Origin: a virus | Virus record (IMG/VR): IMGVR_UViG_3300042867_001289 | Span: 62,001 to 126,000 of that record | Length of the DNA stretch: 64,000 nucleotides | Direction: 5' to 3' (one strand) | Shown here: positions 1-64,000 of the stretch, in pieces | Layout of the letters: each line of letters begins with the position of its first letter | Position numbering within the stretch: position 1 is the stretch's first letter | Made by a program: the position numbers and the translations under genes | The notes under the pieces: generated by a model | The model's input: the letters and a program-made list of their open reading frames with translations, nothing else | What the model was told of the DNA's origin: nothing | The model's database searches: none

Positions 1-17
1 AACGGAGAACCCTTCTA

Positions 18-461
18 ATGAACAAAGAAGAAACAGTCGCAATCGTCGAACGCGTCTGGGCATCATGGGGGTCCCGACCCGAAAACCCAGAAGAACGCAA
101 ACAAACCTACGCCGCATGGTTCGAAATCCTCAGCGACATCGAACGGGACCTCGTAGCACAAACTGTCAACGACCTCATCACGGCAGACGGCTACAAGCCC
201 CGACCAGGGACAGTGCGCCGCAAAGTGCTCCTCAAAGGCAGAGAAGCCCCGACAAAGGCCGAAGCATGGAACGAAGCGCAGAAGCTTCGCCAGTCGCTCC
301 TCACCGGAAACAACGCCCCGGCAGTCCACCCACTTACCCTAGCTACAATAAACAAGATTGGGTCCGTCGCCGATCTCAACACCGGGGCTGACAGAGAGTT
401 CTTCCTCAACACCTACACCGAAACCGTCAACGCCTGGGAAGCAGAGATAACGGGACTATGA
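18..461 (+). CDS. Helicase-loader-like replication protein
   Basis: A 147-residue, mostly helical protein preceded by an ACGGAG ribosome site. The pattern (Trp-containing helix, W-x(3)-L near residues 34-38, a P-R-P-G turn at about 62, then an A-W-x-E-A helix and an H-P-L segment) resembles the small helicase loader/inhibitor family of phages (G39P/G40P type), which bring the replicative helicase to single-stranded DNA. It overlaps by 4 bases the primase/helicase gene that follows, the expected partner. Seen: size, helical pattern, position. Inferred: the loader role. A replisome organiser of another family is possible. Confidence 0.5.
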   Translation: MNKEETVAIVERVWASWGSRPENPEERKQTYAAWFEILSDIERDLVAQTVNDLITADGYKPRPGTVRRKVLLKGREAPTKAEAWNEAQKLRQSLLTGNNAPAVHPLTLATINKIGSVADLNTGADREFFLNTYTETVNAWEAEITGL

Positions 462-2164
462 ACCCAATAGACACAGTACTAACTAGCCTCCAAGGAGTGA
501 AAAAAGTTGGAGAATCAGCATGGTCAGCAAAATGCCCGTGCCGTAACGACGACGACAACCCCAGCCTTTCCATCGGAATAGGCCGAGACAACAGGGTTCT
601 ACTTAACTGCCACCGCGGTAACGGCGGCTGCGACACCAACCAAATCTGCGACTCAATAGGACTAACCATGACAGACCTCTACGAAAAGAAATCAGAGCCA
701 CGAGAAACCCTCACGCTCACCAACACCTACCTGTACACCAACGAAGAAGGCGAAGTCCTTTTCCGCAAACTCCGATTCAAAGACAGTGCAGGTAAAAAAA
801 CTTTCCGGCAGCAACACCCAGAAGGAAACGAATGGGTCTCAGGGCGCGCCGGGGCTGACCCCGTCCTCTACCGTCTACCCGCAGTCAAACAAGCCATCTC
901 CGACCGTGCCGACATCTGGGTATGCGAAGGCGAAAAAGATGTCGACGCAGTAACCGAAGCGGGACGGTGCGGAACAACAATGCCCGACGGGGCTGGCAAA
1001 TGGAAACCAATCCACACAGCCCAAATTGCCGGGGCTCGCAGGGTAGTTATCGTCGCAGATAACGACCCCATCGGGACTGAGCACGCATGGGCCGTACACG
1101 ACGCCATCGTCGGGGCTGTCGAGAAAGTCATTGTCGTCTCAGCCCCGCAAGGCAAAGATGCTTACGATTTTATTCACGTTCACCGGGGCGACCTAGCCGA
1201 CATGGCACCGCTTGCCCGTCCCGGAGAAACCCAAATTGAAATCCCCACCGGGACTGACGAGTTCAGTGAGATCGCCAGGGGGATCGCAGACCTCGTAAAG
1301 TCCGACGCCCCGCTCACATCCAAATTGATGAGAGCCAGGAACCTGATTGATCGTGCCGAGGTAGATGGCATTCAGCAGGATGGCAGGCTTGTCACCTGGA
1401 CTGACTTCGTAAACGAAATTGAAGACGACAAATATGATTGGGTTATCCCAGGGGTTCTCGAACGGCAAGAACGAGTGATCGTCGTCGCCGCCGAAGGTGT
1501 AGGTAAAACAACTCTTGCCCGTCAAATTGCGATTTGTACCGCAGCAGGGATACAGCCATTCACCCGATCAGGGATGGCCCCCATCAGAACACTGTTCGTC
1601 GACCTCGAAAACCCTGAAAGAATTATCAGGAGAATGTCCAGGAAGATTGTTGCAGCAGCAGAACACTACCGGCCCCACAAAGGAGCCCCAATCAACGCAC
1701 ACCTCCTCATGAAACCCGACGGGATGAATCTCCTCGAAGCAGCAGACCGCATCCTCCTAGAAGAAACCATCGAACGAACCCAACCAGACCTGCTAGTCCT
1801 GGGGCCCCTGTACAAATCGTTTATCGATCCAGGCGGCAAAACATCCGAATCGGTCGCAGTCGCAGTAGCCAAATATCTTGACTACATCAGGTGGACATAC
1901 GACTGTGCACTCTGGTTAGAACACCACGCCCCGCTAGGCGGTTCCGGTGGCAGAGACATGCGCCCCTTCGGTTCCGCTGTGTGGTCCCGCTGGCCCGAAT
2001 TCGGTTTGACAATCGAACCCGATCTCACCTCAGCTGAAGTAAACCATTTTAAGATTGGCACTTTCCGAGGCTCACGGGACGTCCGCCACTGGCCAACCAA
2101 AATGCGGTGGGGATCGACACTCCCATTCGAAGCTTTAGAGTATTCGACAACCGGCGACAATTGA
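458..2164 (+). CDS. Toprim primase / RecA-fold helicase (RepA-like)
   Basis: A 568-residue replication protein with three recognisable parts. Residues about 18-60 form a CHC2-like zinc-binding domain (C-P-C-R, then C-H-R and G-G-C). Residues about 145-240 are a Toprim domain, with the catalytic Glu in V-C-E-G-E-K-D and the acidic V-A-D-N-D motif. Residues about 320-540 are a RecA/RepA-type ATPase with Walker A E-G-V-G-K-T-T near 347 and a hydrophobic Walker B-like strand T-L-F-V-D-L-E-N. Such fusions prime and unwind DNA at phage forks. The gene overlaps the upstream loader-like gene by 4 bases. Which activity dominates, primase or helicase, cannot be decided from sequence. Confidence 0.85.
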   Translation: MNPIDTVLTSLQGVKKVGESAWSAKCPCRNDDDNPSLSIGIGRDNRVLLNCHRGNGGCDTNQICDSIGLTMTDLYEKKSEPRETLTLTNTYLYTNEEGEVLFRKLRFKDSAGKKTFRQQHPEGNEWVSGRAGADPVLYRLPAVKQAISDRADIWVCEGEKDVDAVTEAGRCGTTMPDGAGKWKPIHTAQIAGARRVVIVADNDPIGTEHAWAVHDAIVGAVEKVIVVSAPQGKDAYDFIHVHRGDLADMAPLARPGETQIEIPTGTDEFSEIARGIADLVKSDAPLTSKLMRARNLIDRAEVDGIQQDGRLVTWTDFVNEIEDDKYDWVIPGVLERQERVIVVAAEGVGKTTLARQIAICTAAGIQPFTRSGMAPIRTLFVDLENPERIIRRMSRKIVAAAEHYRPHKGAPINAHLLMKPDGMNLLEAADRILLEETIERTQPDLLVLGPLYKSFIDPGGKTSESVAVAVAKYLDYIRWTYDCALWLEHHAPLGGSGGRDMRPFGSAVWSRWPEFGLTIEPDLTSAEVNHFKIGTFRGSRDVRHWPTKMRWGSTLPFEALEYSTTGDN

Positions 2165-2178
2165 TGTAAACTCTGATC
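2144..2178 (+). promoter_or_regulatory. Leaderless promoter for the HTH/RHH operon
   Basis: TCGACA at 2144-2149 (five of six -35 consensus bases), a 17-base spacer and TAAACT at 2167-2172 lie inside the end of the primase gene. The next ATG (2179) follows the -10 box by 6 bases and lacks a Shine-Dalgarno sequence, so the transcript would begin at or next to the start codon. Leaderless mRNAs with a TANNNT box at this distance are common in actinobacteria. Confidence 0.5.
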
Positions 2179-2784
2179 ATGTCTGACGCCATGTCAAGAG
2201 AATTCCTCGCAGAGCGGGATCTCATGATCCTCCAAATGAAAAAAGCCGGAGCATCAGAATCCGAAATCGCCAAACGATTCCGCATCGGACTAGGCGCAGT
2301 CAGATCCGCGTTACAACGCCAACTAGAACAACTCAACCGGCAAGCCATGCTCGCCTACCCAGAAGTCCTACGAATGGAACTAGAACGCCTGGACTCCCTC
2401 CAGAAAGCCCTGTGGCCCCTCACACAGATGAGACGGGTAACTACCGACGACGGCTCCGAAGTCACGTTAGAACCCGATATAAGGGCCACACAGCAAGTTC
2501 TGGCGATCATGGCGAGCAGAGCAAAACTTATGGGACTAGAACAAGCATCCAAAATGGACATCAGAGTCGACGTACCCCAAGTCAACACACCCCAACTACA
2601 CGGGGCTCAACAAGCCGAAAGCATCACAACGTTCAGCCCCGAAAACGAAGCACGCCAACTCCTCGGCCTCATGATCCAAGCCGGAGTTATGGACGATTCC
2701 GTAGAACACCTCCTAGCAATAGAAGCCCCGGTAGATGTAGAAGACGCCGAAATTGTAGAACAAGTAGAACAAGAGGAAACATGA
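2179..2784 (+). CDS. HTH DNA-binding protein, possibly terminase small subunit-like
   Basis: A 201-residue protein. Residues about 10-48 make a helix-turn-helix (A-S-E-S-E-I-A-K-R-F, then G-A-V-R-S-A-L), followed by a long amphipathic helix containing L-E-R-L-D-S-L and an acidic Glu-rich tail. This layout occurs in phage small terminase subunits and in sigma-like or regulatory HTH proteins; nothing here separates the two. No large terminase is adjacent in the window, which weakens the terminase reading. The start has no Shine-Dalgarno but sits 6 bases after a TANNNT box. The end overlaps the next gene in an ATGA. Confidence 0.5.
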   Translation: MSDAMSREFLAERDLMILQMKKAGASESEIAKRFRIGLGAVRSALQRQLEQLNRQAMLAYPEVLRMELERLDSLQKALWPLTQMRRVTTDDGSEVTLEPDIRATQQVLAIMASRAKLMGLEQASKMDIRVDVPQVNTPQLHGAQQAESITTFSPENEARQLLGLMIQAGVMDDSVEHLLAIEAPVDVEDAEIVEQVEQEET

Positions 2785-3104
2785 GCCCCGACGAACCCGT
2801 CATCTACAACGACAACCTGGGTCCCGCAATGGACAAAGTCGCCGAAACCCTAAACCCCACCATAAGCAAACCAGGCAAAAAAGGCAGCCCCGCCCAAGCA
2901 CAAATCCTCGTAAGAGTAACCACAGAAACCCGGGACCGCTGGAAACAAGCCGCAGAACACTCAGGCAAACCAGTCTCAGACTTCATCAGAGACCTCGTCA
3001 ACGGGGCTGCCGACGAAATCCTCGACTGCTCCCACCCACAAAACATGAGACGCTGGAACATCCGCCACGAATACTGCCTCAAATGCGGGAAACAACTCCG
3101 ATGA
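2781..3104 (+). CDS. Ribbon-helix-helix protein with C-terminal Cys/His motif
   Basis: A 107-residue protein whose start at 2781 is fixed by an ATGA overlap with the upstream stop and by an AGAGGAAAC ribosome site. Residues about 42-75 (I-L-V-R-V-T-T-E-T-R, then S-G-K-P-V-S-D-F-I-R-D-L) match the ribbon-helix-helix fold of Arc/CopG-type DNA-binding dimers. The last 25 residues carry C-S-H and C-L-K-C, a likely zinc-binding tail. It is the first of three consecutive RHH-type genes. Role: probable transcriptional or replication-origin DNA binding; the target is unknown. Confidence 0.6.
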   Translation: MSPDEPVIYNDNLGPAMDKVAETLNPTISKPGKKGSPAQAQILVRVTTETRDRWKQAAEHSGKPVSDFIRDLVNGAADEILDCSHPQNMRRWNIRHEYCLKCGKQLR

Positions 3105-3268
3105 TGCCCCGCAGACCAGGCCGACCCCCAGAAGCCCCGACAAAAGAAATCTGTGCGATAACCCTGAGAGTCCCGGCAGCAGTCAAAACACACCTGATAG
3201 AACAATCAGAAGCCCTGGATATTTCTATTAACGAATATATGATTATGCTTATAGAGCGTTCTAGGTGA
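3101..3268 (+). CDS. Small ribbon-helix-helix (Arc-like) DNA-binding protein
   Basis: A 55-residue protein of minimal Arc type: the strand I-T-L-R-V-P-A-A-V, then helix K-T-H-L-I-E-Q-S-E and helix I-S-I-N-E-Y-M-I-M-L-I-E. The ATG at 3101 overlaps the previous TGA and is preferred over a further upstream ATG at 3083 inside the preceding gene. The Arg/Pro-rich N-terminal arm could enter the DNA groove. Its own TGA overlaps the GTG of the next gene. Probably a homodimeric repressor; the adjacent direct repeats at 3717-3786 are a candidate operator. Confidence 0.65.
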   Translation: MMPRRPGRPPEAPTKEICAITLRVPAAVKTHLIEQSEALDISINEYMIMLIERSR

Positions 3269-3615
3269 GTCGGGTTCCTGAGAGGGCTACGACCGAAGGG
3301 CAAGTGTACCTACAGATCAGACTACCTGGGAAGCTTAAGAACCAGGTCATCGACAACGCTGAGAGCTCAAACGTCAGCCTCAACGCCTGGCTGTTGCAAG
3401 CCATCCAGAACATGCTCAGAGACGGCATGCCCGCACCAGCACCCCTGGCTCCGTTGCCTACGCATGTGGATGTGCTGAGGGCGTACTTATCTGGGGAAAC
3501 TCTTATGGGCCCCTGTGGTCAGTTGGCCACCGACTGTGACGCTGTGAACGGTAACAGGTTGACAGCTGATATGAGCTGTCAATGGTGCCAGACATGCGGC
3601 ATCCGTCTCACCTGA
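3265..3615 (+). CDS. Ribbon-helix-helix protein with Cys-rich C-terminus
   Basis: A 116-residue protein using GTG at 3265 in a GTGA overlap with the previous stop. The N-terminal half has the RHH pattern (V-Y-L-Q-I-R-L-P-G-K-L-K, then S-N-V-S-L-N-A-W-L-L-Q-A-I). After a Pro/Ala linker the C-terminus holds spaced cysteines (G-P-C-G, T-D-C-D, M-S-C-Q-W-C-Q-T-C), likely a small metal-binding module. It closes the plus-strand operon; immediately downstream lie iteron-like repeats. Its bases are less A/C-biased than those of its neighbours. Confidence 0.6.
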   Translation: MSRVPERATTEGQVYLQIRLPGKLKNQVIDNAESSNVSLNAWLLQAIQNMLRDGMPAPAPLAPLPTHVDVLRAYLSGETLMGPCGQLATDCDAVNGNRLTADMSCQWCQTCGIRLT

Positions 3616-3668
3616 GGACTCGCATAGTTTTCACCTGTGTAAACATTCAGTACCGTTAACATCTCACT

Positions 3669-3786
3669 CACAGTGACCAAACCGAACTTACCCGCCCGTG
3701 GCCCCACCCCATAAAACCACACACCGTCACAAAACTTCCAACAAAAACCACACACCGTCACAAAAACCCACACACAGTCACAAAAC
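3669..3786. repeat. Iteron-like direct repeats between convergent operons
   Basis: Three close copies of CCACACACCGTCACAAAAC start at 3717, 3748 and 3768 (the third reads ACAG instead of ACCG), and a degenerate fourth copy, CACAGTGACCAAACC, is at 3669-3683. Spacing is 31 then 20 bases. The copies lie in the 215-base region 3616-3830, which has no convincing gene, directly after three ribbon-helix-helix genes. RHH proteins commonly bind tandem direct repeats, and phage origins also carry such iterons. Either an operator or an origin is plausible. Confidence 0.6.
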
Positions 3787-3830
3787 CCAACTACTAATCT
3801 CCTACTAACCAACATCAAATTAGTAACAAC

Positions 3831-4022
3831 CTAACAACCACACCCACCCCGACGACCCTCACGCACCACCTGAGACCCCCCAGGAGGCAAAACAGACACC
3901 ACCCTCACAACCACACCACCCACCTCATCAGCCTTCTCCTCAGCCCGAACCCTGGACCCAGACAAAAACTCGCCACCCCCAGGGAGATCCACACGGTACA
4001 TGGTGACCTTCTGCTGTTTCAC
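3831..4022 (-). CDS. Small hypothetical protein
   Basis: A 63-residue reading frame with GTG start in a GTGA overlap with the end of the WhiB gene upstream of it. The product is basic, with a short beta-rich middle (V-V-V-R-V-V-S-V-L) and a Gly/Cys tail ending G-C-G-C. I recognise no family. Coupling to the WhiB stop codon and continued orientation support a real gene; its coding strand is G/T-rich, unlike the A/C-rich coding strand of the WhiB gene, so confidence is moderate. Confidence 0.45.
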   Translation of the reverse strand: MKQQKVTMYRVDLPGGGEFLSGSRVRAEEKADEVGGVVVRVVSVLPPGGSQVVREGRRGGCGC

Positions 4023-4375
4023 CGGTTATCCCCCCATACCCCGGCGATAGTAGTCCTAGAGGGTCTGATGCCAAGGCGTTTCTGCTCTTTGTCTATCTGC
4101 CTGGAGGTCATCATGGCCCACACGCCGTGCATGTCTGCTGCTGGGAATTCGAGTGCGTAGTCTCTACATTGTCGGAGTACTGGGCATTGTTTGCATATTG
4201 CTCTTGCTTCGGTGATGTATGAGATGTCTTTGTGTTGTTTGGGGAAGAATTTGTTTTGTTTGCCTTTGCAGTTGGCTTGTTCTGTCCAGTGGTCTTTGTG
4301 GGCTTTTGTGTGTATATCAGTTTTGGGTGTGTTTGTGGTGTGGTGTTTTTTGTTTATGTTTGTTAACGGGTTCAT
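4019..4375 (-). CDS. WhiB-family Fe-S transcription regulator
   Basis: A 118-residue protein with the WhiB signature: Cys36, then C-x2-C-x5-C at Cys61, Cys64 and Cys70 to hold a [4Fe-4S] cluster, followed by H-G-V-W (83-86), the turn that contacts the host sigma factor, and a basic C-terminal tail (K-R-L-G-I-R-P-S-R) for DNA. WhiB proteins are confined to actinobacteria and their phages, where they bind the principal sigma factor and redirect transcription. The roughly 30-residue N-terminal extension rich in Thr, His and Lys is unusual, and a shorter start cannot be excluded. A second WhiB gene lies at 49491-49847. Confidence 0.9.
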   Translation of the reverse strand: MNPLTNINKKHHTTNTPKTDIHTKAHKDHWTEQANCKGKQNKFFPKQHKDISYITEARAICKQCPVLRQCRDYALEFPAADMHGVWAMMTSRQIDKEQKRLGIRPSRTTIAGVWGDNR

Positions 4376-4435
4376 AGTGTTGTTCCGTGTTCCCGTGTGT
4401 TGGTCATTTTGGGTGTTGTTTTCTTTTCGTGGAGG

Positions 4436-4744
4436 TTATTTGCGGATTGTTCTGATTTGGTGGATGCATCCTATTGGGATGACTATTCCGTTTCCGTGTT
4501 GTTGTCCTGTGAGGGATGCGATTACTTTAATGTATGTGTCGGTTTTTTCCCATAGGTAGCCGATGGTGAGTGCTTTGGGGGGTTGGATGTTGTGTGTGGT
4601 GTCTGGGTCTTCCCAGGATGAGGCTCCTAGTGAGGCTGCGTCTATCCATAGGATTTCTACTAGGGTTGCTGTGCCGTGTTTGGGTTTTGTTGTTTCCCAG
4701 GCGTGGTCTAGTATTGATTGTGTTTTTTCTGTTGGTGTTGTCAT
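4436..4744 (-). CDS. Hypothetical protein downstream of the phosphoesterase
   Basis: A 102-residue protein beginning M-T-T-P-T-E-K-T; its ATG at 4744 overlaps the phosphoesterase stop codon (ATGA), which fixes the start inside a much longer open frame that is only a shadow. It contains a beta-strand-rich centre (T-A-T-L-V-E-I-L-W-I-D-A and I-G-Y-L-W-E-K-T-D-T-Y-I-K-V-I) and ends with I-G-C-I-H-Q-I. I do not recognise the family. Small proteins in this place are common in actinophage early operons. Confidence 0.6.
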   Translation of the reverse strand: MTTPTEKTQSILDHAWETTKPKHGTATLVEILWIDAASLGASSWEDPDTTHNIQPPKALTIGYLWEKTDTYIKVIASLTGQQHGNGIVIPIGCIHQIRTIRK

Positions 4745-5982
4745 TGGAGTATGTTGAGTCCTCCCCATCCGTCTTCGTTGACGATGAGGCTGAGGGTTCC
4801 TGCGGCTGTTGTTGTTCCGTGGGCGTTTGCCCAGTATTCGCCTACTTTGGTTAGGGATGGGGCGATGAGTAGTAGTCGGCCTTCTTGTTCTTTGATGTTG
4901 AGGTGGTGGAAGTGTCCTGAGATGAGGATGTTTGCGTCTGCTAGGGATGGGATGGCTCTTCCCATTGCGTGTTTGGTCCACCAGTCCCATAGTGTGGGTA
5001 CTGCACCGTTTTTGGGTTTGGGTGTGTGTCCGTGGGTGAATGCGATGGTTTGGCCTGATACGCGGATTGCTAGTGCTATTTCTGATGCGGCTAGTCTGAA
5101 GCCGACGTTGTCGATTGATTCTGTTGCTGCGATGATTTCTGCTACTTGTTCGAAGACTGAGACGTCGTCGTTGTCGTTGATTGTTGTGTAGGCTTTGCCG
5201 TTTTTGCGGTTTTCGCCGTGGTTTCCTGGTACTGCTGCGACTTGGATTTGTTCGGCGTGTTTGGCTGTTTGGACGATGATGTCTCGGATGCCTCTGCGGA
5301 CTACTCGTGTTTGTTCTCTTCGGTCTAGTTCGACTGTGAATGCTTGGTTGGGGTAGTAGTCGCAGGTGTTTTCTACTAGGTCTCCTAGGCCTGCGATGAC
5401 TACTGTTCCGATGTTGTGTCCTGCGCGCCGGTGGTCTGCTAGTTGGTCGCAGATTTGTTCTGGTAGTGCTGCGATTGCCCGGATTTGTTCGTTGGTTCCG
5501 CCGAAGTCTGCGTTGCCGCATTGCCAGTCGGAGAGTGCTACGACGAATGTTTCGTCGCCTGTTTTGCGTTTCGATTTGGCGGGTTTTTGTTTGCGGGCTT
5601 CTATGTAGAGTTGTTCGAGCGATTCGTCTTGTGGTGTGTCGGGTGTTTTGAGGCGGATGTTTGCCCGGTAGCTGAAGCAGAGTGCACTGTAGGTGTCGCC
5701 GCCGATTTCGTCTCTTCGCCATCCGTCGTAGGAGCACCATTTGATGGTGTCTCCGACTATTTCGTATCGTTCTGGGTCTAGGCCTCGTTCTTTGAGGAGG
5801 TCGTCCCAGTTTTCTGGTGGTTGTTCTAGGGTGGATGTGGTGACTGTCCCTTTGGTTCCTTCCCAGGTTACGCCGGGTTCCCATCCTTTGGGGATGTGTT
5901 TGGTTCGTTCTGGTGGTTCTTCTATTTGTTTTGCTTCTAGTGCTTTTAGGTTGTCGGGGAGTTTCATGTGTAGCATCCGCAT
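4741..5982 (-). CDS. Calcineurin-like metallophosphoesterase
   Basis: A 413-residue protein with the metallophosphoesterase motifs in order: L-S-D-W-Q (a D-x-H-like first motif with Gln in place of His), G-L-G-D-L-V-E-N (G-D-x-x-x), V-P-G-N-H-G-E-N (G-N-H-E/D), F-T-H-G-H-T and I-S-G-H-F-H-H. These bind a dinuclear metal centre and cleave phosphodiester bonds. The approximately 150-residue N-terminal region (Trp-rich) is typical of actinophage versions. The likely substrate is DNA or nucleotide, but the sequence does not say. It overlaps the small gene before it and the hypothetical gene after it, in a minus-strand early operon. Confidence 0.85.
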   Translation of the reverse strand: MRMLHMKLPDNLKALEAKQIEEPPERTKHIPKGWEPGVTWEGTKGTVTTSTLEQPPENWDDLLKERGLDPERYEIVGDTIKWCSYDGWRRDEIGGDTYSALCFSYRANIRLKTPDTPQDESLEQLYIEARKQKPAKSKRKTGDETFVVALSDWQCGNADFGGTNEQIRAIAALPEQICDQLADHRRAGHNIGTVVIAGLGDLVENTCDYYPNQAFTVELDRREQTRVVRRGIRDIIVQTAKHAEQIQVAAVPGNHGENRKNGKAYTTINDNDDVSVFEQVAEIIAATESIDNVGFRLAASEIALAIRVSGQTIAFTHGHTPKPKNGAVPTLWDWWTKHAMGRAIPSLADANILISGHFHHLNIKEQEGRLLLIAPSLTKVGEYWANAHGTTTAAGTLSLIVNEDGWGGLNILQ

Positions 5983-6188
5983 TTTTGGTTGCGGTGCGTG
6001 GTGAGGGTTTCTCTGCCGATGGTTACGTTTTCGGTTCGTAGGGCGTGGTGGATTTTGCGGATTGATACTCGCCCGTCTAGTAGGCGAAGTAGTACTTCAC
6101 CGCTTTCGGGGTCGATTTTTGCGAATTCGGAGACTTTGCATTCTCCTGGGATTTGTTGTTCGAGTTTGGCGAGTTGTTCAGTTAGCAT
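5964..6188 (-). CDS. Small HTH-like protein preceding the phosphoesterase
   Basis: A 74-residue protein with a good ribosome site (AAAGG) before ATG. An N-terminal helix (L-A-K-L-E-Q-Q-I) is followed by a helix-turn-helix-like stretch (V-S-I-R-K-I-H-H-A-L, then T-I-G-R-E-T-L-T-T-H-R) and a C-terminal K-C-G-C-Y. Short proteins with a final T-x-x-x-H-R-x-x-x-C-x-C pattern are familiar next to actinophage phosphoesterases; the function is not known. It overlaps the phosphoesterase start by 19 bases and the preceding gene by 11, so translation is coupled. Confidence 0.6.
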   Translation of the reverse strand: MLTEQLAKLEQQIPGECKVSEFAKIDPESGEVLLRLLDGRVSIRKIHHALRTENVTIGRETLTTHRNQKCGCYT

Positions 6189-6402
6189 TGTGGCCTTTCA
6201 GGTACCAGTGGGCTAGTAGCATGCCGGTTATTGCTCCGGTTATTTCTGGACCGTATTTTTGTTTGGCTGCCCATCTGATCCCTGTTGAGATGGTTGCTCT
6301 ATTTTGGCGTGTTGCGAGTGCGTTGTAAAGGCATGCGGTTATTGCGATCGTTGATGCCCCTGCAAGATTTTCGACCAGTGTTCGCCTATCGGTCGCTACC
6401 AT
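6178..6402 (-). CDS. Small hypothetical, possibly membrane-associated protein
   Basis: A 74-residue protein. The start at 6402 (M-V-A-T-D-R-R-T-L) is chosen because AGAGGAAACA precedes it; a longer frame to 6513 would run through the divergent promoter and the opposing regulator gene. Two weakly hydrophobic helices (G-A-S-T-I-A-I-T-A-C-L-Y and I-T-G-A-I-T-G-M-L-L-A-H-W) could lie in or on a membrane. No family recognised. First gene of the minus-strand early operon ending at 3831. Confidence 0.55.
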   Translation of the reverse strand: MVATDRRTLVENLAGASTIAITACLYNALATRQNRATISTGIRWAAKQKYGPEITGAITGMLLAHWYLKGHNAN

Positions 6403-6436
6403 TGTTTCCTCTGGGGTTCGGGTGGGTGGCTCTTCC

Positions 6437-6453
6437 AGTGTAGTCTGTATTCC
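6437..6453. promoter_or_regulatory. Divergent overlapping promoter region with leaderless start
   Basis: On the plus strand TAGTCT (6441-6446) lies 7 bases before the ATG at 6454, which has no Shine-Dalgarno, so the regulator mRNA is probably leaderless. On the minus strand TACACT (complement of 6437-6442) could serve as the -10 box for the gene starting at 6402. The two boxes overlap, so transcription in one direction would exclude the other. Neither has a convincing -35 element. Confidence 0.35.
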
Positions 6454-6915
6454 ATGCAGGGTAGCGAACCTAACGATTTTATTGGTAGTAGCGAGTGGGT
6501 GAACCCGGATCATTTGATGCGCCGCCCGTTGGAAAAAGCTTTGGATGGTGTCGATAATGTTGGGGTTGTGGTGGAGGAAGTTCTTAAAACTTTGGACGAG
6601 TACCGCATTATCAGTTATGGGGCACCGGACGCTTTGAAGCTTTTGACCCCTCAGGGTCGGGCTTTGATGCTTTTGATGGAGAACCCTGATTTGACGGTGC
6701 GGGAACTTTCGGTGATGTTAGGTGTCGCTGAAAGTAACGCCACTATGGCCATTTCGGCTTTAGTAAAGGCTAATCTCGTAGTAAGAACAAAAGTTGGTGG
6801 CCGTAATCAGTACAATTTTTCTTTTGAAGGCCTGTGCAATCACCCTGACGTATCAAGGTTCCTGGCTGCTATCACCCCTGTTGTTTCTGAGGAGCCCCCT
6901 GATATCAGCCTGTGA
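6454..6915 (+). CDS. Winged-helix (MarR-like) transcription regulator
   Basis: A 153-residue protein. Residues about 65-115 form a winged helix-turn-helix: L-T-P-Q-G-R-A-L-M-L-L, then L-T-V-R-E-L-S-V-M-L-G, then A-E-S-N-A-T-M-A-I-S-A-L-V-K-A-N-L-V and a wing (V-V-R-T-K-V-G-G-R-N-Q-Y). The order and length match MarR/ArsR-type regulators. It is the only plus-strand gene between the early minus operon and the late region and is divergent from 6402, suggesting it controls that promoter, perhaps an early/late switch. Its 3' end overlaps the convergent secreted-protein gene by 11 bases. Confidence 0.7.
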   Translation: MQGSEPNDFIGSSEWVNPDHLMRRPLEKALDGVDNVGVVVEEVLKTLDEYRIISYGAPDALKLLTPQGRALMLLMENPDLTVRELSVMLGVAESNATMAISALVKANLVVRTKVGGRNQYNFSFEGLCNHPDVSRFLAAITPVVSEEPPDISL

Positions 6916-7534
6916 ACTCCAGGTTTGTGGCTGTTTGCGCTGGGGCTAGTTGTACTGGCACCTGAGTTGTTGTGGTGGTACCAATAGTGGTACTAGTCGT
7001 GGTGCTAGTCGTTGTTGTTGACGCCGTTGTGGTAGTTGTTGTTGTGGGCGGCGGGCAAGGAAACCCCCAATGCTGTTGCGCTGTCGACAGATCAACAGGG
7101 AACAACATAGGGCCATGCCACACACCTGTCGGGCTGATCGTCTGAGGAGTCACCCCAGTAACAACATCAAACTGCACAGGGTTACAATCCTTCTTAAACG
7201 TAATCTCGGTAACCCCAGCATCCTTAATCGTAAAAGGAACTACTTCAAAAAGTTCTTGAGGCCAAGCAACCCCTCCACCCGGCATCGAATAAATCACAGC
7301 AGAAGCTTTAACCGCAGAACACAAAGGCGCAGAAGCCGTAACGGTAATGACAAACGTATCGTCCGAAGAAGAAACCTTATTAGTCAAAGCCAGCAAAGCC
7401 GGAAGGCAAAACCCTTGCACAGGGTCAGACTCCTGAACCACAGTGATAAACGAATCCTCTTCAGCCCCCACCGAAAAGTTAACCCCACCAAACATGACGG
7501 TAAGAATTGTTAACGTTGCTACTATCTTTTTCAT
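6905..7534 (-). CDS. Secreted Thr-rich protein ending in a sortase-like LEFTG motif
   Basis: A 209-residue protein with a clear signal peptide (M-K-K-I-V, then T-L-T-I-L-T-V-M-F-G-G, cleavage near V-G-A-E). The mature domain of about 130 residues has paired cysteines and beta-strand character. A Pro-Pro-Pro plus poly-Thr/Ser linker (about 160-190) follows, and the last residues are N-L-E-F-T-G. Thr-rich stalks followed by LxxTG are how actinobacterial surface proteins present domains to sortase, but here the gene stops right after the Gly with no membrane helix or basic tail. Ribosome site AGGAG. The function is unknown; an exported host-surface or superinfection factor is one possibility. 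Confidence 0.65.
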   Translation of the reverse strand: MKKIVATLTILTVMFGGVNFSVGAEEDSFITVVQESDPVQGFCLPALLALTNKVSSSDDTFVITVTASAPLCSAVKASAVIYSMPGGGVAWPQELFEVVPFTIKDAGVTEITFKKDCNPVQFDVVTGVTPQTISPTGVWHGPMLFPVDLSTAQQHWGFPCPPPTTTTTTTASTTTTSTTTSTTIGTTTTTQVPVQLAPAQTATNLEFTG

Positions 7535-7602
7535 TTAAAACTCTCCTAAATATTATGCGAATTTCGCCAAAAAATTTGTCTGATATCACTACAACTAAAA
7601 GC

Positions 7603-8265
7603 CTAATGGGCGTTTATACAAACCCAACCATACTTATCAAAACTCTCATCCAACACATCCGGCACAAGACCCGATTTCCAAAGAGCATACCCGCAACTCA
7701 CCTGATCCCGTGACGTCCAATCCAGAACCTCCCGAAACCAAATTTCGCCAAAAAATTTTACTTTGGGGACGTTCATATCTCTAGCTTGAACACCTGCCGC
7801 ATACAACCCGTAATGCTCAGGGAACCCCTCCTTCTTATAGGAGTCGCATTGCCCTTCAAAATCCTGGTCAGAGTAGCCCGTTCCCATTAAGACTTCGGCT
7901 TCATCGTACCCACAATCCCTATCATCCCAATGAGGGGACAGCACGAGACCCCTATACAGAAACGAAAGCACCTCTTCAACAAAATTATCGTTCACTATCT
8001 GCATCGACCCGTCAACCCAGATCACATAGTCGTATTCGCACAGCGCTGGGATCATATGGGGGTTTAGCTTTGGTATCTTAGCGAGCTTCCGCAGGTCTCC
8101 TATGATGCCTTCAGGGAGTCTGCAGACTTGCCATTCGCTATCTGCTGGGGAGCTCTGCCCGTCTGTAAAGTACAAGTAATCAACATCGTCCCTATAAGCA
8201 GCAGTGTGCTTTATTGGACGGTCATACCCACCAGTAACTGCTGTAACAACAGCTATCCGGTTCAT
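7603..8265 (-). CDS. DUF616/TOD1-like glycosyltransferase
   Basis: A 220-residue protein. Early motifs V-V-T-A-V-T-G-G-Y-D and Y-L-Y-F-T-D, then A-K-I-P-K-L-N-P-H and the metal-binding-like Y-V-I-W-V-D-G-S-M-Q-I, and late F-F-G-E-I-W-F-R-E-V and R-D-Q-V-S, match the glycosyltransferase-like DUF616/TOD1 group. ATG at 8265 is preferred to GTG at 8268 because AGG lies 5 bases ahead of it. It may glycosylate virion fibres or host polysaccharide; the donor and acceptor are unknown. It sits at the distal end of the adhesin region. An 18-base piece of the gene recurs just downstream of its stop (7560-7577). Confidence 0.75.
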   Translation of the reverse strand: MNRIAVVTAVTGGYDRPIKHTAAYRDDVDYLYFTDGQSSPADSEWQVCRLPEGIIGDLRKLAKIPKLNPHMIPALCEYDYVIWVDGSMQIVNDNFVEEVLSFLYRGLVLSPHWDDRDCGYDEAEVLMGTGYSDQDFEGQCDSYKKEGFPEHYGLYAAGVQARDMNVPKVKFFGEIWFREVLDWTSRDQVSCGYALWKSGLVPDVLDESFDKYGWVCINAH

Positions 8266-8271
8266 CACAAC

Positions 8272-8592
8272 CTACTGCTGCGCATCCAGCCAGCTAGCAA
8301 ACACTTCATCATTCAAAGGAATGACCCACACTTGGGCCTGATCCAAATCGTAATGATCGCCCTGAATAGTCCATGCCACTTCCATAGCCCCAGTCGGAAC
8401 ACACGAACCGACGTTGCACTCTAAACCGAAACGGTTAATAAAATGCTTGACCACACAAGAAGTCTGCTGGTGAACACACTCACCAGAACCAGGACAAGTA
8501 ATATCTTCAACTACCAACTCCGCATTCTGTAAACGCAAATGCAAAACATGGTGATCCGAATGCCAGATATTACCTAAATCTACTGAGCTCAC
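8272..8592 (-). CDS. Hypothetical Cys/His-containing protein
   Basis: A 106-residue protein starting with GTG in a GTGA overlap with the small gene upstream. It has several His and Cys residues (H-S-D-H-H near the start; C-P-G-S-G-E-C and S-C-V-V-K-H, later E-C-N-V-G-S-C) and Trp-rich strands at the end, suggesting a small beta domain with disulfides or a metal site. No family recognised. Translational coupling and the tail-region context suggest a minor virion or fibre-assembly protein. Confidence 0.5.
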   Translation of the reverse strand: MSSVDLGNIWHSDHHVLHLRLQNAELVVEDITCPGSGECVHQQTSCVVKHFINRFGLECNVGSCVPTGAMEVAWTIQGDHYDLDQAQVWVIPLNDEVFASWLDAQQ

Positions 8593-8762
8593 GAATCCTC
8601 AGGCGTATCATCCTGCAACTTAGCAACTTCAGCTTCGAGCATACGGATCAACCCACGCAAAGCCGCATTCTGAGTCATAAGGTTTGTGATATCCATTTGC
8701 ATTTCCTGCATCATGATCTCTGGGGGAATGGAGGGAACGTCTGGGATCGGAGCGTCTGACAT
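8589..8762 (-). CDS. Small coiled-coil protein (57 residues)
   Basis: A short reading frame beginning M-S-D-A-P-I-P-D-V-P with a good AAAGGA ribosome site 6 bases upstream and ending in a GTGA overlap with the next gene. After a Pro-rich start, most of the protein is one amphipathic helix (I-M-M-Q-E-M-Q-M-D-I-T-N-L-M, then A-L-R-G-L-I-R-M-L-E-A-E-V-A-K-L), likely a coiled coil. Small proteins of this kind accompany phage fibre genes as trimerisation or assembly helpers, but the role here is inference. Confidence 0.6.
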   Translation of the reverse strand: MSDAPIPDVPSIPPEIMMQEMQMDITNLMTQNAALRGLIRMLEAEVAKLQDDTPEDS

Positions 8763-8852
8763 GTGATTCCTTTATGTAGTGTTTATAAGGCAAATACAAG
8801 GTTAGTACATAGTAATGACAAAATCAACTCATAGAATATGGTCAATATTCGA

Positions 8853-9788
8853 TCAAAAAGCGACATCCACCGAGGTGCTATCACCCCAGTCGACAACGCC
8901 GGTCCTACTCAGATTCACTAAAGACGAAGCTCCGAAAGCCGCATACCATATGTTGCTCGAATTTTCTGCAATCACATAGGTGGGAGCGTCCCCGTCGGCA
9001 ACAGCAATAATTTCAATTTCTGATGAATACGGTTCAAATCTTATCAACTGGTCATTGATATCAGAGGTGATCCACAGATAGGTTCCGTCTGAATCCACAG
9101 AATATGATCGGGCTGTAATCGGTATTGTATCTACAAGTAGATTGTTATATGTATCAATTTTGTAAATCGCAAAACCAGCTATAACCCAAAGATATCCAAA
9201 ATCGTAAACACCAGGGACGTCTTGAATGTATATCTCAGACAGTGGGATTGTGGCATATATTTCAAGGGAAACAGGATCGAACTTCAAAACTTCTTTAGAA
9301 GCAGTATCAATAGTCCAAATCGAATCATCGACACCTATAACCTTGCTTATACTGCGTAAAACGTAATCGTTATCCGGTCCAAAATCGAATAGCCAGGGGT
9401 CATCAATAACAAAAGTCGAAGGATTCACTCGGATCAAACTGTTGCCTCGTGAGACCCATATGTCACCGTTTGCAAAATCCACATTCCGTGGCTGTATCCC
9501 ATTAGTAGTCAGAAAACTTTCATCGGACAGATTTGTCTCTGGGTCAATCCTAAACAACCCACCATCGTTATAGCCAAAACAAGCAACCCAAATATAACCA
9601 AATTCGTCAACAGTGATATCAACCGGACCCTCGCCTACAGCTATGGTATCTAAAATCGTATTTGAAACAGGATCAACCCTAGAAACCGAATTATCAAAGT
9701 ATTGGGTAACCCATATAGACCCCGATGTAAAAACGCACTGAAAGGGTATTTCACCAAGATTGATTCGTTGCGTTTCCTCGTAAGCCAT
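8853..9788 (-). CDS. Vgb/YVTN-type beta-propeller protein
   Basis: A 311-residue protein made of repeated units of about 42 residues with the pattern G-x-I/L-W-V-x(n)-V-x-R/K-I-D-P-x-T/S-N (for example S-G-S-I-W-V-T-Q-Y and S-R-V-D-P-V-S-N, then G-Y-I-W-V-A and F-R-I-D-P-E-T-N), the hallmark of virginiamycin-lyase-like and YVTN propellers. No lyase catalytic set is evident, so it is more likely a carbohydrate- or protein-binding virion component. A related propeller is embedded in the 21778-24615 product. The last 12 residues (V-D-W-G-D-S-T-S-V-D-V-A) look like a truncated PKD domain. Confidence 0.75.
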   Translation of the reverse strand: MAYEETQRINLGEIPFQCVFTSGSIWVTQYFDNSVSRVDPVSNTILDTIAVGEGPVDITVDEFGYIWVACFGYNDGGLFRIDPETNLSDESFLTTNGIQPRNVDFANGDIWVSRGNSLIRVNPSTFVIDDPWLFDFGPDNDYVLRSISKVIGVDDSIWTIDTASKEVLKFDPVSLEIYATIPLSEIYIQDVPGVYDFGYLWVIAGFAIYKIDTYNNLLVDTIPITARSYSVDSDGTYLWITSDINDQLIRFEPYSSEIEIIAVADGDAPTYVIAENSSNIWYAAFGASSLVNLSRTGVVDWGDSTSVDVAF

Positions 9789-9812
9789 TAGATCATCTTA
9801 CCCTAGAAGGCC

Positions 9813-10796
9813 TTAACCGTTCTCTTCAAGAACCCAGACTTCAAAATCCTGAATACTCAAATTAGCTAAAGCGGAAAGATCTTTCTGGTCCCACCTAGAA
9901 TCGGGTTCAAGCATCGTGGAATTGTGTCCACCAGAGTCAACAATCATGATCCCTGGCCCCTGATAACAATCCATCACAGCATTCGCCTGAGGATTAGTTT
10001 TTCTGCCAAAACCGCTATCTGTTAAACGGGTTCGTGCCGATTCTTTCAAACGTAATACAGCCCCCATAGGCGGAGCGTCAACAGCAGAACTTTTGCCATC
10101 GGATCCCTTAGCAGGCCAAATAAACTCCGATGATGCGGCCACGACCCCCATGCTCGCACGTTGCACCCACCCAGCGAGCACAAGATCGTCATAGCGAAGC
10201 GTAAGCTCCGCTAGCGACTGCCGGGCAACCGAACACCCTTCAGCCTCATACGAGCCTTCTAGGAGGGAATGCTGGGTGACCTTAGCCGCCTGAGTACAGG
10301 CATTGCCTCTGTCATAAAACTCACCGGCCTCAGTAATCGTCATAGATGACAGATCGTAAACATGGAGTTTATGATCGCTGTAATCCTGCATCGGATTACC
10401 CTGGATCATCATCCTCGGATCGTATTTGAACATCTTCCCATAAGGTGCGGCCCATCCGGTTCCGATCCAACATTTATTTACACCATAACCTGTTGATACC
10501 AGGTATTTGCGATCCGTTAGCTTGGCAAGATTTAGCGGATAGCCATCGACTACACCATTAACTTTAGGTTTAGTGCTTCCCGTAAATATTGATATACCTT
10601 TAGACGTACTATCAGTAGCGGCCAAATGGCCGATCATTAAAGACGATAAAGGGTGCCTAGTTTTTGGGATAGTAGTAAACGCTTTATCATCATCCGGGTG
10701 CCAGGGTTTAGCGGGCAACGATGGGGTCGCAGGATAATTCCAACGTTTCCAAACCCAAACATTATTTACAAAAATATCCCACAAACCCATTTTCAT
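9813..10796 (-). CDS. Secreted-type WPAKGSDG-domain protein (adhesin-like)
   Basis: A 327-residue protein whose C-terminal 120 residues (W-P-A-K-G-S-D-G, then G-A-V-L-R-L-K-E-S-A-R, G-I-M-I-V-D-S-G-G-H and D-S-R-W-D-Q-K-D-L, ending F-E-V-W) resemble a widespread domain of bacterial extracellular proteins with an R-L-K ... Y-G-x-x-x-D-x-G ... R-W pattern. The same domain occurs within the 1934-residue protein (about residues 390-740; 32150-31090), so the two are paralogues. Function is not established; carbohydrate binding or cleavage is a guess. No signal peptide. Good ribosome site (GAGGG). Confidence 0.6.
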   Translation of the reverse strand: MKMGLWDIFVNNVWVWKRWNYPATPSLPAKPWHPDDDKAFTTIPKTRHPLSSLMIGHLAATDSTSKGISIFTGSTKPKVNGVVDGYPLNLAKLTDRKYLVSTGYGVNKCWIGTGWAAPYGKMFKYDPRMMIQGNPMQDYSDHKLHVYDLSSMTITEAGEFYDRGNACTQAAKVTQHSLLEGSYEAEGCSVARQSLAELTLRYDDLVLAGWVQRASMGVVAASSEFIWPAKGSDGKSSAVDAPPMGAVLRLKESARTRLTDSGFGRKTNPQANAVMDCYQGPGIMIVDSGGHNSTMLEPDSRWDQKDLSALANLSIQDFEVWVLEENG

Positions 10797-10798
10797 GA

Positions 10799-11251
10799 CT
10801 AGCCCTCATCTTCACCAGATGTGCGACGATCAGGCTTTATGTCGATTCCCATGTTGTCTATAAAATTTTCGAACCTTTTACGTTCTGACTCGGTCGCTGA
10901 AAGCAGTTGCATTCCTTTTTCAAGTTCACTAATACGATGATGAATCGGGGTTGCCGTGCCATTAGGTCCCAAATGGTAACGTTCATAGTCACTCATTTTC
11001 GCAAGTCGATCCTCGATACACTTATGGTCTAGTGCCATCTGCTCAATAGACCACTCCTGATACTGCACAAGCGCCTCATTATTAGACGCAATGTCATCCT
11101 TCAGTGGTTCTACCCCAACGCTCACTTGTTTAGCTGCCCAACGCCCAGTAACACCTGAGATCTTTTCGACAAGCACAAATAGACCGATGAGAATAGCTAC
11201 AGTCGAAGCTAATACCGCTATGGTTTCCGCCGCCTGAAACCCCACGACCAC
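10799..11251 (-). CDS. Membrane-anchored coiled-coil protein (lysis region)
   Basis: A 150-residue protein with one N-terminal membrane helix (E-T-I-A-V-L-A-S-T-V-A-I-L-I-G-L-F-V-L) followed by a charged, largely helical domain (E-E/K-rich segments around residues 45-145). The GTG start at 11251 overlaps the holin stop codon by one base. Its place after holin and endolysin suggests a lysis accessory protein, such as a second holin-like or spanin-like protein; the topology fits, but no family motif proves it. Confidence 0.55.
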   Translation of the reverse strand: MVVGFQAAETIAVLASTVAILIGLFVLVEKISGVTGRWAAKQVSVGVEPLKDDIASNNEALVQYQEWSIEQMALDHKCIEDRLAKMSDYERYHLGPNGTATPIHHRISELEKGMQLLSATESERKRFENFIDNMGIDIKPDRRTSGEDEG

Positions 11252-11430
11252 TACTGTGCTTTGGTCGAAGTATTAGCTGAAGCCAAACCGAAACCCAAAA
11301 CAGTGGAAGCCAGTCCAAGCCAAACGGCAATCTGTCGCGAATCCACAACGCCATATGCCACCAGTATTGGTACTACCGCCACCAAAACACGGTAGATATA
11401 GGCTCGTGTTTGCTCATTTTTAAGACTCAT
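11251..11430 (-). CDS. Holin
   Basis: A 59-residue protein starting M-S-L-K-N-E-Q-T-R; ATG at 11430 is chosen because AAAGGAAACAA precedes it, although the frame is open 51 bases further. Two hydrophobic segments (Y-R-V-L-V-A-V-V-P-I-L-V-A-Y-G-V-V, then I-A-V-W-L-G-L-A-S-T-V-L-G-F-G-L) joined by a short D-S-R-Q turn match small actinophage holins, which form membrane lesions that release endolysin. It directly follows the endolysin gene. Confidence 0.8.
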   Translation of the reverse strand: MSLKNEQTRAYIYRVLVAVVPILVAYGVVDSRQIAVWLGLASTVLGFGLASANTSTKAQ

Positions 11431-11459
11431 TTTGTTTCCTTTGCTCGTGAAATATGAGG

Positions 11460-12332
11460 TCATCGTGTTAGCCAAAACCACGTTGCTGGGCCGATGATTC
11501 CATCAACCTTCATTTGGGCATCGCTAAGTCGGAAAAACTTTTTTACATTTCGTTGAAAGATTCTGGTAGCAGCCGCTGATGCGGGCCCAAAATTGCCATC
11601 GATTTCCAAATCTGGCCCGTCAAGCTTGTTGTTCAAAAGTGCTTGCGCCCATCTAGCCGCATCCCCTTTTGAGCCTTGCTTCACGATCTGTTTTGATGCT
11701 GCCGCTATCCCTGCTGCTATCGCCACAAGATCTACACCTCCGGCCACTGGTGCAGGCTCTGGGACAGGCTCTGGCACTGGTGCCTGCCCTTCATGCCATT
11801 GGCGGCAGAACTCGGCAGTAATCGTTCTCATATCCTCACCAGAGACAGTATGCATATCGATCTTACGGGTTGTGTATTCTTTATGCATACAACAAGCAGG
11901 GATTCGACCCGTGTCATAACCAATCAGTGCCGCCGTCACCTTAGCGACCACAAACAATTGGTCCAGCCGCCATGGCTCAGTAGAATCGTAACCCGTATTT
12001 TCTACTTCAATGCCATACATTGTACTATTGCCCCTGTTCGTAATACCCTGCCATCCCCCAGTACCAGCGTGATTTGCTTTGCCAGCCGCGATCACAATGC
12101 AAATATTTGAACGCGTGATAAGAACGTTACATAAAGGCCCGGCGAGATCAGCGCGACCGTTAGTCACAATCCCCAGCGAAGGGGCATCTTTGCCAAGACC
12201 TGAAGCGGTATGATGCCACATAACCCCGTTTGGGGTGAAGCCATCTGATTTACCACGGGTTTGCCAACCTGGTTGCTCTTCAACAACAAGACCTGCTTCT
12301 CGTAGCCTATCTGCTATGCCCAAATCTCTCAT
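11460..12332 (-). CDS. Endolysin: N-acetylmuramoyl-L-alanine amidase with PG-binding domain
   Basis: A 290-residue lysin. Residues about 25-180 are a type-2 amidase/PGRP domain with M-W-H-H-T-A (His40, His41), G-I-E-V-E-N-T-G and C-M-H-K-E-Y (His150) to Asp159, which supply the zinc site cutting the MurNAc-L-Ala bond. A Pro/Glu/Val linker (about 182-195) leads to a C-terminal peptidoglycan-binding domain (G-S-K-G-D-A-A-R-W-A-Q, then D-G-N-F-G-P-A-S and D-G-I-I-G-P-A-T). No signal peptide, as expected for a holin-released enzyme. ATGA overlap with the upstream gene; GGAGAAGG ribosome site. Confidence 0.92.
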   Translation of the reverse strand: MRDLGIADRLREAGLVVEEQPGWQTRGKSDGFTPNGVMWHHTASGLGKDAPSLGIVTNGRADLAGPLCNVLITRSNICIVIAAGKANHAGTGGWQGITNRGNSTMYGIEVENTGYDSTEPWRLDQLFVVAKVTAALIGYDTGRIPACCMHKEYTTRKIDMHTVSGEDMRTITAEFCRQWHEGQAPVPEPVPEPAPVAGGVDLVAIAAGIAAASKQIVKQGSKGDAARWAQALLNNKLDGPDLEIDGNFGPASAAATRIFQRNVKKFFRLSDAQMKVDGIIGPATWFWLTR

Positions 12333-12598
12333 AGTTGCCCTTCTCCTTGCAGTGTGAGTATTGCAGCGTCTAGGCCGTCAGTTATAGCTAACTTTACAGC
12401 ATTGATTGTTGTAGCTTCAGTTAGTCTGGAACTAATCTCGTCATGCATAGCCTGAGCCGCAATTACCTCTGGGGATGGTCTTATTTCCGGTTCTGGATCT
12501 GCTGCCCGCTGCGTAAGAAAAGCCGCAGAAGGTGTGACAAGCACCCATGTGACACCATCGTCCGAGTGCCATTCGCCATTTGTATCTGTACGTTCCAT
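12329..12598 (-). CDS. Hypothetical small protein between fibre and endolysin
   Basis: An 89-residue protein: a short beta segment with G-V-T-W-V-L-V-T near residue 15, then a long helix with many Ala, Glu and Thr. Its ATG shares one base with the stop of the collagen-like fibre gene and its stop overlaps the endolysin start, so it belongs to the fibre-lysis operon. No family recognised; a fibre-assembly chaperone would fit its position, by inference only. Confidence 0.55.
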   Translation of the reverse strand: MERTDTNGEWHSDDGVTWVLVTPSAAFLTQRAADPEPEIRPSPEVIAAQAMHDEISSRLTEATTINAVKLAITDGLDAAILTLQGEGQL

Positions 12599-15500
12599 TA
12601 TACAAGTCCTAACACTGTGATTTTTGATCCAATTGCAAAGTTATCTGCGCTTGGGAAAACCAATATTGAAGTAATCGCAGCAGTATCGTTTGCGAATATC
12701 AAAGCGTTCTGTGTGACCGCTACGCCGACCGCTGCTGTCGAAAGTTGGTGGACCCCCCTTTGAACGCCTGCCGTGTACTTCCCAACCCCACCTACAGTAA
12801 AATCGCACTCCCAGTAGCCTTGACGGTTTGTATTCGTGAGTGAACCAGGAAGCGAACCGTTGGAGTTAAAAGATGTGGTTGCGGCACTAGCGTTGATAAG
12901 ATACTCAGAGGCGGTTGACCCGTTAATTCTCATGCGCACGCCAACTGATGTGGCAGCAGAATCCCCTCGGCCTTGCAAGACAATCTTGATGTTTGAATAG
13001 CCGGTTGGATTGATATCAACACTTGCCGTGGCTGACGCAAACGTAGTTTTGCTAAGAACTTTGTAACCAGTGTTAAGAGTGTCCAAGATAGTTTTATCCG
13101 CAGCGCTCATCGAACCGGGGAGCGATGTGGTAGCAGAATTTATCGAAATATCAGGTGCGCTACTTGACCCACTGCTAACAATGGGTGCCGTTCCAGTAAC
13201 GCTCGTAATCGCTGTACTCCAGCTTTGATCACCACGCAAAAACGTGGTGGCAGATGCGGTACCGCTAGTGGCTAAGAAGTTTGTGCCGATCAAGTTAGGC
13301 ACATCGTTTGTGCGGCCCGGTCCAAGTACCATCACCGAGCCTGTTGTGGCGTGAACACGAGTAACTCTGGCGACGTTCTGAACCAAGTCTGTTGCAGCTG
13401 TTGGTCTGGTGTTTGTTAGCCCACCACCGGGTGCAACAAACATGCCGGAGTTGATTCCATAGCCAGTGGTGTTGAGGCCAGTGATAGTCCCCATAATCAT
13501 CACAAGGCCCGTACCATTGATGGCTAGGTCTTGCATAAGCAGGCCAATAGAGGGCATCTTTGCGCCTACTGAAGCGTCAGCGCCAGCAACTTCAATCACG
13601 GTAGTCGCACCGACGGTTCCAGTCGCATAAACCGGAGTTCCTTTAGTGAGCGCACCTCCTGATGTGTTCTTTACGCTGATCTGGAGTGGAACATCATCAG
13701 TCCATGTTGAGTCTCCACGCAAGAAGGTATCTGCGCTTGCTGTTCCTGTGCCAAGTAACGCTGGACTAAAGATGCCTGTTGTGGTTTGCGATGCGTCAAT
13801 CGGTCCAAGAGTGACATTCGGATCTGTAGGTGTCCCCGTAATCGCTATTGGTGAGGTGCCAGTCACCGACTGGACCGTGCCCGGATCGCCCTGAGCGCCT
13901 TCAGCGGCAATCAAAGTCCAATAAGTGCCTTCGACGGGGGTATCACCGGTGTTTCCACCATGAGCGTCTAGCCGGTACCACGTTTGACCTTCATAGGTTG
14001 CAATATCACCGATAGCGTATGATGCACCGGCAGAATACGCACCGGTGAAGTTCCAAAGAGCAGGAGCACCCGGATCACCCTGTGGACCAGGATCGCCCTG
14101 AGCACCCGGATCACCCTGTGGACCAGGATCGCCCTGAGCACCCGGATCACCCTGTGGACCAGGATCGCCCTGTGGACCAGGATCGCCCTGAGCACCCGGA
14201 TCACCCTGTGGACCAGGATCGCCCTGAGCACCCGGATCGCCCTGTGGACCCGGATCGCCCTGTGGACCCGGATCGCCTTGAGCACCCGGATCACCTTGAG
14301 CACCCGGATCGCCCTGTGGACCCGCAACATTGATTGAAAACGTAACTAGTTCAGCATTGCTGAAGGAGCCGTAACCCATGTTGCTAGGGTTGACGGTGAA
14401 GATAACGTAACTGCCGCCTTCTGTGTCGACAGTACCGCCAACACATGAAACAATTTCCCAGCTTGCATATGTCGAAGGGTCAGATTGACTCGTGACCAGT
14501 AAATAACCACCCTGAATACTCAAAAATAGTTCGTGTAGAGTCGTGTTTATCCCATATGGGTTGTCGTCTACCACTATCTGAGTTGCGCTTGAATACGGCA
14601 CCGTAACGAAACCGATGTGATCGTTGCCTGGGTCTCGGTCGCCAGCGTCAAGAGTGTTGATTGTGTAAGTCCAAGACAATCCACCTGGTGACCCCTGAGC
14701 TCCGGGGTCACCTTGAGCTCCGGGATCACCTGGGTCACCTTGAGCGCCAGGATCGCCCTGAGCACCGGGATCGCCCTGTGGACCCGGATCGCCCTGAGCA
14801 CCAACTAATGACGCTAACCACGCAGCCTCATTGCCAACGAACCCCTCTTCGACAGCAATTTCATATGCTGACAAGCCAGAAGTCCCCGTAAGATCAAAAG
14901 CGTCGATAACAGCGAAAGCTTCTTCAGCAGTACCAACATACAATCCGGCGTTTTCATAACTGAGCGTACCTGTGAATCCGGTATAAGTTCCAATCTGAAC
15001 TTCGGCACCAGTCAGCGAATGGGGTATAAAACTAGTAGCAGCTGCAAGCGGGTCAATAAACCCACCGAGACCAGCACCTTCATTAAAGCCAACCCACAAA
15101 GCTGGGGTAAACAAGCCAGCACCACCGCAGCCAACTGAAACTACTTGACCGCCAAGAACTTCAACAGGTTCAAAATCAACGTCATGGACAAGAGCGTAAA
15201 CGGTTGGCATTTCATCGCCGACAAGCATCAATAAAACATGCTGGTTGGGATCTGCTTCCCACAGTTCAGAGTTCACATACGACTGTGTAATCGTCCAGCG
15301 TGCTGGGCAATCGTAGACAGCCCACTCAGAGTCTTCTGCCAGTATCGCCGGAGCCGAGGGCAAGTACTGCATCAAATATATGACATCACCGGGTTCTGGA
15401 GTCAAGGAAGGGGTCATCAGGACAACAGCAGCAGCGAATGAACCTGTCCCATCAGCACCATCAGCACCATCAGCACCATCAGCACCAGGGGGCCCATCAG

Positions 15501-15615
15501 CGCCCGGCAAACCCACACGCGTAACCTCAACCTCAAACTGAGGCTCCTCCCAAACCTCAACAATATTAGGCAAAGGAACTATAACTTCAGAACGAAGCGA
15601 CTCATCACCACTCAT
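12598..15615 (-). CDS. Collagen-like tail fibre protein
   Basis: A 1005-residue fibre. Three collagen-type blocks are visible: G-A-D/G-P-P repeats near residues 34-56, a short (A/P)-Q-G-D-P-G block near 270-305, and 14 consecutive (A/P)-Q-G-D-P-G units encoded at 14070-14321. Between them are beta-rich segments, including a [12 protein letters not shown] chitin-binding-like module ([12 protein letters not shown], near 525-570), and a C-terminal domain typical of phage fibre tips. The Gly-X-Y runs should form a trimeric triple helix; the tip would bind the host surface. It overlaps the next fibre-region gene by 4 bases. Confidence 0.88.
14070..14321 (-). repeat. Tandem 18-bp repeats coding (A/P)QGDPG
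   Basis: About 14 head-to-tail 18-base units, alternating two variants that encode P-Q-G-D-P-G and A-Q-G-D-P-G, all inside the fibre gene. A shorter, related block lies at about 14690-14805. Near-identity between units suggests recent expansion by slippage or recombination, which keeps the reading frame because the unit is a multiple of three. Confidence 0.9.
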
Positions 15616-15974
15616 ACGTCTGCCTCAACACGAGTAACAGAAGGCTTAAACCTAAAAACACCCTTGATAACCTTATCGGCCTCACCATCAGGAGGATAAA
15701 GAAAAAGGTCATAAACCCCATCAGTAGTAATACCCACACCATCCTCAACCGAAATAGTTAAATCAATCCAACCCTCAGCAGACAAAACGATACAACCATT
15801 CTCAGTAGTCATATCAATCAAAAACTGGGAAGCCTCAATCAAAGAACGAACACTCATACGCGCCGTCCAATCATTCCCAAAAACCACATCCGTGCCATCA
15901 GAATTACGATACCGGACACGACGAGACCAATACTCGCCTTCCTCGTAATCAAAATTGTGCACACCAGCAGCCAC
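15612..15974 (-). CDS. Hypothetical fibre/baseplate-associated beta protein
   Basis: A 120-residue beta-rich protein with GTG start after GAAAGAG. It contains a [10 protein letters not shown] segment, [11 protein letters not shown] and later [13 protein letters not shown], a pattern seen in small baseplate- or fibre-linked phage proteins (BppU N-domain-like architecture). It overlaps the collagen-like fibre gene start by 4 bases and so is probably co-produced with it as an adaptor. The family assignment is tentative. Confidence 0.5.
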
Positions 15975-16026
15975 AGAAACTCTTTCAACCAGTAAACGCC
16001 AACCCCTATATTAGGTGCCCACTACA

Positions 16027-16044
16027 ATTTGCGGCGCAGCAAAT
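16027..16044. other. Inverted repeat between two fibre-region genes
   Basis: ATTTGC and GCAAAT, perfect 6-base arms, flank GGCGCA in the 84-base gap before the 15974 start. No T-run follows on the minus strand, so a standard terminator is unlikely; an operator or RNA hairpin is possible. Confidence 0.25.
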
Positions 16045-16058
16045 AACACTTATAAAAG

Positions 16059-16253
16059 CTACTCAGCCGAATACCACTCAACGATTCTTTCCTGAGCCAT
16101 CTCAAACATCCCAAGAGCAGTCCACGGAGTCAAAGACTCAGAAGAAATAACCTGAAGATTTATACCGTCTTCGCTAACAATCTCAGCGATAATGATGTAA
16201 TTGGAAACAATAGAATTTGGGAAGTTCTCATTGATGATTCCCTCGATGTCCAC
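16059..16253 (-). CDS. Hypothetical 64-residue protein
   Basis: A small acidic protein of alpha/beta character: helix (I-E-G-I-I-N-E-N-F), beta hairpin (S-N-Y-I-I-I-A-E-I-V-S-E-D-G-I-N-L-Q-V-I-S-S-E) and helix (W-T-A-L-G-M-F-E-M-A-Q-E-R). Preceded by AGGAGAC. Similar small proteins with a central T-P-W-x-x-x-G-M motif occur in actinophage tail regions, without known function. It lies between the collar-domain fibre and the collagen-like fibre module. Confidence 0.55.
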   Translation of the reverse strand: MDIEGIINENFPNSIVSNYIIIAEIVSEDGINLQVISSESLTPWTALGMFEMAQERIVEWYSAE

Positions 16254-16268
16254 TTTTGTCTCCTTTGA

Positions 16269-17432
16269 TCATGTTTTGATTATGTAATTCAGGTGGATGA
16301 ACGGTGGCCTGATATCCAGAGGTGTACTAGTACCGCCACTATTTCCTGACAGGCCAGTATATGGATTCACATCAAAATTATGAGCATGAAGTCCTCCGGC
16401 TTGAGTATAGTAACCAACATTCGCAGTAGAGCTAAGGAGCCCAAGCCCAAAACCATTTGTACCAGTTCCAGTTCCACCAATACTTGGTATTGGATGCTGA
16501 TGATTACCCTGAGCGTCCGTAGCCTGATTCGGATGATCATGATTAATATTATGCTGATGCGGAGGCAAATTAGCTATTGAAAGCGTCTTCGTGTCAGACC
16601 CACCGGTAACACCAAGAGACTTACTGCCAAGCATCCATTCACCAGAATTAACACCACAAACAAAAGCGCCACGCAAATCAGGCAACGTAAACGTATCAAT
16701 AGAAACAGAACCATAAGTAGTCCCAATAACAGCAAACAAATTAGCATACTCAGCCCGAGAAACAGAAGCCCCAGCAGCCATCAACCAACCCGCAGGAACC
16801 TTTGTATCAGGACCAGCAAAAGACATAACAGCACCAATAGGCCAACGCTCAGAAGCAACAATTCTTGTTCTCGTTATAGCCTGATCGGCAATCTTTGCAG
16901 TAGTAACGACACCATCACCAAGTTTAGCAGTAGAATTTATTGCCCCATCCTGGATATGAGCAGCGTTAACAGACCCAGTTCCCATAACGTGGACATGGTC
17001 AGCCCGTGCGAAACTTTCAGCGCTTCCACCCAGAGTAGTCGTTCCGATTGGCCTCACTTCGGATGTTAGACCCCACGACCGGGTAGCGTGAACATGGTCT
17101 GCTCTTGCAGAATATACGCTTGTTCCTTCTGATTGTGATTGCCCTGGGAAAACCTCTTCAGGAACATCAAAATCGTTAATTGAAAACCATCTCGTACCAT
17201 CGCAATAGTACAAAACTAAAACATTATCAGTATTGCTTGTATCTGAAGCTAGGTAAAATGTTCTAACCGTCTCGTCTCCAGCTGCTGGCCTATTCTCGCT
17301 TGGGCCAGACAAAAATTTTGCTGCCAACGATTCTAACTGCATATGAGACTGATTCATTTGATCGCGCGTAAACGGATCAGTGCCAAAAGGCCAAGTATAG
17401 ATTCCGAACCGTGGTGTTTCTGTTGCCGCCAT
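16269..17432 (-). CDS. Tail fibre with phage tail collar domain
   Basis: A 387-residue protein. Residues about 80-190 contain two D-H-V-H repeats in shaft-like sequence; residues about 200-265 are a phage tail collar domain (P-I-G-A-V-M-S-F-A-G, P-A-G-W-L-M-A-A-G, Y-A-N-L-F-A-V-I-G-T-T-Y-G and F-T-L-P-D-L-R-G). The His-rich C-terminus (P-P-H-Q-H-N-I-N-H-D-H and G-L-H-A-H-N) resembles metal-binding, T4 gp12-like receptor-binding tips. Predicted role: short fibre that contacts the host surface. The ATG overlaps the stop of the upstream fibre gene by one base. Confidence 0.85.
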   Translation of the reverse strand: MAATETPRFGIYTWPFGTDPFTRDQMNQSHMQLESLAAKFLSGPSENRPAAGDETVRTFYLASDTSNTDNVLVLYYCDGTRWFSINDFDVPEEVFPGQSQSEGTSVYSARADHVHATRSWGLTSEVRPIGTTTLGGSAESFARADHVHVMGTGSVNAAHIQDGAINSTAKLGDGVVTTAKIADQAITRTRIVASERWPIGAVMSFAGPDTKVPAGWLMAAGASVSRAEYANLFAVIGTTYGSVSIDTFTLPDLRGAFVCGVNSGEWMLGSKSLGVTGGSDTKTLSIANLPPHQHNINHDHPNQATDAQGNHQHPIPSIGGTGTGTNGFGLGLLSSTANVGYYTQAGGLHAHNFDVNPYTGLSGNSGGTSTPLDIRPPFIHLNYIIKT

Positions 17433-19321
17433 CAGGCCTCCAATGCTGTTATACGCTGCGCCAGCTCATCTAGAGCGGCAGCTACTTGGTCTGGTGGACT
17501 AACCCAATCTGCTGGGATGGCAGGCGCATACGGCACTTCTGGTGCGTGTTCCGTTAACACCGAAACGGCATCAGTGCCAGCAAGAACAACAATTTCTCCA
17601 GGGACGATTTCCAGGGTTGAATCAACCCGACTAGCACCTACAACGATTCGCTTATCGTCAACTAGGACAAGTTCAGTCTGATTAGTTAAATACCCGGCTG
17701 AAGCTCCAAGAGTCCAAATGCCGTTAACGCTAGCAGCGGACTGGTTAGGCAAATAGACGGTTATATCGTTAGGATTAGTTGTAGGCCAGGAGTAAAGAGC
17801 GACTTCTTCAGTAGCGATACAATCAACCGAAAGGGTTAAAGGAACAAAGGAGCTATCAGTTAGTGTAGAAATACCATCGGTTCCAGCAAGAACAACAATC
17901 TCACCGGGGACAATCTCCAAAGTCGAGTCAACACGACTAGCACCAACAACAATTCTTTTCTCGTCGACTAGGACAAGTTCAGTCTGATCGGTCAGAGACG
18001 CTGCCGAAGCCGCAAGAGTCCAAATCCCGTTAGCGCTAGCAGCAGACTGGCTAGGCAGATAAACAGTTGCGGAAGCGGCGTTATCGCCCGGCCACCCATA
18101 GATAGTGACTTCTTCGGTAGCGATGCAATCAACCGAAAATGTTAGAGGTAAAAGCGATCGACTTCTCTGAACAGCCGAATCGTCAACAACTATATAGGTG
18201 GCGGTTACAACAGCTAAAGCTAAAAGAACCTCATCTTCACCAGGCAACCAGTCAGTCATCCCAGAAGGAAGCCCATCAGAAGGCTGGACCACACTAACAA
18301 CACCAGCATCGTTCACGACAACAGCATCAACCCGCCGAGAAAGCCCAATAGGAAAAGTGGACTCAGCGGCATCTAACGAAAAGCTTGCCGCATCAAAAAC
18401 AACATTTAACCCATTTATACTTACTACCCCGGCTTCGACCTCAAGATCAAGCCCACCAAACGAATAAACGTTTCCAGCTTCGACAAGACTATTAAGACTT
18501 AACGATTGAGCCTTAATCAGATTCAAAGATAGCTCTACCTGCGTTAAAGAATAATCTAAAGTCTGCTGAGAAAGATGGTATTCCTTGGCCTCAGCCGAAT
18601 GAGGATCAACCCAAATGCCGTTTGAAATTTGGATTAATTCACCTGCAGTCAGATGCAAAAGATAATTAAGGCTATCAACGTTCTGCCCTGGGGTTGTAAG
18701 GTCAAAGGCCTCATCCCATGAAATATCTAAATTCAAATAAGCGTTTTCAACATCACTAACAAACTGTGCGTTAGGTGAAATGATTACACGGTCGTTGATC
18801 CCTGGTTGAATCGAAAATTTCGATATGCTCAAATCCGGTTGGATCACATATAAGCCGGGCTGATTAACTACAGGGTCGGCTTGAACGTCGCCCATAGAGT
18901 TTGCGATTAAAAGAAGCTCGCCAATTTCTGGGACATATTCCAAAGTGGATATGTAAGGGGTTCCATAAAAAGACGTAGAAACAAACCCGACTACAAAAGT
19001 CGCTGAACTTTGCGTAGTTAAATTTGCGTACACATAATCAAAAACTTCTTGACCATTGTCAAAAGGTGCACCCGTATAAGAATTGTCGTAAACAACAGCC
19101 GAAGCGGCCATGCTGCTAGTTTCATAAACTAGAGCTTGAACAAGGTTGGGTCGATCTGCGATAACCGCATCAAGCTGACTCACAACCTCTTTAAGGCCAG
19201 CAGCTAACGCATTGTGATGGTTATGATGATCCAACGCTGGGTCAACATTGCCTTCACGCTCAGTCTCGTCAGTGATTGTCGACGGGAGAGTAATCGGATT
19301 CGGTTTATTCGTCCATGCCAT
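17432..19321 (-). CDS. Large tail-fibre/adhesin protein with internal duplication
   Basis: A 629-residue protein with a strong GGAGG ribosome site. The N-terminus (I-T-L-P-S-T-I-T-D, D-H-H-N-H-H-N) resembles fibre attachment segments, and the end is a helix with E-L-A-Q-R-I-T-A-L-E-A. Residues about 398-590 hold two near-identical copies of about 95 residues (each with S-V-D-C-I-A-T-E-E-V, N-G-I-W-T-L and G-E-I-V-V-L-A-G-T-D). The N-G-I-W repeat type occurs in phage receptor-binding fibres. Predicted role: fibre shaft or receptor-binding component next to the collar-domain protein. Confidence 0.65.
   Translation of the reverse strand: MAWTNKPNPITLPSTITDETEREGNVDPALDHHNHHNALAAGLKEVVSQLDAVIADRPNLVQALVYETSSMAASAVVYDNSYTGAPFDNGQEVFDYVYANLTTQSSATFVVGFVSTSFYGTPYISTLEYVPEIGELLLIANSMGDVQADPVVNQPGLYVIQPDLSISKFSIQPGINDRVIISPNAQFVSDVENAYLNLDISWDEAFDLTTPGQNVDSLNYLLHLTAGELIQISNGIWVDPHSAEAKEYHLSQQTLDYSLTQVELSLNLIKAQSLSLNSLVEAGNVYSFGGLDLEVEAGVVSINGLNVVFDAASFSLDAAESTFPIGLSRRVDAVVVNDAGVVSVVQPSDGLPSGMTDWLPGEDEVLLALAVVTATYIVVDDSAVQRSRSLLPLTFSVDCIATEEVTIYGWPGDNAASATVYLPSQSAASANGIWTLAASAASLTDQTELVLVDEKRIVVGASRVDSTLEIVPGEIVVLAGTDGISTLTDSSFVPLTLSVDCIATEEVALYSWPTTNPNDITVYLPNQSAASVNGIWTLGASAGYLTNQTELVLVDDKRIVVGASRVDSTLEIVPGEIVVLAGTDAVSVLTEHAPEVPYAPAIPADWVSPPDQVAAALDELAQRITALEA
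17570..18140 (-). repeat. Internal tandem duplication in fibre gene
   Basis: Two adjacent units of about 285 bases encode repeats beginning S-V-D-C-I-A-T-E-E-V and ending G-E-I-V-V-L-A-G-T-D. The protein copies are nearly identical over long stretches, while the DNA differs at many third positions, so the copies are either older or kept alike by selection on protein. Confidence 0.75.
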
Positions 19322-19375
19322 CTGACAATCCTCCAGTGGTCATTCTACGCTATTTGATCTCACTCATAGTCTCAA

Positions 19376-21778
19376 CTATGTGATGTTTGAACCATAAACA
19401 TAAGAACTACCGTATATGCCGGGATCGCCATAAGACTCTGATTCAAACACCTGCAAAGCCACTGAACGATGCTCAACACCATATCCGGCAGGTATGACTC
19501 GGCTTAACGCTTTCATAACCTGCAAAGAGGTTTCACCGACAGCTTTAACTCCAGGCGTTTCCTCAACTATGGTTTCCACCCTAATCTGCCATGGGTCGCC
19601 ACCGACACGGCGAACAATCCGCACCTGCTTATCGCCCCTAAGAACGCGTCTAACCGATTCGGCTAGAGCATCCTGTGTGCCGCCGCGTAACCCACTCACA
19701 GCAGTTTTTACTTGCCACCGCCAGTAATCGTAACTATTGGATTCGCTGTCATCGAATGATTCGATTTCACCCCAGCTGACAGCACCATCCCTGTTCCCGT
19801 TAGGGCTTGGCAATTCGTCGGGTTCGATTTCCCATTCATCCCAATTTTGCAATGGTTCTGGTACATCTGTAGTGAGTTCTTGGAAAGCGAGATTATCCCA
19901 TGCGGTAAAACCAGTTGAATTGTCTTCGATCTTAACGCCAACCAGAGTTCCGAGCCAATCCAAAAATTTTATGCAACAGATATCTGGATTAACAAGCTTT
20001 GATCTGATCTCGCCACTATCTAAAGAAACTTCATCTGGTGCTATGTATCTGAGCTCAGACCAGATTCTTTCAATTTGACCAGCAGTGATATAGAGAACAT
20101 TAATGAACTGACCTAATGGATACCTTGGTTCCACCTGCAACTCGTCCGCTTCAGTTATGTACGCAGGTAGGCGATCCCAGACTTCATAACTGAAAGAATT
20201 TTCGTATCTAAAACCAGGGACAGTTAATGCTGGTGCAGCAAAATAGATCGCATCGCCAGCTTCTTCTGCATCAATTTCAAAAGTTGTTCGAAGGATAGTT
20301 TCGCCATCAGGTGGCATCCTGTTGGGAGAATACAGCGACAACAACTGCCACTGATTTGGTTTAACTGAAATGAGCTCAGAAGTTTTTTCAACCTGACCAA
20401 AACGGGTAGCGGTAAAAATCATGTTTACCTCCACCCGCCTAGGTGCCCAAATCCAAATAAAGCTTCTCTGGTACCGGTTCATAAACCGCCGAGGAAGCAC
20501 ATACCGGGCGGAACCTAAAACAAACTTTTCACCATCTGAAATAACTCGCAGGCTATTAATATCATCATGGAGGAGCTTTGTGCGGCTTGCACCTAAAGAT
20601 GCATTACCGCCAACAATCTCCCAATTCCCGACACTTGAATCAAAAGAAAAATCATTGCCCTTATAAAGGTTATTATCCAATAATGTTGGGAACCAACAAT
20701 CCCCATTATCTTCTTCAACTATCAGCTTGCCAATACTCGGTGGTACCGGAACCAGAATGGTATCGGAATCAGATACGCTCCCGCCCCTATAAGACAAAAA
20801 GGAAACTGCTTCGAAATTACCTGAAGAATTAGCTTTGCCAGTAACTTCAACAACAACAATCCCATCAATATCACCAATATTGATTAGACCATTATTCCAA
20901 GGAACTTCAAGGCCATTAAGCCGTACCGTATCTATAGAGATTTCAAAAGGCCACGAGATCTGCAATCCAGCAGAATCCACCAACCCTTCGACCTCGGTAA
21001 GATAAGAAACCACTTCACCTAATGTTGCCGATTCAACAGACCAGTTAGCTTCAATGTCAGGAGCTTCAACAACGACCGCTTCGCAAACAAAAACTTCCGA
21101 ATCGTGGACTTCCCAATTAATACCCCACGAGAAGCTTTCATCAACTACAGGCGTTCGCAAGGTTGCGACTAAAGAAACAGCCCCAACCGGAGCCTCGGGA
21201 ACCTCAACGGTAGTGCCGAGTCTTACAGTTTCGCCAACAGTGAAACCAGACGAAGCCCCCTGGAAAGTTGCACTTGTGTACGTTGTCGGTAAAACCTCAG
21301 GGGTTTCATCAGAGAACGAACGGTAAAGGGAGACGAGAGGATCGCCAACGCGTGCACCGGCTACGTCAACCCATTCGAGGGTTGCCATAACGTATTCGGA
21401 AACACAATCAGAACAATCTCCAGCTAAAACAAATATCCCATTCCCACCGCTAACAATGATCGTTGAGACTGCTGAGTCTTCGTATTCTTCGGCATCGGTG
21501 ACGGTTAAGGTGGTGACATATATTCCAGGTCCAGCATAAATGTGCGTAATTGTTTCTAGGGAAGACGATGCTGTCCCATCGCCGAAATCCCAAAGATACG
21601 ATAGGGCTGATACGCCTGTTGACGTTGAACCATCAAACGCTACTGAAAGAGGCGAATCCCCATTCGAGACATCGGTAAGAATTACCGCTATTGGATCAGG
21701 ATGCACTGGCGGTGTTCCCGCAGAACCAAGGGTGTCTTCACCTCCGACTTCTGAAGATCCGACGTTAAAGATTCCCAT
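19376..21778 (-). CDS. Tail protein I-like baseplate protein with N-terminal PKD domain
   Basis: An 800-residue protein. Residues about 30-112 are a PKD domain (Y-L-W-D-F-G-D-G-T, then H-I-Y-A-G-P-G-I-Y-V-T-T-L-T-V-T-D). The middle is beta-rich. Residues about 560-800 match phage tail protein I (P2 gpI type): Y-P-L-G-Q-F-I-N-V-L-Y-I-T-A-G-Q-I-E-R-I-W, then I-R-S-K-L-V-N-P-D and F-L-D-W-L-G-T-L-V-G. Tail protein I sits at the baseplate rim and holds fibres. Adding a PKD adhesin module to it is unusual. TAATG overlap with the upstream esterase gene. Confidence 0.75.
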   Translation of the reverse strand: MGIFNVGSSEVGGEDTLGSAGTPPVHPDPIAVILTDVSNGDSPLSVAFDGSTSTGVSALSYLWDFGDGTASSSLETITHIYAGPGIYVTTLTVTDAEEYEDSAVSTIIVSGGNGIFVLAGDCSDCVSEYVMATLEWVDVAGARVGDPLVSLYRSFSDETPEVLPTTYTSATFQGASSGFTVGETVRLGTTVEVPEAPVGAVSLVATLRTPVVDESFSWGINWEVHDSEVFVCEAVVVEAPDIEANWSVESATLGEVVSYLTEVEGLVDSAGLQISWPFEISIDTVRLNGLEVPWNNGLINIGDIDGIVVVEVTGKANSSGNFEAVSFLSYRGGSVSDSDTILVPVPPSIGKLIVEEDNGDCWFPTLLDNNLYKGNDFSFDSSVGNWEIVGGNASLGASRTKLLHDDINSLRVISDGEKFVLGSARYVLPRRFMNRYQRSFIWIWAPRRVEVNMIFTATRFGQVEKTSELISVKPNQWQLLSLYSPNRMPPDGETILRTTFEIDAEEAGDAIYFAAPALTVPGFRYENSFSYEVWDRLPAYITEADELQVEPRYPLGQFINVLYITAGQIERIWSELRYIAPDEVSLDSGEIRSKLVNPDICCIKFLDWLGTLVGVKIEDNSTGFTAWDNLAFQELTTDVPEPLQNWDEWEIEPDELPSPNGNRDGAVSWGEIESFDDSESNSYDYWRWQVKTAVSGLRGGTQDALAESVRRVLRGDKQVRIVRRVGGDPWQIRVETIVEETPGVKAVGETSLQVMKALSRVIPAGYGVEHRSVALQVFESESYGDPGIYGSSYVYGSNIT

Positions 21779-24615
21779 TAGGGTCCTTCAACTTGCTGCA
21801 TCCAGTCAATGACATGCTGGCTTCCAACTGGTGCTGGTATTGGATTCGAGTTATATCGTTCAAGCATTGAATCGTGATCCGTCATCGTCATATACAAGCT
21901 CAAGAGTTCACTTTTATCTGCTGCAGCAAACGCATCAACAAGAGGATCTAGCTGATTATCAGCATTAAAAGATGGTACAAGTTCATCCCAGCGGCCATAA
22001 CAATAACCTATCGGCTTATCATTTGCTGCTACATACTCCTGGAGTCTTAAACCATCGTAATCGTAAGATGGTCCAGGCTGATTAGTCAGAATTTGCCATG
22101 CCAACTTCACAACGGGTATAGACGGGATTGGCTCCGTAGCAACTGCTCGTTCCATGTCTACAGGTCCTGCCCATGAAAAAGCGCCAAGAAAATCTGGATC
22201 TCCACCAGAATAAGTTAAATCTCGGTGGAAGGCTGATCCATCATCCGTAATATCTTTTGTCAACATTGAAGCTTTAGCTAAAAATCCTCCAGCAGAATAC
22301 CCGGTAGCGAATTTTCTTGTAGGGCTCAAATCGTAATCTGAACCGTCAGTTTCGACCCAACGCCCGCAAGCCTTATAATCTATGAGATCCTGTGGCCAAT
22401 GAACGGCAGGCGTAGCACCGGCAAGCTTCGCTAATCGGTAGCCGACGCATAGAACAGCGTAACCATTATTGATCAGATCCTGTTTGAAATCTTCGGGGAT
22501 ATCAGTAGTTTTTCCGCCAACGAAGAACCCAGAAAAACCCCATAGAATAGTCGGCCATCCACCTATAGGAGGCTCCCCGTTAGGGATATGCAAATCACCT
22601 TTAGCTGCAGAACCATTAACAGCAGGATCGCCGCCACCCATGTTGATATCAAAATAGCTCGTATACGGCGGCTGAGATATTTCAGGCGATGAAAGAAGCA
22701 CTTCGACAGAATTAGAAACCCACATATTAGTTCCATCCCAAACCATAGAGAGTGGGCTGCTTCGCATATCTATGGTTGAGGTAACACTATTTGTAGCCGG
22801 GTTAATTTTTGATATATCCCCAGATCCGTTATTGGCAACCCAGATGCTAGTGCCGTCATATGCCAGTCCGCGAGGCGATTTTCCAACAGGTATAGGATCT
22901 CCAACAACCAAGTTAGTGGCAGGGTCAATCTTTGAAACAGTATTAGAGCCGCTATTAGCAACCCAAATATATCCTGCAGCCGACAGGACCGCAAAAGGCC
23001 TAGAACCCTGTGGCATCAAAATTGTTGCTAATACGCTATTAGCCGATATGCCGCTAGTACCGATTTTATAAACACGATCACCCAAAGGTTCATTGTTATC
23101 ATTGGAGCACGCAACCCAAATATTTGTCCCCTGAGATACCATCCCCTTCGCCGTATAATTAGTGTTGTTTAGGACAATAACAGTTTGCGCCACAACATTA
23201 TTGGCTGGGCCAGTGGGCGTTATGCGAGTAATTTTTGTTCTAGGAACAGGCAAAGTCTTTATTGTCGTAGCCGATCCCGGATTCAGCAATGTTGACTGGC
23301 TAGTAGCCCAAATTGATCCCTGAGCATATAGAACTTCAGTTGGAAGATTCCCTACGTCTATCGTGGGGGTAGGATTGGTTGTACCACTAGGGTATGCTAC
23401 CGGAATCCCCGTGGTGGCAAGAATTCTCATTATCCCATTAGCTGAAGAGTTCGTTATCCAAAGATATTTTGATCCATCGTATGTAATTGATTTAGACCCA
23501 TACGCATTTGATGTTGTGGATACAGCTGAAGTCGCTATATCAATTTTTGAGAGTAAATTTACCCCATTATGAGTAGCGTAAATGGAAGGTGGTATAGCAG
23601 GTACTGACGTCGGATTGTTGATGTACAGTAAACTTCTCACACTCTCAGATACGGGGATATGAGATATTACGCCTGTAGTCCCATTTATTTTTGATACAAC
23701 ACTGTCAAATGGTACAATATTGCCGTTACTAGTTTTTCTTCCTTCTAGACTTAATAAGTTTTCTGTTACCCCATCCCATTCTGAATATTTTGGCTGGTTT
23801 ACTTGCGCTCCGATTCTTTTGTCGTAATAACCAATAGGAGTCATATCCTGATCGTATAAAAGGATATTTTTAAAATAAATAGGTGGGGCTAGAGCAGACG
23901 CCAAAGGGTAAGTATCAGTGTTGCAACCAAACTCAATGGTATCGAAGTCAGCTGCGCCTGGTGCAAATTGTTGCGTAATCTTAAATACACTATTTGCGTT
24001 AGCGTTAGGCGTTAATGGAATGGTCCATCCGGTAACAGTCACAAGATTTGTTGAACTTACAGAAATCTCTATCCGATACTTCCACAAAGCGGTTGTATAG
24101 ATAGCCCCATTGGACTGCACCGACATAGCTTTCTGAGTCGTTCCATCCATAATCGCCATACGCTGAGCATCGACACCCTTAGTAGGAATGAAGGCTTGGA
24201 CTATTCGTAAACCGAGCTTCCTGACACCACCATCATCAAGGGTGCCACCGGATCTAAATGTCAAAAAATCAAAGTTTGCAAGCGTTGGGTTTGCAGATAA
24301 TTGCATTTCAAAATACATAGAGTAAGGAGGATTTACGGTAATCAAATCAGGAAGTTTAGTAACTGAATCAATGGCACTAGTATCAAAATTTTCAAAACCT
24401 ATAGCGGACCGTTGACCAAGAAAGTTAGCAATATAAATACTTTTTTGCCTACTAGCCTCAGCTCCAGCAACCTGGGTTAAAGAATAAAAAAAATCGGGTT
24501 TAGTATCACAATAGGTGAATGGATTGTCGTTCACACCTCGATCACCAGGGCGAAGCTCGCCAGCACCAGGAGACCCTTTAGCATCCCACCCCGTCCACTT
24601 GAATATTAAAGACAT
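21778..24615 (-). CDS. Virion protein: lectin-like + beta-propeller + alpha/beta-hydrolase esterase
   Basis: A 945-residue multidomain protein. Residues about 1-280 are beta-sandwich, lectin-like. Residues about 330-640 are a YVTN-type propeller with repeats such as G-Y-I-W-V-A-N-S-G-S-N-T-V-S-K-I-D and S-I-W-V-A-N-N-G-S-G-D. Residues about 655-940 are an alpha/beta-hydrolase: oxyanion region W-G-F-S-G-F, nucleophile elbow G-Y-S-A-G-G near 771, Trp/Asp motif W-D-E-L-V-P and a late D-H-D near 911 that may supply the catalytic His. This suggests deacetylation or de-esterification of host surface polymer after binding. The substrate is unknown. Confidence 0.75.
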   Translation of the reverse strand: MSLIFKWTGWDAKGSPGAGELRPGDRGVNDNPFTYCDTKPDFFYSLTQVAGAEASRQKSIYIANFLGQRSAIGFENFDTSAIDSVTKLPDLITVNPPYSMYFEMQLSANPTLANFDFLTFRSGGTLDDGGVRKLGLRIVQAFIPTKGVDAQRMAIMDGTTQKAMSVQSNGAIYTTALWKYRIEISVSSTNLVTVTGWTIPLTPNANANSVFKITQQFAPGAADFDTIEFGCNTDTYPLASALAPPIYFKNILLYDQDMTPIGYYDKRIGAQVNQPKYSEWDGVTENLLSLEGRKTSNGNIVPFDSVVSKINGTTGVISHIPVSESVRSLLYINNPTSVPAIPPSIYATHNGVNLLSKIDIATSAVSTTSNAYGSKSITYDGSKYLWITNSSANGIMRILATTGIPVAYPSGTTNPTPTIDVGNLPTEVLYAQGSIWATSQSTLLNPGSATTIKTLPVPRTKITRITPTGPANNVVAQTVIVLNNTNYTAKGMVSQGTNIWVACSNDNNEPLGDRVYKIGTSGISANSVLATILMPQGSRPFAVLSAAGYIWVANSGSNTVSKIDPATNLVVGDPIPVGKSPRGLAYDGTSIWVANNGSGDISKINPATNSVTSTIDMRSSPLSMVWDGTNMWVSNSVEVLLSSPEISQPPYTSYFDINMGGGDPAVNGSAAKGDLHIPNGEPPIGGWPTILWGFSGFFVGGKTTDIPEDFKQDLINNGYAVLCVGYRLAKLAGATPAVHWPQDLIDYKACGRWVETDGSDYDLSPTRKFATGYSAGGFLAKASMLTKDITDDGSAFHRDLTYSGGDPDFLGAFSWAGPVDMERAVATEPIPSIPVVKLAWQILTNQPGPSYDYDGLRLQEYVAANDKPIGYCYGRWDELVPSFNADNQLDPLVDAFAAADKSELLSLYMTMTDHDSMLERYNSNPIPAPVGSQHVIDWMQQVEGP

Positions 24616-25169
24616 TACAAAGGCCGTCTAAAGATTAGGCTTCCGACAGGAACGCCTTCTGGTAACGCCTCGCCTATATCAACAACAAAGATACCCGTAC
24701 CAGCAGCACCATCAGCACCCGCAGGGCCCTCACTAATAGCGATAAGGACACGCCTATCGCTAATCATCCCAGGAGTGATATTCGTTATCGTAGGAGGAAT
24801 ATAAACTGCAGCCAGCTTGATTGAATCTGTACTCAACTCTGGTTCCAAAGGCGAAGCCGCAGCGACACCAGTTTTCACCGCGGGTATACCAGAAGTGTTA
24901 ACCTCGATCAGGTCGATACGCGGATTAGTTGCGTTAGCCGCAGTGAACGATAAAGCGGTCAGGCTCACGTTGACATGTCCGAGAGCAAAACTTGGTTGTA
25001 CCACACCAGCAGCTACAGAGATACTCATACCTGATACACCGTCGGATACGAGACATCCGCTAACTACACCCTTGCCAGCTTGGGCAAGAACAATGTCCTG
25101 CAAAGCCGAACTGTAGATACGGGCCTGCGCAGCGTATTCGGCTTCGCTAAGATTCGGAATATCCCACAT
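24615..25169 (-). CDS. Small fibre / receptor-binding-like structural protein
   Basis: A 184-residue protein. N-terminal helix Y-A-A-Q-A-R-I-Y-S-S-A-L-Q, a beta domain with V-S-G-C-L-V-S-D-G and I-S-V-A-A-G-V-V, then N-P-R-I-D-L-I-E-V-N, a pattern common to phage fibre head-binding domains (G-x-A ... R-x-D-x-I/V-V-V). A short G-P-A-G-A-D-G-A-A-G-T-G collagen stub precedes a C-terminal strand cap. Likely the protein joining adhesins to the baseplate. TAATG overlap with the downstream esterase gene. Confidence 0.6.
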   Translation of the reverse strand: MWDIPNLSEAEYAAQARIYSSALQDIVLAQAGKGVVSGCLVSDGVSGMSISVAAGVVQPSFALGHVNVSLTALSFTAANATNPRIDLIEVNTSGIPAVKTGVAAASPLEPELSTDSIKLAAVYIPPTITNITPGMISDRRVLIAISEGPAGADGAAGTGIFVVDIGEALPEGVPVGSLIFRRPL

Positions 25170-25193
25170 ATCAGTATGTCCTTTGAGTTTTCA

Positions 25194-25565
25194 TTAGAAT
25201 GCCTCAACCCATGTTAGACCATCAGTCGAAATAGATACTTCGATTGAAGTCGCATTGATTACATGACACCAAATGTACAACGGGTAAGTACCACATCTAG
25301 GTTTGCCGAGGAAATACAGCATGATGCTAGAAGATTCTTCGTCTAAAAGCGCAACCGGTTCAGTAGCAAAAGGCAAAACCGTTTCAGCTAATATTGCTGG
25401 GGACCACCCGTCGACAGGGGCAACCCCTGGGGTTGAACCAGGAACTATTTGACTCCCAGCAAAACCGAGTCGCGCTATTTCTTGGCCAGCAAAATTGTCG
25501 ATAGACAAAAGCCAATTATCTATCTCGAACTCGGAATGGAAACCCAAAACTTCAGAACAGGCCAT
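25194..25565 (-). CDS. Hypothetical adhesin-region protein
   Basis: A 123-residue, beta-rich protein beginning M-A-C-S-E-V-L-G-F-H and ending I-E-V-S-I-S-T-D-G-L-T-W-V-E-A-F, the S-T-D-G-x-T-W form of discoidin/Kelch-like binding modules in phage fibres. It contains G-T-Y-P-L-Y-I-W-C-H-V. Its ATG overlaps the stop of the preceding gene by one base. No catalytic motif; probably a small virion binding protein. Confidence 0.5.
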   Translation of the reverse strand: MACSEVLGFHSEFEIDNWLLSIDNFAGQEIARLGFAGSQIVPGSTPGVAPVDGWSPAILAETVLPFATEPVALLDEESSSIMLYFLGKPRCGTYPLYIWCHVINATSIEVSISTDGLTWVEAF

Positions 25566-25789
25566 CAGGCTATACCAGCGACGTCATCGATAACCATCTG
25601 AAAAGTTAAACCAGTTTCTGGATCAGGAACAATCTCGGTAAATTGAAAATCGTTCTCTTCGAGAATGTCGACGAGAACAACTTTTAGTGGAGTAATACTA
25701 AAATTCAGGCTTACCTTTTCGCCAACAGCGGGCATCCCTAAATCCCATACAGCATTTTGCATAGGCAAAATTGGTAATTCATCCGGCAT
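25565..25789 (-). CDS. Hypothetical small protein
   Basis: A 74-residue protein. ATG at 25789 (M-P-D-E-L-P-I-L) is chosen because it follows GGGTGAG closely and limits the overlap with the upstream gene to 11 bases; the frame remains open to 25825. The sequence is beta-rich, with V-S-L-N-F-S-I-T-P-L-K-V-V-L-V-D-I and E-T-G-L-T-F-Q-M-V-I-D-D. No family recognised. Part of a run of three short coupled genes in the adhesin block. Confidence 0.5.
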   Translation of the reverse strand: MPDELPILPMQNAVWDLGMPAVGEKVSLNFSITPLKVVLVDILEENDFQFTEIVPDPETGLTFQMVIDDVAGIA

Positions 25790-26069
25790 TGAACTCACCC
25801 CATAACGCAGAGAAGAACATGGCAACAGAAACGGAAGTACCCTGACCTAAAGGGCGACCAAAATCTTGCCATGCGCCAATAGCGATAGAATCGTCTCCTG
25901 CCGGAGAAGAAACTACTGTATAAAAATTATCGGGTATTGAAACGCTGGCTTTAGAAAAATTATCTTCACATGTGGTTATGAGATGAGGGGAACCAGGGTC
26001 TTCCCCACCGTAGGTGGCACCAGATCCGTAAGAGACTGACTCATAAGTTGGCATCAGACTGGGAACCAA
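25779..26069 (-). CDS. Hypothetical small protein
   Basis: A 96-residue protein with repeated Gly/Tyr/Ser near the start (Y-G-S-G-A-T-Y-G-G-E-D-P-G-S), one C-E-D-N motif and beta strands later (Q-G-T-S-V-S-V-A-M-F-F-S-A-L-W). It overlaps both neighbours by about 11-16 bases. No family recognised; position suggests a virion component made with the 466-residue protein upstream. Confidence 0.5.
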   Translation of the reverse strand: MVPSLMPTYESVSYGSGATYGGEDPGSPHLITTCEDNFSKASVSIPDNFYTVVSSPAGDDSIAIGAWQDFGRPLGQGTSVSVAMFFSALWGEFNAG

Positions 26070-27454
26070 GAACCGTTTTGGTTATCTGCCATAAAACTCA
26101 TAAAAGGATTTTCAGAGGTCAAAGTAGGCACTGATGACATCTCATCAAAGACAGAACGATTTAACATACGACCATATTTAACAACCACTGTGACATCTTC
26201 CGTGGAAGCCGGATCTCTTAACAAAGTAATAACTTGCCCAGGCAGCCAATCCCTATTGTACGGCAAAACTCCTACCCAATCTCCAGCATCATCGTCAGCA
26301 AGAACAACAGTAGTTCCAGGTTTACAATCGAACACATATTGTGCAACCAAAAATTCTGAATCAACATCAATATTGCGTATTAAATTATTAGGAGATAAAG
26401 AAATCAACCTAGGTTGAGCCTCCCACGAATACGAAACTTCCGCTTCCGAACCCACCCCAGAATAACTTGACCCATAGCGGGCATCACGGTACAAACCTGC
26501 AGCGTCGAAGTGCATAGCGAGCTCTTTAGGATTAACAGCGCTAATAGCCTCAGGATTAGCCACCCCAATCCAATTGATAGCACCAGTTTCATGAATCTGG
26601 ACGCTACGCATCCCCATACTAGCGATTTCATTACTCGGGATAACACCAGACTCATGCACAAAAACCAGTCGATCCCCACCACTAGTCGTCACAACCCAGT
26701 CAGGCTGCTCAAACGCCACCGTGATCGATTTATTGCCAGCATGAGATATGCGCTGCGCCCCAACACCGGGAGTGTCAGATATCGTAATATCATTTGTAAA
26801 ACGCTCAACATACTGACCCCAACCATCTACAGGATCATCATAAGAAGTAATTACAAAAGACACATAGTCCCCGGTGTCACCATTAACATACGCAAGGACC
26901 AATTGAGAAATAGCTTCCACGGAGTCAAAATTGATTCCAGTAGTAAGACCCCCAAGCGTATCCACGCCAGGGTCATCACCCAAAGGTGTTAGATCAATAA
27001 AAAGTGCGGCAGCGGCAGGGGCGACCATCTCATCAAGAGCAAACTTTCCACCTATCACAAGAGCTGGCTGATAATCCTCAGGAGCAGATCCACCAATATC
27101 AGCGAGATCAATACGATCATAAACATCAACAGTAACCGGACCATTAAGATCATCAGAATGACCCACGCCATCACCGACAACAGCGATAGCCCCACCGTCA
27201 TCAGCCACACGGAAATCAACTAAAGCGAGAACCTCAGTAGGTTCACGAAAAGCCAAATATTGTCCACTGGAAACAAGCGTAGACGCTTCAAGCCCACTAA
27301 CCCTATCCCCGACTGTCGCATAACTACCAGAAGGGGTTCCCCCTAGCTCAGTTACAATATCGTTGATATGCGCTGCACGAATAACATCGCCGCTCCCATC
27401 CCCAGGGACAGCATCGTCTTCTAGCGGAACCCCACTGTTAGGCGGATATGCCAT
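26054..27454 (-). CDS. Hypothetical tail-fibre/adhesin protein
   Basis: A 466-residue protein. ATG at 27454 (M-A-Y-P-P-N-S-G-V-P-L) is chosen for the GGAGGAG ribosome site 8 bases upstream; the frame is open 24 bases more. The beginning (P-L-E-D-D-A-V-P-G-D-G-S-G-D-V-I-R-A-A-H-I-N-D-I-V) is typical of phage fibre N-termini that specify time-zero helices before a beta shaft. The rest is beta-rich without recognisable catalytic motifs; F-V-H-E-S-G and I-H-E-T-G suggest a repeated fold. Probably an adhesin or fibre shaft. Confidence 0.55.
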   Translation of the reverse strand: MAYPPNSGVPLEDDAVPGDGSGDVIRAAHINDIVTELGGTPSGSYATVGDRVSGLEASTLVSSGQYLAFREPTEVLALVDFRVADDGGAIAVVGDGVGHSDDLNGPVTVDVYDRIDLADIGGSAPEDYQPALVIGGKFALDEMVAPAAAALFIDLTPLGDDPGVDTLGGLTTGINFDSVEAISQLVLAYVNGDTGDYVSFVITSYDDPVDGWGQYVERFTNDITISDTPGVGAQRISHAGNKSITVAFEQPDWVVTTSGGDRLVFVHESGVIPSNEIASMGMRSVQIHETGAINWIGVANPEAISAVNPKELAMHFDAAGLYRDARYGSSYSGVGSEAEVSYSWEAQPRLISLSPNNLIRNIDVDSEFLVAQYVFDCKPGTTVVLADDDAGDWVGVLPYNRDWLPGQVITLLRDPASTEDVTVVVKYGRMLNRSVFDEMSSVPTLTSENPFMSFMADNQNGSWFPV

Positions 27455-27509
27455 TGCAAACTCCTCCGGTTTTAACAAAAATCAAAAAATTTGTAACCAT
27501 ATTCTATTC

Positions 27510-30500
27510 CTAATCGGTTAAGTAGCATCCAACAAAATTGAAAAAAGATACTTCCAAACCGTTAGGGATAACATTTTCGGTGCCCAACAGGTCAATCGAA
27601 ACAACCAAAATAAGCGGATAGTCCAAAGCGAACAGTGGCAAAGTCCCCGTATCTAAAGAAATGTCAACCCGCTGCCCGTTGGAGACTGCTGTGCCGTCAA
27701 GAACTGAGAACGAATACCGTTCAGACCAAACCTGAGATTTATAGGTTTTTGCACCATCCAAAAAATCACCATTTGAACGATATAAAGCAAAAGTTGCTTT
27801 AGCTGGAACATCCCCGTAATCGCTTTCATCTATTTGCAAAATAAGCGAAGCACCAATTTTCAATCTTCCAGAAACAGCACTTTCGGGGAAACGAACCTGC
27901 GTAGCAGCATAAAAACTTGAATTATCGATAGATGCAGCTTCAAACCACCCTGACCCAGGCGGCAGAGAAGCATTGCCAGGCGACCCATCAGGAACAGCAA
28001 CCTGGTATCCGACGTTGTTTTCTACCAGCTCGGTATACCAATCTTCATCCCAGTCAACGAACCTCCAGATGTTAGTCCCATTCCAGGCCTCAAGATTAGA
28101 TCCAACAAAACTCTGATAATCACCTCCGCACCCTAAAGCCGAAACTATCTCGGAAACTATTACCGATTCAACGATTGAAGCAGAAGCGCCTTCGTCGTCA
28201 TAAACGGTTAGGACCACACGATAGGTGCCGCCAGAAGACCAGGTTTTAGAAAGATCCGCCTGATCAGATGTTGTCCCATCACCAAAATCCCAAGAATGAG
28301 CCGTTATAGTCCCATCGTCATCATAAGAATTTGAGCCGATCAGACCGTAGGGGATACCGGCTACAGGTTCACCGACACGGTCAATCACCGGAACTGGTGG
28401 CTCGTTCACCACCATCGGATCTACAATCTCGATTACCGTAATAGCCTCATCCACACCTGAAGTCATTGAAACAATGTACGACCCGGCAGCATCATAAGAA
28501 TGCTCCAGCGGATCAGGATCGGTTACAACAGGAAAAGTTGTGAATCCGATAACTTCATCAACTTCAAAAGGATTTGAACCAATAGGTTCAATCGAAAAAT
28601 CTGGGGCAACCGAAACTAAACGAAAACCTGGTACCTGTACCGATCCTTGAAACGGGGTAACACGAATCGCAAAACTATCGGTGCGGACTTTTTGGGTGGG
28701 AGTAAAAGTCGCCGTAATCAGCCCATCCCATAAAGCGTTTATTATATAACCCTGCCCATAATCGGTTCCAAACTCCCCTAAACCTGACCAAACCCCAGGG
28801 ATCACACTTCCGTTAGGAAAGGAAATAACAGAAACCCCAAACCCGCCAGCCCTTAAACCGCTGCCGATCTCACCAAAATCAACTTCTAAAGATTCGACAA
28901 GAGCATTAGGTGCAGGGTACCCATAAGCCCGAAGATAAGAAGCCCCAAACAAGGTTTCGATGTCATCTTCAGCCCAACCTAAAACAACTTGCCGATACGG
29001 GTCGGGTCGCACAAACGCACCATCAGAATCAACAGTTGTTTCCCCTTCGGTCGCACCGCTAATCACAGTGACACGTTGAGAACTAACAGCTGAAGCCCCA
29101 TCGTCATCTCTGACAGTTAGCGTGACCGTATAGTACCCGGAAGTTGTCCACGCTTTAGTTGGCGACTCGGCTGTTGATCCTGTGCCATCATCAAAATCCC
29201 ACAGATACGAGACAACAGTTCCATCCGAATCGGTTGATACCGAATCTAATGTGACTGTCTCATTGACCAAAACGGATGAAGGAGCGCTAATAATTGAAAC
29301 GGGTGCCAGATTTATAGGGGAAATTATTATCGAATCTGTTTCTGTTGCTGTAGCACCGTCATCATCGGTGACTCTCAGGCTTACCGTATACGTTCCAGCG
29401 CTCAGATATGTGTAAACCGGATTTGCTTGAGCGGATACGCTTCCATCACCAAAAGTCCAAAGATAAGAACTGATTGTCCCATCAGGATCAGATGAACCCG
29501 CAGAAGAAAAAGTGACCGGAGTGCCCGCTATTCCCGTAGGCGGAACCGTAATTATTGCAATAGGTGGAAGATTCGGAGGCGGTTGGCTGCTAATAAAAAT
29601 TGATTGTGTTTTACTAGCGGTTTCCGCATCGTCATCAGTTACCGTTAACGTAACCAGATACGGCCCGTATTGGACTTTTTGGCTTACATTCCATGAGGTT
29701 GAGCGGCCAGCTAATTGGTTAAATTTTGTTAGTGTGATGCTGCCAAATGGTGGTATGTACAACGATCCGAGGGATAGACCCATGATCGCAGGACCGTTAC
29801 CGTCAGTGCCTGAGGATAGACAATAGTTATAGATGCTTTCTAGTTCATTTACACCAGAAACAGTTTGATCGTTGTTGCCATAATCGGCAATAGCCATATG
29901 TGAAATGTTTTTCGTTTTTGCCCACTGCCGAAAATCGGTTAAACCTGTAGGGTAACCTACGGTTCCGATCGAACCAGAACTAGCAGCCGTAACGTACTTG
30001 ATCAGCCCATAAAAGTCCCATTCGGCAAGAGGTTCCAAATACGAATCAGGGTTATACGCACCAAGCTGATCGCCTTCCCATGTCGTAGACTTAAAGATCG
30101 GCGCAAAAGAAATATTTGTTGCATTTATCTGATTCAAGATTTGACGGAACTTTACCTGAACAAGACGCCATTCTTCTATCGTAAACCAGTCTTCAACCCC
30201 TACATAATATTCTGGGTTATCCCAAACGCTTAACCATATCGGCTTATCAACATTTTTTAGACTAGTCAGCAAAGCCAAAATATTTGCGTCTTCAGAACCA
30301 GCTATCACACGGTCCACTGGAGGGAAATAAGAAAACCAGGGCATGCGACCAGCTGCGGTCGTCACAGAAGCCGCTGTGACCCGATCTGCGGGGTTCCACG
30401 CCGGTGTCAGCACCCCAGGAGCATTCGGCGACCCGGAGAGCCTATGGATACCCAGCGATTTACCTGCTTGGTTTTCGTATCTATCTTTAAAGAAGGCGTT

Positions 30501-33314
30501 AATACCTGATGGCACGCCAGTGTAAGTCGCACCCAGTCTGACTACACCATCAGGGGTGTTTCCAGGCAACGGAGGCACATCAGAGGCTTGTGTATAAATT
30601 TTTGATGGTGAAGCCGACGCCGAAGTTGTTCCATCACCAAAATCCCAAGAAACTGAAACAATGCTTCCATCAGTATCCGTTGATAGTGACGATGAAAAGT
30701 TTTGGGTTTCACCAATCCGACCTATGCTCGGCCCTGTGATATTAGCTACAGGTGGCACATTTGGGGCCACTGGAGCCGTTACAACGATTTCCGTGGACGC
30801 TATATCAAAAACACCTTCATCGTCAGTGATTGTCAACGTAACAACGTAGGTCCCTGCTTCAGTGTATGTATGTGAAGCAACCGCATTAGTATCTACGAAA
30901 CCATCACCAAAATTCCAGTAATACGAAGTAACAACACCGTCACCAGGGACAGAAGACGAAGCATCAAAATCAACAGCTACAGGCAACAACCCCGAAGTAG
31001 GAGCAGCTTCTATGACAGCTGTTGGTGGAAGGTTTTCCGAAGGCGGAGGAGCTATAGCAATTTTATGAGAATCAGGCTCACCCTGAATTGAAGAAATATC
31101 GACAACTTCAAAAAGGCTATAATCAAATGCGTTACCGACCTGGTCTTTAATATTATTTGGCCACGAGGGGTCATTCGGTGCAATAAGTTTTGGTTGCCCT
31201 CCCCGGTCGAATAGCATAGCCCCATATTTTTTTAGGGTTCTTGCTATGGCCCTGGCTGGTGCCGATCCAGACAGCACATCATTTTCATCAAAACTTGCAG
31301 AAAGACGAATTATTTGACCCGCTTTAAGACCTTCAGACAGCTGGCCATCAGACCCCCTTGCAGGCCATACGGCATCGCTCGGATCAAGCGCTTTATAATT
31401 TACAAGAGTAAAACCGAGCATATGCCCAAGGTCTTTATCTTCTTCACAATCTAACAGGTCCTGATAAGTAAAGAAAAATTGGGCTATAGGTATCTCCGCC
31501 ACACAAGCACCGTAAGCAAACTCCCCTAGCCCTGCACTCTGGTAACGAGAACCCGTAGGATAACCCGCATAGGGAGACCGTGGAAGATCATACGAATCCA
31601 GGTCCCACGTTACCGCATTCTCACAATCTGCACTAGAGCCACTATAACCAATCGCTTCGAATAGCTCTCGATTGTTTTCGTTCCAACATATGGCATGCCG
31701 ATCACCTGCTGCTTCACCGATCGAAGCGGTGTAGTTGCCGCCAAGCAAGAATGAGGATTTGTAGGCCCCCTGCTGTCTTAAAGCTGGGAAAAAAAGATGT
31801 TCGTTAATCGAATCATGGGTTTTAACATTTCGTTCACCCACGATCATCGCAGGAGTAGGAATCCAATAACGATAGTCCACTAGAGCCGGAGCGCTATCAG
31901 ACCAATACCCGACCTGCCAGCCCAGATCCCATTGCTGCGGAGTGGTAGGCTTAAATGCCATATGCCGGTAAAGGTTTCCTGGCTGAGCGGCCTGATAATT
32001 TCCTGTCGAAGTCATAATGGCTGCGCTGTCTGGATCGACAGGAAGCTCATCGACAGGCGTATTGAAAATAGAATCCCGCCAAAAAGTAGCCCTATTAGGC
32101 CGATGTGGGGGATAGTCCCATCTGGGCCCTTTAGGTCTCGCACCCGTACCCCTGACAGTAACAGTTCTAACCACAGAGATAGCATCACCATCATCCGTGG
32201 TAACGGTAAGCCTTATAGGGTACTGCCCTGCAATATTGTAAACCTTTGTTATCGAAAAAGAATCCTGGATAACACCAAAACCATCAGCCAAAAGCCCACT
32301 AGTCGGCAACAAAAGCAAACTAAGCAGACCATCATAAACAGCAGAACCAATAGGGGGAATCGAATTATAGGCAGTCGAAATATCCGCAGCACTCGAATAA
32401 CAAACAGCCGCCACACGGGCACCCGCATCATCATAAGCAGAACCTAAAGCATTCTCAAAAAAAGCATCATGAATGGCAGCAGCAGTCGCATCAAAACTAT
32501 TCGAAGAATAATTACTTATATTCAAAACAAGATTCTTATCACGAAGAAAACGGCGAGCTTTAAAATATGCCTCATAATTCTGCGGACTAGTAGCTATACT
32601 CCCAAAACTGTTTTGCACACGAAAATCTGCACCAAAAAAGTCCCAGCACCCATCAATCCACCAACTAGCAGGATCAACTCCAACAGTATTGAAAGTCCCA
32701 ACAGAAAGAACCGGAGCAAAAGCAATATTAATAGCACCAGAGGCATCTAAACGTGCTTTAAACCTCTGCTGAAAAGAACGCCAATTAGCAAGCGTATAAC
32801 CAGAACCGCTACTAGCGGTCTTTACCGTAGCCTCAGGTTGCGGCTCAACCGAAATCCATACAGGACCATCAAGATTCTTAAGACCCGCAATTATACTATC
32901 AAAATGCCCATCCCGTGCACCAGTAGCAGCAGCAGCCCAATTGTCGACCTTAAAAGAAACCCAAGGCAAACGAAACTTAGACAAAGCCTCAGTAGCGTCC
33001 GCAGACACGCTAAGACTATCGGCCCATTGGCGGTACAATCTTTCAACACCGACACGATCACCTGAAGGATCTTGCCAACGTGAACCAATATTGCTATCAG
33101 AGAATCCAATTCGCATCATCCCAGGACGGATATCGCCTGGGTAACTATCGGTTTGGCTATAAGCTTTATCTAAAGAAGTGCTATCTCCCCAATCGAGGAG
33201 ACGATTTAGCAAAACATTTGGGACCGAAGCCGAATAATTTGCGGTAACCGTCACAGTAAAAGGGGCATAACCGTAACTCTCAGAAACTGTTAAAGACGAA
33301 ATAACTGGTGCCAT
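27510..33314 (-). CDS. Giant multidomain adhesin: PKD repeats with two inserted barrel-like domains
   Basis: A 1934-residue protein. The N-terminal half of a PKD fold (L-L-D-W-G-D-S-T, residue 40) is interrupted by a glycoside-hydrolase-like barrel (about 55-340, with P-V-W-I-S-V-E-P-Q-P-E) before the PKD second half (Y-N-I-A-G-Q-Y-P-I-R-L-T-V). A W-P-A-R-G-S-D-G domain (about 390-740) and a whole PKD follow. A third PKD is likewise interrupted by a second barrel (about 910-1200, with P-I-W-L-S-V-W-D-N-P-E). Further PKDs near 1245, 1330 and 1640 surround a beta-sandwich region, and about 210 residues close the protein. Predicted role: long virion arm that binds or degrades host polysaccharide. 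It directly follows baseplate J. Enzyme activity is inference. Confidence 0.75.
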   Translation of the reverse strand: MAPVISSLTVSESYGYAPFTVTVTANYSASVPNVLLNRLLDWGDSTSLDKAYSQTDSYPGDIRPGMMRIGFSDSNIGSRWQDPSGDRVGVERLYRQWADSLSVSADATEALSKFRLPWVSFKVDNWAAAATGARDGHFDSIIAGLKNLDGPVWISVEPQPEATVKTASSGSGYTLANWRSFQQRFKARLDASGAINIAFAPVLSVGTFNTVGVDPASWWIDGCWDFFGADFRVQNSFGSIATSPQNYEAYFKARRFLRDKNLVLNISNYSSNSFDATAAAIHDAFFENALGSAYDDAGARVAAVCYSSAADISTAYNSIPPIGSAVYDGLLSLLLLPTSGLLADGFGVIQDSFSITKVYNIAGQYPIRLTVTTDDGDAISVVRTVTVRGTGARPKGPRWDYPPHRPNRATFWRDSIFNTPVDELPVDPDSAAIMTSTGNYQAAQPGNLYRHMAFKPTTPQQWDLGWQVGYWSDSAPALVDYRYWIPTPAMIVGERNVKTHDSINEHLFFPALRQQGAYKSSFLLGGNYTASIGEAAGDRHAICWNENNRELFEAIGYSGSSADCENAVTWDLDSYDLPRSPYAGYPTGSRYQSAGLGEFAYGACVAEIPIAQFFFTYQDLLDCEEDKDLGHMLGFTLVNYKALDPSDAVWPARGSDGQLSEGLKAGQIIRLSASFDENDVLSGSAPARAIARTLKKYGAMLFDRGGQPKLIAPNDPSWPNNIKDQVGNAFDYSLFEVVDISSIQGEPDSHKIAIAPPPSENLPPTAVIEAAPTSGLLPVAVDFDASSSVPGDGVVTSYYWNFGDGFVDTNAVASHTYTEAGTYVVTLTITDDEGVFDIASTEIVVTAPVAPNVPPVANITGPSIGRIGETQNFSSSLSTDTDGSIVSVSWDFGDGTTSASASPSKIYTQASDVPPLPGNTPDGVVRLGATYTGVPSGINAFFKDRYENQAGKSLGIHRLSGSPNAPGVLTPAWNPADRVTAASVTTAAGRMPWFSYFPPVDRVIAGSEDANILALLTSLKNVDKPIWLSVWDNPEYYVGVEDWFTIEEWRLVQVKFRQILNQINATNISFAPIFKSTTWEGDQLGAYNPDSYLEPLAEWDFYGLIKYVTAASSGSIGTVGYPTGLTDFRQWAKTKNISHMAIADYGNNDQTVSGVNELESIYNYCLSSGTDGNGPAIMGLSLGSLYIPPFGSITLTKFNQLAGRSTSWNVSQKVQYGPYLVTLTVTDDDAETASKTQSIFISSQPPPNLPPIAIITVPPTGIAGTPVTFSSAGSSDPDGTISSYLWTFGDGSVSAQANPVYTYLSAGTYTVSLRVTDDDGATATETDSIIISPINLAPVSIISAPSSVLVNETVTLDSVSTDSDGTVVSYLWDFDDGTGSTAESPTKAWTTSGYYTVTLTVRDDDGASAVSSQRVTVISGATEGETTVDSDGAFVRPDPYRQVVLGWAEDDIETLFGASYLRAYGYPAPNALVESLEVDFGEIGSGLRAGGFGVSVISFPNGSVIPGVWSGLGEFGTDYGQGYIINALWDGLITATFTPTQKVRTDSFAIRVTPFQGSVQVPGFRLVSVAPDFSIEPIGSNPFEVDEVIGFTTFPVVTDPDPLEHSYDAAGSYIVSMTSGVDEAITVIEIVDPMVVNEPPVPVIDRVGEPVAGIPYGLIGSNSYDDDGTITAHSWDFGDGTTSDQADLSKTWSSGGTYRVVLTVYDDEGASASIVESVIVSEIVSALGCGGDYQSFVGSNLEAWNGTNIWRFVDWDEDWYTELVENNVGYQVAVPDGSPGNASLPPGSGWFEAASIDNSSFYAATQVRFPESAVSGRLKIGASLILQIDESDYGDVPAKATFALYRSNGDFLDGAKTYKSQVWSERYSFSVLDGTAVSNGQRVDISLDTGTLPLFALDYPLILVVSIDLLGTENVIPNGLEVSFFNFVGCYLTD

Positions 33315-34588
33315 CAGCGAGCCGCCCGTGCAGTAACCGAAATAGTAGCGTCAGGTAAACTCCCATACCTTGTAAAAGCCAAATCGGCTCCCGAGACATC
33401 CAACGACCCAACAGGCCAGGCCCCACCATCAGTAACATAATCACCTGTTATATCCTCAGGCGCTATACCAACAATATGATTAGTAGTCGACACAACAATT
33501 GACAAATCCTCAACACGGGCAACACCAGCAACATTATTAATCGCAGTAACAACCTCGTTGTAAAAAATAGTATCCCCCCAAGACCAATAATTTGGAGTCA
33601 AATACTTACTCAACGCAGCATTCACCGAATCCGTCACAACACGCGTAGGATAACCCGCAGAACAAATAATTGTCACATTCACATCAATCGGCACAAGATG
33701 AGGTGGAACAATATCGATTTGCAACCCGGCTACAGCACGCTGCATCAAATCCGATGCCATCGCCCGAGATTTTTCCACCGAAAAAGAAGCACCATTCAGG
33801 CCGCACGCATAAATAGTAAGGTAACCATTCGCAGGCAAAGTTTCAGCAATAAGATCAGTCCTCGGCAAATCATTATACTTACCAACAACCGCTAACCGAC
33901 TATACGCTTTAACCCGATAAACATCAGGATATTGAGCCAACAAATACTGTTCAAACTGCTTAGGCAACACAAGAGCCTGGCTATAAGAACTCAACTTGCC
34001 TATAGCGCGAGCAAAATACTCTGCATCAGTTTCAGGGTCAGACCCTGCATTCAAATCCTCATCCAAAATAGCCGTATCAATCCAAGGAATAGCAGAAAGC
34101 ACCCGAATGAAAGTTCCGGCTTCCAACACAGGGTACCGCTCGTTAAGAATGCCTTGGACGGGAACAGTCATCGAAGTGTTCAACTTGCCAACAAAAACAT
34201 CTTCTGTAGATTCAAACACATATAGAATTGAGTCGGTTCCGCCTGCATCCAACCACCCAAACCTTGTCCCCTTTTTAAGGGTATGACCATCTTCGTCCGA
34301 TAAAGCCAATTCGAGTACAGCAGTCGGCCTCGCACCTGCTAGCCGTTCAATCTCGAACATCTGAAGAACCGCTTCAGTGATAGACGAAGTAGTCCTATTA
34401 AGCGCACCCAGCAACTCGCCACTAACCCCTGAGGCTGCTTGCAGCAAAGCATCCTCAATCGAACCCACAGTAGGAGTCCATTCCGGTAGCGCCGCTCGCG
34501 CATACGCTACCGACGCATCATAAATATCGCTTGGCTGTTGATCATAAATAGTCGGATCAACATATGGGCTAACATCAGGCGATGCCAT
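33314..34588 (-). CDS. Baseplate J-like protein
   Basis: A 424-residue protein matching the baseplate J family (P2 gpJ, T4 gp6 type): N-terminal helical region with A-S-G-V-S-G-E-L-L-G-A-L-N-R, the central G-T-R-F-G-W-L-D strand region, D-L-N-A-G-S-D-P-E-T-D-A-E-Y-F-A-R-A-I and V-A-G-V-A-R-V-E-D-L near the end. Baseplate J forms the wedge ring around the central hub that opens during sheath contraction. It lies between the gp25-like wedge gene and the giant adhesin, in the usual order. Confidence 0.9.
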   Translation of the reverse strand: MASPDVSPYVDPTIYDQQPSDIYDASVAYARAALPEWTPTVGSIEDALLQAASGVSGELLGALNRTTSSITEAVLQMFEIERLAGARPTAVLELALSDEDGHTLKKGTRFGWLDAGGTDSILYVFESTEDVFVGKLNTSMTVPVQGILNERYPVLEAGTFIRVLSAIPWIDTAILDEDLNAGSDPETDAEYFARAIGKLSSYSQALVLPKQFEQYLLAQYPDVYRVKAYSRLAVVGKYNDLPRTDLIAETLPANGYLTIYACGLNGASFSVEKSRAMASDLMQRAVAGLQIDIVPPHLVPIDVNVTIICSAGYPTRVVTDSVNAALSKYLTPNYWSWGDTIFYNEVVTAINNVAGVARVEDLSIVVSTTNHIVGIAPEDITGDYVTDGGAWPVGSLDVSGADLAFTRYGSLPDATISVTARAAR

Positions 34589-34893
34589 TACAGTTCACCA
34601 ATCCTTTTAAACGGTATCTCAACAGTAAGAGTTTGATCATCATTCCAGCGTTCAATCACATCTTCAATATAAATATCATAAAAGTAAGACCCACAATTCA
34701 TCATGAGCCCACCGCGATCAAATCCAAAGAATTCTGATTCCGTAACACCAAACGTAGGCCGCAATGAAAGCTCGCCCATGTTGGTCCTGGCGACAGAGGC
34801 TATGCGTTGGGCCGCCCACACCTCAGAGTCAGTGTCATGGGTTTCTGCGGAACCGCGTGTGATCTTGAATGGAAATGCTAGGCCTTTTGCCAT
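34588..34893 (-). CDS. Baseplate wedge protein (gp25/gpW-like)
   Basis: A 101-residue protein starting M-A-K-G-L-A-F-P-F-K-I; the start at 34893 shares a base with the upstream stop (TAATG), rejecting a longer frame. The F-P-F-K-I opening, the central R-I-A-S-V-A-R-T-N-M-G-E-L-S-L-R-P-T-F-G and the late D-I-Y-I-E-D-V-I-E-R-W match the gp25-like wedge family, which seeds sheath assembly on the baseplate. Its neighbours (OB-fold spike and baseplate J) are the classical partners. Confidence 0.88.
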   Translation of the reverse strand: MAKGLAFPFKITRGSAETHDTDSEVWAAQRIASVARTNMGELSLRPTFGVTESEFFGFDRGGLMMNCGSYFYDIYIEDVIERWNDDQTLTVEIPFKRIGEL

Positions 34894-36689
34894 TAGGCTT
34901 CTAGGCTTTCGATTCGTGCTTCTAGTGCTGTTATTTGGGCTTTGAGGTCTTGTACAGCGGCAACTGTTAGGGCTGTGATATGGTCTCCGTGATAATATTC
35001 TGGGTCCCAACCTGTTATATCATCTGCGGATTCTTCATTTGCCATATAAGTAACTAGACTTGGGGCGTCTTCCATAAGCTCTTCAACAATGAACCCATAC
35101 TGTGGGCTGATCGCATGTAAATCGGAAACTAATTCGCTTGCCCCTGAGGGGGGTTTCGCAGTATAATATCTTGGTCTAATTACATCAATAATTTCCCAAG
35201 GGTCGGCAATAGGAAAAATATCATTTTTAAATTCTCTCCTTGACACAAACGAAACAAGTACCCCAAAGCCACTATACCCATAGAACCCCGAGGCCTCGCC
35301 ACCTGTTACAGGTAAGGCACCAGCGCCACTGGGGCCGAATCGACCCAAGAATGTGTAGCCGTTATCCCAGAATTCTATCTGACTTGTACCTTTTTGACTG
35401 TTATAGAGCCTTATTCCATCATCTTGATCCCTTCTACCCAAGAAATGTGAATAAGAGGCATTGCCGTTAATCGCAAACCATAACCCTGCAGGATCCAAAT
35501 AAGAAGACTGAAGACTCAAACGCCCCCCAATACGGTGACCCGCACCACCACCAGTCCCAATAACCACACCCCCGACAATAGCGCCCGCAGCATTATTAAT
35601 AAAAAGGTCCCTAGTGGGCTGATTGCTTGGCCTAATATAAACTGGGCCTCCATAATTTACATGCACAGGAGAAACAAGAGCATTTGTAGCAGTAATATCG
35701 CCAGCGCCAAGAGCTACTGCTAAAAGATTCACAACCGTATAACTCTGGCCAGACAAACGGCCCGGAGGAAGCGTCCCAAAAGTAAGCTGACTAGCATTCA
35801 TAGCCGTAGCGTTAAGATTCCCAGCAACCGTCACATTCCCAGTGATCGTTAAACCACCCCCAGCGTTCAACGTAGAACCCAACTGCGTGATACCCGTATA
35901 CGCACCCGCCAAACGAGCCGCAGGGACCGTACCAGAAGTAAGCTGAGTCGCATTCAAATTACCAGAAAAACTACCAGCCGAAACAGCTACGGTGGTACCA
36001 AACTGGACAGCACCACCCAAAGGATTAATCTTCAAAACCCCAGCAGCCGAACCAACCCGAGCCTGAATCGTATCCACCGCAGTAAGCGCAACAGACCCAG
36101 TCACAGACCCCAAAGCAACATTAGCGCCACTAGTAAGCCCAAAAACAGCCTGACCCGAAGTGCCCCCAGCCAAAGAAATCGGAAGATGCGACCTAGAAGC
36201 ATAAAAAGGCATCTGAGGGCTAGCAGCCCCAACACCCACACCAAAATTATTTATATAAGTGCCAGCAGCACTAAAACTGCCACCAGAACTAATACCACCC
36301 CACCCGGTACCAGTCCAAACATACGTCAAAAGCGTGTCACTCTCAAAAATTGTGGTACCAGCAGGAACATCCCCCAAACCAGGACGAGTCGTAGAAGTAC
36401 AAACAACCGGAGGAGCAAAAACAAGACTATTCGAATCACGAACAACCCCAAGAACAACAAGGCTGTCAGCACGATTCTCAAAAAACACACACGCCACACG
36501 CTCACCCTCGCGAGGCAAAACAAGCGAAGAAACAGCCAGAGGACCATACTGGACTTCCACGCTAATCCGAGGAACAATCACCCAAACGCGCGACAACTCC
36601 TCGTTAACGTTCGTGACAAACCCATAATAAATGCCATTCGGTCTAAACGAAACACTCGCCGTTGACTCTGGATTACTATAATCACTCAT
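34893..36689 (-). CDS. Baseplate spike protein: gpV-like OB fold fused to S74 intramolecular chaperone
   Basis: A 598-residue fusion. Residues about 15-95 are a gpV/gp5-type OB fold (Y-Y-G-F-V-T-N-V-N, R-V-W-V-I-V-P, then L-V-L-P-R-E-G-E-R-V-A-C-V-F). A repetitive beta region (many G-x-L/N-A-T motifs) follows, and residues about 480-598 are a Peptidase_S74-type chaperone (S-R-R-E-F-K-N-D, Y-G-F-I-V-E-E-L) ending in the usual trimeric helix (L-K-A-Q-I-T-A-L-E-A). S74 domains fold trimeric spikes then cut themselves off at the Ser before the domain. An S74 domain on the central spike is unusual. Confidence 0.8.
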   Translation of the reverse strand: MSDYSNPESTASVSFRPNGIYYGFVTNVNEELSRVWVIVPRISVEVQYGPLAVSSLVLPREGERVACVFFENRADSLVVLGVVRDSNSLVFAPPVVCTSTTRPGLGDVPAGTTIFESDTLLTYVWTGTGWGGISSGGSFSAAGTYINNFGVGVGAASPQMPFYASRSHLPISLAGGTSGQAVFGLTSGANVALGSVTGSVALTAVDTIQARVGSAAGVLKINPLGGAVQFGTTVAVSAGSFSGNLNATQLTSGTVPAARLAGAYTGITQLGSTLNAGGGLTITGNVTVAGNLNATAMNASQLTFGTLPPGRLSGQSYTVVNLLAVALGAGDITATNALVSPVHVNYGGPVYIRPSNQPTRDLFINNAAGAIVGGVVIGTGGGAGHRIGGRLSLQSSYLDPAGLWFAINGNASYSHFLGRRDQDDGIRLYNSQKGTSQIEFWDNGYTFLGRFGPSGAGALPVTGGEASGFYGYSGFGVLVSFVSRREFKNDIFPIADPWEIIDVIRPRYYTAKPPSGASELVSDLHAISPQYGFIVEELMEDAPSLVTYMANEESADDITGWDPEYYHGDHITALTVAAVQDLKAQITALEARIESLEA

Positions 36690-36719
36690 TTTAAAATCCC
36701 TCTACGCTCAAACCGCCGC

Positions 36720-37562
36720 TTAAGCAGTTGTTTCTTCTTTTTGCCTAAACCTCGCAGGGGTCCGACCCGACACCGAAACGGGAAGACCAGAATCCTCCTG
36801 CCATGATACTTCAGTAATCAGAAATGGACTGTTAAAAGTCGGAATACCAGTAAAATTTATTGTCATCCCAGGACGCAACTGGGTAGCGTTCGCCCGATCA
36901 AACAACGCCGTAAAATCAGCCTCATACGGGTCGTTATCAGAACGCCTAAAAGTAGGGCACTCAATAAGCTGGTAATAAGAACCTTCGACCGAAGGCCACC
37001 CAGATGTCACATTCCCCCACCTGCCCAAAAGCCAAAACTGTGGCGCAAAATACACGGTCCCATCAACTTCAAAAACAACATACTGGGCGTCCCCAGCGAC
37101 CCGACGCATAACATCCCAAGCAGACTCCATATTCTCATAAAATTGCGTTGTAGTAATAGTTAGCTCTTCAGGACTATCAACCCCAACATACCTCAAGCCT
37201 TGACTATTAGCAGCATATTTCACAAACTCGCTAGGCGAAGTAGCCCCAAACGCTTCAGGGGTTTTATTACGCTTCAAACGCTGAATACCTCTCGAACGGG
37301 CTTCAACAGTTATAGAAGGATCAAACCCCCCAGCCGCCTCAACGTTTATCGAAGCAATTTCGAATGACGCCAAAAAATATTGCACTTCTCGGCGGATCAC
37401 AAAATAGTTATTATTAAGCATAGAAAACCCTGGGTCTCTAAGCTTAATAACCATTTCAGACGCATAATCCATCGTGTAACTAATAGTTACAGTTTCTACG
37501 AGTTCTTCAACGTTTGCTCGTTGGAAAGAGTTAAGACCGGAAAGAATTATAGGAAGAGCCAT
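36720..37562 (-). CDS. Baseplate hub protein (gpD-like)
   Basis: A 280-residue protein with the hub pattern: N-terminal strand-rich domain (V-E-T-V-T-I-S-Y-T-M-D-Y-A-S-E), then E-A-R-S-R-G-I-Q-R-L and the helical-strand segment with F-V-K-Y-A-A-N-S-Q-G-L, and a late barrel (L-R-P-G-M-T-I-N-F-T-G). It resembles the gp27/gpD hub that sits between tube and spike. It lies between the LysM-like adaptor and the OB-fold spike gene, the expected place. Confidence 0.78.
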   Translation of the reverse strand: MALPIILSGLNSFQRANVEELVETVTISYTMDYASEMVIKLRDPGFSMLNNNYFVIRREVQYFLASFEIASINVEAAGGFDPSITVEARSRGIQRLKRNKTPEAFGATSPSEFVKYAANSQGLRYVGVDSPEELTITTTQFYENMESAWDVMRRVAGDAQYVVFEVDGTVYFAPQFWLLGRWGNVTSGWPSVEGSYYQLIECPTFRRSDNDPYEADFTALFDRANATQLRPGMTINFTGIPTFNSPFLITEVSWQEDSGLPVSVSGRTPARFRQKEETTA

Positions 37563-38206
37563 TAGTCTGTGAAAGGATTTCCATCGGCAGCAGTAAACGG
37601 TATCCCATTTCTCGTAGAAACAGGGGCCTGCACCCTCCTCGGAGGATAATCCGTATAAGAAATCGGAGATAAAAAAGTAACCGGAATCGTAGGATTCCGC
37701 TCCTCCGTAACAGTCATCTGAACATCAGCCTGAGTAGCCTTATTATCCAAATCTCGATTCAAAACAGATATTTGCATATCGGTGATACGCCACCATGCCG
37801 TATACCGACCCCTGATAGTCCGCACGCCCTGGAACAGCATCCTATCGACACCGCCAGTAAAATAAACGGGGAAAGGTACCGTTGCCATAGCTCTCAAAAC
37901 CGCAATTTCGATTTCCACATTAGCTTGCCCCCCAGTAGCCCTATTAGCCAACCTAAAATTAAGAGCCGCTTTAGTTAACTGGTAACCGGTAAAAGATAGT
38001 AACGGATACTTTCCGGCACGCTTAACTTCCTCATAAGAAGCCGAAATGTTTTCAAAATTGACTTCGACGGGAGCATAAGGAAAAACAAAAGTTGTAGGCT
38101 CGCCAAGAGAAAATTGTGTCATCAAAGCCCAAGAGTTTGACCGGGTATATCCACCATAATTTTCAAGCCAATACTTATTTTGAAGATTTACAGCTACCCT
38201 TGCCAT
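37562..38206 (-). CDS. LysM-like baseplate/tube adaptor (gp53-like)
   Basis: A 214-residue protein. The N-terminal part (A-P-V-E-V-N-F-E-N-I-S-A-S-Y-E-E-V, then G-K-Y-P-L-L-S-F-T-G-Y-Q-L) has the pattern of proteins between tape measure and hub in contractile phages, which contain a LysM-like or adaptor fold. The second half is beta-rich (A-W-W-R-I-T-D-M-Q-I-S-V-L-N-R). It overlaps the tape-measure start and the hub gene by one base each, so co-translation is likely. Role by position: links tube end to hub. Confidence 0.68.
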   Translation of the reverse strand: MARVAVNLQNKYWLENYGGYTRSNSWALMTQFSLGEPTTFVFPYAPVEVNFENISASYEEVKRAGKYPLLSFTGYQLTKAALNFRLANRATGGQANVEIEIAVLRAMATVPFPVYFTGGVDRMLFQGVRTIRGRYTAWWRITDMQISVLNRDLDNKATQADVQMTVTEERNPTIPVTFLSPISYTDYPPRRVQAPVSTRNGIPFTAADGNPFTD

Positions 38207-41200
38207 CAGATACGCTCCTTCCGTGAACGGGTCTTACGATTAATAATTGTTTCTACAGCGCGAGCAATTTCTTCAGGAGAAGCATTCGGACCTGCCGTAA
38301 TATTAAAATTGTATGTCCCAGAATTACCGATCATAGCTGGTGCGGTTGTCGGTGAGACTATCGGCATTTGGGTATCGCCTACGGGTGCGCCTGCCCCTGG
38401 GACGACATGCAGGTGTCTGCCTCCGGCGTTGTGGAACTCGGCGAACCCACCGTTGTCTTGTGTGAGTTGTTGGTATGCTCCGAGGTTTTGTCCGGTTAGG
38501 TCATAGGCGTTTCCTGTAGCGTGGTCGGAGTTTATTGATCCTAGGCCGTCTGTTCTGAGGCTAGATACGACTGAGCGTTTCCCTGCGATACCGCCGTCTA
38601 GCTGGTTGTGTTTTGACATGGTTCTTTGAAGACGGCTACTCGCTGTATCCGCCTCGCCAACTTTTGCATTAGGATCGTAGAGCGGGTTTCTATTGCCATT
38701 TATGTATTCATAGTCACCGCCTACGTCATATCCGCCACTGACGGGAAGATTGAATGGCGCTGCAGGCTTGATAGTCCCATTGGCTACTAGCCCATCATAC
38801 CAACCAGGATTTTTTGTATACCACGCAGGAGGATTAGAAAAACCAGTTTTGACGCCTAACTGCGTGGCATCTACAATAGCCCTCTGTTGAGCATTTAAAG
38901 AATTATAAAGCCTCTCCTGAGCACCCTGCGCAGTATCAAGAGTAGTCGCAAGATCCACATCTATACCCAAACCTGCAATCAAAAAGTCTGCAGTCGCCTT
39001 ACCGGCATCAGGCCCAAGCAGCTTAGCGGCATCCCTCTGCTCCTTTGTGGTCTCTTGGGTTACTTTCAGCCCCTGAGTGGTTATAAATTTTAGTTGTTCA
39101 GTAGTGGCAGTATCCAAATATTTTTGCAAAGCCTCAGCGCCAGGACCCGTGAGAGTCTGCCCGCTCCGAGCTTCCAAAGAAGCAACAACTTGCCCCCTAG
39201 CAGCATCTTCTTGAGAAGTACGAAAAACCTCGTTAACAGCATCATAAGCCTTCTTATTCTCAGGTGCCTGAAATTCCTTACGGCGACCATACAAAGGGCC
39301 ATCAGGATTGTTCCACTGAGGAGAATTAGGGCCCATCTGCTTCACAAAATATGCTTGCGCAGCAAAAACATCGTCAGGGAACAGGTTCATAGCCTGCTCG
39401 GCTACAGTCTGTTGAAAAGTCCTTTTTTGTTCATCAGAAAGAGGCCCTTGAGTATTGCGAATATCTTCACCACCCTGGTTTATCGCCTCCTGAGCTTTCT
39501 GAGGGGCAAAAACTTCATCGAAAACTCTTGCAATACCCTCAAACGAAGCTTTACGCATAGATTCGTTTAACTCATCTATAGTTTTAGGTATAGCAAGACC
39601 AAGCTTTTCCAGCCCGTCCACAGCGGTCAAGGTTGCGTCGTACAAATTCAAACCCATTGAGTCAGATAGCTTTAAAATTTCTTCTTCAGTTTTCCCTGAC
39701 GCTTGAGACAGGTTGTCAAGGTTGTATTTGAAGTAACCACCAAGAACGCCTGCCACCTTAGTTGCAGAGTCAGCGGCCCTATCTTGCGCCTTTGAAAATG
39801 ATTTTGCAGAAGCTTGATCATCCTGGCCCTTGGTTGGAGCATCAGCGCTCAAACCTTGTGTTTGAAGAGCCTTACGGGTATCAGCTGTCATCAGCCCGCT
39901 ATCGACCATTGAATTAAGAAGAACATCCCTCTGATCTCTAAAATCTTTAATACCGTCAGTAAGGGCATCATCAAATTCTTTTCCAGCATCTTCAATACTC
40001 TCATAAATTGCTTTTTTTGATTTTTCTGGCTTATTGCCCACTTTTTGTGATTCTATATCAACATCATCAGCTCCTGTTTCTTTTCGGATGAACGCTTTCC
40101 GGTCAGCCTCCGAAGTTTTAATACGATCTGCAAGCCCGCCGCCGTTGCCTTTATCACCATAAAGCTTTGTATAAATAGAATCACCAGTTTCAGAAAACAG
40201 CTTATTAAACTGCTCTGGAGCAGCAGCCAGTCCCTGCATTATCTGTTCCGGGGTTTCCCTAGCAGCGACACCACCATAAATAGAACTCATATAAGAATTT
40301 GTTATACCCTCACGCCCAAGCTTATTTCGCTCTTTATAGCTTTTCTCATCATTAGAAGCACCCATAGCACCACCACCGATGCCACCAGCAATGCCACCAA
40401 CAAGGCCGCCGATAACGCCACCAATAACTGTGCCTGGCCCAGGAAAAAGGCTACCAATCATTGCACCGATAACGGCACCCCCCGTAGCACCACCAATAGC
40501 ACCAGCAATAGCACCACCCTTAGCAGTCTGAGCAGTCGCAGCAGTACCTATACCCGCCACAGCACCACCCAAAAGAGGGTTACCAGTCATAGCGCCAACC
40601 ATGCCACCCGCCATCATCGAACCCTGAGCCTCATCAGCCATAAACGGGGTAGCAGCCATCATCGCAAAAGGAAGAGCCCCTCTAGCCGCATTGCCAGCAG
40701 ACGAAGCAGCGCCTCTAGCTTTCATAGCCATTTGCTGACCTTTAGTAAGCGGTGGAGGTGCTTTATTAACCCCAGCAGTAGAACCACCACCACTCCCCGA
40801 AAAACCACCACCCTGCCCTCTAGCAAACTTAGACCCAGTACCACCACCATTAACGTTGACGGTCGTAGCATTAACCGTCATCGTCCCCGTAGTCGCAGAA
40901 GTAGCCCCACCCCCAGGACCCCCAGGCCCTCCCTTGCCACCAGACCCAGGCATGCCCATCGACTTACCCCGACCACCCCAAAAACTATAACCCTTACCCT
41001 TAGCAAAACTACTCTGAGACCCAACACTCTTAACAGCCTGACGGCCCAACAACAACGCAGCAATACCACCCATACCCTGCATCTGGTCCATAACACCACC
41101 AGACTTCTCACCCGGCTCCTTCTTCCCACCAAAAAGAAGTTTCGCAACAGGACCAGCAATATCAATAATCTGCTTAGAAATATTCGCAATCATATTAGCG

Positions 41201-42615
41201 ATCATTGTCAAAGCAGGCATAATGTCAACCAGAATCTGCTTCATACCTTGAAACAACCGCTGCCCCTGAGCAAAAATCTTGCTTACAGCCTCACCAAAAC
41301 CAACAAACTCACTTCTATTCTCAACAAGAATCGTACTCAAACTATTTACCGACTCGCCAACGCCACCAAAAATCTGAGAAAAAATCGGCATAAAAGAATC
41401 AATAATAACCTGACCGCCCTTTTTAAGCGGCTCAAGGTACGCAACAAAACTCCGAAACCCGTCCCTCAGCCCGCCACCCCACTCACCAATCTTCGACAAA
41501 AAACCTTCCGCTTTAGGCAAATAGTTACCAAAAAACGTGGCAGTCCAGTCAATCAGTTTCCGTGAACCCTCAACGAGACCATCAATAAAAGAACCCGAAT
41601 CGTAGGCACGCAAACTTGCGCCGATCCGCAAAAGGCCAACACGAACAAACCCAAAGATTTTATCAAAAGCAACTTGAAGTCCAGGAAGAAAACTTTGTCC
41701 CATATCAGCACCAAGACTGAAAATTTTGGTCACATACCCCTTGAGCTGACCAAACAAAGTGTTGTTAACCCCATCCAAAAGGCCAACAACGTTCTTATTA
41801 AGTTTGCCTTCTTTCAAAGCGGTAAGAAACCCTTGCTCGGTAGTAGCACCAAGTTTCTGGGCGTTCTTAATAGCGACCTCGAACTCGGAGCCAAGGTCAC
41901 CGGCGTTTTTAGCCATTGTCCCAGTGATTTTGCCGTTCTTACGCAGCTCGCCTAGGAACGTTCCGGCAGCTGCCATACCTTTTTCCATGTCGCCAGAAGC
42001 GACAGCAAAGTCACCCAGAGCCTTAAGAGAACCAGCCATATCGCCGGTATAAGAAGCGCTTTTGGTGATACCTGAGAAAGCTGCGCTCACACCTTTCAAA
42101 CCAAACACTGCAAGATCAGCATCGGATTGAATGCTTCGCAAACCGCCAATAGCCATCTGCTGCCTGTTACCAAGAGCCCCAGCTTGATAGTTCACGGCTG
42201 CCACAGCCCCCTGGTACTGGCGGTAAGCTGCAGCGCCTGTAGCGGCAGCAGCAGTGACAATAGCCATGGCTCCTGCAACACCCGCAAGGGCAAACTGCCA
42301 GGCTTTAGCTGCAGCAGCACCAACTTTAAAAGCCAGTGTGATTGCCACTAGCCCGAGCGCGGCGATAGCTGTTTGAGCGGCAAAAGCTTTAAATATAAAT
42401 GAAACAGTTTTATCTAGATAATCAGCAAATTTGCCAATTATTTTTCTATTTACTTTAAACTGGCTGCCAAGCCTTTTATTTGACTTGTCAAGCCTATCTG
42501 TATCTTTTTCAAGGGCGTCGGCTTCCCGGCCCATCCGCATCAATGCCGCTGACGTTTTGTCAATTTCTTTAGTGTCAGCATCAATATCTATATCAATTTT
42601 GACTTTTTCAGCCAC
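38206..42615 (-). CDS. Tail tape measure protein with C-terminal M15-like peptidase motif
   Basis: A 1469-residue protein, GTG start after GGTAGG. The N-terminus is coiled coil; residues about 60-150 hold hydrophobic helices, residues about 280-480 helical repeats, and residues about 540-760 are Gly/Ala/Met-rich, including G-G-V-I-G-G-L-V-G-G-I-A-G membrane-like stretches. Near 1365-1405 is S-D-H-A-T-G-N-A-Y-D-L and later H-L-H-V-V-P-G, the zinc motif of M15 (VanY/D-Ala-D-Ala) peptidases. Tape measures set tail length and pass into the cell; the peptidase could open peptidoglycan during entry. At about 3 bases of tail per amino acid its length implies a tail of roughly 200 nm (inference). Confidence 0.9.
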   Translation of the reverse strand: MAEKVKIDIDIDADTKEIDKTSAALMRMGREADALEKDTDRLDKSNKRLGSQFKVNRKIIGKFADYLDKTVSFIFKAFAAQTAIAALGLVAITLAFKVGAAAAKAWQFALAGVAGAMAIVTAAAATGAAAYRQYQGAVAAVNYQAGALGNRQQMAIGGLRSIQSDADLAVFGLKGVSAAFSGITKSASYTGDMAGSLKALGDFAVASGDMEKGMAAAGTFLGELRKNGKITGTMAKNAGDLGSEFEVAIKNAQKLGATTEQGFLTALKEGKLNKNVVGLLDGVNNTLFGQLKGYVTKIFSLGADMGQSFLPGLQVAFDKIFGFVRVGLLRIGASLRAYDSGSFIDGLVEGSRKLIDWTATFFGNYLPKAEGFLSKIGEWGGGLRDGFRSFVAYLEPLKKGGQVIIDSFMPIFSQIFGGVGESVNSLSTILVENRSEFVGFGEAVSKIFAQGQRLFQGMKQILVDIMPALTMIANMIANISKQIIDIAGPVAKLLFGGKKEPGEKSGGVMDQMQGMGGIAALLLGRQAVKSVGSQSSFAKGKGYSFWGGRGKSMGMPGSGGKGGPGGPGGGATSATTGTMTVNATTVNVNGGGTGSKFARGQGGGFSGSGGGSTAGVNKAPPPLTKGQQMAMKARGAASSAGNAARGALPFAMMAATPFMADEAQGSMMAGGMVGAMTGNPLLGGAVAGIGTAATAQTAKGGAIAGAIGGATGGAVIGAMIGSLFPGPGTVIGGVIGGLVGGIAGGIGGGAMGASNDEKSYKERNKLGREGITNSYMSSIYGGVAARETPEQIMQGLAAAPEQFNKLFSETGDSIYTKLYGDKGNGGGLADRIKTSEADRKAFIRKETGADDVDIESQKVGNKPEKSKKAIYESIEDAGKEFDDALTDGIKDFRDQRDVLLNSMVDSGLMTADTRKALQTQGLSADAPTKGQDDQASAKSFSKAQDRAADSATKVAGVLGGYFKYNLDNLSQASGKTEEEILKLSDSMGLNLYDATLTAVDGLEKLGLAIPKTIDELNESMRKASFEGIARVFDEVFAPQKAQEAINQGGEDIRNTQGPLSDEQKRTFQQTVAEQAMNLFPDDVFAAQAYFVKQMGPNSPQWNNPDGPLYGRRKEFQAPENKKAYDAVNEVFRTSQEDAARGQVVASLEARSGQTLTGPGAEALQKYLDTATTEQLKFITTQGLKVTQETTKEQRDAAKLLGPDAGKATADFLIAGLGIDVDLATTLDTAQGAQERLYNSLNAQQRAIVDATQLGVKTGFSNPPAWYTKNPGWYDGLVANGTIKPAAPFNLPVSGGYDVGGDYEYINGNRNPLYDPNAKVGEADTASSRLQRTMSKHNQLDGGIAGKRSVVSSLRTDGLGSINSDHATGNAYDLTGQNLGAYQQLTQDNGGFAEFHNAGGRHLHVVPGAGAPVGDTQMPIVSPTTAPAMIGNSGTYNFNITAGPNASPEEIARAVETIINRKTRSRKERI

Positions 42616-42653
42616 TAGACCTACCCCCCATCAAAGGGTCAAAAGAAGTTTTG

Positions 42654-42833
42654 CTATCTTTCATTACGCTTACGCTCAGCTTCAGCGTCAGCTGAAGTAA
42701 CTTTAGCGCACGCTAAAAGGATAGCCCACTCATCATAGGTTTTATCTAGTAGATCTAGGGGGCTGCAGCCATAAGCCTTAGCAAGCCTAGCCGAGGTGAT
42801 GATCCAAGGATGCTCCTGAAGCTCCGCGATCAC
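42654..42833 (-). CDS. Second tail assembly chaperone (gpGT-like part)
   Basis: A 59-residue frame, GTG at 42833 in a GTGA overlap with the end of the first chaperone. The sequence I-A-E-L-Q-E-H-P-W-I-I-T-S-A-R-L, then G-C-S-P-L-D-L-L and T-Y-D-E-W-A-I-L-L-A-C-A-K ending in a charged helix, is the classical pattern of the downstream assembly chaperone (gpG/gpT) between tube and tape measure. It may be made either by translational restart at GTG or as a fusion by -1 frameshifting, because the -1 frame is open through the overlap. No canonical slippery heptamer is obvious. Confidence 0.75.
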   Translation of the reverse strand: MIAELQEHPWIITSARLAKAYGCSPLDLLDKTYDEWAILLACAKVTSADAEAERKRNER

Positions 42834-43372
42834 CTCACTGTAGGGTCCACCTGCTCTTCCGAACCAACATCATCGCCATAACCAGCACGATCCATAATCG
42901 CAAGAGCCGCAGCCTCAACGTGAGGATCAATACCAAAGAAAGCAATCACACAATCAGGAACCGGAACCTGCGTATCAGTCATTTCGAGAAGCTCACGAGA
43001 AGCAAAAGAAATCGAAGCACCTTCAGCGTTCGTTACTTCTTCACCATGCAAAAAGATACCAGTAGTAGTCGCAGCAATAACACGAGCGGCGAACTTAGTA
43101 GCATCCATACCATCCTTAGTATTATCACCAGCCTGCTTACGCCACTGCTTCATCTGCGACTGCTGAACATTAGGAGAAACCCTAACAGTAACACCAGGGC
43201 GTTCAGGCACCTCAATAAAAACGTCCTGACGGCGAATATGCTTAGAAACAACTTCACTCAACTGCTGAAGCAGATTCTGCTCTGCAGCTGAGTCTGCAGC
43301 TAGTTCTGCGGGTGGCTCGACCACATTCTCAGACTTAGGAGAAATGGAACCGTACTCGTATGTATCATTCAT
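42830..43372 (-). CDS. Tail assembly chaperone (gpG-like)
   Basis: A 180-residue acidic protein: disordered acidic start, helical middle (Q-N-L-L-Q-Q-L-S-E-V-V-S-K-H-I-R-R), F-I-E-V-P-E-R-P-G-V-T-V-R-V-S, then E-V-T-N-A-E-G-A and F-A-S-R-E-L-L-E-M. This layout and its position before a frameshift-like overlap and the tape measure gene identify the first chaperone, which keeps the tape measure soluble and recruits tube subunits. The ATG stands 7 bases after a TATAGT -10 box and has no Shine-Dalgarno, suggesting leaderless translation. Confidence 0.75.
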   Translation of the reverse strand: MNDTYEYGSISPKSENVVEPPAELAADSAAEQNLLQQLSEVVSKHIRRQDVFIEVPERPGVTVRVSPNVQQSQMKQWRKQAGDNTKDGMDATKFAARVIAATTTGIFLHGEEVTNAEGASISFASRELLEMTDTQVPVPDCVIAFFGIDPHVEAAALAIMDRAGYGDDVGSEEQVDPTVR

Positions 43373-43379
43373 AATGCCG

Positions 43380-43408
43380 ACTATATCAACAAGCCGAGAC
43401 CATGTAAA
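43380..43408 (-). promoter_or_regulatory. Near-consensus late promoter before the tail chaperone
   Basis: On the minus strand TTTACA (complement of 43403-43408), a 17-base spacer and TATAGT (complement of 43380-43385) match a principal-sigma promoter. Seven bases separate the -10 box from the ATG at 43372, so the mRNA is probably leaderless. It would drive chaperones, tape measure and baseplate genes separately from the sheath and tube. Confidence 0.65.
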
Positions 43409-43413
43409 GACGC

Positions 43414-43465
43414 ACTGAGATAAAAATCTTGACGACTGGGATGCTTAGATTAAAAACATCTCAGT
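43414..43465. other. Inverted repeat between tail tube and chaperone genes
   Basis: Perfect 8-base arms, ACTGAGAT (43414-43421) and ATCTCAGT (43458-43465), are separated by 36 bases. They lie just after the tail-tube stop and just before the chaperone promoter. The large loop and lack of a GC-rich stem argue against a strong terminator; a weak terminator, RNase site or protein-binding dyad is possible. Confidence 0.35.
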
Positions 43466-43468
43466 CTG

Positions 43469-43942
43469 TCAGATCGCAGTACCAGCAGTAGTCCTACCCG
43501 AAACTTCGCTAACCGAGAAAGTAAGCGAAAAAGTTGCAGGAGCACCAGAAGAAGCATCACCCTCAGGCTCAGTCACACCGACAAGCAAAGCCAAAGGATA
43601 AACACGCTCAGTGCCAAAAACCTTCAAATCGCAATTCAGGTCAAAAATGTTCAGATTATAATAAACTGAACCAACCATCTGACGGACAAGCTTCAAAGCC
43701 TCACCATCACGATTTGGATCATAATGACGGGTTACCGTCATATCACCAATCTCAGCCGGAGCGCAAAGCGTCTCAGGGAACTTCGCCCCACCGTCATAAA
43801 CCTTTTCCACAGATGCGGTAATTTCACCACCAGACACCTGAGCAAAATAGCCATTAAACTTAGGGCCGGTAGCTACAGCACCATTCTTAGATCCTGGTGC
43901 AATTTCGGCGACAACCTGCCGCTGCGCAATCTTATTTGACAT
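43469..43942 (-). CDS. Tail tube protein
   Basis: A 157-residue beta-rich protein with GGAGG ribosome site. F-N-G-Y-F-A-Q-V-S-G-G-E-I-T-A-S-V-E-K-V-Y-D-G-G-style strands, V-T-R-H-Y-D-P-N-R-D and a late T-F-S-L-T-F-S-V-S match contractile-phage tail tube subunits, which polymerise inside the sheath. Directly after the sheath gene, as in nearly all contractile phages. Small size (T4 gp19-like) supports the call. Confidence 0.88.
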   Translation of the reverse strand: MSNKIAQRQVVAEIAPGSKNGAVATGPKFNGYFAQVSGGEITASVEKVYDGGAKFPETLCAPAEIGDMTVTRHYDPNRDGEALKLVRQMVGSVYYNLNIFDLNCDLKVFGTERVYPLALLVGVTEPEGDASSGAPATFSLTFSVSEVSGRTTAGTAI

Positions 43943-43953
43943 TTTTCCTCCGG

Positions 43954-45414
43954 TCAGACAACGCTACTAGTCAAATTGGACTTGATTACATCAATTTCGA
44001 TGCGATCGCCAACACTGGACACACGGACACCGACCTTAGCTTTCACGATGCCATCAGCTAGTTGCGTAATTGGATTAAGAGCATCAGAAACCTCAACCGA
44101 ATAACCAGCATCAATTTGACGCCCATCATCAGCGAAACCTTCATAAAGGCCGCCAGCAGAACGAATAGGCTCAAGGATGCTTATCAAACGTGCCTCAACC
44201 CGACCAAACACTGAACGGCGACCATCAATAGTCGAAAACACAAGATCTTCAAGAGTGCGATTAGCCTCAGAAGCAATGTAGTTCAAAGTATCACGAGCCG
44301 TGATATACCGGAAATTGTCGGTATCAGTCGAAGCAGAACGGGCACCATAAATTCGCACCGTATTCTGGATGACCCGAATAGCGTTAATCCCAGCATCATC
44401 CAAGCTGTCACCGAAAGGTTTAGGAGTCGCCACCGAAATACCCGTTACGAAATCGGCAGAAGAAATGATACCCGCAGCAGCCTGCCAAGCACCAAACTCG
44501 TTATGAGCCCTTGACCGCTTTGCAGCAACATACCCCTCAGGAGGAATCGTAAGCGAAACCCCACCAGCAGCAGGAATCGTCACATACGGGTAATAGAAAG
44601 CCGCATTAGCACTATCAGGGAGCTCCCGAATAGTAACAATCGCAGCCTCAGCGTCACCCACATTTACGATACTCGGATCCATTCCCAAAAGAGCAATCCG
44701 GTTATTTACCGAACCATGCTCCAGGATCGCCTGATAGATAATGGCAGAAAACTGTCCGGGGACCGAAACAGCGCCAGCACCATAAGCAATATCAAACAAT
44801 TCAAGCGAATCAATATAATCCTGATCGACCAGAGCGTCACCGCTCTCCGCCCCCTCAGCAAGAGGAGTCTCAGATACCTGAGCCAAAGTCGCCGAAGCGT
44901 TCAAAGAAGTCGCACTCACATACAACTTAGCAATCTGAGAAGTATTAATCTTCGAAACAACCTCAGAAACATTAGCTACGAGATTAGTTGAATAGACAAG
45001 ATCGCCATCATCATAAAGACGAACCGTAAACTTCGGTGCAGCAGTCAACGAAGTCGTAGACGAAACCGTCAAAGTGTCAGACCATGCACCAGCATTCGCC
45101 GCCGTAAGCCGCAAAGCCGCCACATCATCATCGTCAAGCAGTTCAAGGATGCCAACGTCTTCAGCGTTCGAAACACGAACAACATACGCCTGAGCCCCAC
45201 CCTCCTCAAAGAAAGTCTGAAGCTGCTGATACAAAGTGAAATTCACATCATACCCGCCATAAATCGATACAAACGACTCAAGCGAAAGCACCCTGCGGGC
45301 CACATCAAGTGGGCCACGCTTCGAGGTCCCAGCAACAAAAAATGTTGACGCAGGAGCGATATTGGTTGCAGTGGGAGCACTGCGAACCGCGGTGTTAACG
45401 ACTACACCCGGCAT
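43954..45414 (-). CDS. Tail sheath protein
   Basis: A 486-residue protein with clear sheath motifs: M-P-G-V-V-V-N-T, F-F-V-A-G-T-S-K-R-G-P, F-V-S-I-Y-G-G-Y, F-F-E-E-G-G-A-Q-A-Y-V-V-R-V near the start; Y-Y-P-Y-V-T-I in the centre; and the C-terminal I-N-A-I-R-V-I-Q-N-T-V-R-I-Y-G-A-R-S, F-R-Y-I-T-A-R-D and I-T-Q-L-A-D-G. Sheath subunits wrap the tube and contract to drive it through the envelope. Good GGAGG ribosome site. This gene makes the contractile-tail call secure. Confidence 0.95.
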   Translation of the reverse strand: MPGVVVNTAVRSAPTATNIAPASTFFVAGTSKRGPLDVARRVLSLESFVSIYGGYDVNFTLYQQLQTFFEEGGAQAYVVRVSNAEDVGILELLDDDDVAALRLTAANAGAWSDTLTVSSTTSLTAAPKFTVRLYDDGDLVYSTNLVANVSEVVSKINTSQIAKLYVSATSLNASATLAQVSETPLAEGAESGDALVDQDYIDSLELFDIAYGAGAVSVPGQFSAIIYQAILEHGSVNNRIALLGMDPSIVNVGDAEAAIVTIRELPDSANAAFYYPYVTIPAAGGVSLTIPPEGYVAAKRSRAHNEFGAWQAAAGIISSADFVTGISVATPKPFGDSLDDAGINAIRVIQNTVRIYGARSASTDTDNFRYITARDTLNYIASEANRTLEDLVFSTIDGRRSVFGRVEARLISILEPIRSAGGLYEGFADDGRQIDAGYSVEVSDALNPITQLADGIVKAKVGVRVSSVGDRIEIDVIKSNLTSSVV

Positions 45415-45507
45415 AGACTTTCCTCCAACCTCATATGTGAATCGGCTACCGTAAGTCGAGGCATGAGACAGAGTTTACAGAGAGCAAACGTCCTGCAGTG
45501 TAGGTTA

Positions 45508-46116
45508 TTAAAAGTTTGGATCAGCCGGTGTCGGCAAAGGCAAACTTTCAATATCAAAAGATTCTAATTCTGCGATACCACGCCTGGAAACCGTCTCCTG
45601 CAAACTCAGATCATAACCAAGATAAGCCCCAGCCATAACCCGCTCACCTTTCAAAGGAGTCAAATCAGACCACTCCTCAGTAAGAGAACCCTCTTCTAAC
45701 AAAACATCCCTATCCTCAGTATCAGCATACGTTAAACATGGGTAATCCAAAAGAGCGGACCGTACAACAGTCGTCAAATTATCTCGGGTTTTAGTACAAA
45801 TCTCAGGACTATCACCACGACACCAAATGTAAGTACGAGTAGAATAAGTAACCTTATAAATAGGGTCACCATCTATCTCATAATCAGAACGCAAAAACGT
45901 CTTAGTGCTTGTCACGATTGTATGAATCGAAGGCCAGGCATCAATAGCGACCGGCTCGTAATCAAGATATTTGACAGGCTCAGGGAGCAACTCGTCATCA
46001 AGATTCCAGGCGTTACGATACAACTGCAATCTGCTAGGCAGATCCGCTTGAAGATAACTCGTAACGAATTCCTTTGCCACACGAGGGCCTTGCATGGGTG
46101 ACCATTCAATAGTCAT
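45508..46116 (-). CDS. Tail terminator / completion protein
   Basis: A 202-residue protein with a helical N-terminus (F-V-T-S-Y-L-Q-A-D-L-P-S-R-L-Q-L-Y), a beta sheet (Y-K-V-T-Y-S-T-R-T-Y-I-W-C-R-G) and D-N-L-T-T-V-V-R-S-A-L-L-D, a pattern of tail terminator proteins that cap the tube and sheath before head joining. It lies between the virion-morphogenesis protein and the sheath, the usual location. ATGA overlap with the upstream gene supports the start. Confidence 0.65.
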   Translation of the reverse strand: MTIEWSPMQGPRVAKEFVTSYLQADLPSRLQLYRNAWNLDDELLPEPVKYLDYEPVAIDAWPSIHTIVTSTKTFLRSDYEIDGDPIYKVTYSTRTYIWCRGDSPEICTKTRDNLTTVVRSALLDYPCLTYADTEDRDVLLEEGSLTEEWSDLTPLKGERVMAGAYLGYDLSLQETVSRRGIAELESFDIESLPLPTPADPNF

Positions 46117-46544
46117 TTTCCGAACAAGGTTCCTCTCACGATATGGCTCGCAGCAGCATCCCCAACTTGTTTAGCAAAACCAGCAGGTTCAAAAAGTATT
46201 TTACGTTTAGCCATCTTAGTTGTCCCATACTGGTGAAACTTTGCGTATTCTACATTGGTTCCAAATGATGCCGCCTGCGGACTAATAGTATTTTCTGGAC
46301 CAGATAAAGTCGAAACCGAGTTAAAAAGATTTCCTGTACGGCGCATAATCGGCCATGCGTAACGATCCTTACGGGGGCTCCACCCTCCAGAAGGAAGCCC
46401 GCTCGAAGTGAAATTCTCGGCATTAGACAGAGCCAATACGCCTTTAGCGTAAACAAAAACGCCAACATAGTTTAAAGACCTGGCTCTCATCAAAGCCAGT
46501 TGTTTTTGGGCTTTAGCTGAGTCGTAATCAACTTTTATTTTCAT
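46113..46544 (-). CDS. Virion morphogenesis protein (gpS/HK97 gp10-like)
   Basis: A 143-residue protein with the signature late motif Y-A-K-F-H-Q-Y-G-T-T-K-M-A-K-R-K-I-L-F, and earlier W-S-P-R-K-D-R-Y-A-W-P and R-R-T-G-N-L-F-N-S-V, typical of Phage_tail_S/gp10-like neck or tail-completion proteins. These act at the head-tail junction. Overlaps by one base with the connector before it and by 4 bases with the terminator after it. Confidence 0.82.
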   Translation of the reverse strand: MKIKVDYDSAKAQKQLALMRARSLNYVGVFVYAKGVLALSNAENFTSSGLPSGGWSPRKDRYAWPIMRRTGNLFNSVSTLSGPENTISPQAASFGTNVEYAKFHQYGTTKMAKRKILFEPAGFAKQVGDAAASHIVRGTLFGK

Positions 46545-47200
46545 CAGCCGACCTGTTTACGCCGAAAATTATCAACAGATTTTAATTCATCCTGAGTAAA
46601 CCCAGTGCTCATAGGAGAAACATCCTTAGGGTTCAAATCCTTAATCCCCACAACATCATCATGCATATTCTGGGCTTCACGCGAAGCAGCACGAAGGATG
46701 AGAAGCTTAAAGATTTTGACACTAGGCCCATCAAGGCCAGCAACATAAGTGACTTCTACAAAATCGTTAGACCAAACATTGTAAAGATCAATTCCAAAAC
46801 GTGAACTGATATAATCAACACCAGGTACCTGAGCCACAGCTGAAGCACCCAGCGATGGTGCGGTCACAGTCACAGAGCTAACAGAAAGAACAGGGGTGTT
46901 TCGGAAATATACTGTTATCGGAGGGCTTAACAGCTGCGCAGGAGATTGTACGGCAGAGGTTTGCCCACCATAGGGGCCAGTAGGTCCAAGACCGTACAGG
47001 GTTAGGGAACCTAAAGGTAAAGGTTCTTCAGCTATTGACAACCGGTACGTTTCAGTGAACTCGGTTATCTCAAGAGGCTTTCCTATAAAAGATTCTAATT
47101 CTGATTGCAAACCTTCAAGGATGTAACCAGCAGCAATTTTTTGCCTATTAGAAAAGGAAATGTCCATGTAGTTCTGGAGGTCTGAGACCTCTACGAGCAT
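46544..47200 (-). CDS. Head-tail connector protein
   Basis: A 218-residue protein. Helix D-L-Q-N-Y-M-D-I-S-F-S-N-R-Q-K-I-A-A-G-Y-I-L-E-G-L at the N-terminus, then a beta domain, then D-F-V-E-V-T-Y-V-A-G-L-D-G and a helical R-A-A-S-R-E-A-Q-N-M-H-D-D. This helix-strand-helix plan matches gp6/gp15-type connector adaptors under the portal. AGGACTGAC precedes the ATG. The neighbouring gpS-like gene and the order agree. Confidence 0.72.
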   Translation of the reverse strand: MLVEVSDLQNYMDISFSNRQKIAAGYILEGLQSELESFIGKPLEITEFTETYRLSIAEEPLPLGSLTLYGLGPTGPYGGQTSAVQSPAQLLSPPITVYFRNTPVLSVSSVTVTAPSLGASAVAQVPGVDYISSRFGIDLYNVWSNDFVEVTYVAGLDGPSVKIFKLLILRAASREAQNMHDDVVGIKDLNPKDVSPMSTGFTQDELKSVDNFRRKQVG

Positions 47201-47214
47201 GTCAGTCCTAGATT

Positions 47215-47649
47215 CTAGCGACGACGGCCACGGCCACGACCGCCTGTACCGACTCCGCCTGCTGCCGCACGAAGAGCGCGAGCTGCACCACGGCGAATCC
47301 GGTTGACGATATTAGGCCTACGGCTTGTAGCCCTATTAGTGTTAGGGGTAGAAGCAACATCAGCGGAAGCTGTTCCTGCTCGGCGTGCGGCAGCAGCTCT
47401 AGCCTGACCACGCTGAATTCTCCCAGCGCCCGTATTAGTCACACCCGCACGAGCCAAACGCTCATCACGACGGGCAAGACCCCTACGACGAGAACGCTCA
47501 TTCTCAATAAAGTTAAAACGATCACGAAGACGTCGACGTCGCGCAGGACGAGGATTACGACGAACAGCCAAATCTTCGGTACCAGTCCGGCTAGGCCGAG
47601 TACTCAATTCCCTATCACGGATATCAACTGGATCGATATTGCAAATCAT
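47215..47649 (-). CDS. Arg-rich basic head-region protein
   Basis: A 144-residue protein. The start at 47649 (M-I-C-N-I-D-P-V-D-I-R-D) is supported by GGGAG 6 bases upstream; the frame is open to 47730 without a better site. It is strongly basic: R-R-R-R-L-R-D-R, R-S-R-R-R-G-L-A-R-R and a tail ending R-G-R-G-R-R-R. No fold is recognised. Strong positive charge in the neck/head region suggests DNA or capsid-interior contact, by inference. A GC-richer sequence than its neighbours follows from the Arg/Ala content. Confidence 0.6.
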   Translation of the reverse strand: MICNIDPVDIRDRELSTRPSRTGTEDLAVRRNPRPARRRRLRDRFNFIENERSRRRGLARRDERLARAGVTNTGAGRIQRGQARAAAARRAGTASADVASTPNTNRATSRRPNIVNRIRRGAARALRAAAGGVGTGGRGRGRRR

Positions 47650-47755
47650 AAAAACTCCCAAGATTCTATGCAATAGCCGAAACACGCCACGCATAACCGG
47701 ACTAAGGCTAAAATCAAACTTTACTGCCAAAAAGGGTTACCATAGTTGAGGTTTT

Positions 47756-48298
47756 CTACTTATCGGCATTAGGTGGCCTCTCGATTACCGGAACCACAGA
47801 AGTTGCACCAGCCGGAGCTTCGACAGGAATCCAAGCCGGAGAATAAGAATAATCAGAAACTTTACGCTTCTTAAACAACGTCCCATCTAACATGAGCTCA
47901 AACTCGTCAGAAGACATCCTAAGCAAAGTTTTCAACTCCCCATCTTCCCACCGCCCAGACCTAATCAACTTCTGAACCAAACGAGAAACCTGCTTAGCGT
48001 GAGGAACACCCCTAGAACGATTCAAACGAAAATGCATAGCCATAGCGTCAAGCTCGTCAACATCAACGATCTGCACCGGCACATAATCACCTAAAACAGC
48101 ACGAACCTTCTTAGAATCAGCAACTTGCAAACGGTAACTGCCATCAATCACAGTCCCATTCTCCATAGCAATAAGAGGCTGAAGCCAACCATATTCGATC
48201 AACGAATCCGTCAACAAACGGACATCTGGACGCAAAAGATAATTTGCCCGCCACGACGGCGGCTTCAAAGAAGTTATAGGCATAGAAACAATATTCAT
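47756..48298 (-). CDS. ParB-like (ParB/Srx/IbrB-type) protein
   Basis: A 180-residue protein with the ParB/sulfiredoxin-like nuclease fold: I-T-S-L-K-P-P-S-W near the start, L-T-D-S-L-I-E-Y-G-W-L-Q-P-L, then the G-T-V-I-D-G-S-Y-R-L-Q-V-A signature (ParB box-like G-x-x-I-x-G-x-x-R) and V-P-V-Q-I-V-D-V-D. Its start overlaps the stop of the PAPS-reductase-like gene in ATGA. This ParB plus PAPS reductase pairing matches IbrB/IbrA gene pairs known in bacteria and phages, whose biochemical role is poorly understood. Confidence 0.78.
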   Translation of the reverse strand: MNIVSMPITSLKPPSWRANYLLRPDVRLLTDSLIEYGWLQPLIAMENGTVIDGSYRLQVADSKKVRAVLGDYVPVQIVDVDELDAMAMHFRLNRSRGVPHAKQVSRLVQKLIRSGRWEDGELKTLLRMSSDEFELMLDGTLFKKRKVSDYSYSPAWIPVEAPAGATSVVPVIERPPNADK

Positions 48299-49461
48299 TT
48301 TTGATCATCCTGTATATCTAGGGCGTCCAACTCGGCGTCCTGTTGAGCGGCTTGCATCCTTAACGTATGGGCACGAGTTTTCGGCCCAACAGGATTGACC
48401 GACTGTCCTGAAAAATGATTTAACAAAAGGTTACGCACCAACCATTCAAGCGGATACGAAACAGGATCACGAGCATACTTTTTGCGGAATTCGGCAGAAT
48501 AAGACATAGCCCGACCCCTGATCCCAGGGGTTAACATGTTCTCATCTATGCAAGCGCGAACGCCGTCCCACCCGCCAGCAGCGTAATCCGCTATCTGGGT
48601 TTCGATATCGTAATCCTTCCACCAACGCCACTGGGCGTCGATCTGCGGAAAACATTCAACTAACCGATCATAAAATTCTGGTTCGGTCACAACAACGTCG
48701 TTAAGTCTGCGAATAGCAACAGAATGCAAAGGGATACCCACACGGGTGTTGGCACCAGTGACAGCGGCGACATCATAATATTCGCAATAGCTGGCACCGT
48801 GTTCTTCGACAACAAACTTTAGGACATCGTCGGTTGTCCAATCGTAAATGACTTTAGCGAACCGTAAAGGTATCGACTTTTTCATCTTGAATGGGATGAC
48901 GATATAATTTTCGTGGAGTTTCTGGACACAGGATCGGTAGCGGATCATGGATTCGTTTGCTCGAACACCTGTGACGAAAGCAACCCGACCTTTTTTGCCT
49001 TGCATTGTGTAATAGTCGATTGATTCGGTTAAAGCTTCGTTAGGGTCCAACCCGAAGTCTTCGGCGGTGATAGCGCCTTTGGGCATATCGCGGACTAGTC
49101 GCCCTTCGGCTTTGCGGGCACCTGACCACAACAGAATATATTCACGGCGTCCCAGAGTCCAAAGCTCGCTCCCGTAGGGCAGGCAGTACCATTCCATGTT
49201 TACCCAGTCGTATGAAGCGACTTCTTCGATGAAACTGATTGTCATCGGGGAAACCATTTCTTCATCCCGAAAAATACAATTTACTGGCCCGAGGTTTCGT
49301 TCTTCATGTATTTCTTTAGCGAGGTATAAAACGGCTGTGGAGTCTTTGCCACCGGAGAATTGGATGCATACAGTGTCGAACGTGTCGTATACATGCCGTA
49401 GCCGTTCTCTTGCAGCGTCAACACAAGTTATGTCATCTAAAAACATTCTTTGTCTAGTCAT
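48295..49461 (-). CDS. PAPS reductase-like protein (IbrA-type, N-type ATP pyrophosphatase)
   Basis: A 388-residue protein with the PP-loop F-S-G-G-K-D-S-T (about residues 35-42) that binds and activates ATP, then R-D-E-E-M-V, V-N-M-E-W-Y-C-L-P, R-A-N-E-S-M-I-R-Y-R and a helical C-terminus. Length and motifs match the DUF3440/IbrA group of PAPS reductase/sulfotransferase-like proteins, rather than classic CysH, which ends in a reactive Cys motif. A DndC-like sulfur-transfer role to DNA is conceivable but unproven. Coupled to the ParB-like gene. Confidence 0.8.
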   Translation of the reverse strand: MTRQRMFLDDITCVDAARERLRHVYDTFDTVCIQFSGGKDSTAVLYLAKEIHEERNLGPVNCIFRDEEMVSPMTISFIEEVASYDWVNMEWYCLPYGSELWTLGRREYILLWSGARKAEGRLVRDMPKGAITAEDFGLDPNEALTESIDYYTMQGKKGRVAFVTGVRANESMIRYRSCVQKLHENYIVIPFKMKKSIPLRFAKVIYDWTTDDVLKFVVEEHGASYCEYYDVAAVTGANTRVGIPLHSVAIRRLNDVVVTEPEFYDRLVECFPQIDAQWRWWKDYDIETQIADYAAGGWDGVRACIDENMLTPGIRGRAMSYSAEFRKKYARDPVSYPLEWLVRNLLLNHFSGQSVNPVGPKTRAHTLRMQAAQQDAELDALDIQDDQK

Positions 49462-49490
49462 ATCAAACTTTCGGTAAGAGTATTTTGATT

Positions 49491-49847
49491 TTAAGAAACT
49501 TTGGCGTCTTCACGCCGTTTTAGCTGCCGTGCAACCTTTTTGCAATTGCTATCACAGTACAGGTGGCTTGTATTTTCTTGCTTGAAAGGAATTCCACAGG
49601 ATTTGCAAGGCTTGTACCCTTGGGGTGCTTCTGAGTTCATGCGTTCTTTGGGTCCTAAACCACCAAAGATTCCAAAACGTTCGTACCTGTTTTGTTCTAA
49701 ACATTCGAGTTGGACTGTGCAGGTAGCGCAAATCTTTTTCGCTTCAATAACTTTTTGATGTTTTACTGGTTCGGGGTCTTCTAGGTCGAAAAAGAATACG
49801 CTAGTATTTATCCCGGCACATTTTGCCGAGGATTGCCAGTTTGACAT
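49491..49847 (-). CDS. WhiB-family regulator fused to a C-terminal zinc finger
   Basis: A 118-residue protein. Cys10 and the C-x2-C-x5-C of Cys40, Cys43 and Cys49 form the WhiB [4Fe-4S] site, followed by the G-I-F-G-G turn (59-63, Phe in place of the usual Trp) for sigma contact. The usual basic tail is replaced by a second module with Cys81, Cys84, Cys98 and Cys102 (C-K-S-C and C-D-S-N-C-K-K-V-A-R-Q), a likely zinc-binding DNA-contact domain. AGGAG ribosome site. It sits at the head of the PAPS/ParB pair and may regulate late transcription. Confidence 0.85.
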   Translation of the reverse strand: MSNWQSSAKCAGINTSVFFFDLEDPEPVKHQKVIEAKKICATCTVQLECLEQNRYERFGIFGGLGPKERMNSEAPQGYKPCKSCGIPFKQENTSHLYCDSNCKKVARQLKRREDAKVS

Positions 49848-49915
49848 GGGTACTCCTAAATACGATAAGTAGCTTATAGCGTACCGCTGTTAACGGACAT
49901 TTGCAAATTTGTGGG

Positions 49916-52102
49916 TCAAATCGGTTTCATATACCCGATTTCAGCTTCTTCGTTTTTGAATACTTGTTCTGCGCCAGACCAAAAAAGTAGATCTCTGGCT
50001 GCTATCCAGTGGTTGCCAAAATGCTCACTTCTTGACGCTGCTACAAGGCGGGCTAGTTCTTTGGCTTCTGTTGCAGAACGAAAAACCTCATAAGGTACCT
50101 GTTCGGTTATAATGCCAGAACGTCGATCCCCCTCAATTACATTTTTCGTTACTGCTCTAGTCCCCGTTATCGGCCCTGGCTTATTAGCCATAATTTCATC
50201 ACGATGGTCTTCCAAAGCCGACTCAAGAATATCCAAAAAGTTTCCCTTTTGATCCTCGTCACGCCAATCAAAACCGTTCTTAGGCCAATGCGTAGCACCT
50301 TTCTTATCCGCACCACTATGACCGTCAACTTCGATCATAGACATACCCATCCGCCGATAATATTCTTCGTTTCTAGCATTAAAAGCCGAACCAACACCCA
50401 AACCTTGAGAAGCCTCATCTATCATTAATTCATAATGCTCAACTACGCCATCTGACTGAAAAACTCGATCACCAAAACCGATTGGCACACCATCTTCAGA
50501 TCGGACAAGTTTAAATCTGACTCTTAGCCCAGACTCATCAAGATACGTTGAAGTACCCACCGCCTCATAGCTTTTACCGTCAACCCCCATAAAAGGTTCA
50601 CTTAACAATTCATCAAAAAACTCGCCCCAATCACGAATAATCCCAGATTCCTCACTAACCCGTACCTTCTCCTTATCCCAGGCCGCATGAGCCTCAGCAT
50701 AATCCTCACCCCCCTCAACGCTACTTTCAAAATCACTTAGTCGAGGTTCAGGATTTTCAAAAAGCCAATCGTTAAAAGCTTCATCCGAATCCCGATAAGG
50801 CTCAAACTCGGAAAGAGAAACACCTGCTAAAAGCCTTGCTATATCAACACTGATTTCTGGAGTTGATGTCTCTATGATCGCAGCTTTTTGATCAGCATTT
50901 TTACGTCGCTCAAGAAAAGCCGCCTCGGCAGCAGCATCAAAAGCTTCTTCATCCAAATCACCAGAAATCAAAGTTTTTTCAATTAACTCATTTTTCTTAG
51001 ATTCAAAAACTGCTTTTCGTTTCTTCTCATGATCTCGAACTGCTCTTTCAAGAGCAGCTCTGGCATTATCTTCTCTACTCGAATTTTCGTTATTGACTGA
51101 ATCAACACGCTCAAGTTCAGCTTTCAAATAATCGTCTTTGGCTTTATCAGAAGCATCTTTCCAAGCTTTAACTGCTTCTTCATAAGCTTTTTCTATTTCA
51201 AAATCCGTTAAAGAACTTGGAACGCCTATAGCGTCATCAAATGCGTCATTACCTGTAGGAGCTTCAAAAGTTGTGCGTTCAGGGTAAGGGTTGGCAAGAT
51301 CCCATTCGTTAAAATAGTTGGCTCTAAGCTGAATTCTTTCTTCATTGCTTAAAACAGGAACTTTTTCAATCGAAAACTGTGGATCAGTCTCTTTTGGTAA
51401 AGGATTATCTTTATCCCATTGCTGCATATGCGAAATCAAACCTGAAGAAGCAGGTGCTTTTGAGGCATCAGGTTTGTCTGCATCGGCTTTAGGAACAACC
51501 TGATCAGGGACCCTACTTGCCGGTTGCTCTGACCTGGATGCCCGTGATCTTGCATAAAAAGCTCGGGCCTTAGATTCCCACTCTTCCATTGCTACAAATC
51601 GAGCAACCTCGTGTTCCCGAAGCGCTTTCTTATAAGCAGCATTAGGGCGACCAGTTGGAGAGCTAGATATTGGGGCAGGGTTTTCTTCATCCCATTTACT
51701 TTGAAAAGCGTAACGGGCGGCATCAATATCTTCGTTAGAGATAGCTTGTGGAAATTCGGGTTTTGGCTCATCAGGCTCATCAGGTTGATCTTTTGGGACA
51801 GGAGCGCTAACACGACTAGCTACACGCTCATCTATCGATGTTGTAGCAGCTGGCTTGGGCTCTGCGTCGCTATCGGGTTTATCAGCTGGCTTTTCAGGCT
51901 TCTTAATCGGAGCAGCCTGCTCCCACCATTTATTATCACCAATCAGCCCATCATTATCAGCATCAGGAGCATCAAGATCAGGCTCCTCGGCATTCGTACC
52001 CTTAGGAGGCTTAGGCTTACCAATAGTCCTTTTAGCAGCACGGGATAACCGTTCACCAAAATCTGCTTTGGATTCAAAAGATTCGCCATCCAACTGTTTC
52101 AT
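49916..52102 (-). CDS. Large head-region protein with C-terminal GNAT acetyltransferase domain
   Basis: A 728-residue, very acidic, largely disordered or coiled-coil protein. Near residue 48 is D-A-D-N-D-G-L-I-G-D-N, an EF-hand-like acidic loop also seen in the 1161-residue head protein. Repeated W-D-x-x-N-P segments (K-W-D-E-E-N-P, Q-W-D-K-D-N-P, E-W-D-L-A-N-P) occur in the first half. Residues about 515-625 match a GNAT domain: V-E-H-Y-E-L-M-I, Q-G-L-G-V-G-S-A-F-N-A-R-N (acetyl-CoA loop, about 562) and M-I-E-V-D-G. It could be a minor head protein delivered with DNA. The substrate is unknown. Confidence 0.6.
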   Translation of the reverse strand: MKQLDGESFESKADFGERLSRAAKRTIGKPKPPKGTNAEEPDLDAPDADNDGLIGDNKWWEQAAPIKKPEKPADKPDSDAEPKPAATTSIDERVASRVSAPVPKDQPDEPDEPKPEFPQAISNEDIDAARYAFQSKWDEENPAPISSSPTGRPNAAYKKALREHEVARFVAMEEWESKARAFYARSRASRSEQPASRVPDQVVPKADADKPDASKAPASSGLISHMQQWDKDNPLPKETDPQFSIEKVPVLSNEERIQLRANYFNEWDLANPYPERTTFEAPTGNDAFDDAIGVPSSLTDFEIEKAYEEAVKAWKDASDKAKDDYLKAELERVDSVNNENSSREDNARAALERAVRDHEKKRKAVFESKKNELIEKTLISGDLDEEAFDAAAEAAFLERRKNADQKAAIIETSTPEISVDIARLLAGVSLSEFEPYRDSDEAFNDWLFENPEPRLSDFESSVEGGEDYAEAHAAWDKEKVRVSEESGIIRDWGEFFDELLSEPFMGVDGKSYEAVGTSTYLDESGLRVRFKLVRSEDGVPIGFGDRVFQSDGVVEHYELMIDEASQGLGVGSAFNARNEEYYRRMGMSMIEVDGHSGADKKGATHWPKNGFDWRDEDQKGNFLDILESALEDHRDEIMANKPGPITGTRAVTKNVIEGDRRSGIITEQVPYEVFRSATEAKELARLVAASRSEHFGNHWIAARDLLFWSGAEQVFKNEEAEIGYMKPI

Positions 52103-52108
52103 TTTGAT

Positions 52109-52408
52109 TTACCGACGGGCCCTTTGCTGTTTGTAGTCAGCCAGGATGTCGCGTTCTTTAGGCTTCTGCTTCTTCACATAAAAATAGGCGTCACGCGGTT
52201 CACGACCAAAATAGTTCAGGAAATCTGTTCGCCAGTCACGATCCCCCTCCAAATACATCAACATCAAATCATCCTGAGAAACCAAAGAATCTTCCAACGC
52301 CCCAGTTAAAGCAGCAAAATCGTTTCGCTCATGCGGACCCATGCTCGCCTTCTTCAAAAGGTCACGGACACGCCTAGCAACAGCATTATCAATATCTTTA
52401 GGTTTCAA
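52109..52408 (-). CDS. Hypothetical protein with TTG start
   Basis: A 99-residue, charged, helical protein. The start is TTG at 52408, decided by a perfect AGGAGG 6 bases upstream and the absence of another good start. Residues include M-G-P-H-E-R-N-D-F-A-A-L-T-G-A-L-E-D-S-L, then F-L-N-Y-F-G-R-E-P-R-D-A-Y-F-Y-V and a basic tail. No family is recognised; possibly a head-assembly or scaffold partner of the 728-residue protein that follows. It is divergent from the dioxygenase gene. Confidence 0.55.
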   Translation of the reverse strand: MKPKDIDNAVARRVRDLLKKASMGPHERNDFAALTGALEDSLVSQDDLMLMYLEGDRDWRTDFLNYFGREPRDAYFYVKKQKPKERDILADYKQQRARR

Positions 52409-52424
52409 AACAGCCTCCTATGCG

Positions 52425-52432
52425 ACTATAGT
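52425..52432. promoter_or_regulatory. Palindromic ACTATAGT, possible shared -10 of a divergent promoter
   Basis: ACTATAGT reads as TATAGT on both strands, a TANNNT-type -10 box, midway between genes starting at 52408 (minus) and 52474 (plus). No convincing -35 element was found on either strand, so the call is weak. Confidence 0.25.
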
Positions 52433-52473
52433 CTAGCTTGGTATCATCATTAATTTTGTAAAACAGGGAACTC

Positions 52474-53235
52474 ATGCCAACTTTTCAAGAAATGACAGAA
52501 CCACCACCAGAACCAGGACCAGCAGACTGGAACGAACAAGGTGTTGTCATCAAGAAAAATTTGCTACCCGAAGAAGTACTTACTAACTACGAACAGTTTT
52601 GGCTTACCCAACACTCAGAAAACCCAAAAGGCTGGCCAGACTGCCTACCCTATATGAGACACCAAGAAGTTGCAGACCTTTACTGCAGATCAGAAATTCA
52701 AGAAGTTATCACAGAACTACTAGGACAACCAGCAGGACTCCACCTATGCCTCACAGGATGGGTCACCACCACTAGAAACTGGCATCAAGACTCATACCTA
52801 AACCCACATTTCGTTGGAGACAACTATGTGGCCGTATGGATCGCCCTAGCAGACATACATCCAGACTCTGGGCCGTTCCAATATATTGCCGGTTCACACA
52901 GATGGCCACAAGTTACCTTTTCAAAGATTTCGGAACATGTTGATACGAAAGATCCTTTGTGGCCAAGCTATTCAGAACAAATACTTACCCCGATTTTTGA
53001 AGAAGAAATAGAAGCCAGAAATGCGGAAATTACAACATATCTACCGAAACGTGGTGATGTCTTATTCTGGCATGGCCGTCTCATGCACCGTGGATCTCTT
53101 GCTAATACACCAGACATGGAACGGCGGGCAGCAATAGGCCACTACTCGGGTATAAGCTCCAGACCAGACATGCCTAAGCCGGAAAGATCTGGTGGCGGAT
53201 GGATCTTCCCTATTGGCGAAAAGCTTTACAAATAG
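52474..53235 (+). CDS. Phytanoyl-CoA dioxygenase-like Fe(II)/2OG oxygenase
   Basis: A 253-residue protein with the jelly-roll oxygenase motif N-W-H-Q-D (His104, Asp106) and the distal W-H-G-R-L-M-H-R-G-S (His200 or His205), completing the 2-His-1-carboxylate iron site, plus R-R-A-A-I-G-H-Y near 216 for 2-oxoglutarate. P-D-S-G-P-F-Q-Y-I-A-G-S-H is the PhyH family core. It would hydroxylate an unknown substrate. Followed at 12 bases by a methyltransferase on the same strand: a two-gene cassette inserted against the direction of the late genes. AGGGAA ribosome site. Confidence 0.82.
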   Translation: MPTFQEMTEPPPEPGPADWNEQGVVIKKNLLPEEVLTNYEQFWLTQHSENPKGWPDCLPYMRHQEVADLYCRSEIQEVITELLGQPAGLHLCLTGWVTTTRNWHQDSYLNPHFVGDNYVAVWIALADIHPDSGPFQYIAGSHRWPQVTFSKISEHVDTKDPLWPSYSEQILTPIFEEEIEARNAEITTYLPKRGDVLFWHGRLMHRGSLANTPDMERRAAIGHYSGISSRPDMPKPERSGGGWIFPIGEKLYK

Positions 53236-53247
53236 AAGGACTAAACA

Positions 53248-53820
53248 ATGGAATTGTTAAATGTTGGCTGCGGCACACATTATGCTAAAGGGTGGGTAAA
53301 TACTGACACCTGGGAAACTGATACGACTAAGCCTGATGTGCGAGTTGCCCCAGGTGAGCCGTACCCGTTTGAAGATGATACTTTTGATGCGGTTTACCTT
53401 GGTCATGTCCTTGAACATATTGCTTGGCCCCAAGTTGCCACCTTTTTGAAAGACATATCGCGTGTAGCTAAAGCTGACGCAAAAATTTTGATAACAGGCC
53501 CTGATGTCTACAAAACCATAAAACGTTGGTCAGATGGACAAGAACCCTGGTGGCTAGTTGAATCCGTTATGGAACACCAAGGGGTTAATTCAACCCCAGG
53601 AACAGTCGAATGGTGGGACGGAGCTTCACACCACTGGAACTGCCACAACGACCGGGTCCTAAACCTGTTAGAAACCCTGGGTTTCACAAACATCAAAGAC
53701 CGCTTTAACGACATCCCCAAAAACGCTTCTGGGAAAAACTGGAAAGACGATGGGATTACTTGGCCTGTCGTAGGCTTCTGGCACTGGCAGTTTGGCCTGA
53801 GTTGCAACAACCCAAAGTGA
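53248..53820 (+). CDS. SAM-dependent methyltransferase (class I)
   Basis: A 190-residue Rossmann-type methyltransferase: motif I L-N-V-G-C-G-T-H-Y-A-K-G (residues about 3-14), V-N-T-D-T-W as the acidic strand 2, F-D-A-V-Y-L-G-H-V-L-E-H-I (motif IV region), then A-K-I-L-I-T-G-P. Resembles Methyltransf_11-type small-molecule or sugar methylases in phages. AGAAGGA ribosome site. With the neighbouring oxygenase it may modify a metabolite, glycan or DNA base; no evidence chooses between them. Ends 4 bases from the convergent hypothetical gene. Confidence 0.82.
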   Translation: MELLNVGCGTHYAKGWVNTDTWETDTTKPDVRVAPGEPYPFEDDTFDAVYLGHVLEHIAWPQVATFLKDISRVAKADAKILITGPDVYKTIKRWSDGQEPWWLVESVMEHQGVNSTPGTVEWWDGASHHWNCHNDRVLNLLETLGFTNIKDRFNDIPKNASGKNWKDDGITWPVVGFWHWQFGLSCNNPK

Positions 53821-53824
53821 AAAT

Positions 53825-54091
53825 TCAGGTCTTAACGTAATTTGAAACAGCCTCAGACAAAGCCTCATGCGTTTCGCTACTCGGGTTATTCAAATACCGG
53901 ACAGCCGCTTGTGCCGTATAGTGCGATGCCACAGTATGCGGCAAACCAGCTATGAGTATCCCTAGCTGAGACCAAGCGTTAGCAAGTTTCGGATCACGAT
54001 TCTTGATCGCTGTAAAACTTTCGCCAGCACAATAAACCGGATCAGGTAAATTGATTCCGTTTGAAGAGTCTTCGCTTTCCAAATCACCCAT
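53825..54091 (-). CDS. Hypothetical helical protein
   Basis: An 88-residue protein, mostly helical in the second half (A-N-A-W-S-Q-L-G-I-L-I-A-G-L, then A-A-V-R-Y-L-N and E-A-L-S-E-A-V-S-N-Y-V). AGGGTAG precedes the ATG and the start overlaps the preceding gene by 8 bases. No family recognised. It shares an operon with the 87-residue protein downstream of the TTGACA promoter at 54372-54401. Confidence 0.5.
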   Translation of the reverse strand: MGDLESEDSSNGINLPDPVYCAGESFTAIKNRDPKLANAWSQLGILIAGLPHTVASHYTAQAAVRYLNNPSSETHEALSEAVSNYVKT

Positions 54092-54347
54092 TATCTACCC
54101 TTTTCGAATAGTCAATATAGGCCTCAATTGCTGGCCAAACGGTTTCCAAAACAACACGAACAGTGCAAGTGCCACAATGGTAAATTGCCTCATAACGCTC
54201 ATCACGGTCATCAGACCAATCATCATCTTCAAATTCTGTTAATTCAAGAATCTGACCTGCTTTAATAACCGATTCATCAATCAGTTTTAGATAATACAGC
54301 TCATCAAATTCCTCTTCAATACGCTTTTTACGACTAAATATTTTCAT
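54084..54347 (-). CDS. Hypothetical acidic protein
   Basis: An 87-residue protein. ATG at 54347 (M-K-I-F-S-R-K-K-R) is chosen for GGAGG just upstream; a longer frame to 54404 would run through the promoter. Strongly acidic middle (E-F-E-D-D-D-W-S-D-D-R-D-E-R-Y), a C-G-T-C-T pair and a final helix. No family recognised. First gene after a near-consensus promoter, so probably well expressed early. Confidence 0.55.
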   Translation of the reverse strand: MKIFSRKKRIEEEFDELYYLKLIDESVIKAGQILELTEFEDDDWSDDRDERYEAIYHCGTCTVRVVLETVWPAIEAYIDYSKRVDNG

Positions 54348-54371
54348 ACATCCTCCGTAGATAATTGCCAG

Positions 54372-54401
54372 ACCATACCACCCCTTTGAGGCACCTGTCA
54401 A
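54372..54401 (-). promoter_or_regulatory. Consensus-like promoter for the 54347 minus-strand gene pair
   Basis: On the minus strand a perfect TTGACA (complement of 54396-54401), an 18-base spacer and TATGGT (complement of 54372-54377) stand about 25 bases before the ATG at 54347. The -35 is fully consensus, the strongest in the window, and a GGAGG ribosome site follows. Confidence 0.7.
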
Positions 54402-54440
54402 CAATCTAAAATGCCAAAAGATTCACACGATAGCGACACT

Positions 54441-54472
54441 GCCGCTTCTCCACTAGCGGCTATGGTCATACC
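54441..54472 (+). promoter_or_regulatory. Leaderless promoter with operator palindrome
   Basis: TATGGT at 54461-54466 lies 6 bases before the ATG at 54473, which lacks a Shine-Dalgarno, so the mRNA is probably leaderless. Directly against its left edge is the perfect inverted repeat GCCGCT (54441-54446), 8 bases, AGCGGC (54455-54460), filling the usual spacer. A dimeric repressor bound there would block RNA polymerase. The -10 hexamer is identical to that of the divergent promoter at 54372. Confidence 0.5.
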
Positions 54473-54778
54473 ATGTATTACTCAGCAGACAACGAACTTA
54501 TGCTGGGGAACGTTCAAGTAGCTAGAGCTGATCGGCTACCATGTCCAGTCTGCGGCCATCCAAAAGGAGATTGCAAAGGGGCAAGTGAAGCCCCAATCCA
54601 TGTCCTGGGCACAGACGCATACATATCAATGGACTATGAAGAAACTTTTATAGTCAAAGAAGATGTCTACGAAAACCGTTGGATTTCACCTTATACCGAA
54701 TGTAGGGTAAAAATAGCTGTAGCTGGAACGGCAATACCGCTTTCAAAAGCTAAAGCTCTCGGTCTTACTAGCATTTAA
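54473..54778 (+). CDS. Hypothetical actinophage protein with C-P-x-C motif
   Basis: A 101-residue protein. L-P-C-P-V-C-G-H-P-K-G-D-C near residue 24 is a compact zinc-knuckle-like motif; the rest is a small beta domain with V-K-E-D-V-Y and the final S-K-A-K-A-L-G. Short proteins of this type (C-P-x-C-G near the start, then E-x-V-x-E-D) precede nucleotide-metabolism genes in actinophages; function unknown. It precedes nrdJ by 35 bases and is likely co-transcribed with it. Confidence 0.55.
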   Translation: MYYSADNELMLGNVQVARADRLPCPVCGHPKGDCKGASEAPIHVLGTDAYISMDYEETFIVKEDVYENRWISPYTECRVKIAVAGTAIPLSKAKALGLTSI

Positions 54779-54813
54779 ATTCAACTAACCCAACCTCAAT
54801 ACAGGAGTTAACA

Positions 54814-56730
54814 ATGATAACACCCGAGTTCCTTGAAACTTACGACGCCCGCGTTCCCCCATGGGGTTTCGGTGGAATGGGCGAGGCAACAATGCTTCGA
54901 ACATATTCCCGCCCAATTCCAGGACTAGACCGAAACGAAACATGGCTCGAAGTTTGCACCCGGGCAGTGAATGGGGCAGTCGATATTGGCGCTGAACTCT
55001 CCAAAGAAGACGCCGAAAAGCTTTTTGACCACATGTACGACCTTCGTGCAAGCGTCTCAGGCAGAGCACTCTGGCAGCTAGGCACACCACTAGTTGAAAG
55101 AATGGGCGGAGCAAGCCTCCAAAACTGCTACTTCAGCGACGTCGAAAAGATCGAAGATTTCGAATTCATTTTTGACATGCTAATGGTCGGAGGCGGAGTC
55201 GGATTTTCTGTCGAACGAGCAAAGATCCACGAACTACCAAAAGTAAAAAACGCTGTCACAATCACGCACGAACGCAGCAACGACGCCGACATAATCGTCC
55301 CAGATAAACGAGAGGGTTGGAGCCGTCTCCTTCACGCAGTACTCAAATCGTACTTCTACACAGGCAAATCTTTCAGCTACTCAACAATTCTAATCCGAGA
55401 ATATGGGGCCGCTCTCAACTCTTTCGGTGGAACAGCTTCCGGCCCAGGAGCGCTAATCGAAGGCATCGAAAAGATTTGTAAGATCATGGACAACCGGATT
55501 GGCAAAAAGCTCCGATCCATCGACGTCCTCGACATTGTAAATATTATTGGCGAAATGGTCGTCGCCGGATCATCACGCCGTTCAGCTCAGATCGCTATTG
55601 GCGACCCAGACGACATCCTTTTCCTGCGAGCCAAGAACTGGGAATCAGGGACCATCCCAGGATGGCGTGGAAATTCCAATAACTCCATCTTTGCTGACGG
55701 TTGGGAAGAAATCCCTACTGAACTGTGGAAGGGATATCAGGGCACCGGCGAACCTTACGGGCTTATCAACCGTAAGCTTGCCAGGAAAGTTGGCCGACTC
55801 GGCGAGTCTATGCCTGACCCAAGTGTTGATGGTTTCAATCCTTGTGCCGAAATTGCGTTGGCTTCAGGGGAGTCTTGTAACCTTGCAACGCTTTTCCTTC
55901 CTAACATTCGTTCGTTTGAAGAGTTTTGCGAGATTAGCCGTTTGCTATATTTGGTTCAAAAGTCGACAACAGAACTTTCGTACCCTTACGAGAAAACAAC
56001 TAAAATTGTTCGTAAGAACCGTCGGCTAGGGCAGTCAATCACTGGTGTCCTGCAGTGCAGCGAAGAGCAACTATCTTGGCTAGACCCAGGCTACAAGGCT
56101 CTCCGTAAGCTTGACGCAGAGTACTCCGCTGAACACGGCATCCCAGAGTCAATCAGGCTGACAACAGTGCAACCATCTGGGACACTCTCAATCCTTCCTG
56201 GGGTTCTCCCAGGGGCGCACCCAGGGTTTGCCCGCCATTATGTGAGGCGTGTCCGGTTCGGGTCTAACGATCCGCTTGTGAAGTCTTTGCGTGAACGAGG
56301 TCATGATATCGAATATGATATGAACCTTGATGGGACAAGGAATCATACCCGCCAGGTAGTTTCATTCCCTTGCATGTCCCCAGAAGGGTCAATTCTCGCA
56401 GAAGAACTCTCCGCTATCGACCAGATGGAATGGGTGAAACGCCTTCAAACCGAATGGGCTGACAACGCCGTGTCGGTAACCATCTATTACCGCAAGCAAG
56501 AACTTCCTGAAATCCAGGAATGGCTTTCAAACAATTACAACAATTCGGTCAAATCCATGTCCTTCCTGCTTCATCAGGACCACGGTTTCGCCTTGCCTCC
56601 TTATGAAGAAATCGACGAAGAAGGCTACAACAAGATGCTCGCAAAGATCGACCCGACTGTTCCCCTTGTCAAAACCGAAGGCGAACTGATCGACGACAAC
56701 TGCGACACAGGCCACTGCCCGGTCCGGTAA
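54814..56730 (+). CDS. nrdJ: Adenosylcobalamin-dependent (class II) ribonucleotide reductase
   Basis: A 638-residue monomer-type class II RNR. Cys105 and Cys355 form the reducible pair and Cys344 in N-P-C-A-E-I (342-347) carries the thiyl radical, with Glu346 beside it. The C-terminal shuttle pair is Cys630 and Cys635 (C-D-T-G-H-C), with spacing as in the Lactobacillus enzyme. It makes dNTPs from ribonucleoside triphosphates using cobalamin, so the host must supply B12. About 100 residues shorter than the Lactobacillus enzyme. AGGAG ribosome site; opposite strand to the late genes, a metabolic cassette feeding phage DNA synthesis. Confidence 0.93.
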   Translation: MITPEFLETYDARVPPWGFGGMGEATMLRTYSRPIPGLDRNETWLEVCTRAVNGAVDIGAELSKEDAEKLFDHMYDLRASVSGRALWQLGTPLVERMGGASLQNCYFSDVEKIEDFEFIFDMLMVGGGVGFSVERAKIHELPKVKNAVTITHERSNDADIIVPDKREGWSRLLHAVLKSYFYTGKSFSYSTILIREYGAALNSFGGTASGPGALIEGIEKICKIMDNRIGKKLRSIDVLDIVNIIGEMVVAGSSRRSAQIAIGDPDDILFLRAKNWESGTIPGWRGNSNNSIFADGWEEIPTELWKGYQGTGEPYGLINRKLARKVGRLGESMPDPSVDGFNPCAEIALASGESCNLATLFLPNIRSFEEFCEISRLLYLVQKSTTELSYPYEKTTKIVRKNRRLGQSITGVLQCSEEQLSWLDPGYKALRKLDAEYSAEHGIPESIRLTTVQPSGTLSILPGVLPGAHPGFARHYVRRVRFGSNDPLVKSLRERGHDIEYDMNLDGTRNHTRQVVSFPCMSPEGSILAEELSAIDQMEWVKRLQTEWADNAVSVTIYYRKQELPEIQEWLSNNYNNSVKSMSFLLHQDHGFALPPYEEIDEEGYNKMLAKIDPTVPLVKTEGELIDDNCDTGHCPVR

Positions 56731-57081
56731 ATGGGCTTACAAGCATTAGCTCTAGCAGGTGCCCCAGCCCTGCTAGAGCAAGCTTCACAACTAGTAACTA
56801 AAAGAGGCCTAGCCAAAGGCATCACCTACGACAACGGCTCAATAGACGCCACTGGGGCACTATGCCTAGCAGGCGGAGCTAAAATAGAAACACTAAACGA
56901 AGACCCCATAGCAGAACTATCTACAATCAAAAGACCACTAGTACTAGTAATAGTAGAAGCGTTAGAAGCAGAACTAGACTCCGACCTTCACACCTGGAAC
57001 GACCTACCTACCACCACCACAAACATGGTAGCCGCCACGTTCAAATCTTTAGCAGACAAAATATCCATAGCCACAACATGA
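56731..57081 (+). CDS. DUF6197-like protein
   Basis: A 116-residue protein starting directly after the nrdJ stop codon. The pattern A-x-x-L-V-T-K-R-G-L-A-K-G, then G-A-L-C-L-A-G-G-A and W-N-D-L-P-T-T-T-T-N-M-V-A-A-T-F-K-S-L-A matches the actinobacterial DUF6197 group (C/W-x-x-G ... C-L-x-G-A ... W-N-D ... helix), common in actinobacteria and their phages with unknown function. It is probably co-transcribed with nrdJ and precedes a hairpin. Confidence 0.65.
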   Translation: MGLQALALAGAPALLEQASQLVTKRGLAKGITYDNGSIDATGALCLAGGAKIETLNEDPIAELSTIKRPLVLVIVEALEAELDSDLHTWNDLPTTTTNMVAATFKSLADKISIATT

Positions 57082-57097
57082 CGGCACACGCGAAAGA

Positions 57098-57117
57098 GCC
57101 CCCTCCGAAGAAGGGGC
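57098..57117. terminator. GC-rich hairpin between convergent nrdJ and capsid operons
   Basis: GCCCC and GGGGC arms, with an extra T-C/G-A pair after one mismatch, close a CGAA tetraloop in the 60 bases between genes ending at 57081 (plus) and 57141 (minus). Read from the minus strand it is followed by CTCTTTC, a short T-rich run. It can serve as terminator for the capsid transcript and, more weakly, for the plus-strand cassette. Confidence 0.6.
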
Positions 57118-57140
57118 CCGATCAACTGCTTCAGACCAGA

Positions 57141-58469
57141 TCAGTCAGGAGCGCCATCGAAGTCAACCTTAACGAATGACTCAGGACGCTTCGTAGCAAG
57201 TGCCAAACGCTGCTCCGCAAGGATCACGATAGCGTTACGAACGAAGAAGTCTGCATGCTGCTCCGAAATACGGATGCTTGCCTGCTCCCGATCGTAAATC
57301 TGTGCTCCAGTACCGAACGCACCCACAAGAGCAGTGCCCTCAGGGATAGCAGGAGTGTCAACGATTGGCATACGCCAGATACGGGCCTCAGCACCAACCT
57401 GCATGGACATCGCCATGAGGTAAGTACCCTGCTCGTTCTTCGTAAGCTCAATGTCTTCCCAATCGTTCGGGTGGAGAACCACACCGGACGGCTCGTAGTA
57501 AGCAAGGAAAGCAAGAGTAGCCGAGCGGCGCAGAGCGTCACCCTTCGAGTCAGGAACTGGCAGGGTCGCACCTTCGGACCATGCATACTCCTGAACACCA
57601 GCGTTCAAGATACCGAGAAGGTTCTCTCCGGTTCCATCACCCGAAAGGATTTGGTAATCCTCCTGGAGACGAAGACCATAAAGAAGCTCGTTATCAATGA
57701 TCGAACGAAGCTGAGGCTCATCAGCCAGAACGTTACGGTGAGCAGCTTCCCAGTGCGCAAGAGTGCGAACCGGAGCCTGCTGACCAACAAACTGGAAGCT
57801 CGACTGAGGCTTAAGACCAAAGTCGCCGCCGTTACGCTCAGCAACAGTAGAAGCCGCATTCACAGCAGTCGTCTCAGGAGTCGTGAATCCACGCATCTGG
57901 AAATACTCAATCACCGCAGCAGTGGTTGTGCGTGAAGGGAAAAGATCCCGAACACGACGAGTACGCATCGGCGGAATGACCATATCGTCACGCTGAATCG
58001 TACCGAACGCACCAGGAGTTCCAGAGGGAAGACCCGAGTAAACGTCCTTCTGTCCCCACATCGCACCAACATCGGAACGCTCAAGGACGAACGGCGCTGG
58101 CATGTTTGCCCCACCACGACCCGAATCAAGAGACTTGAATTCTGCTGAATCCAAGAACAACTGACCGAGCGACTTGCCCTGAGGAGCCCAAAGACCAGAA
58201 GCGGAATCTGCGGCAACGCTAGCTGCAACAGACTCAGACTGTGCTTCAGAACCCCAAGCGTCTAGCGTCTTCAAAGATTCCATGCCCTCAATGAGAGACT
58301 TGATTTCCTTGATGTCAACCATGTTCTTATCAAAAGCTGACTTCTGCTCAGTTGTGACGATGACAGTTCCATCTTCGATGCGGAAATCATCAGCAATCTG
58401 ACGATTCTCAGCAGTCTTGGATCGAAGTGCACCCTGTAGTTCCCGCAAGCGGCTTTCATCAAATGACAT
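57141..58469 (-). CDS. Major capsid protein (HK97 fold)
   Basis: A 442-residue protein with the HK97 capsid plan: an N-terminal coiled-coil delta-like region (about 1-95), the linker region up to about 150, then a long core with P-P-M-R-T-R-R-V-R-D-L-F-P, S-S-F-Q-F-V-G-Q-Q-A-P-V-R-T-L-A-H-W, S-I-I-D-N-E-L-L-Y-G-L, L-S-G-D-G-T-G-E-N-L-L-G-I and V-V-L-H-P-N-D-W-E. The D-G-T-G-x-N-x-x-G-I loop is typical. It is preceded by the strongest-context late promoter (58561-58589). No separate scaffold gene is evident; the N-terminal region may act as the scaffold. Confidence 0.93.
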   Translation of the reverse strand: MSFDESRLRELQGALRSKTAENRQIADDFRIEDGTVIVTTEQKSAFDKNMVDIKEIKSLIEGMESLKTLDAWGSEAQSESVAASVAADSASGLWAPQGKSLGQLFLDSAEFKSLDSGRGGANMPAPFVLERSDVGAMWGQKDVYSGLPSGTPGAFGTIQRDDMVIPPMRTRRVRDLFPSRTTTAAVIEYFQMRGFTTPETTAVNAASTVAERNGGDFGLKPQSSFQFVGQQAPVRTLAHWEAAHRNVLADEPQLRSIIDNELLYGLRLQEDYQILSGDGTGENLLGILNAGVQEYAWSEGATLPVPDSKGDALRRSATLAFLAYYEPSGVVLHPNDWEDIELTKNEQGTYLMAMSMQVGAEARIWRMPIVDTPAIPEGTALVGAFGTGAQIYDREQASIRISEQHADFFVRNAIVILAEQRLALATKRPESFVKVDFDGAPD

Positions 58470-58560
58470 TAGATTTTCTACTCCTCTATTGAGCGGTTAA
58501 TTGGATTGACCCTCAGCGTAGGTTAGCACCTAGCTTTATACAGCCGATGGTAGACAACTA

Positions 58561-58589
58561 AGTATACGATGTAGTGCAGGTTTTGTAAA
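58561..58589 (-). promoter_or_regulatory. Major capsid promoter
   Basis: On the minus strand TTTACA (complement of 58584-58589), 17 bases and TATACT (complement of 58561-58566) stand about 90 bases before the capsid ATG at 58469. The match in both boxes and ideal spacing suggest the host principal sigma factor reads it directly. A GAGGAG sequence lies 11 bases before the ATG. Confidence 0.7.
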
Positions 58590-58612
58590 CTTTTTGATAA
58601 AACTCTTATGAA

Positions 58613-58966
58613 TTATCTTCTGGTACCTCTAGAACGACGAGTAGCCATTTCATCAGATGGCACCCGCTTAGAGATACGATCACCTACAGAATCAACGACC
58701 TCAGGCCCCCCAGAACCCTCAGGCGCATACCTTCCAGGAGACCCAGACACATACTTCTGATAATCCCTAAAAAGCTCCTTAGACTTATCACTCCTACTAT
58801 AATAATTTAAAGCCGCCAAATATATGTCTTTCTTCTCCTCAAAATTTTCAGAATCCGAAGAAAAAACTTCCGCCAAACCCAGAATATGAGAACGTTTAAC
58901 AGCAGAACCTATGTTAATAAACTTAACTAGGATGCTCATCTTTTCTACGTCTGTAAATTCGCTCAT
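58613..58966 (-). CDS. Hypothetical protein upstream of the major capsid gene
   Basis: A 117-residue protein. ATG at 58966 is chosen because it overlaps the preceding stop (ATGA). The first two thirds are helical (V-E-K-M-S-I-L-V-K-F-I-N-I-G, then I-L-G-L-A-E-V-F-S) and the end is disordered and basic (A-T-R-R-S-R-G-T-R-R). Position directly before the capsid gene suggests a head-assembly or scaffold-like role, by inference only. Confidence 0.5.
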   Translation of the reverse strand: MSEFTDVEKMSILVKFINIGSAVKRSHILGLAEVFSSDSENFEEKKDIYLAALNYYSRSDKSKELFRDYQKYVSGSPGRYAPEGSGGPEVVDSVGDRISKRVPSDEMATRRSRGTRR

Positions 58967-61900
58967 GATTCCCATCTCGCCCGAGTAGTCAAATCCCTAG
59001 GGTCTCTAGCAACATTTCCCTCATACTTAAAAATTCCGCCACCATATTCGCCAAAATTTTCATCCATCATTTGTTGACTTCGCTCACGAGCCGTCATCGT
59101 AGGATTAATCTCAGAAAATTCAAGAACAGCCAAATACTCGCCTAATCCGGGTGCAGAAAGATGAGAATGCCGAGAGGTTTCGCTCTTATTGATAAGGAAC
59201 TCCAGGAGAGCGGCCTGAGCCTCATTCAAAACAACCGAGTCAAGACCCTCCCTATAAGCCTGCACTTTTCCCTTCATTAGCCTAGATAACGTCTTATAAT
59301 AGCTATCAGATCTTGGTCTAAAACCAAGGCGAGCCCACACATAAGTTCCATCTTCGGCAGCTTGAAGCTCAGTACCTGAAAAACCTGCAGCGTTAAGCCA
59401 CATGAATGCGTGGGGGTTAAAGACCGATTGAAACCCAGAATTTTTGGCTTCGTTAGCAAATGGACTATTAAAACCAGCGTCATCACCCATGTATAGAAAT
59501 GAGTTCTTGGTTATATTATTCCCGATTTGCGGACCATCGTGGATAAGCCTTGAGAAATGTCCGACCTGTTCCCAGTCGCCTACGTCTTCATTGAATTTAA
59601 AAATCTTTCCATAAAATAACCTGGGAATCTCAGTGTTACTGTTAGATTTGTCTAAAACAGTTTTGAACAGTGACCCGTCTCTAGTCCTAATGGGAATACT
59701 TCCATCTTCGACGCTATGCCCCCAAACGCTTTGGGCCCATCTCCATATAGCGTCTTGAGCAGCCTTATCGTTAGCAATATCCCTAGCCGCGTTGTACATC
59801 TTGTAGAAATCTTCAATGTTTTGAGGATTATAATTTGCATCCAACCAAGGCGCATCAGTCTGCCCATAACGCTCAACAATATTGTCAGCTAAAACGTTTA
59901 CACGCGCATCACGAACTCTGTTAATTATAAACTCTGCTTTTTCTTCAATATTGACTAATTCTTCGTAAGCGCTATGTACGTCAAGATGTGTCGCGATGGC
60001 CGCATCAATTCGTTTTCTCTGCTCAACAATATCAAAACCTTCAAGATCTTGCTCATTTAAATATTCAACTCTGGCAATACCAATTTTAGAAAGATATGAT
60101 TCTGATTTCTTGATTAGATTTGTTGCTTTTTGAAAAGATTCAAAATCTCCACCATCGTAACGCTGTTGTGCAAAGCTGTTAAGTTTTTGGATATTCTCAA
60201 GTAGTTCTGTTTCAGTATTATTGAATCTTCTAAAATTTCCAACAATTGAGTCTAAGGTATCAAGTGAATCTAAAGTTTCAATTAGTTCATATGGCTTATC
60301 AATAAATTCTCTTTTTTTATCAAGAGACAATTGTTCCATTTGAATAACTGGACGAGTTGAACCCAAAGTTGCATCTGGACGAATGGAGGGTACCTTTGCA
60401 TTTTCAATTTCATTTATTGACAATTTGAAAGATACAGCATCCTCCACCTGTGTATTTATTAAATTAATATTATCTGAATCATTTAATTCATCAGAATTGA
60501 AAAGAGATTGTAACCCAATCTCAGATTGCAACTCGACAATCCGATCTTCTAAAATATCAAATTTCTGTCGCGAAATATAAGAACCAGTTCCATCACCCTC
60601 TTGCATAGCAGAAATTTGATCTTGCATTTCTTTTAAATCACTTTTAATTGAGTCGCTATTTTTATTCAAAGAATTAAAATAATATTTCCGATATTTAGAA
60701 ATTAAGTTATCGTAAAATTCGACATCATCATCATTTTTTCGTGTAGATACAAGCTTCCTAATAAAACCACTTAACCTGTCACTTGCAATAGCAAAGTCAT
60801 GCGCTGCTGACTTGCTAGGATTTTCATCAAGTTCAACTAAGGCGGCATCCATTCTTTCTGTTAAAAAAGAACCTGTTTCGACAATACTATCTTTTTCTTT
60901 TTCTGTAAGCGGCAGCTTTGAGATAGTCGTATTGGCTATAGCATTTTCCCAAAGTTGAACTGCTGAATCATAATACTCTTTAGCCGCAACATCCCCAGCT
61001 AAGCTAATACCCTTAACAGGGTCATCCTTGCTAAATTGAATCCACTTCTCCAAAAGGAGATCCAAATTATGATTTGCTCCTTCGACGATCTCTTCAGCAG
61101 TAATAGATTCATTATCGTATTGATATTCCCATAAATCAGTTACCATCCTGGCTTTTGATTCATCACTTCTAAATGCCCATAATGCGGCTAAATCATTAGC
61201 CTGCAGAACTACTAGTTCTGCATCAGAAAGCGGATCACCTCCATCAAGTGCATCTCTTTGACGTTCTCGCGTTGGCGCTTCCACACCAGAATCAACAAGG
61301 ACAGATGCCCGCAAAGCTAGATCTAGTGTTGAGGTGCCCTCTATTGCTTTCCGCACCCGTTCGGCCTGTTCGTCAACCAGAGCCTGCGCCTCTATATCTC
61401 GCTGTCGTTGCCGCATCTTAGTTCTACGATCCGACGCTGCTTGCGACTCCCGGGCATCAGCTGACTCCCAGCTATCCACCAGGTCGTCACTCACCTTGCG
61501 AAAAGCCATAACGTTTAAGTCGTATTGCTCATTGAAATCGTCATAAATCTTATTATAAGAATTAGTTAAAGTTGCAAGTTCTTCATCAGAAAATGAATCC
61601 AAATCAACCGAGTCAAACATGCTTTCAAAGTCAGCTAATACCTTGTCCATTTCATCTAGATATTCTTCATAACCACTTGTGTTAAAACGAAAAAAGTCTT
61701 CAAAATCCATTCTAGATCTTGCTAAGGCAGCCCGCCTTTCCAAATCATCCATATCTATCTGTTTCCTTGGATCAGAAACCAATCTTTGGGCCTCCTCTGA
61801 AAGAGCAGACAGCTTGTCCTGAGCATCAACAAACGCCTCACTCGGAGAATCCTCCACCACCGGCTTACTAGCCGCAGGTAACTCATCTCGAACAGTCGCC

Positions 61901-62448
61901 TTACGCACCCGAGAAGGAGTCTTCGGAGTCTTCTGACGAGCAACATCAACTGAAGCATTCCGCTCACCAGAACGAGAAGGAAGCTGGCTCGCAGCAACAA
62001 GATCCCTAATCTGTTCTGCCCCACTCGGAGCAGGCTGCTCCTTCGGAGTATTATCAAAAATCAGCCCATCACCATCACCATCACGCTTATCAGCATTCGG
62101 ATCAGAAGCAACGCTCCGCCTTCGCGCCAAAGCCCCCGGAGAAATATCAGGCGTAACACGCCTACGAGTGCGACCAATACGGTTACCAGCACCACGATTA
62201 AAACGCCTACCCAAAATCTTAGTATCATCACCATCAAACTCAGCGACAAGACGACGCGTAACAGCAGGACCATACTCCCGCCCAAAATCATTCGTTAACT
62301 GCCCGCCCCCACTCCCAGGAGGGCAACGAAAACCTTCTAAACTAGAATCCCAAACAGCATCATACGACTTCGCAGCAAAAGCATAAGACGCCAAACGTTG
62401 ATCATAAACAAAAGCACCAACACGGGCATCTATGACTGCTCTTTTCAC
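58963..62448 (-). CDS. Very large head-proximal coiled-coil protein
   Basis: A 1161-residue protein, GTG start in a GTGA overlap with the previous gene. The N-terminus has R-C-P-P-G-S-G-G-G-Q and a basic R-R-R-F-N-R region; residues about 118-135 carry D-G-D-G-D-G-L-I-F-D-N, an EF-hand-like loop shared with the 728-residue protein. The centre is low-complexity, acidic and coiled coil. The last 220 residues form a folded domain with F-S-R-L-I-H-D-G-P-Q-I-G and A-E-D-G-T-Y-V-W-A-R-L-G-F. The Y-x-W-x-R-L-G-F motif recalls GNAT-like domains in MuF-type head proteins; I cannot show catalysis. Probable minor capsid or ejected protein. Confidence 0.6.
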   Translation of the reverse strand: MKRAVIDARVGAFVYDQRLASYAFAAKSYDAVWDSSLEGFRCPPGSGGGQLTNDFGREYGPAVTRRLVAEFDGDDTKILGRRFNRGAGNRIGRTRRRVTPDISPGALARRRSVASDPNADKRDGDGDGLIFDNTPKEQPAPSGAEQIRDLVAASQLPSRSGERNASVDVARQKTPKTPSRVRKATVRDELPAASKPVVEDSPSEAFVDAQDKLSALSEEAQRLVSDPRKQIDMDDLERRAALARSRMDFEDFFRFNTSGYEEYLDEMDKVLADFESMFDSVDLDSFSDEELATLTNSYNKIYDDFNEQYDLNVMAFRKVSDDLVDSWESADARESQAASDRRTKMRQRQRDIEAQALVDEQAERVRKAIEGTSTLDLALRASVLVDSGVEAPTRERQRDALDGGDPLSDAELVVLQANDLAALWAFRSDESKARMVTDLWEYQYDNESITAEEIVEGANHNLDLLLEKWIQFSKDDPVKGISLAGDVAAKEYYDSAVQLWENAIANTTISKLPLTEKEKDSIVETGSFLTERMDAALVELDENPSKSAAHDFAIASDRLSGFIRKLVSTRKNDDDVEFYDNLISKYRKYYFNSLNKNSDSIKSDLKEMQDQISAMQEGDGTGSYISRQKFDILEDRIVELQSEIGLQSLFNSDELNDSDNINLINTQVEDAVSFKLSINEIENAKVPSIRPDATLGSTRPVIQMEQLSLDKKREFIDKPYELIETLDSLDTLDSIVGNFRRFNNTETELLENIQKLNSFAQQRYDGGDFESFQKATNLIKKSESYLSKIGIARVEYLNEQDLEGFDIVEQRKRIDAAIATHLDVHSAYEELVNIEEKAEFIINRVRDARVNVLADNIVERYGQTDAPWLDANYNPQNIEDFYKMYNAARDIANDKAAQDAIWRWAQSVWGHSVEDGSIPIRTRDGSLFKTVLDKSNSNTEIPRLFYGKIFKFNEDVGDWEQVGHFSRLIHDGPQIGNNITKNSFLYMGDDAGFNSPFANEAKNSGFQSVFNPHAFMWLNAAGFSGTELQAAEDGTYVWARLGFRPRSDSYYKTLSRLMKGKVQAYREGLDSVVLNEAQAALLEFLINKSETSRHSHLSAPGLGEYLAVLEFSEINPTMTARERSQQMMDENFGEYGGGIFKYEGNVARDPRDLTTRARWES

Positions 62449-62711
62449 GGTTCAAAAATCCCGACTTTGATTAAGCCTTTAACTTCGTCAGCTAGTTCAT
62501 CCTCAAAAATTTCATAAAGCTGCTTGCTTGAGTAACCCCAACCGGAACAAATGACCGGCTCAAGTTTCTTAATATCTCTGATGTAGATATCTTTTGCCCA
62601 TTGGTTTGCTTCTTTTTCGTGAGCTGCAGAGCAGTAAACCTCGACACCTTTGTCGTTTTCGACAAACGCGTACATAAGCTTTTTGTTGTAAATAATTTTT
62701 CCAATTCTCAT
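62445..62711 (-). CDS. Hypothetical small protein
   Basis: An 88-residue protein of alpha/beta type: strands M-R-I-G-K-I-I-Y-N and M-Y-A-F-V-E-N, helix A-A-H-E-K-E-A-N-Q-W-A-K, then V-I-C-S-G-W-G-Y-S-S and a final helix. Preceded by AGGAGAAAAAG. Its stop overlaps the GTG of the 1161-residue gene, so the two are translated together. No family recognised. Confidence 0.5.
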   Translation of the reverse strand: MRIGKIIYNKKLMYAFVENDKGVEVYCSAAHEKEANQWAKDIYIRDIKKLEPVICSGWGYSSKQLYEIFEDELADEVKGLIKVGIFEP

Positions 62712-62750
62712 CTTTTTCTCCTATTTAAAATATTTGTGAAACCCAAAAAA

Positions 62751-64000
62751 TCAGACTGCACCGTTTGGAGTAATTGATTCTAGAATAGAATCAGGATCTG
62801 TTTCCAAAATCCATTGTATACGATCAGCGGTAGTGCTTACTGACTCGCTTGCCGTAACGTCGGCACCTGCACCATACATGATTTCAGCTATAGCAGCGCT
62901 CACCTCTTTGGCGGAATCTGCATTGCGTAGACGATCTTGTGCCCGCTGGATGGCGCTTATGAGCTCTGCTCTGGTTTCAACCCAGTTGTCACGACCAGGT
63001 CCGCTACGTTTGTAAATTTCCAAAACAATAGGATTTGCCCCCTTTCCGCCGCCGCTACTGCTTTGGCTCCATTCGCTTAGAGTGGACTCAGGGTCATGAG
63101 GGCTCCAACCCGACCCAAATCCCATGCCGTGATCAATTGGGATAAGATTGACCCTGCCTTCGGCATCCCTAGTACTCATGATGTTCTGTGTGTGACGGTC
63201 GTCGTTAAGGATTGTCCAGTCTAGAAGAGTCATTGATATTAGGTCATCTGCCCCAATGTCAGTCGGTTCTCCTGCTATACCCATAGAGATGTCGTCACCA
63301 AAACTGTTTTGCGCTAATTCGATAACGATTGGTCTGGCAGCAGAGCCTGTATTACCTACACCGGCTCGAAAGTGGACAAAGGGCCTACCGTCAACGGGTC
63401 CTTGTTCTACAGGCCGAGGGGCACCCCATCTGAATGGGCTGGTAGCAAACCCCAATCTTTCTGCAATATGCGCTCCGAGCATTTCAGAAAAATCTTCATG
63501 AATGCCAACAGAAACACCATTTCCATATTTGATGCCAATGCGTTGTTTTGTTTCACGGTCATAAAACATTTGTAAGCCGTTAACGCCTTGATCCGAACCG
63601 CCGATTGGGAGGAATCTTCCACTGGTAGGGTTATCGGCAATAAAGTCAATTAGTTCTTGTTTGTCGTCTTCCCATTCTTTTACTTGATCAGGGCGAGTAG
63701 GTTTACGACGAGCTTTTTCCATGGCTACCATTGCAGCTAGATCTGATTTGGCTTGAATAGTTTCAGCATCAGAAGCATCTAATTTATCTACATATTTTTG
63801 GATATCTTCCGGGTCAACATACTGCGCATAACTTGGCAGCTTCAAGGAGTCGATATCAACACTATTGTCGACAATTGAGTTAGCGAGGAAATCGTCAGGG
63901 ACTTCAGACAAATCACCACCACCCGAGACATGATCCTTGGCTTCAACAGCATTGTGGATACCAGGTTCGCCTTCGGCAGGTGTTGCCACCTCGCCTGGCA
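62751..64000 (-). CDS. Kinase-like (PI3K/HipA-fold) head-region protein, partial
   Basis: At least 412 residues, open to the window edge; an internal GTG at 63989 is possible, but the frame continues upstream as P-G-E, so the gene is probably truncated here. An acidic, helical N-terminal part precedes a kinase-like fold: Q-R-I-G-I-K-Y-G-N-G (nucleotide-binding Lys), A-E-R-L-G-F, then T-I-L-N-D-D-R-H-T-Q-N-I-M (catalytic loop N-x-D-R-H-x-x-N) and I-P-I-D-H-G-M-G-F-G (metal-binding D-x-G), as in phosphatidylinositol-kinase-like and HipA-like proteins. It sits with large head proteins upstream of the capsid gene, so it may be a virion-delivered effector. Its substrate is unknown. Confidence 0.65.
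   Translation of the reverse strand, partial: PGEVATPAEGEPGIHNAVEAKDHVSGGGDLSEVPDDFLANSIVDNSVDIDSLKLPSYAQYVDPEDIQKYVDKLDASDAETIQAKSDLAAMVAMEKARRKPTRPDQVKEWEDDKQELIDFIADNPTSGRFLPIGGSDQGVNGLQMFYDRETKQRIGIKYGNGVSVGIHEDFSEMLGAHIAERLGFATSPFRWGAPRPVEQGPVDGRPFVHFRAGVGNTGSAARPIVIELAQNSFGDDISMGIAGEPTDIGADDLISMTLLDWTILNDDRHTQNIMSTRDAEGRVNLIPIDHGMGFGSGWSPHDPESTLSEWSQSSSGGGKGANPIVLEIYKRSGPGRDNWVETRAELISAIQRAQDRLRNADSAKEVSAAIAEIMYGAGADVTASESVSTTADRIQWILETDPDSILESITPNGAV

Follow-up and report, generated by a model that had tools for sequence, protein, structure and literature searches.

The gene at positions 27,510 to 33,314 of the stretch analysed here raises the question of what large, enzyme-like domains do when they are housed inside the PKD domains of a putative phage adhesin. 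The window (64,000 nucleotides) lies within a 128-kb IMG/VR virus record. An original prediction described two glycoside-hydrolase-like barrels in the encoded 1934-aa protein, each inserted inside a PKD fold, and proposed that they may act on two polymers.

A contractile-tail operon

The 1934-aa protein is encoded by a single open frame, and its ATG and the stop codon of the gene before it overlap in the sequence TGATG. The upstream gene encodes baseplate J, which places the 1934-aa protein in a tail operon (Table 1). A tail sheath gene in the record marks the tail as contractile. The host of this contractile-tailed phage is probably an actinobacterium, since matches of the sheath and baseplate J proteins are mostly to Gordonia and Arthrobacter phages (few are to Brevibacterium phages and others, and all are below 60% identity). 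The gene that follows baseplate J in Gordonia phage Schomber encodes a minor tail protein of 390 aa. The sole PHROG match of the 1934-aa protein is Hoc-like, and a second virus, L004, has a counterpart that is about 82-83% identical over the whole protein.

We note a likely fibre gene in the window, 12598-15615(-), whose 1005-aa product contains collagen-like GXY repeats (Pfam Collagen, E 3e-21).

Table 1 Features of the 1934-aa protein and its upstream neighbour in window coordinates
Feature	Position	Strand	Basis
Baseplate J (wedge) protein, directly upstream	33314..34588	(-)	PHROG baseplate wedge, E 3e-25; Arthrobacter and Gordonia phage homologues
1934-aa tail protein: four intact PKDs, two interrupted PKDs with GH26-like barrels	27510..33314	(-)	Open frame
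PKD 1 (A) N-half, residues 1-57, WGDST motif, weak evidence	33144..33314	(-)	5.6 bits alone; 27.3 bits joined
Insert A, residues 58-345, predicted GH26-like (β/α)8 barrel, catalytic residues lost	32280..33143	(-)	AF2, Foldseek, homology to B
Codon Q159, acid/base Glu position of insert A	32838..32840	(-)	Alignments; column of the CtLic26A HE glutamate (chain residue 109)
Codon N268, nucleophile Glu position of insert A	32511..32513	(-)	Alignments; column of CtLic26A chain residue E222
PKD 1 (A) C-half, residues 346-390	32145..32279	(-)	PKD_4 positions 51-82, 21.3 bits; own profile 42-82
Middle domain, residues 391-760	31035..32144	(-)	No Pfam match; C-terminal part like gene 9813-10796
Intact PKD, residues 763-847	30774..31028	(-)	Own profile 116.6 bits; PKD_4 above cut-off
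Interrupted PKD B N-half, residues 854-911	30582..30755	(-)	PKD_4 1-59, 55.3 bits; own profile 1-57, 53.6 bits
Insert B, residues 912-1214, predicted GH26-like (β/α)8 barrel, catalytic residues lost	29673..30581	(-)	AF2, Foldseek, profile E 3e-16
Codon N1033, acid/base Glu position of insert B	30216..30218	(-)	Alignments
Codon D1144, nucleophile Glu position of insert B	29883..29885	(-)	Alignments
Interrupted PKD B C-half, residues 1215-1243	29586..29672	(-)	Own profile 56-83, 18.2 bits; joined 87.8 bits
Intact PKD, residues 1250-1333	29316..29567	(-)	Own profile 118.4 bits
Intact PKD, residues 1337-1419	29058..29306	(-)	Own profile 111.1 bits
Intact PKD, residues 1639-1722	28149..28400	(-)	Own profile 116.6 bits

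Interrupted PKD domains

PKD domains were located with Pfam PKD_4 and with our own profile, built from the intact PKDs of the 1934-aa protein, of its L004 relative and of gene 19376-21778. L005-L008, which match only PKD-containing regions, were not used in the analysis. Together the two models reveal four intact and two interrupted PKDs, the latter separated by inserts of about 288 (A) and 303 (B) residues.

The split is clearest for B. On our own profile, residues 854-910 match positions 1-57 and residues 1215-1242 match positions 56-83, so the two halves follow one profile in order with an overlap of a residue or two at most. PKD_4, an independent model, splits the L004 record at the same place (1-59 / 59-80). 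Upon excision of insert B in silico, a single full-length PKD match of 87.8 bits is recovered, compared with 111-118 bits for the intact PKDs of the same protein. From these profile matches we regard it as firm that insert B interrupts a canonical PKD, as had been proposed.

The same proposal for insert A is more weakly supported. The C-half of PKD A is clear (PKD_4 positions 51-82, 21.3 bits, under the cut-off), unlike the N-half, whose WGDST-containing sequence scores just 5.6 bits alone. Joined, the two halves reach 27.3 bits over profile positions 9-82, which suggests that insert A is likewise nested in a PKD. The low score of the N-half, together with its low pLDDT in the AF2 model, would also fit an arrangement in which B alone is truly interrupted and the first 57 residues of the protein form an unrelated anchor domain. 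We consider this somewhat unlikely, given the joined match and the likeness of the N-side junctions of A and B (DWGDST...K.Y.Q and DFGDGT...K.Y.Q; shuffle p 0.006-0.02). Such partly accidental nesting concerns the architecture alone and fits any reading of function.

These N-side junctions agree with the claim that both inserts occupy the same loop, but the best joins do not. PKD A scores highest when its "KVY" strand is drawn from the C-side (27.3 versus 21.0 bits), and PKD B when its "KIY" strand is drawn from the N-side (87.8 versus 77.5 bits). On these joins the two insertion points lie some 9 profile positions from each other, that of A ahead of the "sKtYt" strand and that of B behind it.

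A similar end is seen in gene 8853-9788(-), which encodes a propeller-like protein ending in VVDWGDSTSVDVAF, much like the end of the PKD A N-half, LLDWGDSTSLDKAY. Downstream of this truncated-looking WGDST end, no PKD C-half is found in any frame.

The inserts as GH26-type barrels

Direct family searches with both inserts in Pfam, PHROGs, NCBIfam and the PDB gave nothing significant, and the assignment to GH26 therefore needed relatives as stepping stones. Searching with an alignment of inserts A and B yielded a 345-aa protein in viral contig L022, Nocardioides/Nocardioidaceae proteins (L023-L027), and proteins from viral contigs L028, L031/L032, L035 and L036. A profile of five motif-intact relatives matches the GH26 lichenase CtLic26A (E 3e-9), and one relative matches Pfam Cellulase (E 2e-8). 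In turn, both inserts match the profile of motif-intact relatives (A, E 2.6e-27; B, E 3.3e-16). The two barrels, originally seen as clearly different, share just 26-30% identity, but they are unmistakably homologous (E 3e-19).

AF2 models of residues 1-395 and 846-1245 each contain an eight-stranded barrel. Their mean pLDDT is modest (63 for A and 56 for B), with better values in the barrel cores and poor ones in the PKD halves. Foldseek places GH26 at the top for both models, with TMt values against CtLic26A of up to 0.77 (A) and 0.71 (B). By predicted fold and by descent, both inserts are (β/α)8 barrels of GH26, a family of clan GH-A. The eight strands, the Foldseek matches and the relatives' profile thus bear out the glycoside-hydrolase-like character first proposed. 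Structure prediction, suggested as a check of the nested plan, returns barrels for the inserts; the PKD halves, mostly below pLDDT 50-60 in both models, form a low-confidence region for judging whether they pair.

No GH26 copy with intact catalytic residues was found elsewhere in the 128-kb record. Among the relatives, the L028 protein adjoins genes for terminase, head protease and major head protein, and the L035 protein lies amid DNA-metabolism genes. The L022 and L028 proteins have no significant Pfam match, and the L035 protein has no PHROG match.

Replacement of the catalytic residues

In our combined profile, the family's acid/base column coincides with E109 of the CtLic26A chain, which belongs to the HE pair, and the nucleophile column with E222; we take these two residues to be the catalytic pair of this enzyme. 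GH26 enzymes use a two-glutamate retaining mechanism and carry an HE motif (PMC6556568). In the inserts, Q159 (A) and N1033 (B) stand where strand 4 ends and the HE motif would supply the acid/base Glu; where strand 7 ends, N268 (A) and D1144 (B) occupy the position of the nucleophile Glu. The same four substituted letters are present in L004. Bacterial relatives, scored from 29 loci in 150 genomes sampled from the family to which the L023 genome belongs, have Glu at the acid/base position in 34 of 34 matches and at the nucleophile position in 33 of 33. Both catalytic Glu are also retained in the stand-alone phage relatives L028, L031, L035 and L036.

The losses extend beyond the catalytic pair. 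Erosion reaches the GH26 -1 subsite as well, where P158 (A) and D1032 (B) stand in for the His of the HE motif and, in A, R232 takes the place of the conserved Tyr that follows strand 6. Framework residues are kept (R-L/M-PW-x-S, WDFxG and the P of HEP), as are E161 (A) and E1035 (B), which are conserved with the motif-intact relatives. Because both Glu and the HE His, and in A the Tyr, are replaced, retaining glycosidase activity is very likely lost in both inserts.

Selection and history

The inserts are kept under purifying selection rather than decaying. A Nei-Gojobori-type estimate from two sequences, the window and L004, gives dN/dS values of 0.31 for insert A, 0.19 for insert B and 0.24 for the whole protein, and insert B is 92% identical between the two viruses, compared with 83% for their whole proteins.

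In our tree, A and B are sisters (support 95/94, and 94/94 without L026) on long branches that call for a long-branch warning, and the pair lies nearest the L031/L035/L036 phage clade. The simplest history is probably one capture followed by duplication; with such long branches, independent captures of A and B are a possible alternative. The two copies had been taken to imply a modular scheme. Since they probably go back to one capture and a later duplication (95/94), the nested pair is not clear independent evidence of such a cassette scheme.

Candidate function of the protein

We propose, as the reading with most support, that the 1934-aa protein is an adhesin of the tail fibre or attached to the baseplate, a virion location that we infer from its operon, with a PKD stalk and non-catalytic GH26 barrels that would hold a surface glycan. 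We judge this proposal evenly balanced between right and wrong. The PKD domains would form the stalk, two of them carrying a GH26-type barrel in a loop. An ancestral phage GH26 module may have been captured inside a PKD and then duplicated, with loss of both catalytic glutamates, and the resulting pseudo-glycosidase barrels may have been kept as glycan-binding, lectin-like modules. The tail would thereby hold surface polysaccharide without cutting it, and the nesting would anchor both ends of each barrel to the stalk. Such a conversion occurs in nature, as inactive GH18 proteins bind sugar (PMC3662789).

The neighbourhood is consistent with a tail that acts on polysaccharide. The 945-aa product of gene 21778-24615(-), in the tail region, ends in a BD-FAE esterase domain (E 1e-12) that carries the serine motif GYSAGG. 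The same protein contains a YNCE-like beta-propeller stretch, which scores below the cut-off.

Some points count against the lectin-like role. Erosion of the subsite residues may have abolished the sugar site that the barrels once had, so that any binding might take place elsewhere; a purely structural role would, moreover, give an identical sequence picture. This erosion makes a serious rival of the view that the barrels are dead, bind nothing and persist as large, stable units that space the fibre, give it shape or touch other tail proteins. The pattern of substitution, in which the catalytic Glu and the HE His are lost and the framework residues stay, fits this role, and folding constraint alone could account for the purifying selection. 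However, a 300-residue barrel is not required for spacing, a neighbouring gene has an esterase domain, and tail proteins encoded next to baseplate J commonly contact the host. On balance we consider a pure spacer unlikely.

Far more doubtful is that the inserts still cleave polysaccharide as two depolymerases with displaced residues (D1032 and D1144 in B; E157 or E161 in A). Insert B does have an Asp at the nucleophile position and D1032 beside the acid/base position, and E161 and E1035 are shared with motif-intact relatives. In contrast, A is without a carboxylate at the nucleophile position (N268), the acid/base positions are amides in both inserts, and these substitutions occur in no scored relative; PDB entry 6hpf, a GH26 mannanase, is described as an inactive E-to-Q mutant. 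For B alone, there is a small chance of altered chemistry via D1032 and D1144. The reading from which the analysis started, two independent enzymes on two polymers, was rejected as the lead, as the inserts are paralogues in which both catalytic Glu are replaced in both copies. Most likely they are pseudo-glycosidases that serve in glycan binding or as structural modules.

A broader view would be that PKD loops of phage tail proteins are display sites for whole enzyme barrels, and that a polysaccharide-cutting module was here converted, twice per fibre, to a non-cutting receptor-binding one. We offer this switch from depolymerase to adhesin tentatively.

Relation to known proteins

The GH26 lichenase CtLic26A (2bv9, 2cip, 2vi0) has the fold and strand order of the inserts in common, with a full-length profile match via the motif-intact relatives. 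The inserts differ from it in the replacement of both catalytic Glu and of the HE His, and in being housed inside a PKD. Their closest sequence relatives, at about 19-29% identity, occur as stand-alone GH26-like proteins in Nocardioidaceae and in viral contigs L022, L028, L031, L035 and L036. The L028, L031, L035 and L036 modules open with a GD start that resembles the PGD/PGN of the window. Unlike the inserts, the stand-alone relatives have intact HEP and GExG-type motifs and lie outside PKD domains; no PKD was found in their viral records G004-G007.

Few sequences, to our knowledge, clearly document how an enzyme module became non-catalytic within a tail protein. Tandem PKDs and a proposed role in adhesion are shared with PKD/Ig-like phage adhesins such as T4 Hoc and the modular gut-phage adhesins, but the paper on the latter makes no mention of an inserted enzyme fold (PMC13370021). 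Chi-lectins such as TCLL, which are lectins with an inactive TIM barrel of GH18 (PMC3662789), follow a like principle, in that a glycosidase barrel devoid of catalysis binds sugar; they differ in being GH18, of plants or animals and stand-alone, and have no family relationship to the inserts.

PKD phage adhesins, GH26 modules and pseudo-glycosidase lectins are thus each known, and we have not found their combination in INPHARED or in the open papers searched. By tblastn, INPHARED phages contain no match for insert A, insert B or the L022 relative (one query was approximate at its N-terminus). Among the open papers searched, no precedent was found for a phage protein that nests GH26 in a PKD or for a pseudo-glycosidase of phage origin. 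Within IMG/VR, the nested, doubly inactivated combination was found only in L003 (a 100% match) and L004. The original statement, that no description of such a nested phage protein was known, agrees with these searches.

Phage tails may cut surface sugars or simply hold them, and motif-intact stand-alone relatives in phages and soil bacteria make the states before and after such a change comparable. If, as the nested plan suggests, a loop of the PKD sandwich can accommodate a domain of 300 residues, it would be easier to see how tail proteins gain modules with the stalk unbroken. If the barrels have no ligand, the protein would be merely a curiosity of domain architecture.

Additional domains of the protein

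A further PKD-like remnant is visible at residues 1581-1635 (window about 28410-28574), with a recognizable second half, HSYDAAGSYIVSM, a seemingly missing DFGDG loop and a dN/dS of 0.07. The middle domain also exists as a separate gene, 9813-10796(-), with which it shares a stretch around WPA[RK]GSDG (blastp E 4e-6). This common domain is without any Pfam match, and in the 1934-aa protein it is placed between both nested units.

Follow-up and report, generated by a model that had tools for sequence, protein, structure and literature searches.

Gene content of the locus

The window, by which we mean the whole 64,000-nucleotide stretch analyzed here, corresponds to bases 62001-126000 of a 128,048-base IMG/VR virus record, a phage of ~128 kb described as a freshwater phage. 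The initial annotation drew attention to a PAPS-reductase-like protein with the motif S-G-G-K-D-S-T and to a ParB-like protein whose gene overlaps it in ATGA. Both reading frames are present on the minus strand at the coordinates listed below. S36-G-G-K-D-S41 is intact and followed by T, and the stop codon of the first gene (PAPSR) overlaps the start codon of the second (ParB2) in ATGA. The features considered here are as follows.

48295-49461, minus strand: PAPSR, a PAPS-reductase-like PP-loop enzyme of 388 aa (ATG start; ORF listing; Pfam and PHROG matches)
47756-48298, minus strand: ParB2, an IbrB-like protein of the ParB/Srx superfamily, 180 aa (ATG start; ATGA overlap; homology)
Genome 25308-26093 (= L086:5308-6093), outside the window: ParB1, the third partner (profile and homology)
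49491-49847, minus strand: WhiB-like gene, 118 aa, directly upstream of PAPSR (Pfam Whib, 50.3 bits)
46544-47200, minus strand: head-tail adaptor-like neighbor, downstream, context (PHROG 442 head-tail adaptor, E = 1.7e-5)
57141-58469, minus strand: major capsid protein, context (Pfam Phage_capsid, 138 bits)
52474-57081: block of genes on the opposite strand, between the pair and the capsid gene

The pair had been placed inside a head-tail operon. This description fits the downstream side, where head-tail adaptor, neck and sheath-position genes follow ('sheath' being our own reading of that gene's identity), but is loose upstream. There, the same-strand genes are the WhiB-like gene, a 728-aa ORF and then, past the intervening opposite-strand block, the capsid gene. 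We treat the WhiB-like gene as context, its membership of any module being putative; among the loci scanned, only the window phage and its nearest relatives have it next to PAPSR. A RuvC-like gene was often found among the neighbors of PAPSR in the loci read out.

PAPSR has an intact PP-loop site

PAPSR matched the Pfam PAPS_reduct model (30.6 bits; cut-off 22.5) and PHROG 2302, 'PAPS reductase' (E = 1.4e-68), and a sequence search against solved structures gave no match up to E = 1. In an alignment of 219 sequences, SGGKDS, D66/E68, R167-x-x-E170-S171-x-x-R174 and D207-W208 were invariant or nearly so. The exceptions among the PP-loop and substrate-loop residues listed were E67, A168 and C226, which differ in the IbrA type. 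Cysteine occupied position 226 in 141/141 sequences of the window lineage (135) and of the cultured type or similar (6), whereas 75 of 78 IbrA-type sequences have Asn there. C93 was found in 135/135 window-lineage sequences and in just 2/6 of the cultured type or similar, so a sulfur relay through two cysteines is not shared across the family. C13 (127/135) and C32 (130/135) were seen in the window lineage only. The alignment, in which these cysteines were inspected as candidate ligands of a [4Fe-4S] cluster like that of DndC, was made up of window-lineage, cultured-type and IbrA-type sequences.

An AF2 model of PAPSR, built from a 44-row alignment (pLDDT 86.2), predicts a PP-loop domain (~residues 8-268 matched) and a helical C-terminal part. 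The closest solved fold was the PAPS domain of FAD synthase (Z 16.5; 178 residues, 3.3 Å), followed by APS/PAPS reductases (Z ~14.5) and ATP sulfurylase (14.4). Matches to the tRNA thiolases and TilS were lower, at ~10 (NcsA, Z 10.8; TtuA, Z 10.6; TilS, Z 9.6). Structures of DndC, SspD and BrxP were absent among the fold matches listed, which is uninformative either way.

These comparisons bear on three candidate roles for the enzyme. Pfam and the record annotations both say PAPS reductase, and the predicted fold matches CysH, as would be expected of an auxiliary metabolic gene that reduces PAPS in sulfate assimilation. CysH enzymes carry the catalytic motif ECG-x-H. Yet this motif is missing in PAPSR and occurs in only 1 of the 219 aligned sequences (L279, IbrA-type), and sulfate assimilation would leave the constant ParB partners without a part; we find this role barely credible. 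Modification of RNA or tRNA, of the thiolase or lysidine type, would suit a PP-loop fold common to tRNA thiolases and TilS. But those enzymes fall well under FAD synthase and the APS/PAPS reductases (Z 13-16.5), the partners of PAPSR have ParB-type DNA-binding folds, and no tRNA gene was found in the window. We regard this role as very unlikely.

The third candidate, DndC-type phosphorothioation of DNA, had been raised in the initial annotation and fared poorly. DndC, SspD and BrxP share a PP-loop core of the PAPSR type, and Dnd systems have a ParB-superfamily partner in DndB (available text of PMC12839542). NCBIfam and padloc models, however, showed weak DndC/BrxP/LarE-type similarity at most, with PAPSR at 21.2 bits against a DndC cut-off of 290.4 and at 23 bits in padloc. 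DndD was found in 0/23 PAPSR-positive records, several of which may be fragments, with matches in 9/14 controls and none over the cut-off. The cysteine desulfurase family (Aminotran_5) was likewise found in 0/23 records, with 14/14 controls positive; the host would thus have to supply any sulfur. As judged from gene content, the absence of this phage-coded donor weighs against self-sufficient sulfur chemistry, and Dnd-type phosphorothioation appears highly improbable.

ParB2 is related to IbrB

ParB2 matched PHROG 2159, 'ParB-like' (E = 6.2e-28), and more weakly the N-terminal part of PHROG 498, DNA methyltransferase; Pfam gave no match up to E = 0.01. It is homologous to ParB2 of phages Kovu and Athena (33-34%, E ~1e-29) and to a Streptococcus phage IbrB (26%, E = 1e-13). 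The alignment with IbrB is full length and includes the DG..R, R.N..G and S.AW positions. Both G53 and R56 of the G-x-x-R motif are invariant. The AF2 model (pLDDT 82.5) resembled KorB across the N-domain and HTH (Z 13.4, 138 residues, 3.0 Å) and CTP/CDP-bound ParB (Z ~11.5, ~92 residues). The predicted ParB N-domain fold, together with G-x-x-R and the HTH, places ParB2 in the ParB/Srx superfamily, and we propose that it is a nucleotide-dependent DNA-binding partner.

The initial annotation had described the pair as IbrA/IbrB-like. The kinship of ParB2 with IbrB is borne out by homology and motifs, but membership of PAPSR in IbrA is not: the C-terminal DUF3440 was found in 0/6 records (the window phage and 5 others), whereas the E. 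coli and L. lactis controls both had it. Like IbrA/IbrB (YbdN/YbdM in E. coli K-12), the phage genes set a PP-loop PAPSR core beside an overlapping ParB/Srx gene. Unlike them, they are joined by an extra ParB1, and the cassette of cultured relatives precedes terminase.

A rival reading is a regulatory pair of the IbrA/IbrB kind: PAPSR would make or use a small nucleotide, ParB2 would sense nucleotide and DNA, and late or host genes would be switched. Besides the homology of ParB2 to IbrB, IbrA-type proteins share 20-27% identity with the PAPSR core, and an IbrB-type gene lies within 600 bases in 75 of 77 informative cellular loci (of 80), most of them IbrA-type. Moreover, ybdNM of K-12 is a CitR-repressed operon (PMC9068703, available text), and IbrA/IbrB is described as a co-activator of prophage gene expression in the accessible part of PMC4490671, which counts against DNA modification. 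Set against these points are the missing DUF3440, active sites that differ because the invariant C226 is Asn in nearly all IbrA-type proteins, and the lack of ParB1 and of the terminase slot in the IbrAB loci read from an E. coli phage and a Vibrio plasmid. On balance, we consider a regulatory pair unlikely. One of the two misses among the 77 cellular loci, L226, has an overlapping ParB2 match. The pair also has a DNA-directed neighbor in Streptococcus CHPC1062 and in Flavobacterium FCV-1.01, where a gene for an SNF2-type helicase precedes it.

The pair is conserved and under constraint

We picked relatives from IMG/VR with the sheath-position protein, so that they were not selected by PAPSR. 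Of the 56 loci obtained, all 31 in which the sequence upstream of the sheath gene reaches 4 kb or more had both PAPSR and ParB2 (31/31). PAPSR was absent in the other 25/56, every one of which has <3.2 kb of upstream sequence. Across 15 non-redundant loci, PAPSR was more conserved than the sheath protein in 105/105 pairs, with median identities of 70% for PAPSR, 57% for sheath and 49% for ParB2. PAPSR distances followed those of the sheath protein (Spearman 0.90), as expected under vertical descent. Among PAPSR-selected loci (80 retained of at least 597 confirmed), ParB2 adjoins PAPSR in most.

PAPSR and its counterpart in the nearest relative, L002, differ in 3 amino acids and at 105 synonymous codons out of 388; for the sheath gene, with 486 codons, the figures are 62 and 113. 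By these codon counts, purifying selection on PAPSR is strong. Recurrence of the pair in 31/31 relatives, combined with such selection, is therefore far beyond chance. As far as sequence comparison can tell, the pair is core and strongly constrained, and no passenger. Recent gene exchange was considered as a cause of the 99% PAPSR identity to L002 and rejected: fourfold-site divergence (39/119 in PAPSR, 43/177 in sheath) resembles that of the neighbors.

A second ParB-type protein accompanies the pair

Searches of IMG/VR with ParB2 or ParB1 as the sole query yielded 5 and 7 loci, respectively, too few to measure associations, so we used whole-record profile searches. Profiles of ParB1 and ParB2 each matched 25/25 large PAPSR-positive contigs, all of which had been chosen for PAPSR and some of which are near-identical, so that they are not 25 independent cases. 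The distance from PAPSR is at most 3 kb for ParB1 in 20/25 and at most 600 bases for ParB2 in 23/25. In the remainder, the partners are unlinked yet present (ParB1 in G000, G003, G007, G008 and G009; ParB2 in G007 and G008).

ParB1 and PAPSR are 84 kb apart in the window phage. This ParB1 matched Kovu gp5 (31%, E = 1e-25), and its best PHROG is 723 (E = 4.2e-39), as it is for Athena gp1 and LizLemon gp1. ParB1 and ParB2 belong to different families: ParB2 is of the IbrB type, and ParB1 has a distinct C-terminal region, with AGNHT at the usual G..R position in 6/9 aligned sequences. Thus, the PAPSR/ParB pairing proposed at the outset exists, but this third partner, being outside the window, had been missed. 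The accompanying argument from late position is weak for the window phage, given how often PAPSR is close to ParB1 in its relatives; it finds more footing in cultured actinophages, where the cassette is directly upstream of terminase.

In cultured relatives, the cassette fills a slot used by DNA-modification genes in other phages

The order ParB1-PAPSR-ParB2-terminase was found in Arthrobacter phage Kovu, Mycobacterium phage Athena, the M. abscessus prophage prophi79-1 and an Amycolatopsis japonica plasmid that also has terminase and portal genes, with small genes interspersed in some cases. In the window phage, PAPSR does not lie between ParB1 and terminase. ParB genes flank PAPSR on both sides in Bacillus 055SW001 and Rhizobium P11VFA as well.

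For comparison, we read out ParB1 loci of phages lacking PAPSR. The flanks of the slot in LizLemon, Baee, Evaa and NTR1 match those of Athena, at 45-53% for ParB1 and 43-67% for terminase (two blocks); RuvC, compared in the first three of these four sister phages, matches at 35-50%. The contents of the slot, or of the corresponding region where ParB1 is not at the left end of the genome, are as follows.

LizLemon, Bananafish: TGT + QueC/D/E + FolE
Typha, StAugustine: TGT/DpdA + Que genes (TGT model matches)
Baee: weak Tet_JBP match + TAGT (138.6 bits) + PIG-L
NTR1: TAGT (124.6 bits)
Adawi: weak Tet_JBP match
MakoManhole: weak Tet_JBP match, ADDT (92 bits), Ploopntkinase3 (198.6 bits)
Evaa: ParB-methyltransferase (as annotated) + methyltransferase-domain protein
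NHagos, Axumite: ATPase/GNAT + formyltransferase-domain proteins
Ottawa (not left end): ParB1, second ParB, weak Tet_JBP match, kinase, terminase
Sonny, Phonegingi (not left end): Mom (206.7 and 157.3 bits) adjoining ParB1
Kabocha, Cantare (not left end): ParB fused to DUF4417

A recognized DNA-modification gene lies within a few genes of ParB1 in 12 of these 16 loci, a set that was hand-picked from 253 and 272 hit records, is neither random nor accompanied by a base rate, and includes close relatives (LizLemon and Bananafish are one species; NHagos and Axumite, one genus). The types are TGT/DpdA (4), TET/JBP-like (4), TAGT (1), methyltransferase (1) and Mom (2). All four TET/JBP-like matches are under the Pfam cut-off, three being beside TAGT, ADDT/kinase or kinase, and two of them (Baee gp2, Adawi gp2) are annotated as queuine tRNA-ribosyltransferase and were counted as TET/JBP-like on the weak Tet_JBP matches. 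The PHROGs label for Baee gp2 remains TGT. No recognized DNA-modification enzyme was present in NHagos, Axumite, Kabocha or Cantare (4/16).

Some of these cassettes have known chemistry. Rosebush and LizLemon belong to one species. According to the available text of PMC6884629, dPreQ0 is present at ~28% of the G in Rosebush DNA, and the DNA of Orion, which has DpdA alone, lacks 7-deazaguanine. Because of the latter case, presence of a cassette need not mean activity. The ParB gene in the slot of CRB2 has been suggested to be a DpdB homolog (PMC6392294, accessible part). With the DpdA-Que cassettes of Rosebush, LizLemon and CRB2, the PAPSR cassette shares the ParB1 family and the slot before terminase and RuvC. 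It differs in its catalyst, which is of the PP-loop type rather than a transglycosylase, in a slot without a preQ0 pathway, and in its second ParB, ParB2. TET/JBP-, TAGT-, ADDT/kinase- and Mom-type cassettes likewise have a ParB1-type gene followed by modifying enzymes, but their catalysts and chemistry are unrelated to PAPSR.

By gene order, then, the cassette in cultured relatives sits where DNA-modification genes are otherwise found; the slot argument rests on cultured actinophages. Across PAPSR-positive records, TGT was found in 0/23 and TET in 1/23, counts that carry little weight as evidence of mutual exclusion because DpdA and TET are rare anyway. Exclusivity is imperfect: in one contig, G020, which has ParB1-PAPSR-ParB2, a further ParB1-like match has a Tet_JBP match close by.

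The slot also bears on whether PAPSR might be an anti-defense or host-takeover enzyme that acts late in infection on a host nucleotide signal or host protein. The closest folds include FMN adenylyltransferases, which transfer a nucleotidyl group to a small molecule, as such an enzyme might. Yet this scenario leaves unexplained both the constant ParB1 and ParB2 partners and the slot common to DNA-modification cassettes, and we deem it quite unlikely.

A putative DNA-modification module

Together, these data lead us to favor, with some confidence, the view that PAPSR, ParB2 and ParB1 form a phage DNA-modification module. DNA modification was one of the options offered initially and is now favored by comparative context. 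Read most simply, the predicted folds suggest that ParB-type clamps bring an ATP-using enzyme to DNA. ParB1 and ParB2, with their ParB/Srx folds, would load onto phage DNA after its replication and there bring in or position PAPSR, whose PP-loop site would activate, with ATP, either a DNA group or an incoming group. PAPSR would thereby alter base or backbone before packaging, and the altered DNA may shield the phage genome from host nucleases. We infer that DNA is the substrate, that the ParB proteins are loaders and that protection is the purpose, drawing on context for the DNA target and the purpose. The group added may be sulfur; transfer of an amine or a nucleotidyl would fit the modeled fold equally well. 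In any event, we would not classify the PAPSR/ParB2 pair as IbrAB, DndC or CysH.

A broader proposal is that two ParB/Srx clamps loading a PP-loop enzyme, for ATP-activated transfer of sulfur, amine or a nucleotidyl group, represent a new kind of DNA hypermodification in viruses, and that ParB clamps are a shared adaptor for swapped catalysts. We give this proposal about an even chance. The catalysts swapped on the adaptor would be transglycosylase, TET, Mom, methyltransferase and PP-loop enzymes.

In the literature open without subscription, preprints aside, we found no paper that assigns a reaction to the IbrAB-type PAPSR/ParB pair or a function to its phage form, and none on its exchange with DpdA or TET cassettes in the slot. 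The role of ParB/Srx proteins beside DNA methyltransferases is stated as unknown in the available text of PMC12783734. If the module acts as proposed, PP-loop chemistry would be added to phage DNA modifications, ParB/Srx proteins, including those beside DNA methyltransferases, would gain a common function, and the presence of PAPSR, core and strongly constrained, in a widespread group of uncultured phages would be accounted for. The slot comparison makes the PAPSR/ParB question directly testable, as M. smegmatis and Arthrobacter phages with the cassette are cultured and easily grown. Moreover, for Rosebush, a sister species with another cassette in the slot, DNA modification has already been proven chemically.

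Surroundings of the PAPS-reductase-like gene in the window phage

The capsid gene and the PAPS-reductase-like gene (PAPSR) are separated by a plus-strand block whose oxygenase/methyltransferase/putative reductase arrangement was found, among the loci scanned, in the closest relatives only. Upstream of PAPSR lies a 728-aa ORF with a DADNDG motif, which gave no match in Pfam and PHROG searches and is variable (67% between close relatives).

52474-56730, plus: PhyH-type oxygenase, methyltransferase and an ORF read as ribonucleotide reductase
49916-52102, minus: 728-aa ORF
12598-15615, minus: collagen-like repeat protein

Several WhiB-like genes occur in this one phage genome, pointing to an actinobacterial host. 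The second and third lie in L086, a piece of the same record outside the window.

Window 49491-49847: WhiB-like
L086:6992-7276: WhiB-like
L086:10169-10537: WhiB-like, assigned by reading the sequence

Further along the record (L086-L087, genome about 40-60 kb), 'TYHLTER.NM' / 'TNQQG' recurs directly 5' of small genes. These repeats are probably a recurring leader or promoter, translated in frame.

Neighbors and fusions of the ParB-type partners in other phages

Beside ParB1, a ParB/Srx-type partner of PAPSR, two phages carry genes annotated as queuine tRNA-ribosyltransferase. Both match Tet_JBP weakly despite this label, making misannotation possible. In the large PAPSR-positive contig G020, a second ParB1-like match is followed by a Tet_JBP match above the cut-off (37387-38867). 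ParB domains fused to DUF4417, which may be a further domain for DNA modification or DNA processing, adjoin resolvase or endonuclease genes in two ParB1 loci, and SNF2-type helicase genes lie immediately 5' of IbrA/IbrB-type genes in two further phages.

L330:819-1697: Baee gp2
L344:785-1753: Adawi gp2
L347:3953-5536: ParB-DUF4417, Kabocha
L350:3950-5347: ParB-DUF4417, Cantare
L154:2776-4011: SNF2-type helicase, Streptococcus phage
L155:2240-3451: SNF2-type helicase, Flavobacterium phage

When the terminase of Mycobacterium phage Athena (L083:2696-5236) was aligned with its relatives, the match fell into two blocks separated by about 250 additional residues (275-524), a pattern expected of an intein or insertion.
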